Shown here piece by piece: positions 1-64,000 of a stretch of DNA of 64,000 nt. This stretch comes from Vicia villosa. Its lineage: Eukaryota > Streptophyta > Magnoliopsida > Fabales > Fabaceae. Both the position numbers and the translations under genes were made by a program. The notes under the pieces are model-generated. The model had not been told where the DNA came from and made no database searches. It worked only from the letters and a program-made list of their open reading frames with translations. Position 1 is the first letter of the stretch. The number at the start of each line of letters is the position of its first letter. The stretch is taken from the NCBI RefSeq assembly GCF_029867415.1, contig NC_081180.1:150217068-150281067 (forward strand). Direction: 5' to 3'.

Positions 1-760
1 GAAAATTCGCAAGTCATATTTGGAAGGTGATATGAGCTAAGTTCCCGAGTTTTTCCGACCGTTTCGACGATATCTACAACTTTCGTGTTCGGCTCGGAAG
101 CCAATTCTTTGAGGAAGGTCGCCAGATTTGCAAATTACTTGAGGTTTCGTAGTGAAAAAACAGTGCTGAATGTAGGGTTTCGGATCTCAGAAAATTCATA
201 TCTCACAATCCGCTCGTTGGATTCGCTCGAAAATTTAACTGGAGCTCCATACCAGCATTACTAAAATTTCATATGTTCGGACCGAAGGCCAATTATGCAC
301 GGAAAATTCCCAGAATTTTAAGGATCGTCGCGTTGTTTCGGTAAAAAGTGTGTTTTCGAGTATGTCGGGCCCAGTTTGAAAATTCATAACTTCTTCGATT
401 TTTATCGTATGAAGTCCGTTCCGGCGACATTTTCTCGGAAATTTCGTTAGCTTTGATTCTTCGTCAAACATGCTTGTTCAGATTTCGAGCCAAAGATAGA
501 GTTTTATCGAGTTCTTTGAGCGGTACTCACAAAATTCTGCACAGTCGTACCAGATGAATCGGCGTTTCTCGTCATTCAAACGGTCGTATTTTCTTCATCG
601 CTTATCGGATTGAGGCGATTCTCGCGGCGACAAGTTAAGAATTTAGTCATCTTCACAATGGCATCGGTTTCGTTCCGAATTTCAGAGCCAAACCGAGTTT
701 CCATAAAAACGAGCCAAAATAAGACGCACCGAGGGCAATTTGGACATTTCGCGTTGACAA

Positions 761-768
761 TATATAAA
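761..768 (+). promoter_or_regulatory. TATA box of the Tat LTR
   Basis: The sequence tatataaa sits in the U3 of the LTR. It is followed by a CT- and A-rich leader (790-920) typical of a plant Pol II start region. It sets the element on the plus strand. Confidence 0.6.
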
Positions 769-1926
769 CATTTTGCTCTTCACAAAGAAAGGGGGAACTC
801 TCATAACTTCACTTCACCCAAAAGATCAAAAACACTTTCTCTCAATTCTCTCTCAATTTTCTTGAATCAAAACCACAAAAACTCACAAAACCTTCATCAA
901 TCTTCATCAATTCAAAATCAAATCTCAAGAACAAATGAAGATCAAAGCAAGAATCAAGAGTCTCTTTCCTTGTTGATCATCAAAATCGCACCTCTCTCCC
1001 TCTCCAAAGACCTTGCGCCCCACTCTCTTCTTCTCCTCCCTTGGATTTCGTTCGTGTTCGCGTCGCGTTCGCGTTCGTGTTCATCCGATCTCATTCTCTT
1101 CGTTAGATCCGGTAAATTCACTACAAACCTTGCTAGAACATAGGTTTTGTTGCTTAATTCGACATTGATCATGATTATTTTTGACTGTGGATGATAGATC
1201 TATGATAATTGATGATGATAATTACTTGTTGATTGAGTGATTTGTGTTGATCTCGATTACTTGATTGAATTCGAGATTTACCGGTGAATTGTTGTTGATG
1301 ATACATACATGTTGCTCATGATACAAGAAATTGCATGCTAAGTGTTCGATCATTTGAATGTTTGAGGCATTTGTGCTTAATTTTGAGTTTTTTTTGCATA
1401 ATAAGTGTTTGTTGAAATGCTTAATTGATATCTTTGAGTGAGAATTCACGGAGCCTTGTGGTTATTGAGCCTTAATTGTTGTTATTTGTTGATAATGATC
1501 AAATCAGGAATCGGTTGAAATCTCTCTTTATCACTTGCACCATACTTGTTCATGTCTTGTAGCATGTCGCATGTCGACTCGTTGCTTTTGTTTACATTTG
1601 CCAAAGCATGAAATGTTTGTTAACAAGGTGTTTAAATTGTGCACTCATTCATATGTGAAATCATGGTTAATCGTGAATGCTTGATCTTGCTTTCGATGCT
1701 CATACTTGCTAATTCATGCTCTTGGTGCGACACCGACGCGTCAATTGTTTGTGTATCATTTGATGTTAATTTTCATGCATGAGTTGGATCTCATTCGTTG
1801 CACAAAGTGAAGAATTTTGGCACTTAATTGCATGTTTTATCATTGCTCGCATGGCGGTCGTTGGTGGTGGTTTGTATTTCGATTGCTCGGGCGAGAATTT
1901 GGGTTTTTTGCTATTTTTGCCTGTTT

Positions 1927-2196
1927 AGGTCGACCTATAGCCCTAGTAGGTCGACCTATTGCCTTCATGTGACCCTCGGGTATGCGCACGCTGACCCAGT
2001 AGGTCGACGCAAGCCCTGTTCAGGTCGACGCATGCTTTCTGCTGGTCGACGCATTGTTTCTTGTAGGTCGACGCATGCTTTCTGCAGGTCGACCTATAGC
2101 CTTCTTGCCCATCTCGGGTATGCGCACGCCGACCCAGTAGGTCGACGCATTGCCCTATTCAGGTCGACGCATGCTGTCAGCAGGTCGACGCATAAC
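1927..2196 (+). repeat. Array of ten GGTCGAC palindromic motifs in the LTR leader
   Basis: Ten copies of ggtcgac occur in 270 bases. Each is followed by either cta or gca, giving units such as aggtcgaccta and aggtcgacgca separated by about 10 to 40 bases. A higher-order unit of roughly 137 bases, beginning near ctcgggtatgcgcacg (about 1976 and 2113), is present twice. Some copies are the perfect palindrome aggtcgacct. The array lies downstream of the TATA box, so it would be transcribed. Confidence 0.8.
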
Positions 2197-3698
2197 TGTG
2201 TTTTTTGCTTGTTAACTTCAATCTTTCATATCTTTTGACTCGTAACTCCGATTTGCACGTTCTTTATATCGTTGGAAAGCTTGTGAAATGTGCTATCTCA
2301 TGAAATGATTGATATTGATTGATTTTAGTTTATTCATGTGTGTTTTCCCTTTGACATTTGTTTTCCATTTCGTGTTTGTGTTAATCGTTCATTTTCTCTT
2401 AGCTTATAATGCAATAACGCAATTCCGATTGCGATGTTTGTTATCTCTAACTTGTGTGCTAGTGTGCAAGGCTTTTGGATAGTCACCGATCGATGCTTAC
2501 TCTATGAGTGTTCCGCTTTACTTGTGGGACACGATTTTCATTCATTCTCTTTGCGTTCTCATCCTGGAGACACACCCCTATTACTTTATATCTGCTTGCT
2601 TGGTTTGCTTGTTCCTCTTGCAGGTGTATTGTGATTATGCTCGACGCGCATGTCGACCTTTGTGTGCTTTCATGGCTAATCGGTGTGCTGACTATTTTCT
2701 TTTGCTTTGCTAGCTCGCTCGCGGGATCCTAGTTTCATTGCTCTCTTCGCTATAGTTTATGGATCATCATCTGTTTGGTATTGATCCCGTTTCATTTTAT
2801 TTTTCTCGCACTTTACCGCTTTCTCGCATCATCCTATAACATGAGAAGTAGGACCTAAGCATGCATTCGGCCAAGACCTCGAAAGAGGCTCTGTTTTTGT
2901 TGGTGTGTTTACATTTGTGCTTTGCGGCAGGGAGTCACGGTGTAATAAGTCCTATACGGCACTCCGTTAAGTCCTCATGGAAGGCATGCGGAAAGGGTTA
3001 GCAATCAACCCCCGCCTAGTCTCATCGAGTCCGTTTGGTATGCGCACGCTACACGTTGCTCGCTTCTGAACCTGCACAAGATCTTGTTATCGAGTATGTC
3101 AGGAAAAGGGTTCATGTAACCGGACCCCCGCCTTTCTTATAGCTCGTGTCGCTCGACGTTGATGCTCGGTGTACGCGCGCACCGTTTTCCTTTACGATCC
3201 GTGACGGCCTGGTTGCTGAGAGGGAATCGCTCCTCTTGTCTATGGCCCGATCATTTTCGCGAGGTCTAATGCTTGGTTGACTTGGGTTGAGCTGCTCCCC
3301 TTGGCTATGGCGGGACCGCCTTTTCTACCATTCAGTCAGTACCGTTGGTTTTGTTTACTTTACGAGCGGAGCTCGTTTGTGTGATATTATTGTTTGCTTC
3401 CCCTTTTTTCCTATAGGTTGTTAGCTTAGCTTAGACTGGTACCCTTTGTATGCTAACATTAGGTAGCAAGCTTTCCCCCCTTAGCTTAGGTTTTCCTCAT
3501 GCATTCTTTAAAACACAAACCACAGTCTTTGATTTTCTTTTCTTAAGAGCTTGTTATTTCCGCTCCATTCCCAAGCATAAGCCTCCAAAGGTCGAGCAGC
3601 GGAGTGTGAATGTAACTCGTTCACCTAAAAAACACAAAACAAACAGAAACTAGTTAGCCGAGCTACGGTAGCTCTGATTCTGCAAAACAGATACGTAG

Positions 3699-3864
3699 GC
3701 AGCGGGGTAGGGCCCGTGCGAGCACAATCCTTTCTTTTCCCTACATTCTGCATTCATTTTAGTCCAGATTAGCGTAGTTTGCTTACACACCCATAGGTTG
3801 AGACATAAGCGTGGATACCATCGAGTACGATGGGCGCGAGGGGTGCTAACACCTTCCCCTCGCG
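3699..3864 (+). other. Predicted structured RNA module: three hairpins near the LTR 3' end
   Basis: Hairpin III (3699-3719) pairs gcagcggg with cccgtgc, with one bulged base. Hairpin I (3818-3833) has a perfect 6-bp stem, ccatcg with cgatgg, closed by an agta loop. Hairpin II (3835-3864) has a perfect 9-bp stem, cgcgagggg with cccctcgcg, closed by tgctaacacctt. The same layout with different stem sequences occurs in the Ogre LTRs (28537-28584, 11045-11092) and the gag-only element (47222-47270). A worn version lies at 59172-59220. Confidence 0.6.
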
Positions 3865-3992
3865 TAACCGACTCCCTTACCCTTTTTCTCTGGTCGTGAG
3901 ACCGTTGTTTTGTTTTGTGGTTTGCTGGCATTCCCTTCCTTTTCAGGATAAATATGTTAGTGGCGACTCTGTTAATTTTCGCGGTAGCGACA

Positions 3993-5681
3993 CCATGTTG
4001 ACATTATGTTCAACCTTCAGTGCATCTAAGCCTGCCTGTACCATAAGTTTTACAAATTCAAAACGAATGCCAACAGAAAGTTCAGGAGAATTGGTTTTGA
4101 ATCTGGTGGTTGAAGAGTCTGGGTTAAGAATGAAATAGGGTTCAGGTTCTCTTGAGAACAAAGCACAGGTGAAAGAAGAGGATAGGGAGGATGAAGAATT
4201 GGCTGTGGAGGTGGTTGAGGGATCAATTAAAGGTGAGATTGCAGAAGGAATGGATGTGGTTGAGAATAAATTTTCAGAGGGGATTTGAGGAAAAACAACA
4301 TTTAAAGGTTGGGGGTCAAGAGTTGGTAGTGAATGGAGTCTTTTAGAGGTGGTGGAAGAGGATGGAAGATCAGAAGAAGGTGGTCTTTTCTGAGGGGAAG
4401 GGTCAGAGGTAGACTGTAAACTAGAAGTGTCTACATTATTAATTTCCTCAATGAGCTTCTGAAGCTGTTCAGAAGTTCTGGGTATTTTCAGGGATTCTGT
4501 TGATATTTGTTCAGAATTAGTATTATTAGGTACAGAACCAGAGATAGCAATACCAGAAGACTTCTTCTGCTTCTTTGCTTTCTTAGCATCAGGTCCTTCT
4601 CCTGTGACCTTTCTTTTCAGCTTCTTATCTTTCTTCTTCTTATCCTTCTTCCTTAACTCATCCAGAGATGGAAGAGTTCTTCCACGAATCCAAGCAGGAT
4701 CAACAGTAGATTGTGCTTTAACACAAGATTTCAGATAGCGTTTAACAGATTTTTCTAGCTCCTCTTGAACATATGAGAGAAACTCACAAGAGGAGTTCTT
4801 CTAGTCAGAAAATCTGGAAACCTTTTTGGAGGAGTGGTCACCTTTTCAATCAACTGCATCCTTCTTAGAGACTGAGCAGTTAGAATACTCCCACGAATAG
4901 CAGTCAGATTCTGAGAAGAGCCAGCAGCTCTCAGAGTATCTATCAAACCACTCTCAGTCAGAATATTTGATATCATTCTTCCAAAAGGAATAGTATTCTT
5001 CTTAAGCTTGGGATTCTTCAGACGTTCTTCTTCCCTTGATTCTTCAACATTTGTCTTCAGATGTTGAAACAGAATATGTGGTAGATTGACTCTCATGCCT
5101 TTTCCAATGCAGAACAAGACATACTTCTGATCTTGATTGACGTAGGTAGCAGAGTTTGTTGGTTTTCTGTGATAGATAGATCCTAGAATGATCTTTGCCC
5201 ATACTCTGTAGGAAGGCTTCAAGTCAGTAGTGTAGGGAGAGGCAATTCCAAAAGTAAACAACTCTGGGTCAACTTTTTCCCAATCAGTTCTGCCTGGTAG
5301 AGCTTCAGTAATTCCACCTATACCATCCAGATTGTACATTTTCCTTATCAGCTTCTCAGTCACAACAACTTCATGCCCTAACACGAAGGAAATGATAGCA
5401 GTTGAAGTAATAGTGGCATGTGTCCAGAATTCCTTAACCAAAGTAGGGTAAACTGATCCAATCAACCGTTCAAAGAAGTTTGTCCATCCTTGTACTAGCA
5501 TTCCAGTTTTGATTTTAAAATCATGAGCCATAAGATTTTCAAAATCCACCATAGTTTCATAGAGAACCTCTAGTTCGTCATAAGGAATCAAACAAGTCTT
5601 CAAAGGAGTGTTTGCGGATTTCTTTTGTTGAACTTGGTTTGAAGATGAGACCTTGCGTTGAACATTTGACGAAGAAGCCAT
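3993..5681 (-). pseudogene. Envelope-like ORF of the SIRE element, frameshifted and truncated
   Basis: The ATG at 5681 opens a 308-codon frame ending at 4755. The central part (about residues 30-180) resembles the plant-transposon domain found in SIRE and Athila envelope-like ORFs, with blocks such as FFERLIGSVYP and EFWTHATITST. Near 4790 a frame change occurs. The other frame continues as protein-like sequence, very Lys-rich around 4580-4680 and Ser/Thr/Pro-rich at 4150-4450, down to 3993. There it is cut by the Tat LTR. The basic tract could be a nuclear localisation signal. No convincing signal peptide or transmembrane helix is visible in the 308-codon part, so true envelope function is doubtful. 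The function of this family is not established. Confidence 0.75.
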
Positions 5682-6179
5682 TGATTCAAACTAAGATTAC
5701 TAGGTTTTGTAACTAGGGTTTATGAAAAGAGAGAGAGAGAAGGAGACGAAAAAGCACAGATAAAGAACAATGAGGATGAATGGAAAGAGATGAAATGATA
5801 TAGAGATGTGTTTATATAGACGCAGATTTGAAATGATATGCAATATGATTCTGGATGAAAGAGATTACAGAGTTTGAATCAATTAGAATTTAATGTTGAG
5901 TGACGTTAGGGTAAAACATGATATTTGAAATGATTTGCACAGTTACCTAGGGCGGCGTCTCATCAACTGCACGCATGTCTGTCCCTTTAGAGTGAACACG
6001 TGTTCATCTTCTAGAATAGCTGATGACAGCTGTTTTGCTTTAAAAGAGATTCTGAATCAACTTAGACATATGAAACGTTAGCAATAACAGAATCGGAATA
6101 TCTAACTGATCAACATTTTCAGAACATCTGATAAGAAAATAAATAATCATTTCAAATCTAATCCATATATCAGAACTTC
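5682..6179 (-). promoter_or_regulatory. Spacer between SIRE pol and envelope-like ORF, with its own TATA box
   Basis: About 500 bases separate the pol stop from the envelope-like ATG. On the minus strand a TATATAAA box (plus 5811-5818) lies 130 bases upstream of that ATG. Between them is a CT-rich leader with a run of CT dinucleotides and an AAACCCTAG motif, the usual look of a plant gene promoter and 5' UTR. This suggests the ORF can be, or once was, transcribed independently of the LTR. The rest of the spacer shows nothing recognisable. Confidence 0.5.
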
Positions 6180-7106
6180 TCATCCTTTCACTCTAGGGCA
6201 TAAATCCAAACTGATATTTTTCTTCAGAATGAATTTAAACCTATCTTCAGCATGGGGTTTTGTAAATATATCAGCCCATTGATGGTATGCATCAACAAAG
6301 TTTAAAGATAGAACACCCTTCTGAATATAGTCCCTAATGAAATGATGTTTAATCTCAATATGTTTAGCTTTGGAAAGGGGAATTGGATTTTTAGATAAAC
6401 AAATAGCAGAAGTATTATCACAGAAGATAGAAATGTTACTCTCATATATCTTATAATCTTCTAGCTAACTCTTCATCCAGAGCATCTGTGTACTACATCC
6501 AGCAGCAACAATATATTTTGCTTCTGTTGTAGAGAGGGCAATTGTAGCCTGCTTCTTGCTGTACCAGGAGATCAGATGACTTCCCAGAAATTGACAACTT
6601 CCAGAAGTACTTTTCCTTTCAACTCTATCTCCAGCGTAATCAGCATCATAATATCCTACTAAGTTGTATTCTTTAGATCTTTTGTAGACTAAACCAACAT
6701 TAGTAGTACCTTTCAGATACCTCAGAATTCTCTTAACAGCAGTTAAGTGAGATTCTCTAGGATCTGATTGGAATCTAGCACACAGACAAACACTGAATAA
6801 AATATCAGGTCTAGAAGCAGTAAGATATACAAGAGATCCAATCATACCTCTGTAGAGCTTCTGATCTACCTTCTTACTTACCTCATCCTTACCTAAAACA
6901 CACGTTGGATGCATAGGAGTCTTTGCTTCTTTGCTTTCTGAAAGATTAAATTTCTTCGGAAGTTCTTTCACATACTTGGTCAGATGAACATAAGTTCCTT
7001 CAGAAGTTTGATTTATCTGGATCCCAAGGAAATACTTGAGTTCTCCCATCATGCTCATTTCAAACTCAGCCTGCATAGACTTAACAAACTCATTTCCAAG
7101 TGTAAC
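6180..7106 (-). pseudogene. SIRE copia pol, 3' part: end of reverse transcriptase and RNase H
   Basis: The minus-strand frame from 7106 encodes the RT tail (GELKYFLGIQI), the connection region (YRGMIGSLVYLTASRPDI) and RNase H (DADYAGDRVERKSTSGSC, then ALSTTEAKY). An in-frame TAG follows LWMKS at 6465. The same frame then continues with the conserved RNase H tail, including FCDNTSAICLSKNPI and ADIFTKP, to a natural stop at 6180-6182. The upstream half of RT resumes at 36426 beyond the Athila insertion. The internal stop looks like a Gln-to-stop change. Confidence 0.9.
7102..7106. repeat. Target-site duplication of the Athila element (partner at 36421-36425)
   Basis: gtaac at 7102-7106 and gtagc at 36421-36425 flank the TGATCGG...CCGATCA element. 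They differ at one base, as expected for an older insertion. Both flanks are reverse-transcriptase coding sequence of the SIRE element. Confidence 0.8.
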
Positions 7107-7374
7107 TGATCGGTCACCATTTCTATTAAGTTTTGTCTTTCATCCGGCACAAATTTATCATCTCGGTAACACATTCGGTTGTTTTATTGCTTTTTAAGTT
7201 AAGTTTATCATATTTACTAATTTATAGTATTGCATTGCAGTTGGTTTAAAGTTTATGTCAAAAGATCTTCTTTATGCCTTTGTTTGGTAGTGTTAGTGTT
7301 TTTGGCAAGGAAAATAGGAACTTGTGGCACACACGAGTGGATGAAAAGAAGCCGGGAAAGCTGATTTCAGAGGT

Positions 7375-7577
7375 CAACACGGGCACCCGTGTGTAGCAAC
7401 ACGGCCCGTGTTGAAATGTGGCTAGAAACGCAAGTTTGAACCAAAAACTGAGGATTTACACGAGAACCCGTGTTCTCAGACACGGCCCGTGTGAGAAAGT
7501 GCCTGGAAGTTTGTCTTTTGAGCCAAGGAACAGAAGATCAACACGGGCACCCGTGTGCAGCAACACGGCCCGTGTTG
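7375..7577 (+). repeat. Three palindromic hairpin units in the Athila U3
   Basis: Units start near 7375, 7455 and 7538, about 82 bases apart. Each pairs acacgggcacccgtgt-like sequence (hairpin with a two-base loop) with caacacggcccgtgttg (8-bp arms around one base). They lie 100 to 300 bases upstream of the TATA box, where transcription factors would bind. The same array is at 35270-35472 in the 3' LTR. Confidence 0.8.
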
Positions 7578-7676
7578 ATGAGCGCGTGCTGAATTTTTGT
7601 TTCTATGTTTCCTCACTCAAATGGGATCATTAAGGGTATTCTTGACATTTGGTTTCAACCTGAATGGAAGGTTGAT

Positions 7677-7684
7677 TATAAAAA
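7677..7684 (+). promoter_or_regulatory. TATA box of Athila 5' LTR (also 35572-35579)
   Basis: tataaaaa lies mid-LTR after the palindrome array and is followed by a purine-rich leader. It is conserved in the 3' LTR at 35572-35579. Confidence 0.6.
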
Positions 7685-8531
7685 TAACTTTAGGGCAAGA
7701 GAGAAGGGACTTTTGACAGATTAGAGAAAAGAATACAATAGAAGATTGGAGAAAGCAAGGGTTAAGGAGAGAAGAAGGTCTTCGTGATTGGAAGCAATTG
7801 AAGATTCAATCTCCTCCAATTTCTTGTAATGTCTTTATTCATTATTATGTTTTCTTTGACTACTATGAGTAGCTAAACCCCCCAATGCTAGGGGGTGGCT
7901 CTGATTTCCCTTTGTAATGACTCTGAGTTTGCAATTGCGATAACTATCATGTTTTCAATTATTAATTTCTTCTCTTGATGTTTTTAAAGCTTTTCCTTTC
8001 GGACAAATTGGAATTGATCTATGATTATCATTTAGGCGGACCACCAATGATAATGCTTTCATGAGAATATGCTATAATAGATATTACCTAGGACTAGGAA
8101 TATCTTATAGCAACCGGATATTCTTGATAACTAATTGCTTGATTTCATTGTAAATCTCTAAGGACTTAGGGTTTAGGATGAAGGATCAAAGGTTTTTTCA
8201 CTAAGGACTTAGGATCAAACAACCTTAAGAACCGGTAATTGATTATTGAAAATAAGTGTTGCAATAGAGATTTCAGAGTTGTTACATTGTCAATCATCCA
8301 CTATCCCTAGCATTTTACTCATATTTGTTAAAAAGTCAATTTCATTTACTACTTATTTTACTTTTCGCTAAGTGACAAACGCCAAACAAAACCCAATTGA
8401 AGATTTTGTTTAATTGAACCTTGAATTGAACTCATTATTCCTGCGCAGTCCCTGAGATCGATATTCGGGGAATTTTCCCTATTATTACAAAAGGCAAAAT
8501 AGTACACTTGCTATTTTACCGATCAAGTTTT

Positions 8532-8549
8532 TGGCGCCGTTGTCGGGGA
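8532..8549 (+). other. Athila primer-binding site
   Basis: tggcgccgttgtcgggga starts six bases after the LTR end. It matches the 3' end of plant tRNA-Asp, the usual primer of Athila elements, with one likely change. Confidence 0.85.
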
Positions 8550-8663
8550 CTGCCATAATATTGAGTTTAAGTTGAGTTCAATTAGAATTTTGTTGCTCTG
8601 CGACTAAAATTTTATTTTCTGCACTTTTAATTTTTTTAATTCTAATATTTGTCTAATCTGTGT

Positions 8664-10849
8664 ATGCGAGGTAAGGCCTCAGCTGAATTTCTTTTTGACG
8701 CAGAAATTGAAAGAACCTTGCACGCAAGGCGTAGACAAGCTCGTCAAGAGAAACTGGAATCTGAAGAAGAAGTTGTGACAGTTCATTCAGATTCTGAAAG
8801 TGAATAGGAAGTTATGGGCGAGAATCCACCTCCACCTGAGAGACTTCTCGGAGACTATGGTGCTACGAACACACCGGGTGGTAGACTAACAATTGTCAAC
8901 CAACCGGTAAATGTGGCAAATTTTCAATTGCATCCGAGCACAATAAATCAGCTGGAAAGAAAACCTTTCACCAGGAAGGTTAATGAAGATGCAAACAAGC
9001 ACCTGCAGAGATTTCTTACCATGAGTACGACTTTAAAAATTGAAGGGCATACCGAAGAGGCAAAGAAGCTGAGAATGTTCCCGTTCACCTTGGCCGAAGA
9101 AGCTGAAGAATGGTTCTATTCTCTTCCAGCAGGCAGTATCACGTCATGGGAAGAGATGGAGAAGGCTTTCTTGAATGAGTATTTTCCCGCCTCGGTCTTT
9201 ATAAGGAAGAGGTATGATATTTTGAATTTCAAGCAACAGGAGGGTGAACTCTTAGGAGATGCTTATAAAAGATTCAAAAGGACCCTAGTGGCATGTCCCA
9301 CTCACAACATGGACAAAACTGACCAAATGCAGATATTTGTGAATGGGCTCAAAATGAAAACAAAGCAGTTGATCGATACAGCAGCTGGAGGCTCAACAAA
9401 TTTCACAACAGCCTCCGGAATTATCAAGATCATTGAAGCGATAGCTGCAAATGAGCATTTGGAGTTGTATGATAGGTGTACCAATAAACCTGAAAGAGTT
9501 ATTGATCTGAAGTTGGAAACCTCAAAAATTCTGGTTGAAGATGCTATAGCTATAGAGGTAGAAAAGAGATTAAAGGCTATGAATATAGGTACTCAACAGG
9601 TTGCTCAAGTCCAACAAGCTCGACCTGTAATTTGTGAAATTTGCCAAGGTCCTCACCAAACTGTATACTGTGTTTCTACTCCCAAGCAGATTGAAGAAAT
9701 CAAATTCCTGAGGCAAAATAATCCGTATTCTAACACCTACAATCCAGGGTGGAAGAATCATCCAAATTTTGCTTGGAAAGATAACCAACAACAAGGCCCT
9801 CATAAGGCGGAATGGGAAGTGGCTATCGAGAGATTGGCTGGACAATGTCTTCAGTTTCAAGAAGAAACCAGAAACAACCACAAGAACACTACAGCTTCGA
9901 TCAAAAATCTAGAAGTTCAAGTGGGTCAAATAGCACAGCATCTCACTCTACAGACACAAGGTGCTTTTGCGAGCGCAACTGTGAAAAATCCAAAAGACCA
10001 AGAGAAGATTAATGTTGTTACTACAAGAAGTAAGAAAGTGGCTGAATCGGAAAAAGAAAAAGAGGAAATAGATGACCCCATGGTAATAGAGGTGGATTTG
10101 GATATAAGAGAAAATCCAAAAGAGCCAGAAGTTGTGATACCACCGGTTAAACCAGTTGAAGAAAAAAATAAGAAAAAGGCTGAACCGGCGATCAAACTAC
10201 CTTTCCTTTCCAGAGTGACAAAGAAGAATTCAAAAGAGAAAGACTTTGAGAAGTTCACTAAATTGTTCAAAAAGCTAGAGCTAAATCTACCATTCTTTGA
10301 AGCACTTGAGCACATGCCCTTGTATAAGAAATTTATGAAGGAGGTGTTGGCGAAAAAGAGATCACTGGGAGGAGAATCAAAAACTGAAACTGAGAAGTGT
10401 GGAATAGTCTCATCAGCAAGAAAGATCCCAATAAAGAGGAAAGATCCTGGAGCGGTGGCGATACCATGCACTATCAAGAATATAACATTTAAAAAGGTAC
10501 TCCTCGATTCTGGTTCTAGTGTGAGTTTAATGCCGTTGTCCATTTTCAAAAAGCTTGAATTGGAAAAGATTAGTGAAAGTAAGACACAATTAAGGTTCGC
10601 CGAGCACACCGTTCAGAAATCATATGGGGTAGCTGAATATGTACTAGTGGAAGTGGATAAGTTTGTATTCCCTGTTGAATTCCACATCATGGACATTCCG
10701 GAAGACGAAGAAACTCCTATCCTTCTTGGGAGACCATTTTTGTCGACAGGCCGCTGCAACCTCAACATTGAAAAAGGGACACTAACACTGAGATATTTTG
10801 ATGAAGAAGTAACCTTGAAGATGTTAGGAGTTAAGAAACATAAGGCGGT
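8664..10849 (+). pseudogene. Athila gag-protease, first part (split by Ogre)
   Basis: The frame opens at an ATG at 8664, has a TAG at 8805-8807, and continues in frame from the ATG at 8814 to the Ogre insertion at 10850. From 8814 the gag core includes EEAEEWFYSLPAGSI and FPASVFIRKRYDI. A zinc knuckle CEICQGPHQTVYC starts at residue 274, and NPYSNTYNPGWKNHPNF is an Athila hallmark. The aspartic protease has the catalytic LDSGSS at residue 565 and ILLGRPFL near 636. After the insertion the frame continues at 33325 in the same phase. The 47 codons before the TAG look protein-like (acidic, Arg-rich). The family start is therefore probably 8664, and the TAG makes the copy defective unless translation begins at 8814. 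Acidic and Lys-rich tracts lie between gag and protease. Confidence 0.88.
10845..10849. repeat. Target-site duplication of the Ogre (partner at 33320-33324)
   Basis: gcggt occurs immediately left of the tgtcgcg end and immediately right of the tatgaca end. The five bases match exactly. The duplicated bases lie inside the Athila protease frame. Confidence 0.95.
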
Positions 10850-11044
10850 TGTCGCGGGCGAAAAATCGTTTTGTTCCTCTTTTTTGTGGGATGAGACACC
10901 TGATGCCTTCTTTGGGCTCGAGTGCTCAAAAATGATTTTTCTTTTGTTTCGACCAAACTTTTTATTATTTCCAAAGTAGGAAAAGGAAAAAAGCTGCAAT
11001 AACCTAAAAGTGGGGGGAGAGATCTTTGGGTAAGAGGGTTGGTT

Positions 11045-11092
11045 ATACGAAGGGAAGGTATTAGCACCCAACGTATCTATAGTACTCTATAG
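11045..11092 (-). other. Tat LTR double hairpin, Ogre 3' LTR copy (hairpin III at 11291-11310)
   Basis: On the minus strand hairpin I (11092-11077) pairs CTATAG with CTATAG around an AGTA loop. Hairpin II (11076-11045) pairs ATACG with CGTAT and GGG with CCC across a T-T internal loop, capped by TGCTAATACCTT. The bulged hairpin III (GCACAAGG with CCTTGGC) is at 11310-11291. See 28537-28584 for the other LTR. Confidence 0.6.
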
Positions 11093-11530
11093 GTTTCTTT
11101 GCTTTGTTTTTCATTCCATGTTGTTGAGAGGTTCTTGTGAAATAGGTGGGACCTAAGGTGTTTGTTTGATTATGCTCGCAAAGATCATCGCGATCCTCTG
11201 CATACATATCCCTTAGAGGGAATCAGAGCATCTGTAGCTCGGGGTCTACGGGTGCTAAGGTTTGAGTAGTTTTTTTGTTTTGTTTTGCTCGCCAAGGATC
11301 GACCTTGTGCCTACGTATTCTCAAAGGGATGTTGAGAAAGTCAGAGCAATCGTAGTTCCCACTTATGCTAGTGGAAGCAAAGGAAAAGAGACAAATGTCA
11401 TCTAAATGTTCGATGTATCTAATCTATATCATCACATACATCTGTTTGATTTTGTTTGAAAATCTTTTCATTATAAGCCCTAGGCCATGCCACTTAGGGT
11501 GCTTAGAATGATAAAGATGTTTTTGTTGTT

Positions 11531-11750
11531 TAACCAGCCTTGTGGCAAAAACTTTCAATGAAGTCAGCCTTGTGACAAAAAGTTTTGATTAATCAGCCAG
11601 CCTTGTGGCAAAAGTTTCAATGAAGTCAGCCTTGTGACAAAAACTTTGATTAATCATCCAGTACGGTGGTAAAACGGTTTGATTGATTAGCCAGCCTTGT
11701 GGCAAAAGAAATTTGATTGATTAGCCAGCCTTGTGGCAAAAAAGTTTGAT
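11531..11750 (-). repeat. Tandem repeats with cagccttgtg core in the Ogre LTR
   Basis: About six imperfect units of roughly 35 to 45 bases share cagccttgtggcaaaa or cagccttgtgacaaaa, separated by tttgattgatta-like spacers. The right LTR copy is 29023-29242. A related core recurs in the 3' UTR at 16110-16420. Confidence 0.85.
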
Positions 11751-11839
11751 TGATTGATTGTTTGTGATGATATAGAAGAGATACTCCTATCATAGAGATG
11801 AAAAATGTCTAATCTCCTAGGGTATTTGATTTGGATATT

Positions 11840-12780
11840 GGGGATGCTTATAAGAAGCCCGTGGGTCCTTGTACGATGCCCAAGAGGAGGCTATCCGAGG
11901 GTCCTTGCATTGTAAGCCCAAGAGGAGGCTATGGGAGGGACAATCCAGGGTCCTTGCATTGGAAGCCCAAGAGGAGGCTATGGGAGGGTCACTCGTTTGT
12001 ACAAAGCCCAAGGGGAGGCATGGTATAGTTGGTTTGAGCTCTTAGAGCGATTTCACCGGGAAACCATACTCTATGTCCTAACCTAAACTAGGGAGATTCT
12101 TTGCACGAAGCCCAATAGGAGGCTATGGGGAACCTAGTGTTGTACTAAGTTGAACAAGTATATATAACACAAACACACATATGAACAAGTACGAACAAAT
12201 ATGAACAAGTACATGAACAGATATGAACAGTTATACATATATGACAAAGTGTGTGTATATAATGGAGTTTATGAAGGAAATATACCTGTAAGCATGATCC
12301 ATTTGTATACACAGGGGCTCGGGACTTATACTCGAGGAGAAGTCCACTTGAATTTATTCAAAGCTATGTAAACAGGTATTTACAAAGGGGTTTGGGACTT
12401 ATACCTACATGGAGGCCCATGGTATTTTTGGGAAGATTTAAAGAAACCTTCATTTTTGGTTTGTTATTCAAAGCTAAAAAACAAACTGATCGAGGTATGT
12501 ACAAAAAAGTGTGTGTACAATGAAATACCGAATTTCATGTACAGGAATGGGTATGTACAAAAGGGGCTTGGGACTTATACCTACGTGGAGGCCCATGGTA
12601 TATTTGAAAAGTTTTGTTTCTTTGAAGTTTGGTTGTTTTGAAAATGATTTGAAAATTGTTTGAAAAGATTTTATTTTGAAGAAGTTTTATTGTTTTGAAA
12701 AAAAACTGTACAAAAGGAAAAGAAATGGGACTTACACTCTCTAATATTCGAGAGGCCCCACATCATTTTGAAAATCAATT
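11840..12780 (-). repeat. Diverged repeat cassettes in the Ogre LTR
   Basis: Between 11840 and 12020 four units of about 45 bases share gcccaagaggaggctatggg and gggtccttg. Another agcccaataggaggctatgg lies at about 12110. Between 12310 and 12755 gggacttatac...gaggccc blocks recur about every 170 bases. The right LTR repeats this at 29331-30272. No coding potential is visible. Confidence 0.7.
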
Positions 12781-13218
12781 GATCAATTAAAAAAGATTTA
12801 ATCAATAGTTTCAAAAAGAAATGGTTTATTGTTTTGAAAAGAATGATCGTTTGTTTTAAAACAATTTGAATTTGACAAAAGTCAACTTAATTAAGTAAAA
12901 ATCAAATTTTAATGCTTAATTAAGACCTAAGTGATTAGGGTTTGATCACAAAAAATATTTACAAGTGATTAGGTTAAGAATCAAATGAAAAACAATATTT
13001 TAAAGTATTAAAAAACACTTAAAACATGTCATTTTAAACCTATTTAAAAATGTATTAAATAAATCTTTTTTGATGATTTTTTTTTGTATTCATAAAATAT
13101 GTATATTAAACAAAGAGTATGCAAAAAATGAAGTGAAAATAATGAATTTTGATTGGTTAAATTAATTGGTGAAGTTGTTAAAGAAAATGAAAGAAAATAG
13201 TGTCAAAAAAAAGTTTTG

Positions 13219-13292
13219 GTCCTGCCAGGGTTTGAACCCACGCCCTCTCTCTCACAACTCAAAATACTTGCCAACTGAGCTGCGCGCGCAGC
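13219..13292 (-). other. tRNA-like block with A-box and B-box in the Ogre LTR
   Basis: On the minus strand an A-box-like AGCTCAGTTGGC (13281-13270) is followed after 31 bases by a B-box-like GGTTCAAACC (13238-13229), the order and spacing of a tRNA gene. The GGGTTCAAACCC T-arm can pair. The acceptor ends do not pair, so this is not a working tRNA but a tRNA-derived relic or an internal Pol III promoter. It reads in the same direction as the Ogre. The other LTR has it at 30711-30785. Confidence 0.6.
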
Positions 13293-14236
13293 TTGTTATT
13301 CACATGCTTTCATTTAATTATATTTGAAAACAAACATTTGAATTTTTCAAACCAAAAAACGCGCCAAGAACACACCTTCAACTGATTTTTGAAAATCTTT
13401 GAAACTGGATTGTTTTGATCAAGTAGATAGTCTATCTTGCTCGGTTTTGGACGAGGAACACAATGGTATCATTTAATTGCATTTATTTTCACTCTAAGAT
13501 CATTGGTTTTCTGATGAACACGAAGAACCCTAATCTTATGATTCAATCTGAAATTGTGTATAATTGATGAATTGTGAAATTGATTGAGAGCTATTGATCA
13601 GTGATAGTGCAGAAACAAGATAGCAACTCAATTTTTCATTTATGATGCATGTATGTATGAGTTTGAAGTTCATAGCACTTACCTTCAAAAACGGCCAAGC
13701 TGGGATTCGAATTCTGCAATAGAGGTGTTACAGAAGTTGTTTGATGATCTGGATAGCTTCAATGGACCATATGGAAGGTGTCTGGATGCTTGGAGTGGAT
13801 TGAAAACATCTGGATCAGTTGGTGGAACCCGATCTGCAGTTGCTTCAAGTATGAATCGAGCTTGGTGATTCTGAAGTTTTTGATTGATGATGAGTGTTGG
13901 GATAGTTCATATGTGATATATATGAGGTGTTGGAAGTGTTAGTTTGGACAGATATAGCTTGGTATGGATTTTGGCATGATAAGGTTCAATATATGCAAAC
14001 ATGGAAGTGAGGTAGTGATTTTGAGTTTTGAGGTGTTTTTGGGTGTATGAGTGATTCAAACACATCCCATATGGTGTTTATGGTTTGCTAGAATCGTCAT
14101 TTTGGCCATAGCTTCAAGGATTTGGAGGTTGACATTTCTACCTCTTTGAAACTTAAGAAACTTGCATTCTAAGAAAGAAGAGAGAAAACCTATAATTGTG
14201 AGGTTTTGGTGTGAATTGAAGAGTGATTTGCACCTC

Positions 14237-14244
14237 TATTTATA
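14237..14244 (-). promoter_or_regulatory. TATA box of Ogre LTR (also 31730-31737)
   Basis: On the minus strand TATAAATA is followed by GAGGTGCAAATCACTC, the usual plant Pol II arrangement. It is identical in the 5' LTR at 31730-31737. It lies about 1.6 kb into the LTR, leaving about 3.4 kb of R/U5. Confidence 0.65.
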
Positions 14245-15826
14245 GGCCAAGAGTTCTGAACTCAGACCTTTGCAAGTTGATCAAGAATTGGTGATTTGGC
14301 TTAAGAGATAAAAAGGAATCTTTTACATTTAATGCAAAATGGTTAAAGTGACCAAACCATGGTTAAAACTCAAGCTTCTTATCCTCTTCCATTCTGATCT
14401 CAAATCAGAAAAATATCTCCAATTATTGCCTCTATGCATCATTATTTGGATCATTTGGCAAATTGGCTCATAACTTAGTGAAAATGGCATGAAATTTCAA
14501 GTGAAAAGTTCACTAATGTCAAAATTCAAAACCATAGCTACACTTCAAATTTTTTCATGCTCTTGGACATTTTGGAAAGCTCATGTTACACACTTCAAAA
14601 CCCTAGTTGAAAGTTTCTTCAAGATCTTTAAGGAAGTGGGTGAAAAAGATCCATGAACTTTGAGAAAAATGAAGTTTTAAGTGAAGTTTTCAAAAAGTAC
14701 CAACTTTGAAGCTCCATATCTCTTAAATGGTTGATCTTATGGAAAAAAATTATATGTGTCAAAGTTGTTCATTGGATCAAAATCTACAACTTTCATGTTG
14801 GAAGTTTTTTTCAGTTTGTAGGTGAAATTTTGAGTTATTCCCTTCCAAAGTTTGAAAAAAACCATGAAAAACACTTAGAAATTTTTCTAAGTATGGAAAG
14901 TCAAACTTTTGACTTTTTGATTCTTGATTGATTTTCTTGATTCTTCTTAATCAAATGACTTCATATATCATATATTGATGATTCAAAACTTCAAAAGTCA
15001 TGGTTGACCAAAATTCCCCAAAAGTCAATGGTGATCTTGTACAGTTGACTTTTTCAGACGAATCGCGTTTCTGGAGATTTCAAATGAAACAGGATATCCT
15101 CATCAAATGAATGGTATGAATGGATCATATTGAGGTATTGGAGGATATTGAATCATAGTTTGAGTTGTGACAACTTGTCCTGATTAAAAAGTCAGTTATT
15201 CAGTGAATTAGGTCAAAAACCCTAATTGTCGACCTGATGAAATTGATGACTGTGGATCTTGAATTGAGATGTAATTTCCATTGGATGTTGTCATAGGGAT
15301 TATTTAAAGATGATTGAAACCTTTGATTGACTTCCTGGGGATTTTTAGGGTTTCCCAAATGTGATTCCTGATTTTGGTCCCTGATAGTTCAAAACCCTAA
15401 TCTGATGATTTGAAATTTCACTGTTGATCAATCCTTGTGTAGGAGATGTCTTGAGCCAATAGATTAGGTCAAAATGATGCACTTGGGGTCTTGAGGTCAT
15501 GTCCCAAGTCATTAGGTCAAATCCTGAGCAAAAGTCAGGGGTATGCTATCTTCAGTCAAAACCCTAATCTGGTTGATTCAAAGCCTTTGAGCTTGTTGAA
15601 ATGAATCTCTGAAGACCAAATGTTGATTGTTGATGAAGATGATTCATTTGAAATGAAGGGAGAACAAAACCCTAATTGATTGTTACTTGTACTGACGAGT
15701 GATTTCCTGATCAAATCCTGCTGAGTCACAAGTAACAAACACAGGCTATGCAATTTGTTAGAGATGCAAATGATGCATATGCAATGATATGAGGTGGTAT
15801 CTTAGGTCAAAAATTGGGGTATGACA

Positions 15827-17817
15827 GATGCCCCTATTTAAGTTTCTTCAACCTGAGACATGAAGATTGAAAATCTTCGTTTTGATAGGGTAGAAGAGAC
15901 TTAAATATCAGAAGACGCGAATTTTGGACCTAAGATACCAAAATTGCGAATGATGCAAGGATGTCTTTACCGAGGGAATATCAAGAACTGACTCCGCTGG
16001 GGAAAAGAGATTGGGAAGGATACCTCAATCCGTTTTAGGAAGAGAATCCGTTTTATCGGGAAAGCAAGTGTATGTTTCACCTGGGAATAATAGCTTTGTA
16101 AGAAAAGCTTACCTATCGACATTATCGACTATCAGCATGGGGATAGACTTGTTTAATAATGCGAAGGTGAAAGGTATGAAACTGTGTTACCGACTATCAG
16201 CATGGTGATAGACTTGACAAGGTAAAAAGAGTTTCAAAGGTTCGGTTAATATTACCGACTATCAGCCTTGTGATAGACATGTTGAATAATATAACCAGAA
16301 CAAAAGGATTACCGACTACCAGCCTCGTGATAGTGGTTTGAAGACATGATCAATTATCAGCCGAGTGATAAAATGATCCTGGAGACTTTGCTAGGGAAAT
16401 TACTGGTTATTCAGCCTTGTGAACAGTAATAAGGCCCTGATCGTCAAATGGTCTTCATGATTGATTTCCTTGAGAGGAAATTTCTTTTGAAAGAAACATA
16501 AACTGCTCAGATGATGAGGCTATTGTTTATGGTCTATTTTTTCACGACTCTATTTGGTGGAATCGGAATTTGAATCTCTGGTAAAGACAGGGTTCTATCC
16601 AAGAATGAATTGGAAAGAAACAGTCAAACAAGACTTTGTACCCATGAGGAATGAGCTCAAATGGGATTTTCTCCTTCGTTTTGAGAGGAGAAACTAAAGC
16701 AACCTTCTTCCACGAGGAATGATCTTAGTGGGGAACTGGAGAAAGAAGATGTTCTTTCTGCTTATGGGTGACAATCTATTTGGAGAGATGACACGCCCAT
16801 ACTTGTTTCTTTTTTCTTTTTCTTTTTTTCTTTTTTTGCTTTTTTCTTTTTTTTTGGGATAGATATATCCTAAACAAGTGAACATTGAAAAATGCAAGAA
16901 TGCATAAATGATGAAATATGTATGAATGATGAATGTCATGAATGTAGCATGCATGCTGACGCTACTGACAGACAAAAGAGTATATACTGGAGAGGGACCG
17001 ATGCCGCAATACAACCAGATACTTGGCAAATGTTCTTCAACACGGTGTAGATAACACAGGTGATAAATGGTGTTGCGTGCTTTAAACTTCTCTGGGGAAG
17101 ATGAGCATCTTTTGAGATGGAAGAACTTCTTCACTGGAGATGGAAAACCTTCGTCACTGGGGATAAAAGACCTTCTTCACTGGGGATAGAAGAGCTTCGT
17201 CCTATGGAGATAGCTGTTGATGTTCCTTCTGTTGTTCATAACTCAAAGGAAAGTTTCGCTTTTATTTTGAAAAAGTGAAGGTAAATTCATTTAAAACTTT
17301 TTTTCTCTTTTTTTTCAAAAGTGAATAACACGATTAAAGCGTCATTTTGCAAGCTAAAAGAAATTAGAGATTGCAAACAAATGGGCACAAGGCTCAAATT
17401 TATTTAATAGGATGGTAATCAGCTAAAGGCGTGATTCCATGGAGTATTTACAAAAGTTGGAAATGGTAATTATGCGGAAAAGGCTACATTGAAAGCAATA
17501 ACCACTATTCCCTTACAACTTTGAGTTCCAACTGTGTTTGTCGCTTCAGATTGGCGATGATTTGGTCGTAGATCCTTTGATGGAAAAGACGATTTAGGTG
17601 ACGAAGTATGGACTGATGCAGTTACTTTGTCATAAATCCCTAATTTTTGCCTAGATTGCCCTTTCAGGTTTTCAATCTACCAGGATGAATTTTTTCTGTT
17701 TATTGTCTCTAATTTTTGCCTGGACCGCCCTTTCGGGTTTTCAGTTCACCGAGACACTCATTTTTGCCTAAGTCGCCCTTTGCGGGTTTTCAACTTACCG
17801 AGCTGTTCTTTTGTTTT
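15827..17817 (-). repeat. Ogre 3' UTR with several tandem-repeat blocks and polypurine tract
   Basis: There is no gene between the pol stop and the LTR. In plus coordinates, three units of about 57 bases with tttttgcct...cgccctttcgggttttca lie at 17645-17800, and ttcttcactggggatag repeats at about 17125-17205. A homopyrimidine run of about 55 bases is at 16803-16857. Units with accgactatcag...gtgatagacttg lie at 16110-16420. The polypurine tract (minus strand AACTTAAATAGGGGCATC) abuts the LTR at 15827. Repeat-rich 3' UTRs are known from Ogre-type elements and have been linked to the birth of satellites. Confidence 0.85.
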
Positions 17818-20800
17818 TTAGACAAAGTATTTCTTGACTGCATCAGCATTCACAGGATGTGGGAGTTCATCACCATCCATGGTTGCAAGAGTCATGGCGC
17901 CGCCAGAAAATGTTCTTTTGACAACATACGGGCCTTCGTAATTAGGAGACCATTTGCCCCTAGAATCTGGTTGAAAAGACAAGATCTTTTTAAGCACGAG
18001 GTCGCCTTCTTGAAATTCACGAGGTCGAACCTTTTTGTTAAAAGCTTGTTTCATCCTTGCTTGGTATAACTGTCCATGGCAAAGAGCAGTCATACGTTTT
18101 TCTTCGATTAAGTTCAACTGATCGTATCTGTTTTGACACCATTCAGCCTCTGATAACTTAGTCTCCATGAGGACTCTCATTGATGGGATTTCAACTTCTA
18201 CGGGGAGCACAGCTTCCATGCCGTATACTAGAGAAAAGGGAGTTGCCCCTGTTGAAGTACGCACTGAAGTACGGTACCCATGTAAAGCAAATGGCAGCAT
18301 TTCATGCCAGTCTTTGTAAGTGACGACCATTTTCTGGACGATCTTCTTAATATTCTTGTTGGCAGCTTCAACGGCGCCGTTCATTTTTGGTCTGTAAGGA
18401 GAAGAGTTATGATGCTCAATCTTGAATTCCTCACACAGTTCTTTCATCATTTTGTTGTTCAAGTTTGAACCATTGTCAGTAATGATCTTGCTGGGAACAC
18501 CATATCGGCAAATGATGTTATTCTTGATAAACCTCACAACCACTTGTCTTGTAACATTGGCGTAAGATGCTGCTTCGACCCATTTGGTGAAGTAATCAAT
18601 TGCTACCAAGATGAAACGATGACCGTTTGAAGCTTTCGGTTCGATCATTCCAATCATGTCGATACCCCACATGGAGAAAGGCCATGGAGATGAGAGAACA
18701 TTGAGTAGAGTCGGTGGCACATGGATCTTATCTGCGTAGATCTGGCACTTGTGACATCTCTTCACGTGTTTGTAACAGTCAGATTCCATTGTCAACCAAT
18801 AGTATCCTGCTCTTAAGATCTTCTTGGACATTGCATGCCCATTTGAATGAGTTCCAAAGGACCCTTCATGCACTTCATGCATTAACATGTCTGCTTCGTG
18901 TCTGTCCACGCATCTGAGCAAAACCATGTCGAAATTTCTTTTGTATAGCACATCTCCGTTTAGGAAGAAACTGCCAGAAAGTCTCCTTAGAGTTTTCTTA
19001 TCTTTGTTTGATGCCCCAAGCGGGTACTCTTGAGTTTGAAGGAAGCGCTTGATGTCGTGGAACCACGGTTTATCATCGATGACTGCTTCAGTTGCAAACA
19101 CATAGGCAGGCCTTTCAAGGCGCGTAATTCTGACTGTAGGCATATCGTTCCAATGATTGACTTCGAACATGGAAGATAGAGTAGCCAAGGCGTCTGCCAT
19201 TCGATTCTGATCTCGAGGTATATGATGCAATTCAACCTTGTTGAAGAAAGTCAACAGACGTCTTGCATAATCTCTGTAAGGAATCAAGCCAGGGTGGTAA
19301 GTTTCCCACTTGTCTTTGATTTGGTTGATCACGAGGGCTGAATCTCCATATATGTCTAGGATCTTGATCCTTAAGTCAATGGCTTCTTCGAGACCCATGA
19401 TACAAGCTTCATATTCTGCGATGTTGTTGGTGCAATCAAATAGCAGTCTGGCAGAGAATGGGATATGAGTACCCTTGGGAGTGATGATGATTGCCCCAAT
19501 TCCATTGCCATAAGCGTTTACTGCTCCATCAAAAATTAGGCCCCATCTTGATCCAGGATCAGGACCTTCTTCAGGTAATGGTTCGTCACAATCTTTCATC
19601 TTCAAGTACAAGACATCTTCATCAGGAAAGTCAAACTTGAGAGATTGATATTCATTAATTGGCTGATGTGCCAAGTGATCGGCGAGAATGCTTCCTTTGA
19701 CCGCTTTTTGAGCACGGTACTCAATGTCATACTCAGATAACAGCATTTGCCATCGGGCAATCCTTCCTGTTAATGCAGGCTTTTCAAAGACGTACTTGAT
19801 CGGATCCATTTTGGAGATTAACCAAGTAGTATTGTTGATCATGTATTGGCGGAGACGTTTTGAAGCCCAGGCCAAAGCACAACATGTTTTTTTGAGCATG
19901 GAGTAACGAGACTCACAGTCTGTGAATTTCTTACTCAGGTAATAGATAGCATGCTCTTTCTTACCGGTTTCATCTTGCTGTCCAAGCATACAGCCCATGG
20001 ATTCTTCTAACACAGTAAGGTACATGATTAATGGTCTCCCTTCAACTGGAGGAATCAATATTGGTGGTTCTAACAGGTACTCTTTGATACTGTCGAACGC
20101 TTTCTGGCAATCTTCAGTCCATACAACCCCCTGATCTTTGCGGAGAAGCTTGAAAATTGGCCCACAAGTAGCAGTCATTTGAGAGATAAATCTAGAGATG
20201 TAGTTCAATCGTCCGAGAAATCCTCTTACTTGCTTTTCAGTTTTTGGTGCAGGCATCTCTTGAATAGCTCTGACTTTGTCGGGATCTACTTCAATACCTC
20301 TTTGGCTGACAATGAAACCCAAGAGTTTTCCAGATCTAACCCCAAAAGTACATTTGTTAGGATTCAAGCGAAGCTGATATTTCCTTAGTCGTTGAAACAA
20401 CTTCAAAAGATATTCAATATGTTCTTCTTCTGTGCTGGACTTGGCTATCATGTCGTCCACATAAACTTCTATTTCTTTATGCATCATGTCATGAAAGAGA
20501 GTAGTCATTGCCCTTTGGTAAGTTGCGCCTGCATTTTTTAATCCAAATGGCATCACTTTGTAGCAAAAGGTACCCCATGGGGTGATGAAAGATGTCTTCT
20601 CCATGTCTTCAGGAGCCATCTTAATCTGATTATAACCGGAGAACCCGTCCATGAAGGAAAAGACGTTGAACTTAGCGGTGTTATCGACCAGCATGTCGAT
20701 ATGTGGTAATGGAAAGTCATCTTTAGGACTGGCTTTGTTCAAGTCACGGTAGTCAACACACATTCTGACCTTTCCATCTTTCTTCGGAACTGGCACTATG

Positions 20801-21283
20801 TTGGCCAACCATTGAGGATACTCAGAGGTGACAAGAAAACCTGCGTCGAGCTGTTTTTGAACTTCCACTTTGATCTTGTTAGCCATATCAGGGTGAGTCC
20901 TTCGCAATTTCTGCTTAACCGGCGGACATTCTGGCTTCAATGGCAAGTAATGCTGAACAATATTGGTATCCAACCCAGGCATGTCTTAGTAGGACCAAGC
21001 AAACACGTCAACATATTCTTTGAGAAGGTCTGTCAACTTACTCTTGATATCAGCATCAAGCAGCGATCCAATGGTCACTTCTTTTTTGTCTTCTTCAGAA
21101 CCCAAGTTAATCTTTTCTAAAGGCTCTTTGTGAGGCAGAATGGCTCTTTCCTCGTGCTTAAGTAATCGAGAGATCTCGTCCGGGATCTCCTCTTCTTCCT
21201 CTTCTTCGGCTTCGAACACAGGAAACTCAAAGTTGGGAGAGGGCATAGGGTTATTGCATTCAATGGGTTTATCAATAGTAAAT
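17818..21283 (-). pseudogene. pol: Ogre pol: RT, RNase H, archaeal-type RNase H, integrase (one in-frame stop)
   Basis: After the putative splice acceptor the frame has a Glu-rich segment, then LLKEYVDVFAWSY. An in-frame TAA (20986-20988) follows, and 1054 uninterrupted codons run from the ATG at 20982. From that ATG, RT has VDYRDLNKASPKDDFPLPHI (residues 76-95) and YVDD at 174-177. The first RNase H follows (about 290-440), then a second, archaeal-type RNase H with FDGA (D485), AEYEA (E523), GDSAL (D547) and ADAL (D597), the dual arrangement of the Tat lineage. Integrase has an H-H-C-C finger (H705/H712, C743/C746), catalytic D775, D836 and E872, and ends in NADAVKKYFV. Everything after the stop looks functional. 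The stop is one transition away from Gln and may be recent. Confidence 0.93.
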
Positions 21284-21638
21284 CTGCACATGTGATTTAT
21301 ATCTATTTCAGAAAATTTATGAATGCAGGAGTGTATGCAGATTTTTTTTGAAAAAGTTTTTTTTTTATTTTGGTTTTTTAGGATTACCATTTCCAGAAAA
21401 AAGCAAAAATAAAACATATAATGTAGGGAATTCAAAATGACATTTTATTTATGATTCATTTTTGAAACAAAGCCCTAAACACAAACTCATTTGTCTTGGG
21501 CAGGACAAAGAGGGAAACTTTTAAAAACAAAGCCATATACACAAAGTTATTTGGGCGGAACATTTAAAAGCAAAGCCCTATAAAACATCTCTCTGCTTTG
21601 GGCAAGGCAGGAGGTCAAAATAACAGCGAGGTGATTAC
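21284..21638 (-). other. Putative Ogre intron between protease and RT
   Basis: On the minus strand the protease frame ends at a TAA inside the donor: GTAATC starts at 21638. A long T/A-rich tract follows, and TGTGCAG ends at 21284. The exon phases agree: two bases of a Lys codon are left before the donor and one base comes after the acceptor, which puts the RT frame in register. The length would be 355 bases. An intron at this place is established for Ogre elements. The exact sites here are inferred. Confidence 0.6.
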
Positions 21639-23200
21639 TTTGAGCGGCGAACAACATTCGGAACGTCGACTGCTTTCCAGTAGCAACGAACTCCTCTGTG
21701 TATTATGTATTCAGGAAAATTCTCCCCTGAATTATCTTCAGTATTGACATTGACCGCTGGTCGAGCAGGATTTGAAGGTCCTGGTTTGTCAACCTTGTTC
21801 TTTGTAGAGTTGAAACGGTCTTCTTCTACTTCTTGAAGAGCATATGATGAGTCACAATCTTCAGAATTTTCAGGGTGTTCTTCCCAGTCTTCAGGATGAA
21901 GAGACTCATTGTCAGCGACACTTTCCGAGTCAGTTGCGGGACCATCTTCCCCTTCATCTTCAAAAATGGCATTTATGTGATAATAACCATCTTCAGGATT
22001 ATAAACCTTGGCAGGCGCGTTGAAGCTGAAATCTTCAGTAATTTCAGGCTGCTGAGAAAATTGACAGGGCTGATAAGCCTCTTCTGGTTGACTATTATAT
22101 TCAAAGGAATCTCCCCATCCAGTTGGTTGGATATCTTCAATCGCAACCTTTGAACTTTCAGGTGCAGTGTATTTCACCATATAATCAAATTTTCCACTTA
22201 GTTGTCCCAAGGTGTCCCAGATCTCTGCAGGAACAGGCTCAGTTTCTCTGCCTTTGGGTTTCTCTGACGGAGGATATGGTTCTTCCTGAGATATGTATCC
22301 CGAGTCATTGAGATAACATTTCCATTCTTCTTCAGTATCGGATAGACCTTCTTCGATGCATTCTTCAATAAGGACATTAACCTCTTGAGGAATTGGGTTA
22401 AGGAATCCTCCACTAATGAATGTTTCTTTGATCGGACGAAGGGTTTCATCCTTCTTGGTGCAGTTTGAGAATGTTGGTGAACATCCGAGACCTGCTCTAG
22501 TTTCATTCTTGGTAGGGATCACAACTTGCCCCCAGCCAGTGGTAGTTCCATCTTTCACTACTTTTACCGCCTCTTTGTAAGAAGAGATTGATGCTTTCTT
22601 TTTGGAAGATTCGTCTTCTAAAGAGAGACCTTGGAACTGAGTTCCTTCCACATCATCGGCACTTATTAAAGAGAAATTGGATAAATGGCTCACCATCAAG
22701 GCTTGTTCTCCACTTATTGTTACCAATTTTCCATTTGTTACAAACTTTAACTTTTGATGGAGCGTAGAAGTTACTGCCCCTGCTTCATGGATCCATGGTC
22801 GTCCCAACAGACAGCTATAAGCAGCTTGAATGTCCATGACCTGGAAGGTGATTTGAAATGTATGTGGACCAACTGTCATGGGAAGGTTGACTTCGCCGAT
22901 AACAGATTTTCGCGATCCATCAAATGCTTTGACAACTACACCACTGAACTTCATAGGCATTCCTTGGTAAGACAAGCGAGCAAGAGTCGTCTTTGGCATC
23001 ACATTCAAGGAAGATCCGGTGTCTACCAACACATTGGACAAAGAGTCTGACTGACAGTTCATAGAAATGTGCAAAGCAAGATTGTGATTTTTACCCTCCT
23101 CGGGGAGTTCTTCATCACAGAAGCTTAAATTGTTACAAGCTGTTATGTTGGCTATTATCCCATCAAAGTGGTCAACAGTCACATCATGATCTACAAAAGC
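21639..23200 (-). CDS. Ogre aspartic protease and linker (same frame as gag after one stop)
   Basis: This is the same frame as gag, separated only by the TAA at 23201-23203. The protease core has VLVDTGSSLNVMPKTTL (about 23030-22980, catalytic Asp in DTGSS) and YSCLLGRPWIHEAGAVTS (about 22815-22765). A long acidic, low-complexity linker follows, with repeated EE and PE runs, ending in ...NVVRRSK at the predicted splice donor. No ATG opens this segment, so it depends on read-through of the gag frame. Comparison with the surrounding frame suggests the stop replaced a Gln codon. Confidence 0.88.
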
Positions 23201-25663
23201 TTAATCCAAGACCTTCATCAGGGCTTCCCTGTGGGCTTCTGAGTTTAACAGTAATGAAAGTATTGAGATCTTTGAAGGAGTCTGCATAAGCTGATCCACA
23301 ATCTTGTATTCACTTCTTTTGATAAGCTTCAAAATTTCATCAAAATCAGGATTGACATTGGTTCCACTGGACTGACCAACATCAGTGTTTGTATTACTGA
23401 CAGGAGTTTCCACAGGATTTCCCACTGGTGTATTAACAGGATTTTGTCCGGTTGCAGGAGCAACAGGTTGCTTTGGAGGTAGTGGAGTATACACACGTCC
23501 ACTTCTTGTTACTCGACTCACATCAGCGATGTTCACGACAGATGAAAGAGTTGGTAAAGGAACTTCTTGTCCATCCTTTATCATTGTTGCATTGTAATTG
23601 TATGGAACTGCCTTGTCAGAGTCATAAGGAACAGGTCCAGGTAGACAAATGATCAAAGGAGCAATAGGAACCCTTGGCTTGTTGTAGGTAACTTCTATAC
23701 GCTCAGGCATGTTGAAATGAGGAATGATGACGTTAACTGTAGGCATTTCCGAGTTGATATCTGAGACTAAAAGCTCATGCGGATAACATCCTATCATGTT
23801 AACTTCATTTTCATCCCTATTTCTGTAGATCTGAATAGTACCATTATCCAACAGCACTTGGAGATCTCTTCTCACAATCGAACATCCATGAGGATCTACA
23901 CAACATATGCTACAAGAACCATATTGATGCTGGCGAAAACTCGGCCCTCGACAGAGAGTGGCGTGCATTTTTACCAAATCTGCTCTTGAGTAATTGATAT
24001 TATAGACTCGGTATGGACCAGGACATCCATACACCATGTTCACAACATGCCCTCCATGATTGGGCAGCGGATTTGCTTGCACATTAGGATTCAAATTTCT
24101 GAAAGAGAGGAGATTAGATCTAACCAACCTCTGAACTTCATATTTCAAAGCTATGCAATGCTCAAGATCATGGCCAGGTGCTCCTTGATGATAAGGGCAT
24201 GAGACCTCAGCTTTGTACCACCATGGGAGTTTCTCAGGTACGGGTGGTGGTGCTCTAGTTTGAACGAGACCTTTTTCAATCAAAGCAGGGTACAATTCTG
24301 TGTAGGTCATTGGAATCGGATCGAACTGTGGAGCTCTTTGCACACGATTCTGATTATTGTTAAACTGTTGAGCCTGTTGTCGAGGCTGTTGTTGCTGAAA
24401 CTGCGGGGTAAATCCCGGATTTGGTGCTGTGTTAACGACTGGTGTGACAGCAGCAATCTGTCGTTGTCGATTGACGTTTCCTCTTGGCTTTCCTTGGGAT
24501 ACCATGTCAACACTTTGTTCTTTCTTCTTTGGGAAACCACTTCCGAACTTTTTGGTTCCACTCGAAGATCCACCTTCTTTAGTCAGACGTCCGGTTCGGA
24601 CTCCTTCTTCTAGACGCATCCCCATGTTTACCATTTCGGTGAAATCACTTGGAGCACTAGCAATCATGCGTTCATAATAAAACGGACTGAGAGTATTCAA
24701 GAAGATCTTTGTCATTTCTTTCTCTTTTAACGGTGGATTAATCTGAGCAGCAGTTTCTCTCCATCGTTGGGCATATTCTTTGAAAGCTTCATGATCTTTC
24801 TGAGCCATGGATCGAAGCTGGTCTCTGTCTGGAGCCATATCCGAGTTATACTTGTATTGTCGGACAAAGGCCTCACCTAGGTCATTGAAAGTCCGAATAT
24901 TGGTGCTATCCAGACCTGTGTACCACTTCAGTGCGGCGCTAGTCAAACTGTCTTGAAAGTAATGGATGAGCAACTGATGATTATCTGCATAAGTAGACAT
25001 TTTTCTGGCATACATCACAAGATGACTTTGTGGACAAGAACTACCTTTGTACTTTTCAAAGTCAGGGACCTTGAATTTAGCTGGTATTTGTACACTGGGA
25101 ACTAAGCATAGCTCCTGGGCATTCTTTCCAAACAAATCTTTCCCACGAATAGCCTTGACTTCCAATTGAATCTTGTTGAACTGTTCTTGGAGATCTTCCA
25201 CAAGATTACGCGGATTTGTGCTATCACCTTGATCATGATAAATCTCATTGCCATCATAAGGAACAGTGTGAACCGTAGGGGTCGGAACTGTCATAGTGGG
25301 TTGAGAAAGTGCCATAGTGACTTGAGAAAAAGTTACCCCCTGATTTGGAGTGAACTGTGAACTTTGTGCAGCAGGCGCTTCAGTTGTGGATGTTTGAACC
25401 CCAGAAACATTATGGCGGAAACCTGTACCGAAGCTGAAAGGCGGGCCCCAACCTTCTGGCATGGAGAAAGATGGAATGCTGAATGCAACCGTAGAAACTG
25501 GAGTAGTGACTTCAGATGTTACCGTTGCTTGACTGTTGGGTGGTAGCGGCTGATTCTGTGCGGCCATCAAGGAGTCGACCAGAGTAGTGAGACTTTCCAA
25601 CTTTTCCTGAAGGGTGGTCACCGTACCACGGAGCTCAATATTCTCTTGTTCAGAGTGTTCCAT
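23201..25663 (-). CDS. gag: Ogre gag (nucleocapsid/capsid polyprotein)
   Basis: There are 820 codons from the ATG at 25663 to the TAA at 23201. An N-terminal coiled-coil-like stretch (residues 1-40, LxxLVDSL heptads) precedes a Pro/Thr/Gln-rich region. The capsid-type gag core (about 195-370) includes FKVPDFEKYKG, ALKWYTGL and AFKEYAQRWRETAAQI. A basic Gln-rich region and a zinc-finger-like C-x2-H-x5-H-x4-C (CPYHQGAPGHDLEHC, residues 489-503) follow. The protein would form the virus-like particle and package element RNA. It is homologous to the gag at 48529-50037. Codons just upstream of the ATG also look homologous to that element (see the entry for 25664-26000). Confidence 0.93.
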   Translation of the reverse strand: MEHSEQENIELRGTVTTLQEKLESLTTLVDSLMAAQNQPLPPNSQATVTSEVTTPVSTVAFSIPSFSMPEGWGPPFSFGTGFRHNVSGVQTSTTEAPAAQSSQFTPNQGVTFSQVTMALSQPTMTVPTPTVHTVPYDGNEIYHDQGDSTNPRNLVEDLQEQFNKIQLEVKAIRGKDLFGKNAQELCLVPSVQIPAKFKVPDFEKYKGSSCPQSHLVMYARKMSTYADNHQLLIHYFQDSLTSAALKWYTGLDSTNIRTFNDLGEAFVRQYKYNSDMAPDRDQLRSMAQKDHEAFKEYAQRWRETAAQINPPLKEKEMTKIFLNTLSPFYYERMIASAPSDFTEMVNMGMRLEEGVRTGRLTKEGGSSSGTKKFGSGFPKKKEQSVDMVSQGKPRGNVNRQRQIAAVTPVVNTAPNPGFTPQFQQQQPRQQAQQFNNNQNRVQRAPQFDPIPMTYTELYPALIEKGLVQTRAPPPVPEKLPWWYKAEVSCPYHQGAPGHDLEHCIALKYEVQRLVRSNLLSFRNLNPNVQANPLPNHGGHVVNMVYGCPGPYRVYNINYSRADLVKMHATLCRGPSFRQHQYGSCSICCVDPHGCSIVRRDLQVLLDNGTIQIYRNRDENEVNMIGCYPHELLVSDINSEMPTVNVIIPHFNMPERIEVTYNKPRVPIAPLIICLPGPVPYDSDKAVPYNYNATMIKDGQEVPLPTLSSVVNIADVSRVTRSGRVYTPLPPKQPVAPATGQNPVNTPVGNPVETPVSNTNTDVGQSSGTNVNPDFDEILKLIKRSEYKIVDQLMQTPSKISILSLLLNSEAHREALMKVLD

Positions 25664-26000
25664 TACTCTTCTTCTGCTTGAACGAGTATTGTATCTATGA
25701 TCTGATTGCGAGCGCGGTCGAGAAACTTTGAGACGCGACAGCTTGACGATCTATTGGAGAAAGATCCAAAAGATAAGACTCTATACAACAGACTCGATAT
25801 GCAGAATGATGTATGCAAAAAGAAATTTATGATTTTTCCAAACATTTTAAAGATTATTTCCTTGCAAACATTTGAACACAAACAATTCTTTTATTCATTC
25901 ATCATTTTTTTTTATTTTTATTGCAATAATGGGAAATGTTACAACATTGGAGCGTAGCTCCTTACAAAAGCAAATGATAAATAAAAAAGCTAAACAAATC
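25664..26000 (-). other. Spacer between Ogre ORF1 and gag; gag-frame extension without ATG
   Basis: In the gag frame about 29 codons lie between an upstream TAG (near 25750) and the ATG, ending HRYNTRSSRRRV. The gag-only element has HKYGTRAAVRQR just before its ATG, so protein-level similarity extends upstream of both start codons. In another frame an open stretch ends in TAA overlapping the gag ATG (TAATG). The rest is AT-rich with no further signal. Confidence 0.5.
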
Positions 26001-27530
26001 CTAAACGTCTTCATCAGACGAAGAACCAAATGCATTGTGCAGCTTGAGCTTCAGGATTTCTTTCCCATAGTAAGCTTTCAACTTGGCCTTTTCAGCTCTC
26101 AGCTTGTCAACCACATTCTTCCAATTGTCAGGTATCGGAGCGTTGCTTGTTGAGCCTTCAAGCTTTTTCTTGCTTTCTTTGATGTATCTTCTGATTGCGG
26201 CATCTTTCCGACGGATCTTCTCATCTTTGTTCATGAGCCATCCATCCTGATAATAGAGAGTTTCTTCATGTTCTTTCACTTGTTTCTTCAACTTTCTATT
26301 TTCCACATCAGTTCTTCGAAACTTTTCTTCCCAAGCGTCTTTTTCTATCCTCATCTTGGTCAAAGTGTCTTGGTATTCCTCCATAGCGGGAATGTTGGGT
26401 CGTTGAGGTACCACAGGGAACATGGGTTTTTCATAATCATAAGGCATTTGAAACTCCTTTGCTCTTTTCTTCACCCAGCAGGTGTAGGCGTTCGTAGCAA
26501 TGCAGTTCCTTATCTCACCTTTTTCTTTCCATCGGATGTCGTACCAGGCTTTCACCATTTTTGTTTTCAACCCTTGAGGATCATTTCCTTCCTGATAGAA
26601 GTAGCTTTCCACTGTAGGGCCAATGGGTTTAGTTGAATTTGCATACCCGAGTTGTCGTCGGGCTAGGACCGGATTGTAGTTAATTCCTCCTTGTGTACCA
26701 ATGAGGGGTACGTTGGCGAATTCTCCACAACTTTCAATGGTTTCTGTACCGCAGCGAGCCAAGGTATACCACTGAATATCATTATTAGTAAGAGACATAA
26801 GTCTTTGAGACCAACGTAAACCCTCCCGGTTTTCCGTGAAAATGGGAGACTTAGGTAAGTGTGAAACAATCCATTTAAACAACAGAGGTGCACAACATAC
26901 AATAATTCCACCACCTTGGTGATTCCTATGATGGACAGAGAAATACATGTCACCAAGCAGAGTCGGAACGGGATTTCCATTCAAAAAGACCTTTATGGCA
27001 TTGATATCAACAAAGTCGTCGATATTGGGAAACAGAACCAACCCATAGATGAGCAAGGCTAGTACAGCTTCAAAAGCTATCATGCTACCAGTCTCAATGA
27101 AATCAAAGGCTCTCTTTATTAGAAACTGTGAAGGCAAACCTGGAAGGTTTCCTTTGGTAGTCCAATTACTCTCTATTTCAGATTTCTTCAAGTGGGTACC
27201 TGTTGCAATGACTGGTGACTTAGGAATGGCTTCCAAACCATTGAAAGGTATTTTGTCAGACACAGGAATACCCAAAAGATTGGCATATTCTTCCAAGGTT
27301 GGTACCAACTGATAGTCTGGAAAGGTAAAACACCAGTAGACGGGATCATAAAACTGAACCAGAGTTTTGAGAAGTCCTTCATCAACATGAGTGTTCAAGA
27401 TAGGCAAAAGCTTTCCATGGCTTTTCCTAAAATCAGAAGGATCTTGTACAAAAGACGCTAACTCTTTCAGTCTTTCCACATTAGGCTCTTTGAAACCGTA
27501 CCTCTTGGTATGCCTTTTTACCCACTCCAT
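26001..27530 (-). CDS. Ogre ORF1 protein (unknown function, plant-mobile-domain-like)
   Basis: There are 509 codons with an ATG at 27530. The first 340 residues resemble the ORF1 protein typical of Ogre elements and the plant mobile-domain-type families of transposon-derived proteins: VYWCFTFPDYQLVPTLEEYA and LLGIPVSDKIPF near residues 70-95, then LALLIYGLVLFPNIDDFVD near 160. The C-terminal part (about 385-500) is rich in Lys and Glu with heptad spacing and is probably a coiled coil. It ends in the acidic SSSDEDV. The frame has no stop or frameshift, consistent with a young copy. The function is not known; a role in RNP assembly or host interaction is only a guess. Confidence 0.88.
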   Translation of the reverse strand: MEWVKRHTKRYGFKEPNVERLKELASFVQDPSDFRKSHGKLLPILNTHVDEGLLKTLVQFYDPVYWCFTFPDYQLVPTLEEYANLLGIPVSDKIPFNGLEAIPKSPVIATGTHLKKSEIESNWTTKGNLPGLPSQFLIKRAFDFIETGSMIAFEAVLALLIYGLVLFPNIDDFVDINAIKVFLNGNPVPTLLGDMYFSVHHRNHQGGGIIVCCAPLLFKWIVSHLPKSPIFTENREGLRWSQRLMSLTNNDIQWYTLARCGTETIESCGEFANVPLIGTQGGINYNPVLARRQLGYANSTKPIGPTVESYFYQEGNDPQGLKTKMVKAWYDIRWKEKGEIRNCIATNAYTCWVKKRAKEFQMPYDYEKPMFPVVPQRPNIPAMEEYQDTLTKMRIEKDAWEEKFRRTDVENRKLKKQVKEHEETLYYQDGWLMNKDEKIRRKDAAIRRYIKESKKKLEGSTSNAPIPDNWKNVVDKLRAEKAKLKAYYGKEILKLKLHNAFGSSSDEDV

Positions 27531-28340
27531 AACCTAATCCTATAATGTTTGCAAAGAAAATTCTCTAATTGTTTGGAAAAAATCATGTTTTTATGGAAAA
27601 AGATTTTTATTTTTTTATTTTTTATGGATGTATGAATGCATGGATGCATGGATGCCACATATTCAAACATGGTAAAGCGAACATGGTAACGCAAACATGG
27701 TACTGTAAACATGGCAACACAAACATGGTAACACAAACATGGTACACACAGGTTCAAAGGTCCAGCGTCACGAGCATGAGGTCAGAGAACCAAACATGGG
27801 ATAGTTCTAGTTAATCACCTGTACAACATGTTCTACTGATACGTCAGAGTCTACATTTTTCTTTCGGATATTACCGGCTTTCCACAATTAAACTCATGAG
27901 CCAGCAATATTCTCAAGAAAAACTCGTCTGAGTGTGGTTCTCCGCATGACAACTAATCCAAGTCTTCACCTGAATAGTTTCTGCACCACAACCTAATAAG
28001 GCCAGGATGGGTTGGGGTTCTACAGCCAACTCAGCTTCTACAGTTCAATGAAAGCAACAATGTCTTCGCAATTAACTCGCTAAACATATATTACAAACAA
28101 GGAACCTCCACTGAGCGGAAGGATTCTCACGTGCGCCTGCACATGACTATACCCTCCACCTAATTCTTATGTGTACTTAATCCGGGTTAGGATTTGTCCA
28201 TAATGTATCACTTGTCACAGAACCACAGATGTAACAGAACCAAAGAACCAAACAAGAACAAAATAAAAACAAAACAAATAGAAATAACCCTTTCTTTGGA
28301 AACAATAAAAAGATGGTCCCCAGTGAAGTCGCCATTTTTC
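27531..28340 (-). other. Ogre 5' leader: primer-binding site, untranslated region, 14-15-base repeats
   Basis: The primer-binding site (minus TGGCGACTTCACTGGGGACC, plus 28315-28334) starts six bases after the LTR. Ogre primer sites have been assigned to tRNA-Arg; I could not check this. About 780 bases of untranslated leader follow. At 27665-27750 six units of 14 to 15 bases contain acatggta or a close variant, e.g. aacatggtaacacaa. No gene is visible. Confidence 0.8.
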
Positions 28341-28536
28341 TGTCGCGGGCGAAAAATCGTTTTGTTCCTCTTTTTTGTGGGATGAGACACCTGATGCCTT
28401 CTTTGGGCTCGAGTGCTCAAAAATGATTTTTCTTTTGTTTCGACCAAACTTTTTATTATTTCCAAAGTAGGAAAAGGAAAAAAGCTGCAATAACCTAAAA
28501 GTGGGGGGGAGAGATCTTTGGGTAAGAGGGTTGGTT

Positions 28537-28584
28537 ATACGAAGGGAAGGTATTAGCACCCAACGTATCTATAGTACTCTATAG
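28537..28584 (-). other. Tat LTR double hairpin, Ogre 5' LTR copy (hairpin III at 28783-28802)
   Basis: Hairpin I occupies 28584-28569 (CTATAG, loop AGTA, CTATAG). Hairpin II follows with no gap at 28568-28537 (ATACG and GGG arms, loop TGCTAATACCTT). In the Ogre transcript this lies about 200 to 245 bases before the end of U5, just upstream of the primer-binding site. Stem bases differ from those of the other Tat elements here while the loops match. Confidence 0.6.
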
Positions 28585-30710
28585 GTTTCTTTGCTTTGTT
28601 TTTCATTCCATGTTGTTGAGAGGTTCTTGTGAAATAGGTGGGACCTAAGGTGTTTGTTTGATTATGCTCGCAAAGATCATCGCGATCCTCTGCATACATA
28701 TCCCTTAGAGGGAATCAGAGCATCTGTAGCTCGGGGTCTACGGGTGCTAAGGTTTGAGTGGTTTTTTTGTTTTGTTTTGCTCGCCAAGGATCGACCTTGT
28801 GCCTACGTATTCTCAAAGGGATGTTGAGAAAGTCAGAGCAATCGTAGTTCCCACTTATGCTAGTGGAAGCAAAGGAAAAGAGACAAATGTCATCTAAATG
28901 TTCGATGTATCTAATCTATATCATCACATACATCTGTTTGATTTTGTTTGAAAATCTTTTCATTATAAGCCCTGGGCCATGCCACTTAGGGTGCTTAGAA
29001 TGATAAAGATGTTTTTGTTGTTTAACCAGCCTTGTGGCAAAAACTTTCAATGAAGTCAGCCTTGTGACAAAAAGTTTTGATTAATCAGCCAGCCTTGTGG
29101 CAAAAGTTTCAATGAAGTCAGCCTTGTGACAAAAACTTTGATTAATCATCCAGTACGGTGGTAAAACGGTTTGATTGATTAGCCAGCCTTGTGGCAAAAG
29201 AAATTTGATTGATTAGCCAGCCTTGTGGCAAAAAAGTTTGATTGATTGATTGTTTGTGATGATATAGAAGAGATACTCCTATCATAGAGATGAAAAATGT
29301 CTAATCTCCTAGGGTATTTGATTTGGATATTGGGGATGCTTATAAGAAGCCCGTGGGTCCTTGTACGAAGCCCAAGAGGAGGCTATCCGAGGGTCCTTGC
29401 ATTGTAAGCCCAAGAGGAGGCTATGGGAGGGACAATCCAGGGTCCTTGCATTGGAAGCCCAAGAGGAGGCTATGGGAGGGTCACTCGTTTGTACAAAGCC
29501 CAAGGGGAGGCATGGTATAGTTGGTTTGAGCTCTTAGAGCGATTTCACCGGGAAACCATACTCTATGTCCTAACCTAAACTAGGGAGATTCTTTGCACGA
29601 AGCCCAATAGGAGGCTATGGGGAACCTAGTGTTGTACTAAGTTGAACAAGTATATATAACACAAACACACATATGAACAAGTACGAACAAATATGAACAA
29701 GTACATGAACAGATATGAACAGTTATACATATATGACAAAGTGTGTGTATATAATGGAGTTTATGAAGGAAATATACCTGTAAGCATGATCCATTTGTAT
29801 ACACAGGGGCTCGGGACTTATACTCGAGGAGAAGTCCACTTGAATTTATTCAAAGCTATGTAAACAGGTATTTACAAAGGGGCTTGGGACTTATACCTAC
29901 ATGGAGGCCCATGGTATTTTTGGGAAGATTTAAAGAAACCTTCATTTTTGGTTTGTTATTCAAAGCTAAAAAACAAACTGATCGAGGTATGTACAAAAAA
30001 GTGTGTGTACAATGAAATACCGAATTTCATGTACAGGAATGGGTATGTACAAAAGGGGCTTGGGACTTATACCTACGTGGAGGCCCATGGTATATTTGAA
30101 AAGTTTTGTTTCTTTGAAGTTTGGTTGTTTTGAAAATGATTTGAAAATTGTTTGAAAAGATTTTATTTTGAAGAAGTTTTATTGTTTTGAAAAAAAACTG
30201 TACAAAAGGAAAAGAAATGGGACTTACACTCTCTAATATTCGAGAGGCCCCACATCGTTTTGAAAATCAATTGATCAATTAAAAAAGATTTAATCAATAG
30301 TTTCAAAAAGAAATGGTTTATTGTTTTGAAAAGAATGATCGTTTGTTTTAAAACAATTTGAATTTGACAAAAGTCAACTTAATTAAGTAAAAATCAAATT
30401 TTAATGCTTAATTAAGACCTAAGTGATTAGGGTTTGATCACAAAAAATATTTACAAGTGATTAGGTTAAGAATCAAATGAAAAACAATATTTTAAAGTAT
30501 TAAAAAACACTTAAAACATGTCATTTTAAACCTATTTAAAAATGTATTAAATAAATCTTTTTTGATGATTTCTTTTTGTATTCATAAAATATGTATATTA
30601 AACAAAGAGTATGCAAAAAATGAAGTGAAAATAATGAATTTTGATTGGTTAAATTAATTGGTGAAGTTGTTAAAGAAAATGAAAGAAAATAGTGTCAAAA
30701 AAAAAGTTTT

Positions 30711-30785
30711 GGTCCTGCCAGGGTTTGAACCCACGCCCTCTCTCTCACAACTCAAAACACTTGCCAACTGAGCTGCGCGCGCAGC
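30711..30785 (-). other. tRNA-like block, Ogre 5' LTR copy
   Basis: The A-box-like (30774-30763) and B-box-like (30731-30722) elements are conserved as in the 3' LTR. The block begins about 2.5 kb into the LTR in element orientation, downstream of the TATA box, so it would be transcribed as part of R/U5. Confidence 0.6.
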
Positions 30786-33324
30786 TTGTTATTCACATGC
30801 TTTCATTTAATTATATTTGAAAACAAACATTTGAATTTTTCAAACCAAAAAACGCGCCAAGAACACACCTTCAACTGATTTTTGAAAATCTTTGAAACTG
30901 GATTGTTTTGATCAAGTAGATAGTCTATCTTGCTCGGTTTTGGACGAGGAACACAATGGTATCATTTAATTGCATTTATTTTCACTCTAAGATCATTGGT
31001 TTTCTGATGAACACGAAGAACCCTAATCTTATGATTCAATCTGAAATTGTGTATAATTGATGAATTGTGAAATTGATTGAGGGCTATTGATCAGTGATAG
31101 TGCAGAAACAAGATAGCAACTCAATTTTTCATTTATGATGCATGTATGTATGAGTTTGAAGTTCATAGCACTTACCTTCAAAAACGGCCAAGCTGGGATT
31201 CGAATTCTGCAATAGAGGTGTTACAGAAGTTGTTTGATGATCTGGATAGCTTCAATGGACCATATGGAAGGTGTCTGGATGCTTGGAGTGGATTGAAAAC
31301 ATCTGGATCAGTTGGTGGAACCCGATCTGCAGTTGCTTCAAGTATGAATCGAGCTTGGTGATTCTGAAGTTTTTGATTGATGATGAGTGTTGGGATAGTT
31401 CATATGTGATATATATGAGGTGTTGGAAGTGTTAGTTTGGACAGATATAGCTTGGTATGGATTTTGGCATGATAAGGTTCAATATATGCAAACATGGAAG
31501 TGAGGTAGTGATTTTGAGTTTTGAGGTGTTTTTGGGTGTATGAGTGATTCAAACACATCCCATATGGTGTTTATGGTTTGCTAGAATCATCATTTTGGCC
31601 ATAGCTTCAAGGATTTGGAGGTTGACATTTCTACCTCTTTGAAACTTAAGAAACTTGCATTCTAAGAAAGAAGAGAGAAAACCTATAATTGTGAGGTTTT
31701 GGTGTGAATTGAAGAGTGATTTGCACCTCTATTTATAGGCCAAGAGTTCTGAACTCAGACCTTTGCAAGTTGATCAAGAATTGGTGATTTGGCTTAAGAG
31801 ATAAAAAGGAATCTTTTACATTTAATGCAAAATGGTTAAAGTGACCAAACCATGGTTAAAACTCAAGCTTCTTATCCTCTTCCATTCTGATCTCAAATCA
31901 GAAAAATATCTCCAATTATTGCCTCTATGCATCATTATTTGGATCATTTGGCAAATTGGCTCATAACTTAGTGAAAATGGCATGAAATTTCAAGTGAAAA
32001 GTTCACTAATGTCAAAATTCAAAACCATAGCTACACTTCAAATTTTTTCATGCTCTTGGACATTTTGGAAAGCTCATGTTACACACTTCAAAACCCTAGT
32101 TGAAAGTTTCTTCAAGATCTTTAAGGAAGTGGGTGAAAAAGATCCATGAACTTTGAGAAAAATGAAGTTTTAAGTGAAGTTTTCAAAAAGTACCAACTTT
32201 GAAGCTCCATATCTCTTAAATGGTTGATCTTATGGAAAAAAATTATATGTGTCAAAGTTGTTCATTGGATCAAAATCTACAACTTTCATGTTGGAAGTTT
32301 TTTTCAGTTTGTAGGTGAAATTTTGAGTTATTCCCTTCCAAAGTTTGAAAAAAACCATGAAAAACACTTAGAAATTTTTCTAAATATGGAAAGTCAAACT
32401 TTTGACTTTTTGATTCTTGATTGATTTTCTTGATTCTTCTTAATCAAATGACTTCATATATCATATATTGATGATTCAAAACTTAAAAAGTCATGGTTGA
32501 CCAAAATTCCCCAAAAGTCAATGGTGATCTTGTACAGTTGACTTTTTCAGACGAATCGCGTTTCTGGAGATTTCAAATGAAACAGGCTATCCTCATCAAA
32601 TGAATGGTATGAATGGATCATATTGAGGTATTGGAGGATATTGAATCATAGTTTGATTTGTGACAACTTGTCCTGATTAAAAAGTCAGTTATTCAGTGAA
32701 TTAGGTCAAAAACCCTAATTGTCGACCTGATGAAATTGATGACTGTGGATCTTGAATTGAGATGTAATTTCCATTGGATGTTGTCATAGGGATTATTTAA
32801 AGATGATTGAAACCTTTGATTGACTTCCTGGGGATTTTTAGGGTTTCCCAAATGTGATTCCTGATTTTGGTCCCTGATAGTTCAAAACCCTAATCTGATG
32901 ATTTGAAATTTCACTGTTGATCAATCCTTGTGTAGGAGATGTCTTGAGCCAATAGATTAGGTCAAAATGATGCACTTGGGGTCTTGAGGTCATGTCCCAA
33001 GTCATTAGGTCAAATCCTGAGCAAAAGTCAGGGGTATGCTATCTTCAGTCAAAACCCTAATCTGGTTGATTCAAAGCCTTTGAGCTTGTTGAAATGAATC
33101 TCTGAAGACCAAATGTTGATTGTTGATGAAGATGATTCATTTGAAATGAAGGGAGAACAAAACCCTAATTGATTGTTACTTGTACTGACGAGTGATTTCC
33201 TGATCAAATCCTGCTGAGTCACAAGTAACAAACACAGGCTATGCAATTTGTTAGAGATGCAAATGATGCATATGCAATGATATGAGGTGGTATCTTAGGT
33301 CAAAAATTGGGGTATGACAGCGGT

Positions 33325-33589
33325 TGTAAATGATCAAACTTCTGGTGCTATGACAGAAAGTGAGGAAAAATACAAAAAGCCTAAACAACTCCAAGAAAAC
33401 GTTTCAAGCATAGCCTCTCGGGTGGAACCAACTTATGTAGCTGTCAAAAGTCCTAAGAAAGCTAAGGAAGTCAAGAATAATTTGGGAAGTAAATTGAAGA
33501 GAAAAGTTATCCATGCTTTTCATCTTCATGAGTTCGTGGTTGCGGAAGTGAAAAACAACAAGGTTTGGAAAAGGAAATACCCTCCATAA
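33325..33589 (+). pseudogene. Athila gag-protease, last part, after the Ogre
   Basis: When the Ogre and one TSD copy are ignored, the frame from 10849 continues here in phase for 88 codons to the TAA at 33587-33589. The segment is Lys- and Glu-rich and ends KVWKRKYPP. It does not contain RT motifs, so protease is followed directly by the C-terminal tail that normally comes at the end of Athila pol. The ATG at 33314 belongs to the Ogre end and is not a real start. Confidence 0.8.
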
Positions 33590-34990
33590 TAAAGGGTAAT
33601 GGACCGTCGAGCCATGCGACGTTAAACGAAGCGCTTTGTGGGAGGCAACCCACACTTTTAATAATTAATTTGTCTTTTTGTTTTGTTTTATTTCAGGTAA
33701 TAAAGAGGGGATTTCTCTGGTGAAAGCTTGAAAGCGGCAGCTGGAGTTGATGTACCCTATGTGAGTCCTTTCCGCAGTGGGCTAAAATATTGAGGTCAAT
33801 GTTTAGTTTAAGTGTGGGGGGGTTTTCTTGCATTTCTTTTGTTTCTACTTTCATTTTGTTTTTAGCATTTCTATGCGTCTTTGGTATACCATTGTGTTAC
33901 AGAGTGAGAGATAGTTGTTGGATGAACCCGAGATTGATAGCTAGTGGATGAAAGATACTCCCCATACTTGATCTCCCGAGGCACCCCAGAAGTTGATTCA
34001 GCCATGAAATGATAAAATTAAAGGTTGGACGCGATTTGGTAACACCAGACCGAAATGGTTATATGGTATACCCGAGTCGGAAAAGAAACCACATGACACG
34101 AGGAGGCTTCAGAGCTTGTAAGCATAACCAACATGGTGAGAGTACAAAGGCCAAACACTAAAATATCATCATGAGAGTTCAGTCAGGTATGACCTTATCA
34201 CTCTGATTTTGCGTATGTTCTTTTGACATAGCACAACATGAGGACACACACTGAGGCATGTTGTTTGTTTAACCCTTAGCCTTTCTATCCATCCTTTACT
34301 TTATGTTTATCCTTTGTGAACCCCGTTGAGTCTTAGCCTTTTTGTTTGAATTAAACCCCCGTTCATCCGTAACTACACACTTCCTACCCTTGTTCGGCAT
34401 GATTGTTGTAAATTATAAAGTGTGCAAAAAGCTAAGTTTGGGGTGGCAATTCGTAGAAAGAGAGCAAGGGCGTAAAAAAAAAAAAAGAAAAACATGCTCA
34501 TAAAAAAATTTTGAGTAAAGAATCAAAGTTGAATAAACCCCCAAGTTATTATTGAGGCACAAAAATGAGAAAAATAACATGAATGCCGAATCCAAAACCC
34601 TTTGTTATCCATTCGTTTGTCTATCCTACCGTACATGAGCCTCGTTACAACCCAAAAGACCTCATAAAGTGTGTGGAATCTGTTTGTGTAGTGAAGATAG
34701 AGTAGATTCAAAATTAAGAGTTGATATTGCATACTTTGGTACTGTGAGTGCAAACACTTTTACCTCGAGAGATCTGGTGAGAGTGTGAAAAAGCTTGCAG
34801 GTAAAGAAGCCCTCTGATGTGAAAGTGTGGTAGATAGTTCGATTCAGGAAACCAGAAGCTTGATCGGGAAGGAAAAATCCAAGTTGCGAAAGACACAAGC
34901 TGTATTGTGGAGAAGAGAAATTCGTGGGTGACCTCTGTTTAGTCTCAGTACATTACTTGAGGACAATCAATGAGATAAGTTTGGGGTTGT
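33590..34990 (+). other. Athila 3' untranslated region with hairpins and polypurine tract
   Basis: No gene is visible. Just after the stop, gtcg/cgac (33606-33620) and gtggg/cccac around aggcaa (33638-33653) form two small hairpins. A ggaggcaaccc-type block here is familiar from Athila elements downstream of their polyprotein. A poly-A-rich run lies at 34473-34492. The tract aagtttggggttg (34978-34990) abuts the 3' LTR and is the polypurine tract. Confidence 0.75.
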
Positions 34991-36420
34991 GATCGGTCAC
35001 CATTTCTATTAAGTTTTGTCTTTCATCCGGCACAAATTTATCATCTCGGTAACACATTCGGTTGTTTTATTGCTTTTTAAGTTAAGTTTATCATATTTAC
35101 TAATTTGTAGTATTGCATTGCAGTTGGTTTAAAGTTTATGTCAAAATATCTTCTTTATGCCTTTGTTTGGTAGTGTTAGTGTTTTTGGCCAGGTTGATGC
35201 ATGTGAAAATAGGAACTTGTGGCGCGCACGAGTGGATAAAAAGAAGCCGGGAAAGCTGATTTCAGAGGTCAACACGGGCACCCGTGTGTAGCAACACGGC
35301 CCGTGTTGAAATGTGGCTGGAAACGCAAGTTTGAACCAAAAACAGAGGATTTACACTGGCACCCATGTTCTCAGACACGGCCCGTGTGAGAAAGTGCCTG
35401 GAAGCGTGTCTTTTGAGCCAAGGAACAGAAGATCAACACGGGCACCCGTGTGCAGCAACACGGCCCGTGTTGATGAGCGCGTGCTGAATTTTTGTTTCTA
35501 TGTTTCCTCACTCAAATGGGATCATTAAGGGTATTCTTGACTTTTGGTTTCAACCTGAATGGAAGATTGATTATAAAAACAACTTTAGGGCAAGAGAGAA
35601 TGGACTTTTGACAGATTAGAGAAAAGAATACAATAGAAGATTGGAGAAAGCAAGGGTTTGGGAGAGAAGAAGATCTCCATGATTGGAAGCAATTGAAGAT
35701 TCAATCTCCTCCAATTTCTTGTAATGTCTTTATTCATTATTATGTTTTCTTTGACTACTATGAGTAGCTAAACCCCCCAATGCTAGGGGGTGGCTCTGAT
35801 TTCCCTTTGTAATGACTCTGAGTTTGCAATTGCGATAACTATCATGTTTTCAATTATTAATTTCTTCTCTTGATGTTTTTAAAGCTTTTCCTTTCGGAAA
35901 AATTGGAATTGATCTATGATTATTGTTTAGGCGGACCACCAATGATAATGCTTTCATGAGAATATGCTATAATAGATATTACCTAGGACTAGGAATATCT
36001 TATAGCAACCGGATATTCTTGATAACTAATTGCTTGACTTCATTGTAAATCTCTAAGGACTTAGGGTTTAGGATGAAGGATCAAAGGTTTTTTCACTAAG
36101 GACTTAGGATCAAACAACCTTAAGAACCGGTAATTGATTATTGAAAATAAGTGTTGCAATAGAGATTTCAGAGTCTTTACATTGTCAATCATCCAATATC
36201 CCTAGCATGTTACTCATATTTGTTAAAAAGTCAATTTCATTTACTACTTATTTTACTTTTCTCTAAGTGACAATCACCAAACAAAACCCAATTGAAGTTT
36301 TTGTTTAATTGAACCTTGAATTGAACTCATTATTTCTGCGCAGTCCCTGAGATTGATATTCGGGGAATTTTCCCTATTATTACAAGAGGCAAAATAGTAC
36401 ACTTGCTATTTTACCGATCA
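34991..36420 (+). repeat. Athila 3' LTR
   Basis: It has 1430 bases, tgatcgg to ccgatca. Compared with 7107-8525 it has an extra 12 bases or so near 35189 and about 35 to 40 substitutions, many of them C/T or G/A. The TATA box is at 35572-35579 and the palindrome array at 35270-35472. SIRE RT coding sequence resumes at 36421. Confidence 0.92.
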
Positions 36421-36425
36421 GTAGC

Positions 36426-37272
36426 GTTAGATGTTCCAAAGATAATATCATCAACATATATTTGACAAATTAAAATATCCTTTTTAAAGGTTTTACAGAA
36501 GAGAGTAGTGTCCACTTGTCCTCTAGTGAAACCATTATCCAGAAGGAAAGAACTTAATCTTTCATACCTAACTCTAGGAGCTTGCTTCAGGCCATATAAT
36601 GATTTCTTTAATTTGAAAACATGTTCTGGAGACTTAGAGTCTTCAAAACCAGGAGGTTGATGGACATAGACTTCCTCTTCTATATAACCATTTAAGAAGG
36701 CACTCTTAACATCCATCTGATACAGAGTGATGTTATGTTGAGTGGCAAATGAAATTAATAAGCGAATAGATTCTAACCCGGCCACTGGTGCAAAGGTTTC
36801 AGTATAGTCAATACCTTCTTGCTGACTATAGCCCTGAGCAACCAGTCTGGCTTTGTTTCTTACAACTTCTCCTTTTTCGCTTAGATTGTTTCTGAAGACC
36901 CACTTAGTTCAAATGATGTTAAATCCTTTTGGTCTTGGAACCAGATCCCAAACATCATTCCTTGTAAACTGATTTAGTTCTTCTTGCATGGCAATTATCC
37001 AGTCAGCATCTTCTAGAGCTTGATCAACAGAAGTTGGCTTCAATTAGAGATACTAGACCAAATTGACATTCTGCATTGTTCTTAAGGAAGGCTCTTGTTC
37101 TGTTGGGATCATCTTTCTTTCCAATGATCACTTCTTCTGGGTAAGCAGAGTTGAGTCTAGAAGATCTTCTGATAGTTGGCTCTTCAAAAATTCTGAGATT
37201 CTCTAATGAAGTAGCAACTTGATCTTCTGAAACTTTGCTTCTGGGTTCTTCAGAGTCTGAGTTAGAGAATTC
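36426..37272 (-). pseudogene. SIRE copia reverse transcriptase, N-terminal two thirds
   Basis: The minus-strand frame 36785-36426 has YQMDVKSAFLNGYIEEEVYV, QPPGFED, KSLYGLKQAPR and the catalytic YVDD in ICQIYVDDIIFG, then breaks at the Athila TSD. Upstream, the segment to about 37020 encodes WVFRNNLSEKG and ETFAPVAGLES with a TGA near 36908. The stretch 37020-37272 is a decayed Ser/Glu-rich linker with stops. The RT is completed beyond the Athila at 7106-6465. Confidence 0.85.
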
Positions 37273-38614
37273 TATATATGCAAAATTCTCAAACTGCTTT
37301 GGCTTTTCAAGACCAAGCTTATCATCAAATCTGATATTGGTTGATTCTTCAAAACCAATGTTTCAGTATTGTATACTCTGTAGCCTTTAGAGCATTCAGA
37401 ATATCCAAGAAGGAAACACTTCCGTGCCTTAGAATGAAACTTATGTAGATGATCTTTAGTGTTCGGAATATAACATACATATCCAAATTGATGGAAATAA
37501 GAAATGTTGGGCTTTCTGTTCTTCCACAATTCATAAGGAGTCTTATTTAGAATAGGTCTTATGGAGATTCTATTCTGAATATAACATGCAGTGTTAATTG
37601 CTTCTGCCTAGAAATGCTTAGCCATATTGGTTTTATTGATCATGGTTCTGGCCATTTCTTGTAGAGTCTTATTCTTTCGTTCTACAACTCCATTTTTGTG
37701 TGGAGTTCTAGGACAGGAGAAATCATGGGCAATACCATTTTCTTTGAAATAAATTTCAAAGAATCTGTTCTCAAATTCACCACCATGATCACTTCTGACC
37801 TTTATGATTTTACGCTCTTTCTCAGATTGGATCTGAATGCAGAAGTCAAATAACACTGTATGTGACTCATCCTTGTGTTTCAAGAACTTTACCCACGTCC
37901 ATCTGCTATAGTCGTCTACGATGACTAATCCATATTTCTTCCTTCTGATTGATGTTGTTTTGACTGGGCCAAAAAGATCAACGTGCCGAAGTTCTAGCAG
38001 CCTAGAGGAAGAGACAACATTCTTAGACTTGAATGCAGGTTTTAAAACTTCCCTTTCTGACATGCTTCGCAAAGAGCATCTAATTTATATTTCAGATTAG
38101 GGAGTCCTCTGACCAGATTAAGTTTGTTAATCTGAGAAATCTTTCTCAAATTAGCATGACTTAATCTTCTGTGCCAGACCCACTGCTCTTCAGTAACAGA
38201 CATAAGGCAAGTAACCTTCTGATTCTTAAGATCTTGAAGATCAATCTTGTAAATGTTGTTCTTTCTCTTGCCTGTAAATAGGATAAAGCTATCCTTCTGA
38301 CTAATAGCTTTGCAGGACTTTTGATTAAAGATTATGTCATAACCATTGTCACTTAATTGACTTATGGAAAATAAGTTATGAGCTAATCCATCAACTAGCA
38401 GAACATTAGTTATAGAGGGAGAGTTACCAATGCTTATGGTTCCAGAGCCAATGATCTTGCCCTCCTGGTTCCCTCCAAACTTGACTTCACCAGCAGATTT
38501 AAGCACTAGGTCTTGGAACATAGAGCTTTTTCCTGTCATATGTCGCGAGCACCCAGAGTCCAGGTACCATGACATTTTTTCCTTTGTCTTCTTGGCTGCT
38601 AAGGATATCTGCAA
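37273..38614 (-). pseudogene. SIRE copia protease and integrase
   Basis: Protease begins with SWYLDSGCSRHMTG (about 38575). The integrase zinc-binding region has WHRRLSHANLRKI and CEACQKGKF (38180-38043). The catalytic core follows in another frame from 38072 with VDLFGPV, FKENGIAHDFSCPRTPHKNG and VERKNKTLQEMARTM. A TAG at 37608 interrupts at a position where copia integrases have Trp. The GKNR-type tail continues to 37272. At least two frameshifts (near 38570 and 38045) and one stop make it non-functional. Confidence 0.88.
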
Positions 38615-39539
38615 CAGGTATAATCTTTTCGTTAGGTACCCACATTTTCTTGGGTCCTTTTGGGTTATTCTTCCTCAAGTTCTGATTGAACTTAGGTTTA
38701 GCATGAAAATTAATAGGAGTTACAACATGATATTCCCTATTCTGAATAACATGATATTTTCTAGAGTGTGTAACATGCTTCTTGGTGTGTGTAATGTGGA
38801 AACTTTTAGCATGTGATGTGTGCCTAATATCATGGGAGTGGCCATACTTGAATTGATCATACAGGGGTTTGTATATGATTTTCATCTCATCAACAGATTC
38901 AAGTTTATATGGGGTTTCACCCTCATATCCTATGCCAACTCTCTTGTTTCCACTAACTGCATATATCATAGAGGCTAGCTGACTTCTGCCAATCCCTCTA
39001 GATAAAAAATTCCTGAAACTCAAGTCATATTCTTTAAGAATATTGTTCATGCTTGGAATAGACTTTTCTAAACTAGAAGATGATTCAACATCTTTAGATA
39101 GTTTTAAAACTTTTTCCTTAAGTTCAGAATTTTCTAATTCAAGCTTCTTAGTTTCAGATTCAAAGAGCTTTTTCAATTTTTTGTATTTGATACTAAGTTG
39201 AGCCTTGATTTCCAGAATTTCAGTTAGACTAGAAACTAACTCCTCTCTAGAAAGTTCAGAAAATACCTCTTCAGAATCTGAGTCTGATGTAGATTCTGAT
39301 TCATCATCAATAGTGGCCATCAGTGCTATGTTTGCCTGCTCATCTTCAGAGTCTGACTCTTGATCAGAAGAGTCTGAGTCATCCCAAGTAGCCATAAGGC
39401 CTTTCTTCTTTTCAAACTTCTTCTTGGGCTTTTCCCTCTGAAGCTTTGGGCACTCATTCTTGTAATGTCTAGGTTCCTTGCACTCAAAACACGTCACCTT
39501 CTTCTTGTCAGATCTTCTGTGTCCAGAAGATTCTCCTCT
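38499..39539 (-). pseudogene. SIRE copia gag C-terminal region: zinc knuckle and coiled coil
   Basis: CFECKEPRHYKNEC (C-x2-C-x4-H-x4-C) begins at about 39491. It is followed by Asp/Ser-rich acidic runs, a coiled-coil-like stretch near 39250-39080 (LEIKAQLSIKYKKLKKLFES) and a His-rich stretch near 38850-38740. This is the nucleocapsid and linker before protease. The frame runs past the protease start out of register, marking a one-base frameshift near 38570. Confidence 0.8.
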
Positions 39540-40222
39540 TTAAGGCCTTTTGGAACTTTTGAAGTTCTTGAACTTTCTTTGCTTACTCTTCCAAAGTTGA
39601 TTTACTCTTCTGGAGATCATGGAATGTTCATCTTCTTCTTCTTCTGATTCTGACTCTTCAGAATCTTCTTCTTCAGCCTGAAAAGCGTTAGTGCATTTTT
39701 TATTATTAGATTTTAATGCAATTGACTTACCTTTCTTTTGAGGTTCATTTGCATCCAGCTCTATTTCATGACTCCTCAGGGCACTGATCAGCTCTTCAAG
39801 AGAAACTTCATTTAGATTATTAGCAATCTTGAATGCAGTCACCATTGGGCCCCATCTTTTGGGCAAGCTTTTGATGATCTTCTTGACATGATCAGCCTTG
39901 GTGTAGCCTTTATCTAGCACTCTTAATCCAGCAGTCAAAGTCTGGAATCTTGAGAACATTGCTTCAATGTTTTCATCTTCCTCCATCTTGAATGCTTCAT
40001 ACTTCTGGATTAATTCTAAGGCCTTTGTCTCCTTAACTTGAGCATTATAGCCAAAGTTTTGAGTCAATCTTGACAAAGAAAGTAACTTTCGAGTCTATCT
40101 TTCCAGTACTCAAAATTTTCACCATCAAAAACTGGTGGTCTATTATAGCCATTAAAACTATTGCTTCCATTACCATTGTTGTTTTGTTCAGGTGTAGGAG
40201 TAGATGTAGCTGTTTCAACCAT
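39540..40222 (-). pseudogene. SIRE copia gag, N-terminal and central region
   Basis: An ATG at 40222 (minus) opens MVETATSTPTPEQNNNG and reaches PPVFDGENFEYWKDRLESYF near 40090. Sequence then jumps to a different frame at NAQVKETKALELIQKYEAF (about 40040). Roughly 70 to 80 codons of the copia gag core that normally separate these blocks are missing, so there is an internal deletion with a frame change. The remaining part has RSLP-type and EELISALRSHEIELD motifs and an acidic run, ending at a TAA at 39540. Confidence 0.85.
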
Positions 40223-40290
40223 ACTGACTTTATGTTTTTCTCCCTAAATCTTTTAAATAACACGGTTAAGTGCTTGCACCTAGAACCGGC

Positions 40291-40302
40291 GCTCTGATGC
40301 CA
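40291..40302 (-). other. SIRE primer-binding site
   Basis: On the minus strand TGGCATCAGAGC lies two bases after the LTR end. It differs by one base from the usual plant initiator tRNA-Met complement. Confidence 0.85.
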
Positions 40303-40304
40303 AT

Positions 40305-41441
40305 TGAAGGATAGAAAAACACTTAGAAAGGGGGGGTTGAATAAGTGTGACTTTAAAAACTTGTAAGATAAAAACAATGAACACAATTATTTTTTCCTGG
40401 TTCGTTGTTAACGAAACTACTCCAGTCCACCCCCTTAGAGTGATTTACCTCAACTGAGGATTTAATCCACTAATCCAACTGATTACAATGGTTATCCACT
40501 TAGAAAACTTCTAAGTCTTCTAGAGCATACAGATCACAACTTGATCACTCTAGGAAATCACCACTTAGAAAACTTCTAAGTCTTCTAGAGTCTACTGATC
40601 ACAACTTGATCACTCTAGGAACCTTTTACAAACAATGTAAAATAATGTTTACAAGAGTAAGTTTGCTTCTTATAAATCTATAATCGCAACAGTGATATTT
40701 CTCTTAAGTTCTAAGCTTAACACTCACTAAATATTACAAGAGTTTGTGAGGTTGAAGATGAAGTTTGTGAGCTTTGAATTTGACAGCGTTTTGGTATATT
40801 GCACAAGTGTTCTGTTTGTTGCTTCTGATCAGAACTTCTATATATAGGCGTTGAGAGAAGATTACCGTTGGGTTTCATTTAATGCTTTGCATGAATAGTA
40901 CAGCTTTGCATTTAATGTTTCACACTTTTGTCAACTACCTCGAGCCATGCTTTTGTTGCTTTTACTGACTTTACCTTTTGTAGCTTCTAACATTCCTTTT
41001 GTCAGTCAGAGATTAGACTTAATAGCCTGTCATCTTGTACTTGCTTCTGAACTCAGATTTGTAGATAATAACGTTTGATTATAAGAGTCAATCAGCTTGG
41101 TGCAGAGCATCTTCTTGTCTTCTGACTTTGAAGAGCTTGAGCGTGATACCATTCAGAACTTCAGTGCTTCTACTTCTAACTTCATGTTCTTCTGATGCTT
41201 CATAGTTCATGTTTTGATTCTGCTTGACCATCTTCTGATGTCTTGCCAGATCATGTTCTGATGTAGCCATCTAGAACCTTCTGAGTACGTGCTTCTGAGC
41301 GCTGAGTTGTGCATACTCTTTATGTATTTCCTGAAATGGAAAATGCAAAGGATTAGAGTACCACATTGTCTTATACAAAATTCATATATAATGTTATCAT
41401 AAAAACATAGAATATTGATCAGAACAAATCTTATTCTAACA
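40305..41441 (-). repeat. SIRE 5' LTR
   Basis: It has 1137 bases, starting TGTTAGAATAAG at 41441 (minus) and ending CTATCCTTCA at 40305. The TATA box is TATATATA at plus 40839-40846. The same family forms a solo LTR at 61635-62714. The region has multiple ttctgat/atcagaa words and no coding content. Confidence 0.9.
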
Positions 41442-41721
41442 CTAACCACCAGTCATCAGCTTCTCCCGCCAGCATATGGGTACCATATCGTACCTTCTAC
41501 GCTACAGAGCAGTCCATCAATCAGAAAATCCTTTCCATCTCCTTGAGCCATGCTAGTGCCCCATCAGGATCACACTTGCCCTTGAAGGTAGACGGATTCT
41601 CCCTCTGGAAAGTTGCCAAGCTGTGGGGTTCATCATTCGCACCAACGTTAGGATGATTCTGCATAGCTTGAGCCATCGCTTTTAAGGCGGCAACAATCAC
41701 AATATCATTTCTTCCAGCCAT
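41442..41721 (-). pseudogene. Tekay-like chromovirus gag, N-terminal remnant
   Basis: The ATG at 41721 (minus) opens MAGRNDIVIVAALKAMAQAM, then FQRENPSTFKGKCDPDGALA and WLKEMERIF, a gag start typical of plant Tekay/Del chromoviruses. A TGA follows at 41521, and the same frame goes on through a TAG to YGTHMLAGEADDWW, where the SIRE LTR begins at 41442. Both stops look like C-to-T changes at Arg and Gln codons. Confidence 0.82.
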
Positions 41722-44072
41722 CTTTTGTCCCGCACCGACGGCAAACAATAGTTAGAAACTAAAGTGACAATATCCGATTGTCAAACAACACTACTGACTC
41801 GATAACGCGGCCTGATGGACCGACCTGCTTTGATTCCACTAATGTAACAGCCTAATTTACTCCGATGAATAATAATAAAATCAGAGTAAAAATTTCATTT
41901 AAAATATTCTTCATAAAACTAGGATGTCACATTCTTCAAAACATAAGCATTTGCTCGCAACTATTAACAGATACATAACACATTTAATTTAGATGAACCA
42001 ATCAAAATAACATAGTCTTCAAAATAGCTTTTATTATGCAGTGGAAAAATATTCATGTTTCAATTTAAAACCAACGTAACAACTTAATTCAGCAATTGCC
42101 AACATCAAAATCTAATAAGGCCTCAACAATTATTTATAACCCAGCAAAGAAAACAATAAGCATTCATCCCCCCTAGTGTTAAGTATCAGAGCAACGATGC
42201 CAACTCGGACTAACTGAAGGTAACCATTCTTCACTCCTGGTCACCTGCATGTTACCCACGTAGAGGTAACATTTAAACAAAAGGGGTGAGATATCATAAC
42301 AATATTAAAAAAACATATGATAACAAGCATATGAAGAATAAGGTCATACACATCTCACCTACTTCACAAAACTATCATCATCCATCAACATTTAAAATGC
42401 AAGTATTCAACACAAACAACTTATTATCACTTCATTGGTTATAAAATGCAATGAGATAAATATCGACTCAGATGCATGTGGTACCAACAGGGCATGAGAC
42501 CTCAACATAATTCCAATAAATAGAGGCACCAATAGGGCATAAACCCACAACAACTTGCCAATCCAGGCCAACAACAGAGCATAAGCTCTCAACAATGCAA
42601 TGTATGCGACACCAACTTGTAATAACATAATTATGCAACCACAAGGCATAAGCCTTCTACAAAAGCCAATATAGGCCATCACCTTATCGTTGTCATACAA
42701 CCACATCATATGCTTATAAACAACAATCAGTAAACAAGATTCGAGATGTCTTTCTCAAACAATCATCCATTCCATTGCATAAACTTAGAAAATTCAAGCA
42801 TTCGGCTTTCATAAAACTTGGCTCAAAGACCATTCAAACGATTCCATAAAATTATGGAAAATTCACTAAAACTCATGATAAATCATTAGTATACAGGACC
42901 CGATTCAGTTTTGAAAAATATAAAACTTTTCTTCCAGGTCTCGCTAAGCGCCCTTAGCTTGCTAGGCAAAATATCGATTATGAAGAAACTGCTACAACCA
43001 GCTACTGTCCAAGCCACTTTTTCCCCTAAAAACCCATCCTAGACAATCCGGTTTATGAAAGAATCATATATTCATGTTCCTCTATTCATATAACATCGAT
43101 TGGGATCATAAAAACACAATTCTACGATGTCACTTTCGACACCGGATTTACGGTCAAAACATGGAATTTTGTGAAAATCAACAACAAGATCCAATTTCAC
43201 AAGATAGGAACCATACAAGACATATACATCACATAGCAACAAGTAATTTTCATTAAACATGCATCAATTATCAGTTCTATGGATTTCCTATTCAAACCTA
43301 AGAACATCAACATAGAAATGAAAACCCATTCCAATCTACTTATCATCATATCAATCCTTAGAGAGTTAGAACCCCACCGTTACCTTAAATTGGTGATTCC
43401 CTACTCTTACAATGGATTCCTTGCTCTAGCCTCTTTTTGCCTCTTCTCCTCTTCTATGATAACTTCTCTTTTTCAGGTTCTGTCCAACTTCCCTCTTCCT
43501 AACTCTCTTTTCTCTTTTATTTTCAGTTAATCCCTTACTGACTTCTACCTCACTATTGGGCTTAACAACAACAACCTCACTATTTCTGATGCTAACACAA
43601 CATCGGCACAATTAATTATTTAATTATTTATTCTATTATCCCTCACTTATTCTCACAATCACTTAATATCTATATTCTCCTTTTAATTCCATTAAAATCT
43701 CTACCCTTCATATTTTATCAATTATTTTTATTTAATTAATCCATAAAATTACTAATCTCTCCAAATTCTCAAGATTTTAATTTAATTAATAATTCTAATT
43801 TTATTAAAATCTCCTAATATTCTCAAATTAAGCCTAAACTTTTTATTTTCTCAATTTAATCAAATAAACTATTTTTATTTAATTATTAAAAAAATTCAAA
43901 TTAATTCTAAGTTATTCTAACCAACTTCTACTCTCTATCAACACTCCCATCTCACGAACATACATCCCTACAACTCTTATTTATTTAATTACCATCCATA
44001 ATAATTAAATTAAATATATAAATACATCAATAATTCAAATTAAATCAATAAATCAAAAATTGAGGTGTTACA
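41722..44072 (-). mobile_element. Tekay-like chromovirus 5' LTR (41843-44072) and leader
   Basis: On the minus strand the LTR starts TGTAACACCTCAATTTTTG at 44072 and ends GGCTGTTACA at 41843 (2230 bases). A degenerate initiator-Met-type primer site (TGGAATCAAAGCAGGTC, plus 41822-41838) and the gag ATG at 41721 follow. Within the LTR about four worn units with aacagggcataa-like sequence occur at 42485-42660. The rest is AT-rich. The remaining element is not in the window because the SIRE inserted in gag. The TSD would be tttat (44073-44077), but its partner is out of view. Confidence 0.8.
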
Positions 44073-44157
44073 TTTATCTCTCTATTTTGCTCATTCATTC
44101 CTTCAACATGTCTTTGATTGATCTTTTTTGCATTTAAGTCTTTTAAATGTGTAGTAC
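44073..44157 (+). mobile_element. Short piece of the host copia element between two insertions
   Basis: These 85 bases lie between the Tekay LTR and the gag-only Tat element. The last five, agtac (44153-44157), are the TSD of the latter, and the sequence is continued at 56162. No domain can be read in it. Confidence 0.6.
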
Positions 44158-44420
44158 TGTCATACCCCAATTTTTGACCCTAAGATCACACATCATTTGC
44201 ATTCAATCGTCAATCAAGAGCACCATTGTGAAGCTTTATCTTTGATACTGTGATTATCTCTGAGGGGAATTATCGAGCATTTATAGCATTTTTATTTGTT
44301 TATACTAACCAAAAAAAAATCAAAAATATATGTTTTGTCTCTTTTGTTTATATTTTACAGGTGAAAGATCGGGCAAAAATCAAAACAGTGCAAGAAAACA
44401 GTTTTTGAAAATTTGAAGGT

Positions 44421-44456
44421 GGAAATCGATTTACCCCTGTGGGAAATCGATTTCCT
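44421..44456 (+). repeat. Paired GGAAATCGATTT palindromes in U3
   Basis: ggaaatcgatttacc, then cctgtg, then ggaaatcgatttcc: two near-perfect palindromes about 20 bases apart. The same pair recurs twice downstream of the TATA box at 45177-45289, once inverted. The 3' LTR copy is at 53140-53175. Confidence 0.8.
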
Positions 44457-44682
44457 GTGCGCAAAATTCAAAAAAATAAGGGAAGCTTGACATCATTTTG
44501 GCACCTTTTTATTTAATCATTTTATCAATTTTCCACCTCATCAAAATTAACTCATTCATTAAACCCTCTTTAATCTCATTTTACCATTTTTACCATTTAA
44601 ATTGCCACTTTAATCACCAATTAAACACAAGTTAATCACCAAACACAAAAAGACCAATTTGCCACTACTCTTGCTCCAATTC

Positions 44683-44690
44683 TATAAATA
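44683..44690 (+). promoter_or_regulatory. TATA box of the gag-only element (also 53405-53412)
   Basis: tataaata is followed by gagccctctactctctc, a plausible CT-rich initiator. It is the same in both LTRs. Confidence 0.65.
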
Positions 44691-45176
44691 GAGCCCTCTA
44701 CTCTCTCATTTCTCAAGCTTTTGATAGCCAAAAAAGTTCTTGCAAATTCATTTCTCAAGCTTTGAGAGCCAAAAAACCCCTTGCAATTTCTCTCCTCATC
44801 CTTACCAAATTCACCAAAGCTCTTTTTCTTTCATAAAGTTTGTGAGTCACATCTTGAACCTCACAAACTTTGAGCTAAACCACCATCCATTTCACTCTTT
44901 TTCTTCAATTGTTGAGAGATCAAGATTTGTGTTGGTGATTCTTGAAGTAGATCTAAGTTTTGTTCAAGATTTGGTAATTTTCTTCATCCTTTTTCATCTA
45001 TCATAATGTGATTCTTTTGTGCTTGTGTGTGATGCATCTTTGATGCTATATTGGTCCTATTTGATGGTGAATTGATGGAAAATTCGTGCTCCAATTGATG
45101 TGTGATCATAAGGTGTTTGTATGTTTGCTTAAGTCAAGTTTTATGCCTCCTAATGCTGATTTTTTGAATGCTGCGT

Positions 45177-45289
45177 GCAGGAAATCGATTTCCCTCTGTA
45201 GGAAATCGATTTCCACCTTATTTTTTTTTTTAAATTTGAACTCTGCACTCAGGAAATCGATTTCCTACAGAGGTAAATCGATTTCCTGC
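45177..45289 (+). repeat. 38-bp inverted repeat built from four ATCGAT palindromes
   Basis: The arm at 45177-45214 is the reverse complement of 45252-45289 with one mismatch, around a 37-base spacer. Each arm itself contains two aaatcgattt palindromes. As RNA it could fold as one long stem or as four short hairpins. It is conserved in the 3' LTR at 53899-53936 and 53973-54010. Confidence 0.85.
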
Positions 45290-45349
45290 TGACAGAATGT
45301 GTTTTTTTGCCTTTTTTATGCTTGTTTTTGCTTCTTACTTCATCCACTT

Positions 45350-45553
45350 CATTAATATCATTGGATCTAGGATGTTGATAGGTTTGAAATGACCTAATCC
45401 ATAATATTAGATGAATGATATTAATGATAGTGTGAGTTGATTATCTTTTGTGAATTTTATTCTTATTCCTCCATTTCATTAATATCATTGGATCTAGGAT
45501 GTTGATAGGTTTGAAAGAACCAAATCCATAATATTAGATGAATGATATTAATG
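45350..45553 (+). repeat. Tandemly duplicated 77-base hairpin in R/U5
   Basis: Each unit starts cattaatatcattggatcta and ends tagatgaatgatattaatg, which are nearly complementary ends. The units lie at 45350-45426 and 45477-45553, a 127-base period. The 3' LTR has both at 54071-54147 and 54198-54274. Confidence 0.8.
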
Positions 45554-47129
45554 ATAGTGTGAGTTGATTATCTTTATGCATTTTATCTTCTCCTTCTCCT
45601 TTTTTTCTTTTGATCGATGAAAGTCTTAATACTTTGAGAATTCTTATGGATTCTTAGTAAAGACTAGATCGTTACCTATTTTCTTTTCGTGCGGTATTGC
45701 TTTCGGAAGGCGATCTATATATCGTTCTTCTCGCATGCATTAGCACATAAAGTTTTGACCGGCCTCGTTGTAGGGTGATTTCTACATAAATCACTTGGCG
45801 ATCTGCTTAACATAGCGCAATATTTCGTGTCCCGAATAAAAAGATCCAATATGGAAGAGAATTGTATGCGGTTGATTTAAGACTTGTGGAGGTTTTTATC
45901 GTGTAGTCGCTATGATTCTATCAAGCTTCTGATAAACCCCATTGAATTTAAATCCGAGTACATCATTCACTCACCATAGATCTTCCTACTAACTTTGATA
46001 ACATACTTGACAAGTTTCAAGATGGTTATCTTTAACACTTAACAACTAACTTTAATTTCCGCACCTTTACTATACCGCTCTTTATATTACCGCTCTTTAT
46101 ATTTCTCGCTTTATCGCTTTACTTTATCATTTCATCATATTTACTTTCCGTCATTTTCTCTTTGTCCACTTGGACATATGTTTATGCTTCCGTTATTTTT
46201 TCTTTTGTCCACTTGGACCATACTTTACTTTTTCGCTAAAACACTAATAAATAACCAAAATCTAAAAAATACATAAGGTTCTCTTTGGACTATCGGTTAC
46301 TATCCCTAGCGCTTTGGAGATTCGGACTTATGGACCTAGTACCTCTGGACTCATTCTATTACTATCCTGTGATTGTTCTGTCTGTCTGGCATTGTTCTGT
46401 TGTATGTTTATGTGTGCAGGTATTTCCTTGAAAGCCCTTGATGGTTAATTCCAAGGCATTGATATAAGGATTTTACCCGAAAACAGCCGTTACTCTGCCC
46501 AATTTTCGTCAGAATTTTAATGTGCTTAATACAAAGTGGCGCTAAGACAATAAGTTCATCTGGATCCCCAAGTGTTAATGTGTTGGTATTGATAAGTCCA
46601 AAGGATGGGAAAACTACCTTGATTCTTAATGTCAAGTGTTGGCTTCTTAATTTGGTTAGACCGTTTCTTTCTTTAACTTTTATTTTATGCACTAGGTTAG
46701 CCTCTTCATCTCCTTCCACTTCTTAGATTTTCAAAATCTTCTTCCTTTTTACAAAACCTTCTTATGTTTGCAAATCTTTTCAAAACTTTTTTTTCTTAAA
46801 AATATCTTTCGCCCTTAGTGGCTTTTCTTCAAAAGTTTAGACACCGTTAATTGTCGAAACGAGTGGTTATACCCCACGATTTTGAAATTGATTGATAATA
46901 ACAAGATCTTTTCCGCGTGAGAGAGCTAGTGGCATACTCGTTGATTTTATCCGAGTTGGAGCCCTTCTTTCATTTGCGATGCAAAGAACTTGTTTGTTCT
47001 CATGCTCAAAATCAATGGCTGAGTATTTCTCTCTAACGACAACAAAGTGTTTATTCGTTTTAAAAACGTTTTTCCCAAAAGCGGAACTACATTAGCTCTG
47101 ACTTCTCCATTGCACTGAGGAGGTATGTA

Positions 47130-47270
47130 GGCACAAGGCTTAATGTCTTGCCGAGCTTATTTTAAAAATAACACAAACTCTCTTTTTTTAGCACACACGA
47201 CACTGATTTTCAAAAAGGTTCCCGTGGAGTACCACGGATATGAGGGGTGCTTTAAACCTTCCCCTCATAT
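47130..47270 (+). other. Tat LTR hairpin module, gag-only element
   Basis: Hairpin III (47130-47152) pairs ggc-a-caag with cttgcc with one bulged a. Hairpin I (47222-47237) has ccgtgg, loop agta, ccacgg. Hairpin II (47238-47270) has a perfect 10-bp stem, atatgagggg with cccctcatat, loop tgctttaaacctt. In the 3' LTR (55943-55991) one base of stem I changed from c to t, turning a C-G pair into a T-G wobble and keeping the stem. Confidence 0.6.
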
Positions 47271-47435
47271 AATCAACACCCGAACCTGAGTTCTCTTTCT
47301 TGTTTTAAAAACAAAACTTTGGGTTTTACGTTCTTTTCCCTTTTCCTTTGAAAAAATAAAGCGCGGTGGTGATTTCAAACGAAATATTGATTCGAGTCAA
47401 TCCCATGGCTTCGATATCAGATTTTCCCCGCTACA

Positions 47436-48528
47436 GAAAAATGGCGACTTCACTGGGGACCCAGTTTTAAGTGTGTTAAGCCTATTTTTGTTTATCTTTG
47501 TGTTTTTATATGTATATATTGCTGTGTGCTTTGTTTGTTTATTTTCTTTTTTCTTTTTGGTGCTCGATGGTTCCTCTGTGATGAGATAAAGTTCTAACCC
47601 GAACTTTGGTGAGTAACTTGAGATAGGAGGTGGTAAGACCAATAGTTGCATGTCAGGAGCAATCCTTAACATGAGCATCATATGGTGGAACCCCAATCAG
47701 TGGAGGCCTCATGGAAGGTAGTAGAGGTTGTTACGAATCATCGTGATAACGCTATTACTTTCAATAGTGAGTGTCCGTAGAAGCTGAATGACCTAGAACC
47801 CTTTTAACCCATCTAAGCCTTTTTAGGATGTAGTGCAGAAACAAGATCAAGTACCAATTTGAGCTTGTTGTCATGCGATACTACGCTCAGACGAGGTCTT
47901 TTTAGGCATATTATTGGCGCCCATGAGCAATTGTGCGTGCCGGTAGTATCCGATAGAAGATTGAAAACTCTGGGAACCTTTGTAGAACCCGTTCGGCAGG
48001 TACAAAACTCCCTAGTACATACCTTTGTGGGTGGTTCTTAACTTTGACTCCATGCTCGTGACGTCGAACCTTTGAACTTTATTTGTGCGGCCATGTGTGA
48101 TCTTGATTGTGATTGATGCATAAACCATTCATCCATGCATTCATTTGATTTCCAAGGAACTCATAGGTCTTTCTTTGTAAACATCATAAGTTTCATCAAA
48201 CTCAATGGATCTTGGGTGTTGATGGGGTGAAAACTCTAATCCACCAAAATGGATGATTGATCTTGATGATAACTTGATCAAAGCTTTGATCCAATGTAGG
48301 ATTTACCTCCTTCATGTTTTGATGTTTACAAAGTAATAACTTGAATTCTTTGAAAATCAAATAAATAAATAAAAACAAAAAAAAAACAGCAATTGCATCA
48401 TTTGCATACATACATCCAGGTTGCCCAAGAAACTTATCCTTGCCTGTCTCCATCTTCAGAGTTGTCTGTCTACTGCCAAGCTGATTCCTCCACACAAGTA
48501 CGGAACTAGAGCTGCTGTTAGACAAAGA
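47436..48528 (+). other. Leader of the gag-only element with primer-binding site
   Basis: The primer-binding site tggcgacttcactggggacc lies at 47442-47461, identical to that of the Ogre. About 1.06 kb of untranslated leader follows. No ORF1 is present, unlike the Ogre. Just upstream of the gag ATG the gag frame is open from at least 48421 and encodes HKYGTRAAVRQR, similar to the Ogre pre-gag segment. Confidence 0.85.
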
Positions 48529-50037
48529 ATGGCAGATCAAGAGAAACATAACATGGAAGTCAGAATGGAAATTGATGAGTTGAAATCAGGCATGATTAAG
48601 CTTACCGAGATGATGCAAGTGTTGATGGCTAGGACTGATCCCCCTCAGAGGACTGTTATTTCCGAAGTCTCCACTGCTGTTGTTGATCCTTTACAGGTTC
48701 AGAAGCCACCTTCTACTTGGCCAGAATTTGGGTTACCTGAGAATTTCTCTCCAACATATGTCAATGCTTCTATGGTGGGTCAAACTTCGAGGCAGATATT
48801 CCAACCTCCGGTCTTTTCTGAACCTCCACCTGTTGCTCATACTACTGCTCAAGCTGTTCCAGTTCGCTATGACAATCCTCTCTATGATTACCGTTCTGTT
48901 GGTTCTCGAAGTGTTAGTCAAGGAGATTGTGGTGAAGTTGAAGAAGTCCGTGAGCAATATCAGGCATTGGAAAAGAGGCTAAGAGCCATGGAAGGAAGCA
49001 ATTTCTTTAGTGTGAATGCTGATGATATGGGTCTTGTTTCAAACCTTGTCATGCCGTCCAAGTTCAAAGTTCCCGAGTTTGAGAAGTACAAGGGGCATAC
49101 TTGTCCAAGGAGTCATTTGACCATGTACTACAGAAAGATGACTGCTTACACCAACAACCAGAATTTGCTCGTTCATTGCTTTCAAGACAGTTTAAATGGA
49201 GCTTCGTTGAAGTGGTACATGAGTTTGGAAAAGGGTTGTGTTCAAAACTTCCAAGATTTAACTGATGCATTCATGAAACAATACAAGTATAATCTGGATA
49301 TGGCACCTGACCGTCGTCAACTTCAGAACATGGCTCAGAAGGAAAAGGAATCTTTCAAAGAATACGCTCAACGTTGGAGAGAATTGGCTTCCCAAGTTGA
49401 ACCACCATTGGCTGAGAAAGAATTGACTGGAATGTTCATGGATACTCTCTCCCCTTTCTACTGGGAGAAAATGATTGGAAGTGTGTCCTCAAACTTCACA
49501 GACTTGGTTACTATTGGCCAGAGACTCGAAGAAGGAATCAAGAAAGGGAAGGTTGCTAATGTTGCTGAATCCTCTGGTGGATCAAAGAAACCTTATGGAA
49601 ACTTCCACAAGAAGAAAGAGAATGAGACCAATGCTGTGTCAGATGACAGAAGGGGATCTCGTCGTATACCTCAAAATGGTGATCAACCTTATGTAGCTGC
49701 TGTTGCTCCTATGCAAGTTCAAGCTGTTAAACGGAATCAAATTCGTAATAGGGTCGACTTTGATCCTATCCCCATGACTTATACGGAACTGTATCCTGCT
49801 TTGGTCCAGAAAGGGTTGATTACAACAAGAGCTATGCCGCCTCCTCGAAATCCTCTCCCTGATGGTTTCAGATCTGATCTTCATTGTCCTTTCCATCAAG
49901 GTGCAGCAGGCCATGATTTAGAAAGATGTTTCCCTCTGAAGGAAAGAGTTCAAGAGTTGGTGAGATCAAAGATGCTCTCTTTCAAGGATATGGGTCCTAA
50001 TGTCGTCACTAATCCTTTGCCAGATCAAAGTGGCTGA
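48529..50037 (+). CDS. gag: Gag of the non-autonomous Tat element
   Basis: There are 502 codons from the ATG at 48529 (chosen because MADQEKHNMEVRMEIDELK aligns with the Ogre gag N-terminus) to a TGA at 50035-50037. An N-terminal heptad-like region precedes the gag core (about residues 170-345): FKVPEFEKYKG, ASLKWYMSLEKG, KESFKEYAQRWRELASQV, PFYWEKMIGSV. The zinc-finger-like CPFHQGAAGHDLERC is at residues 453-467. It ends NPLPDQSG, where the longer Ogre gag has NPLPNHGG and continues. The frame is intact, so the protein may assemble particles or co-assemble with Ogre gag. No protease follows. Confidence 0.92.
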   Translation: MADQEKHNMEVRMEIDELKSGMIKLTEMMQVLMARTDPPQRTVISEVSTAVVDPLQVQKPPSTWPEFGLPENFSPTYVNASMVGQTSRQIFQPPVFSEPPPVAHTTAQAVPVRYDNPLYDYRSVGSRSVSQGDCGEVEEVREQYQALEKRLRAMEGSNFFSVNADDMGLVSNLVMPSKFKVPEFEKYKGHTCPRSHLTMYYRKMTAYTNNQNLLVHCFQDSLNGASLKWYMSLEKGCVQNFQDLTDAFMKQYKYNLDMAPDRRQLQNMAQKEKESFKEYAQRWRELASQVEPPLAEKELTGMFMDTLSPFYWEKMIGSVSSNFTDLVTIGQRLEEGIKKGKVANVAESSGGSKKPYGNFHKKKENETNAVSDDRRGSRRIPQNGDQPYVAAVAPMQVQAVKRNQIRNRVDFDPIPMTYTELYPALVQKGLITTRAMPPPRNPLPDGFRSDLHCPFHQGAAGHDLERCFPLKERVQELVRSKMLSFKDMGPNVVTNPLPDQSG

Positions 50038-52876
50038 AGATAAGTCAAAACCCAATTTTCCTAAAGCCAAGTGTTTCAAGCAAGATAGCTCATCTTTGTT
50101 GCTGATTAGTCACTAGGCCTTGTTTCTGTACTGTTTGTATTTCCTTTATTGTGTTGTTTACTTTTAGACTTTGTTTGTTTCTGAATGGTGATTTTAATGA
50201 AATGAGCATTGCATATTTTGAATTCATTCATCTACTGTTTATGTTCATGCTTTCTTTTACAAAACTTTTTCTTCCATTTGCTTTCTCTATCAAATTTGTG
50301 TTTTATGCAAAGATTGGAGGGAGGATGATGACAACGAAATACCCAAGTTGTTGAATTGTATGCTTTCAGATAAAACTTTGCTGATGATGTACAGGCATTG
50401 TTTCAATTCCCAAACACTGGAGAAATAAGGAAGTTAATCCCTTGTCAACCCCTTTGAGCCTTCGAAGTAGGAGTTTCTTTCTGTATGAAAAACCCGCATT
50501 TTTAACCTGGGGCAGGGTAGTTCTCAGTTAATTTGGCTGTGCATTCTATTTTAAGAGAATCATTCAGCACACCTTTCAAACAAGTGCTTCAATCGCAAGC
50601 TTTCCTCCGCATACATCAAAGAAATGTTGGAGATGTCAATCAAAAGCCAAAGATGGTTCATCTTAATCATTAAGCAAGGCAGTCACTATCTTTCAAAAAA
50701 AAATGTATCAAAAAATGTATACAAAGAAAAGCCTGCTAAGTCAAAACCAAAAATGATGACTTAGGCAAAAATAAGGGCATCCCGCTGACTGTAAATTCAA
50801 AAATAAACAGTTCAGGCAAAAGTTAGGGATATATAAAAAGAAAAGATGAAAAAAGAGAAGTCAATAAATTCCTCAAGCAACGAAATGTTGTGACAACAAA
50901 AAGGAAGAAGTGACTGCCATCTCAAAAGTTCTCTTTGCTTGTGAACTATCATCATTGTCAAAGGTGCAATTCCAGAAGTCTCTTGGAACCTGAATGCATA
51001 AGTTGAATTAACTGAGCTTAGGACTGGAGATCATCACGAAGGGGGTGGGTACAATCAAATTTTGAGCCTTATATCCTTTGTTTCTAAAACCGTGAACCAG
51101 GCCACGTTACAACCTTTAAAAGACCTAATTGAAGCAAGGTTTGTTTGAAAGCATACTACAACAAGGTTGCGTAAGCTGACTCCCATGAGATTTGCCAATC
51201 ATTTGCTTTGATATCATATCTTTGTTTTATCTTTCACTTTGAATGTCTGAACCTTTATGTTTTGACTAGTTGATTCCATTTGCTTTACATCAATAACATC
51301 TTTCCAAAAATGATTTTGATTTCAAAAATATTCTTTGAGCATTGCATTAAAATTGCCATTCTTGAATGAACATTTTATTTGCAAGTAAGCACTCATATTT
51401 CAGGAAGTTCAAACAGTCGAGAAACTTGATCAGTGATCCTATCAGGGGCACGTTATTTCAAGAGCCTGTTGTTCAGATGTTCATTCAAGATTTGTTGATC
51501 AGAATATCGTTTCAATACTTGTACTGGGGCGAGCCATCCCAACATGCATTTCAAGAATTGAAGCCATGATCAGTTCATCCCCTAATACAGTTCAACTGAA
51601 GCCATGATCAGTTAACTTGCAACAATTAGTGAATCAGGGGCAATCTTCTTCAGCAATCCCCAAGCAGTTTTATCAGCCCTTCTCAAAGGATCATTGTTTT
51701 GATACAGTTACCAGTGTAATAGAAGTATGTCCAAGCATCTTCTTCGTAAGCAGAATTGGCAGAGTTCCTGTGTTGAGGAATCGAGTTCCTATCGTGCCTC
51801 ACAAAAGAGTCTACCTCAGTTGTAACAAACAATTGCATTGCATTAATCATATATCATGCATAGAAAAATTCAACATCATGCATTAAAACAAATTTCATAC
51901 TCATTTGCATTTTTCGAGGTTCTGTTGCTATCAACATCTTCACCTTGAGATCAAAGTCCAACTTACTTGGCACCTATCCAAAACAGATACTTGTTTGTCT
52001 TGTCCGTCTAGTGTTATTCCTAGATGTATCTTTTCTTCTCTTAGTGTCATTCCTGAAAGATTTACACCATGTTTTATCTTGTTTCCCTTCAATCATGTTT
52101 TATCTTGATTGTCTCTAATCATGCTTTATCCTGATCATTTTCGACCGTGTTTTATCTTGGTTACCTTCAATCATGTTTTATCTTGATTGTCATTTGATGT
52201 TGCTTCGTCCATGCATTATCTTGAACGTCTCTGATACATTCTTCCCAAAGTTCAAATCATGCTTTACCTTGATTGACCTTGGTGTTACCTAATCATGTTT
52301 TACCTTGATTGTTATTTGGTATTTTTCAATCATGTTTTACCTTGATTGTCATTTGATGTTATCCAATCATGTTTTACCTTGATTATCCCTTAATGACATC
52401 CAATCATGTTTTACCTTGATGGACCTGTGATGATTATCCAATCATGTTTTACCTTGATTGTCCTTTGACGATATCCAATCATGTTTTACCTTGGTTGTCA
52501 TTTGATGTTGTCCAATCATGTTTTACCTTGATATTCATTTTGATGTAGCCACATTCATGTAGGCCTCAGATATTCTCTTCTCGAAGTGCAATCATGTTTT
52601 ATCTTGAAAGCTTCTGTTGACTGTCTCTTTCTCCTGTGGAATCCAAGTTCTATTCCTAGATGACGTATACCTTTTCCCCCAGTGGAATCCTTTCTTATCT
52701 CCCCAGTGGTGTTATACTCCTCTCTATTCCATAATCATACTTGATGCACCCATTAACATCGCATTATACCTTAGGTTCAAAAATTGTGTGTTTTATATTT
52801 AAGTCTCTTCAATTACGTCGAGCTGAGGATTTTAACCCTCACATCTCCGGAAAGAAGAAACTTAAATAGGGGCATC
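50038..52876 (+). other. 3' untranslated region of the gag-only element
   Basis: It is 2.8 kb without a gene. At 50730-50855 two units with agtcaaaac/attcaaaaa...ttaggcaaaaataaggg or ttcaggcaaaagttaggg resemble, in the same sense, the tandem units of the Ogre 3' UTR (17645-17800, minus). This marks the region as what normally follows pol. A minisatellite covers 52065-52615. The polypurine tract gaagaaacttaaatagggg with catc ends at 52876. Short open frames here have no recognisable domains. Confidence 0.8.
52065..52615 (+). repeat. Minisatellite of about 16 units in the 3' UTR
   Basis: Units of about 35 to 40 bases contain aatcatgttttaccttgatt or a close variant, followed by a variable gtcatttgatgttatcc-like part. 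Units 8 to 15 are the most regular; the first and last have ttatctt. It stands close to the polypurine tract, as do tandem repeats in Ogre-type elements. Confidence 0.85.
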
Positions 52877-55800
52877 TGTCATACCCCAATTTTTGACCCT
52901 AAGATCACACATCATTTGCATTCAATCGTCAATCAAGAGCACCATTGTGAAGCTTTATCTTTCATACTGTGATTATCTCTGAGGGGAATTATCGAGCATT
53001 TATAGCCTTTTTATTTGTTTATACTAACCAAAAAAAAATCAAAAATATATGTTTTGTCTCTTTTGTTTATATTTTACAGGTGAAAGATCGGGCAAAAATC
53101 AAAACAGTGCAAGAAAACAGTTTTTGAAAATTTGAAGGTGGAAATCGATTTACCCTTGTGGGAAATCGATTTCCTGTGCGCAAAATTCAAAAAAATAAGG
53201 AGGGAAGCTTGACATCATTTTGGCACCTTTTTATTTAATCATTTTATCAATTTTCCACCTCATCAAAATTAACTCATTCATTAAACCCTCTTTAATCTCA
53301 TTTTACCATTTTTTCCATTTAAATTGCCACTTTAATCACCAATTAAACACAAGTTAATCACCAAACACAAAAAGACCAATTTGCCACTACTCTTGCTCCA
53401 ATTCTATAAATAGAGCCCTCTACTCTCTCATTTCTCAAGCTTTTGATAGCCAAAAAAGTTCTTGCAAATTCATTTCTCAAGCTTTGAGAGCCAAAAAACC
53501 CCTTGCAATTTCTCTCCTCATCCTTACCAAATTCACCAAAGCTCTTTTTCTTTCATAAAGTTTGTAAGTCACATCTTGAAGCTCACAAACTTTGAGCTAA
53601 ACCACCATCCATTTCACTCTTTTTCTTCAATTGTTGAGAGATCAAGATTTGTGTTGGTGATTCTTGAAGTAGATCTAAGTTTTGTTCAAGATTTGGTAAT
53701 TTTCTTCATCCTTTTTCATCTATCATAATGTGATTCTTTTGTGCTTGTGTGTGATGCATCTTTGATGCTATATTGGTCCTATTTGATGGTGAATTGATGG
53801 AAAATTCGTGCTCCAATTGATGTGTGATCATAAGGTGTTTGTATGTTTGCTTAAGTCAAGTTTTATGCCTCCTAATGCTGATTTTTTGAATGCTGCGTGC
53901 AGGAAATCGATTTCCCTCTGTAGGAAATCGATTTCCACCTTATTTTTTTTTAAAATTTGAACTCTGCACTCAGGAAATCGATTTCCTACAGAGGTAAATC
54001 GATTTCCTGCTGACAAAATGTGTTTTTTTGCCTTTTTTATGCTTGTTTTGGCTTCTTACTTCATCCACTTCATTAATATCATTGGATCTAGGATGTTGAT
54101 AGGTTTGAAATGACCTAATCCATAATATTAGATGAATGATATTAATGATAGTGTGAGTTGATTATCTTTTGTGAATTTTATTCTTATTCCTCCATTTCAT
54201 TAATATCATTGGATCTAGGATGTTGATAGGTTTGAAAGAACCAAATCCATAATATTAGATGAATGATATTAATGATAGTGTGAGTTGATTATCTTTATGC
54301 ATTTTATCTTCTCCTTCTCCTTTTTTTCTTTTGATCGATGAAAGTCTTAATACTTTGAGAATTCTTATGGATTCTTAGTAAAGACTAGATCGTTACCTAT
54401 TTTCTTTTCGTGCGGTATTGCTTTCGGAAGGCGATCTACATATCGTTCTTCTCGCATGCATTAGCACATAAAGTTTTGACCGGCCTCGTTGTAGGGTGAT
54501 TTCTACATAAATCACTTGGCGATCTGCTTAACATAGCGCAATATTTCGTGTCCCGAATAAAAAGATCCAATATGGAAAAGAATTGTATGCGGTTGATTTA
54601 AGACTTGTGGAGGTTTTTATCGTGTAGTCGCTATGATTCTATCAAGCTTCTGATAAACCCCATTGAATTTAAATCCGAGTACATCATTCACTCACCATAG
54701 ATCTTCCTACTAACTTTGATAACATACTTGACAAGTTTCAAGATGGTTATCTTTAACACTTAACAACTAACTTTAATTTCCGCACCTTTACTATACCGCT
54801 CTTTATATTACCGCTCTTTATATTTCTCGCTTTATCGCTTTACTTTATCATTTCATCATATTTACTTTCCGTCATTTTCTCTTTGTCCACTTGGACATAT
54901 GTTTATGCTTCCGTTATTTTTTCTTTTGTCCACTTGGACCATACTTTACTTTTTCGCTAAAACACTAATAAATAACCAAAATCTAAAAAATACATAAGGT
55001 TCTCTTTGGACTATCGGTTACTATCCCTAGCGCTTTGGAGATTCGGACTTATGGACCTAGTACCTCTGGACTCATTCTATTACTATCCTGTGATTGTTCT
55101 GTCTGTCTGGCATTGTTCTGTTGTATGTTTATGTGTGCAGGTATTTCCTTGAAAGCCCTTGATGGTTAATTCCAAGGCATTGATATAAGGATTTTACCCG
55201 AAAACAGCCGTTACTCTGCCCAATTTTCGTCAGAATTTTAATGTGCTTAATACAAAGTGGCGCTAAGACAATAAGTTCATCTGGATCCCCAAGTGTTAAT
55301 GTGTTGGTATTGATAAGTCCAAAGGATGGGAAAACTACCTTGATTCTTAATGTCAAGTGTTGGCTTCTTAATTTGGTTAGACCGTTTCTTTCTTTAACTT
55401 TTATTTTATGCACTAGGTTAGCCTCTTCATCTCCTTCCACTTCTTAGATTTTCAAAATCTTCTTCCTTTTTACAAAACCTTCTTATGTTTGCAAATCTTT
55501 TCAAAACTTTTTTTTCTTAAAAATATCTTTCGCCCTTAGTGGCTTTTCTTCAAAAGTTTAGACACCGTTAATTGTCGAAACGAGTGGTTATACCCCACGA
55601 TTTTGAAATTGATTGATAATAACAAGATCTTTTCCGCGTGAGAGAGCTAGTGGCATACTCGTTGATTTTATCCGAGTTGGAGCCCTTCTTTCATTTGCGA
55701 TGCAAAGAACTTGTTTGTTCTCATGCTCAAAATCAATGGCTGAGTATTTCTCTCTAACGACAACAGAGTGTTTATTCGTTTTAAAAACGTTTTTCCCAAA

Positions 55801-56156
55801 AGCGGAACTACATTAGCTCTGACTTCTCCATTGCACTGAGGAGGTATGTAGGCACAAGGCTTAATGTCTTGCCGAGCTTATTTTAAAAATAACACAAACT
55901 CTCTTTTTTTAGCACACACGACACTGATTTTCAAAAAGGTTCTCGTGGAGTACCACGGATATGAGGGGTGCTTTAAACCTTCCCCTCATATAATTAACAC
56001 CCGAACCTGAGTTCTCTTTCTTGTTTTAAAAACAAAACTTTGGGTTTTACGTTCTTTTCCCTTTTCCTTTGAAAAAATAAAGCGCGGTGGCGATTTCAAA
56101 CGAAATATTGATTCGAGTCATTCCCATGGCTTCGATATCAGATTTTCCCCGCTACA
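52877..56156 (+). repeat. 3' LTR of the gag-only Tat element
   Basis: It has 3280 bases, tgtcatacccc to ccgctaca, followed by the TSD agtac. It differs from the 5' LTR by about 17 substitutions and two small indels (for example three extra bases near 53200). Internal features mirror 44158-47435. Confidence 0.93.
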
Positions 56157-56161
56157 AGTAC

Positions 56162-58448
56162 TAATTATGTGCATTTGAGCATTTGTATAATTGTTCATGG
56201 ATTATTTAAGTTTCTAATGTATTCCTTTACTTTGTGTTTTGATCACTATTATATGATGTTGATTGAATATTGTTGTTGAATGTCTATGTTGTATTTTGAT
56301 GCATGTAGCATGTTTATCTTCATATTTGTATCTGATCTAAGTTTTTGTACATTCTTCTTAACTCATTTGTTCTTTTGGAATTAGTTTTGAAGGTTGTTTG
56401 TTTTTGGATTAGACTTATGGAAACTTGTATCTCTTTTTGATGTTGTCAAAAGGGGAGAAGTTGTAACGAGTCTATGGTTGGTTTTATGAATTTTACGTTG
56501 TGGTTTGTGTGCAATGTTTCAGGAGGAGCACAAGCATTCCTTCCAGCATAAAGTCAACTCAATTACAAGTGAAAGCTTGTCAAGCATCAATAGGGGGATA
56601 TTGTAGCTGCATATTCCTAGGGGGTTGGTTGCATGTCCTTATCATATGAAGGGGGAGCACCCCCGATACGGTTATTTTGTTGCTTATCTTATCGCTTTCG
56701 TTTATTATCGTTTATTGATTCTCCCTCATAAATTGCACACCTTGAATAAAGTTTTGAAATTGATTTGTCAATCTTTTTATCATGGATTAAATCTTTGGTT
56801 ATGTTTGAACATTGCTTAAGATGTCTGTAGTCAAGTGCATGAGTTTGTGGAATAAAGACTCTGTGTGTTTAGTTCTAGTCAGGTGCAAAGAAAAACTTTA
56901 AAATCATGAAAAATAGAGTTTTGATCAATTTTATTCAAATCAATCATTTATCCAGAAGTGACCAAGACTTTTCAAAAAATTTGACTCAAATAAGTTTTTA
57001 CACATTATTCGAATCAGACAATTTCATGTCACTTTTGTCTAATTTGATTGAATCACACTTTGTACATGATTCGAATCACACAACTTCTAAGTATTTTTCA
57101 AAGTTTCCTGGAGCAATTGATTTGAATGAATTATTTCACATGATTGGAATCACGATGGCTATGATTCGAATCACACATTGCACTTGATTCGAATCAAATG
57201 CAAAATAGGTCAAAAATCTTGGCCTCTTTATTCCATTCACTTGCTCGCTTGACTCACTACCTGCATTGACTTTGATTTGAATCTAACTAATCTTTTTTAG
57301 TCTTGTGTGTGCTTTATCTCAGCACATGTATAAGCTTTTGTTATTTGTTCATATAATATTTTCATAGTCATTTGTGAATTTCTGTGAAAAATCAACCACC
57401 TCTTTTGAAACTCTTGAATTGAAATTCTTTCATCTTCAGCCTCTTTTCAATTTCATTCTAAATCATGAGTGATTGTTAATTGATTAAGGGAAACATTATC
57501 TTGAAACTAATCATTCTGGAAGATTGGGTAAAGGTTTTTCAAGTTCTTGCAAGATTGGGGTTGTTGTCATTCGTGCAGAAAAATTTAAATGAAAAGAAGA
57601 AGGACTTCTCTCAAGAATTTCCTTAGTAGTGATTGCGTGGAAGGCTACAGATAAGACAACATTCTTTTTACATATTTAGACAATTCACCACTCAAGGAAT
57701 TGGTAGTATCAACGGGTTGATTGCTATAGATGAAGGCTTGTGGAAGAATTGATCATATTGGAAAATTGTAAGCGTTGATTGAGTAAAGATTGTGTAGAAG
57801 AGTTTCGTATTTGGCCATATACAAGTCAAGATCCAAATTGAAGAGTTTATTTATTATTTTTTTAGCATTATTGTGGATTAGTGATTGTATATACTTTTAA
57901 GATATTTGTCAAAATAACAGGAACAACTATTAAAGTGGACGTAGACTCGCGCGAGGAAGACAGAGTTGAACCACTATAAATCCCAGTGTCATCTCTCTAT
58001 CCCTTACTCTTGAATTTGAATTTCGTAGAACATGCATGCTTAGGTTTAAATTTGATAATATCGATTTATGTGATAAACTAAGATTTTTTTTTTGAATTGG
58101 ACACCTATCATGAGCTTTTGTGGTGATTGAAATCTAAGAAACACCGTGCTTTTAGAATTCACCTTGTTGATGAATTACTTAATCATATTCTGTGACGTAT
58201 CCAATTAATCCAATTGCATACATTGTGTTTCGTCATATGAGGCATTATGATATTTGTAAAGTGATTTGAGTTGTTACTGATTAATTGGCAATTGAGTAGA
58301 ATTTCACATTTTCGTTGTACAAACATCCACACGCAAACTCTGATAAAAACCTCTGGTTATGCTCATTTGAAGAATCGATAGATTTTGTTTTCAAAAGTCT
58401 AATTCACCCCCTCTAGACTATTTTCTATTGCCATATTCTCACCCAACA
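56162..58448 (+). mobile_element. 3' end of a Ty1-copia element with its LTR
   Basis: Continuing from 44157, the sequence has a post-pol segment with gatgttgtcaaaaggggaga (56440-56459). A purine tract caatagggggatat follows, and a probable LTR begins at tgtagctgcata near 56603. The LTR runs about 1.8 kb to the attcaccccctctagac block (58401-58417) typical of copia LTR ends, closing at 58432 or 58448. No primer site follows, so this is the 3' LTR. No pol coding sequence is left in the window. The exact LTR borders are uncertain because the partner LTR is out of view. Confidence 0.6.
57006..57195 (+). repeat. Cluster of TGATTCGAATCA palindromes in the copia LTR
   Basis: Four copies of attcgaatca-type sequence, three of them tgattcgaatca, and one variant (tgattggaatca) lie within 190 bases, near 57007, 57067, 57141, 57161 and 57184. 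Most are perfect 12-base palindromes. Confidence 0.8.
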
Positions 58449-59378
58449 TACACTTTGTTCAAAATAATTATCGTATATCCGCCGAAAATACATAAGTAAA
58501 CATGGAATAAAAAGGACAATTAGAAGCACATCCTTTTGTTACAAACGCTTACTCGTATTACGCAAATATTTTTCATAAACCCAGTGTGGATGAGAAAGGA
58601 AAATTGGATGCATATTCTTTTGAAATCTCAGATAAACGAGCGTAAGGTACACACTTTGTTCAAACAGTTACTTGTATTTTGCTTACAAATAATCTAACCA
58701 ATCAAACCTATTCTTTTTCCGCCTTAGCGCAAATCTAAAACCTTTTCACAAAGAACATGTTTATACATTCTATCACAATACAAATAAACACTTAAGCCTC
58801 CCATGCACGAGCATACAAGCAACATTTAACTGCTAGAATATGATACAAGCATATCCATTCTACTGCAATACAAACCAACCCTTAAGCCTCCCACACGCGA
58901 GCACACAAGCAATATTTAACTGCTAGAATACGATCTAAACATTGTTCATTAAAATCAACTAACACGTAGTTCTTTTCTACTAAGAACTACGCAGTCTTGA
59001 GTTCTTCATTGCACCAGAGGATACGTAGGAGCGAGATCCAATATTTCGTCAGACACCTTAATAAAAAAACTATTTTTTAGTCTTCTGCTTCTTTTTACAA
59101 TAATGCATAATAATCAGAAGGAAACGAATAACATCAGTCTAACATTCTTTCACAAAACTAAATAAATGGTTCTCGTTGAATACATGGATGTGAAGAGTGT
59201 TAATACATTCCCCTTGCATAACTGACTCCTGAATCCTAATTTGGTTACGACGACCATTTTTTTTCTTTTTAGAGTTTTATCTATAATTTTCCTTTCCTTT
59301 TAAAATAAATAAACTTCGGTGACAACTCTGTTGTATTTTGAGTGTTCCTTACCCTTGAAGATTTTTCACACCGCGACA
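58449..59378 (+). mobile_element. Decayed Tat-lineage LTR fragment
   Basis: The 3' half carries the Tat LTR landmarks in worn form: ggatacgtagg (59019-59029), hairpin-like ctcgttgaatacatgg with gtgttaatacattcccc (59172-59212), actgactcctgaatcc, and an end at ccgcgaca (59378). Upstream, a unit of about 95 bases with cttaagcctccca...taactgctagaata is duplicated (58791-58930). The phrase cacactttgttcaaa also recurs (58450 and 58651). No gene is present. Confidence 0.6.
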
Positions 59379-59703
59379 AATGCTATTAAAGCTCCTGCTA
59401 TTATAGGCTGAATACCTATAATAACATTTCTAAGGGCGAGTAAAAGTGCCACTTAAAATTGCGCTTATCCAAAAGCATTATTATAGCTCTTATTTTAAGA
59501 TTGAAATTAATAGGCCTTTAATAACACTTTGTATAAAAACACTACTGTACACATGAAATTTTTTTAGCACTTTCTTAAAAAGGGCTACTAAAAGTCTCTT
59601 TTTATTTTTCTTTTTAACATATGAAAGATTTTTGTTGACTCAATAATAAAGTAAAATCAACACATTTATTTTTCTCTAAATGTGAATGTCAATAATATTT
59701 CAT

Positions 59704-59781
<78 letters not shown>

Positions 59782-59907
59782 GTAGAAGTCTTCAAAAGTA
59801 AATAAGAGAGTCCCAAAATTTTAGACTTTCATGCATATTTATTTTTGTCTACTCTTGATCTTCTCTTATCTATTTATCCAATTGGTATTTCTGCTATGAG
59901 CCTATGT
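59379..59907. other. Unassigned AT-rich stretch with (AT)35 microsatellite
   Basis: A perfect AT dinucleotide run lies at 59707-59777. The first 200 bases have recurrent gctatta, ctataataac and aaagggctac words that recall degenerate subterminal repeats of a DNA transposon, but no ends or TSD could be found. Nothing else is recognisable. Confidence 0.5.
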
Positions 59908-61545
59908 TTTTTTATTGTGTAAGCAAGATATATTAGATGGAGAACTAAGGGTTCTCAAAATCTGTTACACAAGATAACGAGATAAACTCGACAAGAAGAC
60001 ATTACAAATCAATTGACCCTACGATAGAAAAAACAACAGATCCTTACAAAAATCGTAGAAGTTGCAATTGGGGTAAGTAATCTCCCCCATGAAAGACCAT
60101 CTCCATACAAACGTCTTAATAGTCCAAACCGTATTAAGAACGCTCCAAGAGTCATTCCGGAAAATAATATCGTTTCTAACTAACCAAATGAACCAAGTAA
60201 TAGCCATTCAAATGCAACTTTGTCTTCCCTCCTTCATTTTCATGTTTTTACAAAAGTTGTAACACAACATGAAACTCCCTTTAGGGTCTTCCTCTGTTAC
60301 ATCCGACATACCAATCCACTTCGCTATATCCATCCAAATTAACTTTACAATAGAACACTTGAAAAAAGTATGTTCCATAGTTTCGAGAGCCAAATCACAA
60401 AAAACACATTTGACCGTATCATCCAAAAAAATAATACCTCTAGTCTTCAATAGATCCTTTGTTGATAACCTGTTAATCATAAACCTCCATCCAAAAGCTT
60501 TTGTCTTAAACGGGACAACCATCCTCCAAACTAGATTTAGAGCTTCATCATTCCTATTAGATGGACCAAAAGGACAGAAAAATCAAGCATAATAATTATA
60601 AAAAGATTTTACAGTAAACATGTCACTAGTACCTATCTCCCAAGCCACCAATCGCGACCACCAAGATTGCAGCTGGCCGCAACAATTTTCGACCGAAGCT
60701 GCCAGGAAATAGACTGCTGTGCAGCGCTGGCAGCAGCATTATCAGTGATTCCGAAGCTCCCCCATTGCCATATTCCACCGTCCATCACCCCATACTCGCA
60801 ACAAATACATTATTTAGTCGAGACGCCGCAAAGAGCGAAGAAAAGGTCTCTTTTAACGAAGAACCAATAAGCCACTTAGCGTGCCAAAAAGAAGTAGTGA
60901 ACCCTTTTTCAACCTTGAATTTGCAATTGTTGACAATGGCATCCTTGGATGGATTCTTCCCTAAAGAAAGAATATCCTTCCACCATTAAGATTGAGAAGA
61001 TCGAAGAGGGATGATATCTCCGCCATTGGTCACTTGTAAACAAATATCACCATACCTAGCACATAAAAGATTGTACCATATAGAATTCGATCCTTGAAGA
61101 ATCCTCCACCTCCATTTGTCTAGGAGAGCAACATTAAAATCATCAATCTTCTTCACTCCTAACCCTCCTTTTTCTATCGGAAGGCAAACATCATTCCACC
61201 TCACCCAATGTATCTTTCTACTTTCATCCGAACCTCCCCACAAAAATCTACTTTGAAGTTTAGTGAGCTCTTTAACTATCTTCACCGGCATCCTAAAGAA
61301 TGACATCGTGAAAATGGATAGCGAGCAAAAAATAGACTTTAAGAGAGTAATTCTCCCTCCGAAATTGAGATAACGGTTTTTCCAACTCATGAGACGCTTC
61401 TTGACTTTCTCCAAAATCGGGTTCCAAGTCGAAATCCTCCTAGGATTCGAACCCACAAGAATACCAAGGAAAGTGAAGACTTTTCCTTCCACCTTACAAG
61501 ATAAAAGAGATGATGCCGCTTCAAGCAAATTGTTGGTATTGGTAA
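59908..61545 (-). pseudogene. LINE-1 retrotransposon, 5'-truncated ORF2 tail
   Basis: On the minus strand the C-terminal part of a plant L1 reverse transcriptase can be read: FLGILVGSNPRRISTW, LMSWKNRYLNFGGRITLLKS and LQSRFLWGG (61450-61230), then HWVRWNDVCLPIEKGGLG and DKWRWRILQG (to about 61090). The zinc-binding RVT domain follows at 60522-60300 (FGWRFMINRLSTKDLL, CVFCDLALETMEHTFFKC). Intervening stops and frame changes show decay. A TTGCTTACACAATAAAAAAA end (plus 59906-59925) looks like the poly-A tail. RT catalytic residues lie upstream and are missing. Confidence 0.82.
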
Positions 61546-61634
61546 TTCAAAGGCTGAATAATGACATTTTTTTTATGAATTATAGTTGTCAGGTCAAATC
61601 AGGCAGCTAACTAGGATCTGCTTACTCATATTTT
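61546..61634. other. Short spacer between LINE and solo LTR
   Basis: These 89 bases have no recognisable content except the left TSD atttt (61630-61634) of the solo LTR. Confidence 0.6.
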
Positions 61635-62714
61635 TGAAGGATAGAAAAACACTTAGAAAGGGGGGGGGGGGTTGAATAAGTGTAACTTCAGAAACTTAGA
61701 AGATAAAAACAATGAACACAATTATTTTTATCCTGGTTCGTTGTTAACCAAACTACTCCAGTCCACCCCCTTAGATTGATTTACCTCAACTAAGGATTTA
61801 ATCCACTAATCCAACTGATTACAATGGTTTTCCACTTAGATAACCTCTAAGTCTTCTAGAGTCTACAGATCACAACTTGATCAGTCTAGGAACCTTTTAC
61901 AATCAATGTAAAAATAACGTTTACAAGAGTATAAATTTGCTTCTAATAAAGCTGTAATCACAACTATGATATTTCTCTTAATTTCTAAACTTAACACTCA
62001 CTAAAATATTACAAGAGTTTGTGAGGTTGAAGATGAAGTTCGTAAGCTTTTGAATTTGACAGCATTTCAGTATATTTACACAAGTATTCTTGTTTGCTTC
62101 TGATCAGAACTTCTATTTATAGGTGTTGAGAGGAAATGACCGTTGGGAGCATTTAATGCTTTGCGTGAATAGTACAATGCTGCATTTAATGTTTCACACT
62201 TTTGTCAACTACCTCGAGCCTTGATTTTGCTGCTTTTACTGACTTTGCCTTTTGTAGCTTCTAACGTTCCTTTTGTCAGTCAGAGATTAGACGTTTCATC
62301 GTTTCATCTTGTACTTTCTTCTGGACTCAGATTTTGTAGATAACAACGTTTGAATATCAGAGTCAACAGCTATGGTGCAAAGCATCTTCTGTCATCTGAC
62401 TTTGAAGAGCTGTGAGCGTGATACCATCAGAGCTTCAGAGCTTCTGCTTCTGACTTCATTCTTCTGATGCTTTACAGTTCATGTTCTGATTCTGCTTGAC
62501 CATCTTCTGATGTCTTGCCAGAGCATGTTCTGATGAAGCCATCCAGAACCTTCTGAGTCAGTTGCTTCAGAGCGCTGCTTTGTGCATACTCTTTATATAT
62601 TTCCTAAAATGGAAAATGCAAAGGATTAGAGTACCACATTATCTTATACAAAATTCATATATAAAGTTATCATCAAAACACAAAATATTGATCAGAACAA
62701 TTCTTGTTGTAACA
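61635..62714 (-). mobile_element. Solo LTR of the SIRE family
   Basis: It corresponds along its whole length to the SIRE 5' LTR at 40305-41441, with tgaagg at the left and gtaaca at the right. It is flanked by an exact TSD atttt (61630-61634 and 62715-62719). No internal sequence is present. The TATA box (TATAAATA, minus) is at plus 62114-62121. This is the footprint of LTR-LTR recombination that deleted the internal region. Confidence 0.92.
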
Positions 62715-62719
62715 ATTTT

Positions 62720-63023
62720 AAGGAGTCTTGCTAATCATAGTGGTGATTAGGAGTAGGTCATAACAAAGTTTGAGTTTATGACAAGACGGGAATGTCATAA
62801 CAAAGTAATGAACTCATTTAATGTCGTTGTAGAAAGTTCACGCAAATAATGACCTGAAACTGACCCAGAAACCTTGACCCTAAATATAATTTGAATAAAT
62901 GGAATAGTAAAATGTCAATGTATGTGTCGGTATTTATACGTGTCAGACACCGTGCACACCTTCAATCTAAAGTGTTAGCTTTGCATAAGATTTAAGCTCA
63001 TATTATACCCTTAAAAATAATTT
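62720..63023. other. Unassigned sequence left of the CNX2 relic
   Basis: A gtgtcggtatttatacgtgtcagacacc stretch (62928-62955) has partly complementary ends and may be a miniature transposon remnant. It lies where the next CNX2 coding sequence would be expected, so the gene has been truncated here. Nothing else is recognisable. Confidence 0.4.
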
Positions 63024-63383
63024 ATGTGATAAATGAAATTTTTCCTTTATGGCCATCTATGGTGAAATTCTTGGCTGTTTCTATTAGATGATCCTAAATT
63101 CTTTTTAAGCTAGTAAACTGTTTCGCCTATTTGACAATGACTGTTATGAAGGTTCTTAACTATAAGAAATATAAAAACTATAGAAATGCGATCTTTAGTC
63201 TGAATTCTACCTTACCACTATATCCAAAATTTCTGAGTAAGATACATGTTTCCTGACATTCCAAACATTTCCATCAAAAGGCACGAACGCAATGAATCGA
63301 ACATTAATTGGCTTTTCACGCGCTAGCTCAATAAAGTCACAAATTCCATTGTTGTTGGATCCATGCATTACAACACAATTGAC
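63024..63383 (-). pseudogene. CNX2: CNX2-like (MoaA, GTP 3',8-cyclase) gene fragment, two exons, pseudogene
   Basis: The minus-strand exon 63383-63216 (56 codons, phase 0 at both ends) reads VNCVVMHGSNNNGICDFIEL and VRFIAFVPFDGNVWNVRK. It is bounded by TTCTAG before and GTAAGG after. An 89-base intron ends in AATAG. The next exon (63126 to about 63024) reads AKQFTSLKRI, a TAG, then DHLIETAKNFTIDGHKGKI and SFIT. This matches the middle of plant CNX2, the mitochondrial radical-SAM enzyme of molybdenum cofactor synthesis that converts GTP. The stop, loss of the acidic residue in the usual RFIEFMPF motif and truncation after SFIT show it is dead. The N-terminal radical-SAM cysteine exons would lie to the right, beyond the CACTA insertion. 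Confidence 0.82.
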
Positions 63384-63490
63384 CTAGAATGCAACAGAAA
63401 CATACAAACACATTCAAACGTATCAATCAGCAATATGTGAATGCCTTTATGAGTTAGTCAACAGGGAAGCTCCTGATATGGAGGTGAATC
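63384..63490 (-). other. CNX2 intron remnant
   Basis: This is AT-rich sequence upstream of the CNX2 exon acceptor, interrupted by the CACTA transposon at 63491. The last three bases, atc, would be the left TSD of that transposon. Confidence 0.55.
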
Positions 63491-64000
63491 CACTACGCCA
63501 AATTTGGCTTTTAGCAGCACCCCTACGAAAGCGCTTTTAGGAAAAGCGCTGGCATAGGCTTCGCTAAAGACAAAATTAAAAAACACGCTAAAAAAGCGCT
63601 CTAATAGTGGGGGGGTATGAAAGCGCTTTTAAGAAGCGCTCTGGTAGGGGGGGGTTATGAGAGCGCTTTTCAAAAGCGCTCTGGTAGGGGGGGGTACGAA
63701 AGCGCTTTACAAAAGCGCTCTGGTAGGTGGGGGGAACGTGGGGGGAACGAAAGCGCTTTTCAAAAGCGCTCTGGTAGGGGTGTTTAATGAGAGCGCTTTT
63801 TGTCAAAAGCGCTGGTATAGCCCAGGCTATGAGAGCGCTTTCCAGAAGCGCTTTAGTAGCCTTATTACTAAAATTAAAACCAAAAACACGCTTCTACTGT
63901 TTCTCACTTTCTCTCTTTCTTTTTCTCTCTCCACGCGAACCAGAAACCCCACCCCTCACCGTCGTCGGTCCTCCGTCAACCTTATCGGTCCTCCGTCAAC
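63491..64000 (+). mobile_element. CACTA (En/Spm) DNA transposon, left end, continues past window
   Basis: It begins with the terminal inverted repeat cactacgccaaatttggc, which includes a 12-base palindrome. Between 63519 and 63862, 15 agcgct hexamers occur, arranged as gaaagcgctttt facing aaaagcgctct with ctggtagggggg spacers: the subterminal repeats expected to bind the element's TnpA-type protein. After 63900 a CT-rich stretch may be the start of a transcribed leader. The other end and 3-bp TSD partner are out of view. The open frame 63588-63806 is a translation of these repeats and not a gene. Confidence 0.88.

Follow-up and report, generated by a model that had tools for sequence, protein, structure and literature searches.

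A covarying sense-strand RNA domain near the 3' end of Tat/Ogre-type LTRs

We are highly confident that the LTRs of Tat/Ogre-type elements in the genome analysed here keep an RNA domain near their 3' end, in which pairing on the sense strand is conserved while the letters change. The analysis started from one stretch of DNA of 64,000 nucleotides, in the following called the window, for which two abutting hairpins had been put forward as a selected RNA structure. This original prediction is strongly supported by covariation, by held-out loci and by a sense-strand G-U bias. The conserved domain turned out to be larger than the double hairpin (module Y), as a second covarying module upstream (module X) had been missed. 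Together, X and Y make up a cis-acting RNA structure of an LTR retroelement, an architecture for which we could not find a description in Rfam or in the open-licence literature.

Host elements and modules in the window

Four LTR pairs were found in the window by self-comparison (Table 1). Element A contains DUF7745, gag, a weak protease match, RT, RNase H, a second RNase H and integrase. The Pfam order is RVT_1, RT_RNaseH, RVT_3, Integrase_H2C2 and rve, with the second RNase H between RT-RNase H and integrase, which is the Ogre/Retand arrangement of the Tat clade as given in PMC6317226. The DUF7745 ORF at 26001-27530 (-) precedes gag at 23201-25663 (-). An ORF upstream of gag is what we take to mark Ogre, and with the second RNase H and the extra ORF both present, element A fits the Tat clade, Ogre lineage.

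The inside of element B has 43% identity over 560 residues to the gag of element A, and no match to the pol or protease of element A was found in the same tblastn search. Having gag only, element B looks non-autonomous. Given that its LTRs are nevertheless ~99.4% identical, the factors that read its signals probably act in trans. Element B (44157-56156) thus looks like a recently mobile non-autonomous element. Element C is split by element A and has the primer site TGGCGCCGTTGTCGGGG, which we take to be Athila-like.

The covariance models of X and Y match LTR F1, elements A and B and one remnant at 58984-59239 in the window, and the LTRs of elements C and D gave no match to either model. Like element B, F1 and the other genomic loci are putative members of the Tat clade, in their case from LTR motifs and primer site only. 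Little else aligns between these LTRs in blastn at an E-value up to 0.01. For A and B, the shared parts are their first 40 bases, one X, and Y; for A and the F1 stretch, Y is the only one; and no alignment was obtained between B and F1.

Table 1. Positions of the elements, modules and LTR signals in the window.
Feature	Position	Strand	Remark
Element A, LTR pair	10850-15827/28341-33320	-	self-comparison
Element B, LTR pair	44157-47435/52876-56156	+	self-comparison
Element C, LTR pair	7107-8525/34990-36420		self-comparison
Element D, LTR pair	40304-41441/61634-62714		self-comparison
Module X, LTR F1	3660..3732	+	
Module X copy 1, 5' LTR of A	28770..28850	-	
Module X copy 2, 5' LTR of A	28657..28732	-	
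Module X copy 1, 3' LTR of A	11278..11358	-	
Module X copy 2, 3' LTR of A	11165..11240	-	
Module X, 5' LTR of B	47084..47165	+	
Module X, 3' LTR of B	55805..55886	+	R2 match
Module X, diverged, LTR remnant inside D	58984..59063	+	P2 is GTCT/AGAC
Module Y, LTR F1	3818..3865	+	stem I 3818-3823/3828-3833, stem II 3834-3843/3856-3865
Module Y, 5' LTR of A (Ogre)	28537..28584	-	fold, covariance-model match
Module Y, 3' LTR of A	11045..11092	-	pattern, covariance-model match
Module Y, 5' LTR of B	47222..47270	+	fold, covariance-model match
Module Y, 3' LTR of B	55943..55991	+	C-to-T wobble at 55943; covariance-model match
Module Y, diverged, LTR remnant inside D	59170..59239	+	covariance-model match
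TATA box CTATAAATA, 5' LTR of A	31730..31738	-	
TATA box CTATAAATA, 5' LTR of B	44682..44690	+	
AATAAA after Y, 5' LTR of A	28452..28457	-	
AATAAA after Y, 5' LTR of B	47355..47360	+	
Poly(A)-signal-like GATAAA after Y, LTR F1	3947..3952	+	
Short hairpin before poly(A) signal, LTR F1	3937-3948 and equivalents		resembles poly(A) hairpin
TGGCGACTCTG, copy of primer-binding-site start inside LTR F1	3961..3971	+	
Primer-binding site of A	28315..28335	-	
Primer-binding site of B	47441..47461	+	

Module Y was found at every window site originally given for it, and the double hairpins in F1, in both LTRs of element B and in the 5' LTR of element A are present as described. A further copy lies in the other LTR of element A, and the diverged copy in the remnant, absent from the original prediction, was matched by the covariance model with an E-value of 5.9e-12. 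The C-to-T change in element B, said to keep pairing as a wobble, is real. Other details needed adjustment. Loop I, stated to be always AGTA, reads AAAA, ATAA or AATA in other copies; the matching loops hold for most of loop II, but its middle varies too; and stem II of the family at 28569 does pair, but with two T-T mismatches. The fold energies of four window copies of Y gave z-scores of -5.24, -5.92, -4.31 and -2.47 (200 shuffles each), and the loop pattern of Y has 3 matches in the window where 0 are expected (100 shuffles).

Module X has the consensus CTAC..GCTCTGA..ATACGTAGGCA..GCGAGC. Its helices are P1 (CTACG/CGTAG), P2 (GCTC/GAGC) and the hairpins P3 and P4. P1 and P2 would cross, so that X is likely a pseudoknot over a three-way junction. 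Of four window copies of X folded singly, two have notable energies (z-scores -2.86 and -2.30) and two are unremarkable (-0.84 and -0.20), the method being blind to pseudoknots. Pairing between the X and Y loops was checked by eye and is not consistent.

Occurrence in the genome and covariation

A pattern anchored on the loops of Y (GAGTA..GGGTGCT..ACCTTCCC) has 15,727 matches in the window's own 2.03 Gb genome, and the reversed control has 0. Because this search depends on the loops, the primer-binding site was used as an independent anchor instead. It has 2,822 matches in the genome, from which the first 30 and 40 of the other 70 listed places were taken as the sample. Using covariance model R1, Y was detected in 67 of the 70 loci (29/30 and 38/40), upstream of the primer site and on the same strand; one locus (L060) has an extra copy of Y downstream of it. 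Among the three misses, L045 and L088 are interrupted by an insertion inside Y, and L107 is without Y. L107 has no match to X by model R2 either, and its LTR seems to stop ~60 nt past a TATA-like box, as would be the case if it lacked R.

The core pattern of X was found within 420 nt upstream of Y in 107 of 111 sites, once in 85 of them and twice in 22. L102, with a weak Y match in the set of 40 loci, was left out of these 111 sites, since an insertion has taken the place of its left half. Among the four sites without the X core, L103 has only 389 bases upstream, and L043, L048 and L076 also have no R2 match, so X is not needed everywhere. These three belong to the CCATGG family, in which Y is kept and loop I reads AAAA or ATAA.

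In 26 distinct copies of Y, 96.4% of the cells are paired, compared to 85.3% in shuffles. The covariation score is 0.453 versus 0.236 in shuffles, none of 500 reaching it, and it falls to 0.02-0.19 when the partner is slid. In the same copies, pairs changed on both sides do not exceed the shuffles (7 versus 6.5), and additional pair types are fewer than in shuffles (15 versus 19.5). A second test took the tree into account. It was run on 53 distinct copies, with structure left out of the alignment, using a script of ours modelled on R-scape in place of R-scape itself, where substitutions were reshuffled on the tree for 300 nulls. The top five of 2,145 column pairs all fall in stems I and II, and three have an E-value below 0.05 (3819-3832, 3835-3864 and 3822-3829), followed by 0.11 and 1.2 for the fourth and fifth. 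Significant covarying pairs, the outcome that the original prediction had asked for, are thus present in both stems. A double compensatory change within one family was seen in L038, from CTATAG/CTATAG to CTGTAG/CTACAG.

For a held-out set, 20 loci were picked on sight of only half of each stem, together with the leading CCC of the second half of stem II. Stem I is paired in 96/120 cells against a permuted mean of 79.4, and stem II in 177/200 against 162.7; none of 10,000 permutations was as good. As the underlying search was for an unusual loop-closing base, decayed copies are probably overrepresented among these loci.

For module X, the statistics are based on 35 sequences picked from 46 listed, where L070 was dropped because its register differs, giving 32 distinct rows of 34 kept. 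One gap column was shifted by script in rows reading TGAT. The best six of 2,016 column pairs are in P4, P3 and P1, and four of them have an E-value of 0.003 or less. With the uncorrected alignment of 64 rows, P1 and two P4 pairs are on top (E-values 0.003, 0.013 and 0.40) and a non-structural pair is fourth. The predicted three-way junction has significant pairs in P1, P3 and P4, and the closing helix P2, paired in 146/156 cells of the 32 rows, is nearly invariant with no significant covarying pair, so that the crossing of P1 and P2 rests on few changes. Variants of P2 that still pair are GTCT/AGAC in the window remnant, ACTC/GAGT in L027 and, by eye, GACT/AGTC in L070.

In total, 826/847 cells of Y and 608/632 cells of X are paired. 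G-U pairs number 81 in Y and 36 in X, versus 4 A-C mismatches in each. As G-U is tolerated and the complementary A-C hardly, selection acts on the sense RNA. The stems of Y have a mean entropy of 0.69 bit, the columns of loop I 0-0.54 bit, and those of loop II 0-0.14 bit in nine of twelve and 0.9-1.43 bit in the remaining three. The loops are therefore held tighter than the stems, though not absolutely, and do not vary as freely as the stems do.

Position within the LTR

The original prediction placed the double hairpin in U5. This is probably wrong, as four families have TATA boxes 2.5-4.2 kb further upstream, and in most families Y is followed by a poly(A) signal. The CTATAAATAGAG boxes are at 31738 and 14245 (-) in element A and at 44682 and 53404 (+) in element B, with 3,158 nt and 2,544 nt, respectively, from TATA box to Y. 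In the CTGTAG family the box lies 4,512 nt before the primer site (L131), and in an F1-like copy 2,479 nt before Y (L133); the stretch upstream of L132 gave no clear answer. No such box was found in the ~1.5 kb examined of 29 first primer-site loci (the interrupted L045 aside).

The first AATAAA or GATAAA is 119-147 nt from the start of the Y match in the surveyed families, with the CTGTAG and CCGTAG families as exceptions. Most copies of these either lack the strict signal within 420 nt or have their first one at 197-198 nt, and a signal at 157-160 nt occurs in some copies only, or with AATAAG allowed. As the CTGTAG family is abundant, the argument from constant spacing is weaker than the other families suggest. 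The distance from Y to the primer-binding site is 181-312 nt wherever this site was found within 420 nt, and nothing in the analysis singles out the primer site.

A predicted TATA start upstream and a poly(A) signal downstream would place X and Y in R and not in U5. If these motifs are used, both modules seem to be near both ends of the genomic RNA. Directly before the AATAAA, or overlapping its start, a short hairpin of changing sequence was found in 25 of 28 distinct segments (minimum-energy fold, without shuffled control). A third hairpin, GGTC/GACC, was seen by eye after Y in some families only.

Possible function and relation to known structures

The domain is ordered as one or two copies of X, then Y, usually a short hairpin, and then the poly(A) signal, where X would consist of two hairpins inside a junction with helix P1 crossing the closing helix P2. 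Judged from the motifs, transcription would start from the TATA box 2.5-4.2 kb upstream and end past the poly(A) signal, leaving the domain in R and near both ends of the genomic RNA. The nearly constant loops may be read by a host factor and not by the fast-changing Gag. Near the 3' end, the domain would then direct 3'-end formation and/or nuclear export of unspliced genomic RNA, like retroviral transport elements. For this explanation as a whole we estimate a probability of somewhat below 0.4, and we give about one chance in three to the function itself, a signal read by a host factor for 3'-end handling or for the export of unspliced RNA.

We lean towards a host-read signal, just ahead of packaging or dimerisation, because of the poly(A) spacing in most families, the hairpin before the signal, the sharing of loops despite Gag divergence, and the introns reported for Ogre. 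The loops AGTA and TGCT..ACCTT are common to elements A and B, with Gag only 43% identical. Ogre RNA is reported to contain functional introns (PMC12786077), and mouse musD has structured transport elements that include a pseudoknot (PMC12786077 and PMC5767303). The likeness to the musD RNA transport element and other export elements is that of a pseudoknotted RNA in an LTR element with a role in export. However, musD and its kin are animal elements with a different fold, whereas X-Y is inside the LTR of plant Ty3/gypsy elements and its export role is putative.

Packaging or dimerisation would be just as compatible with the copy of the domain at the 5' end. Gag might bind the domain, or the domain might pair with another genome copy, near the primer site, and thereby serve packaging, dimerisation, priming or strand transfer. 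This is a possible but somewhat unlikely alternative. The 181-312 nt between Y and the primer-binding site are compatible with it, as is the gag-only element B, which is probably served in trans, and one family has a palindromic 12-base stretch across loop II; most other compared families are without this palindrome. According to PMC5767303, the Ty1 RNA has a pseudoknot near its dimerisation and primer sites that is needed for transposition. X-Y resembles Ty1 in having a pseudoknot near the primer site of an LTR retrotransposon RNA, but Ty1 is from yeast, no shared sequence or helix order is shown, and X-Y also adjoins the poly(A) signal. Against packaging, most families, though not all, show more variation in the distance from Y to the primer site than in that to the poly(A) signal, and the loop letters are near-constant between elements A and B in spite of the divergence in Gag.

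The adjacent hairpins of HIV-1 R (TAR and the poly(A) hairpin), one of them with the poly(A) signal, are likewise found at both RNA ends according to PMC2645353. In comparison, the R predicted here is 2.5-4 kb and has the extra module X. We know of no Tat-like activator for the plant X-Y elements.

The flaviviral exonuclease-resistant RNA and the HDV ribozyme have the strand order a-b-[hairpin]-a'-[hairpin]-b'. We take the strand order of X to equal that of the flaviviral RNAs, and X might accordingly act as an exonuclease stop: a decapped leader of ~3 kb would be degraded 5' to 3' up to X, leaving a short effective R from X to the poly(A) site. We consider this improbable. The presumed topology, the doubling of X in 22/111 sites and the length of the predicted R are in its favour, but the letters differ, X has no Rfam match, P2 is nearly invariant with the crossing resting on few changes, and the CCATGG family is without X. 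By eye, no consistent partner was seen for a second pseudoknot from an X hairpin loop to the 3' side. In an extended form, which we regard as quite improbable, X, sometimes in tandem, would define the working R of the retrotransposon, the trimmed RNA with X, Y and the poly(A) signal would be the form used for reverse transcription, and Y would mark or fold the short R. The lost 5' part would then be recovered from the 3' LTR, so that giant LTRs would cost little.

The HDV ribozyme presumably has the same strand order as X, and an HDV-like ribozyme was rejected: the would-be catalytic joint is paired in P2 of the 58984 copy (GTCT/AGAC), and no conserved pyrimidine was seen in loop 3 by eye. The likeness of X to both RNAs lies in the strand order.

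A DNA-level palindrome without an RNA role, either a binding site or an insertion target, is very improbable: some families have a stem I that forms a short palindrome, and a junction falls inside Y in 3/70 primer-site loci, but a DNA palindrome would not predict that G-U is tolerated and A-C hardly. Shared ancestry without selection on pairing is just as hard to accept, since, although all copies are probably from one lineage, the LTRs of A and B share only the three short stretches given above (blastn, E-value up to 0.01) and the tree-preserving nulls are exceeded.

No match of any kind at the Rfam gathering score was found in the whole 64-kb window. At E-values up to 10, the regions 28330-28900 and 3600-4010 gave only matches far below gathering, on the strand opposite X and Y. 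A Y pattern and an X pattern had 0 matches in a viral collection. A bacterial genome collection gave 2 matches, below the ~12 estimated by chance and with no hairpin by eye. The X-Y structure is undescribed in the open-licence literature as searched by title or abstract start. Structured RNA in plant LTRs is also known from the hammerheads of retrozymes (PMC4918200 and PMC9695139), from which the window differs in having no Rfam match at gathering scores. The non-coding motifs of Sirevirus are, like X-Y, kept in otherwise diverged plant LTR elements. However, according to PMC2829016, these Ty1/copia motifs comprise palindromic DNA repeats that precede the TATA box, together with polypurine copies, unlike covarying RNA near the poly(A) signal.

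We found no comparable cis-acting RNA structure described for plant Ty3/gypsy elements in the open-licence literature, and these elements make up much of many plant genomes. Since X-Y is short, has more than 15,000 loop-pattern matches in one genome and covaries across families, it is directly probeable. It can serve as a marker to locate the ends of Tat LTRs as well as sub-elements, and offers a way to study how elements whose LTRs measure several kb define R, export unspliced RNA or package RNA.

An insertion junction inside the double hairpin was seen in 3 of the 70 primer-site loci (L045, L088 and L102), a possible hot spot.

LTR sequence derived from tRNA, as described for Helenus (PMC10886601), was rejected on an ARAGORN search of the window, which found no tRNA gene. 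In 16 of 28 distinct segments, the start of the primer site, TGGCGACT (or TGGTGACT), is repeated inside the LTR 12-17 nt past the poly(A) signal. Besides F1, the copy is present in L006, L009, L020, L022, L033-L036, L043, L048, L068, L070, L076, L079 and L086. The 12 segments without it are from family A, the CTGTAG family and the window remnant. The copy might serve as another annealing site for tRNA or mark a former LTR end.
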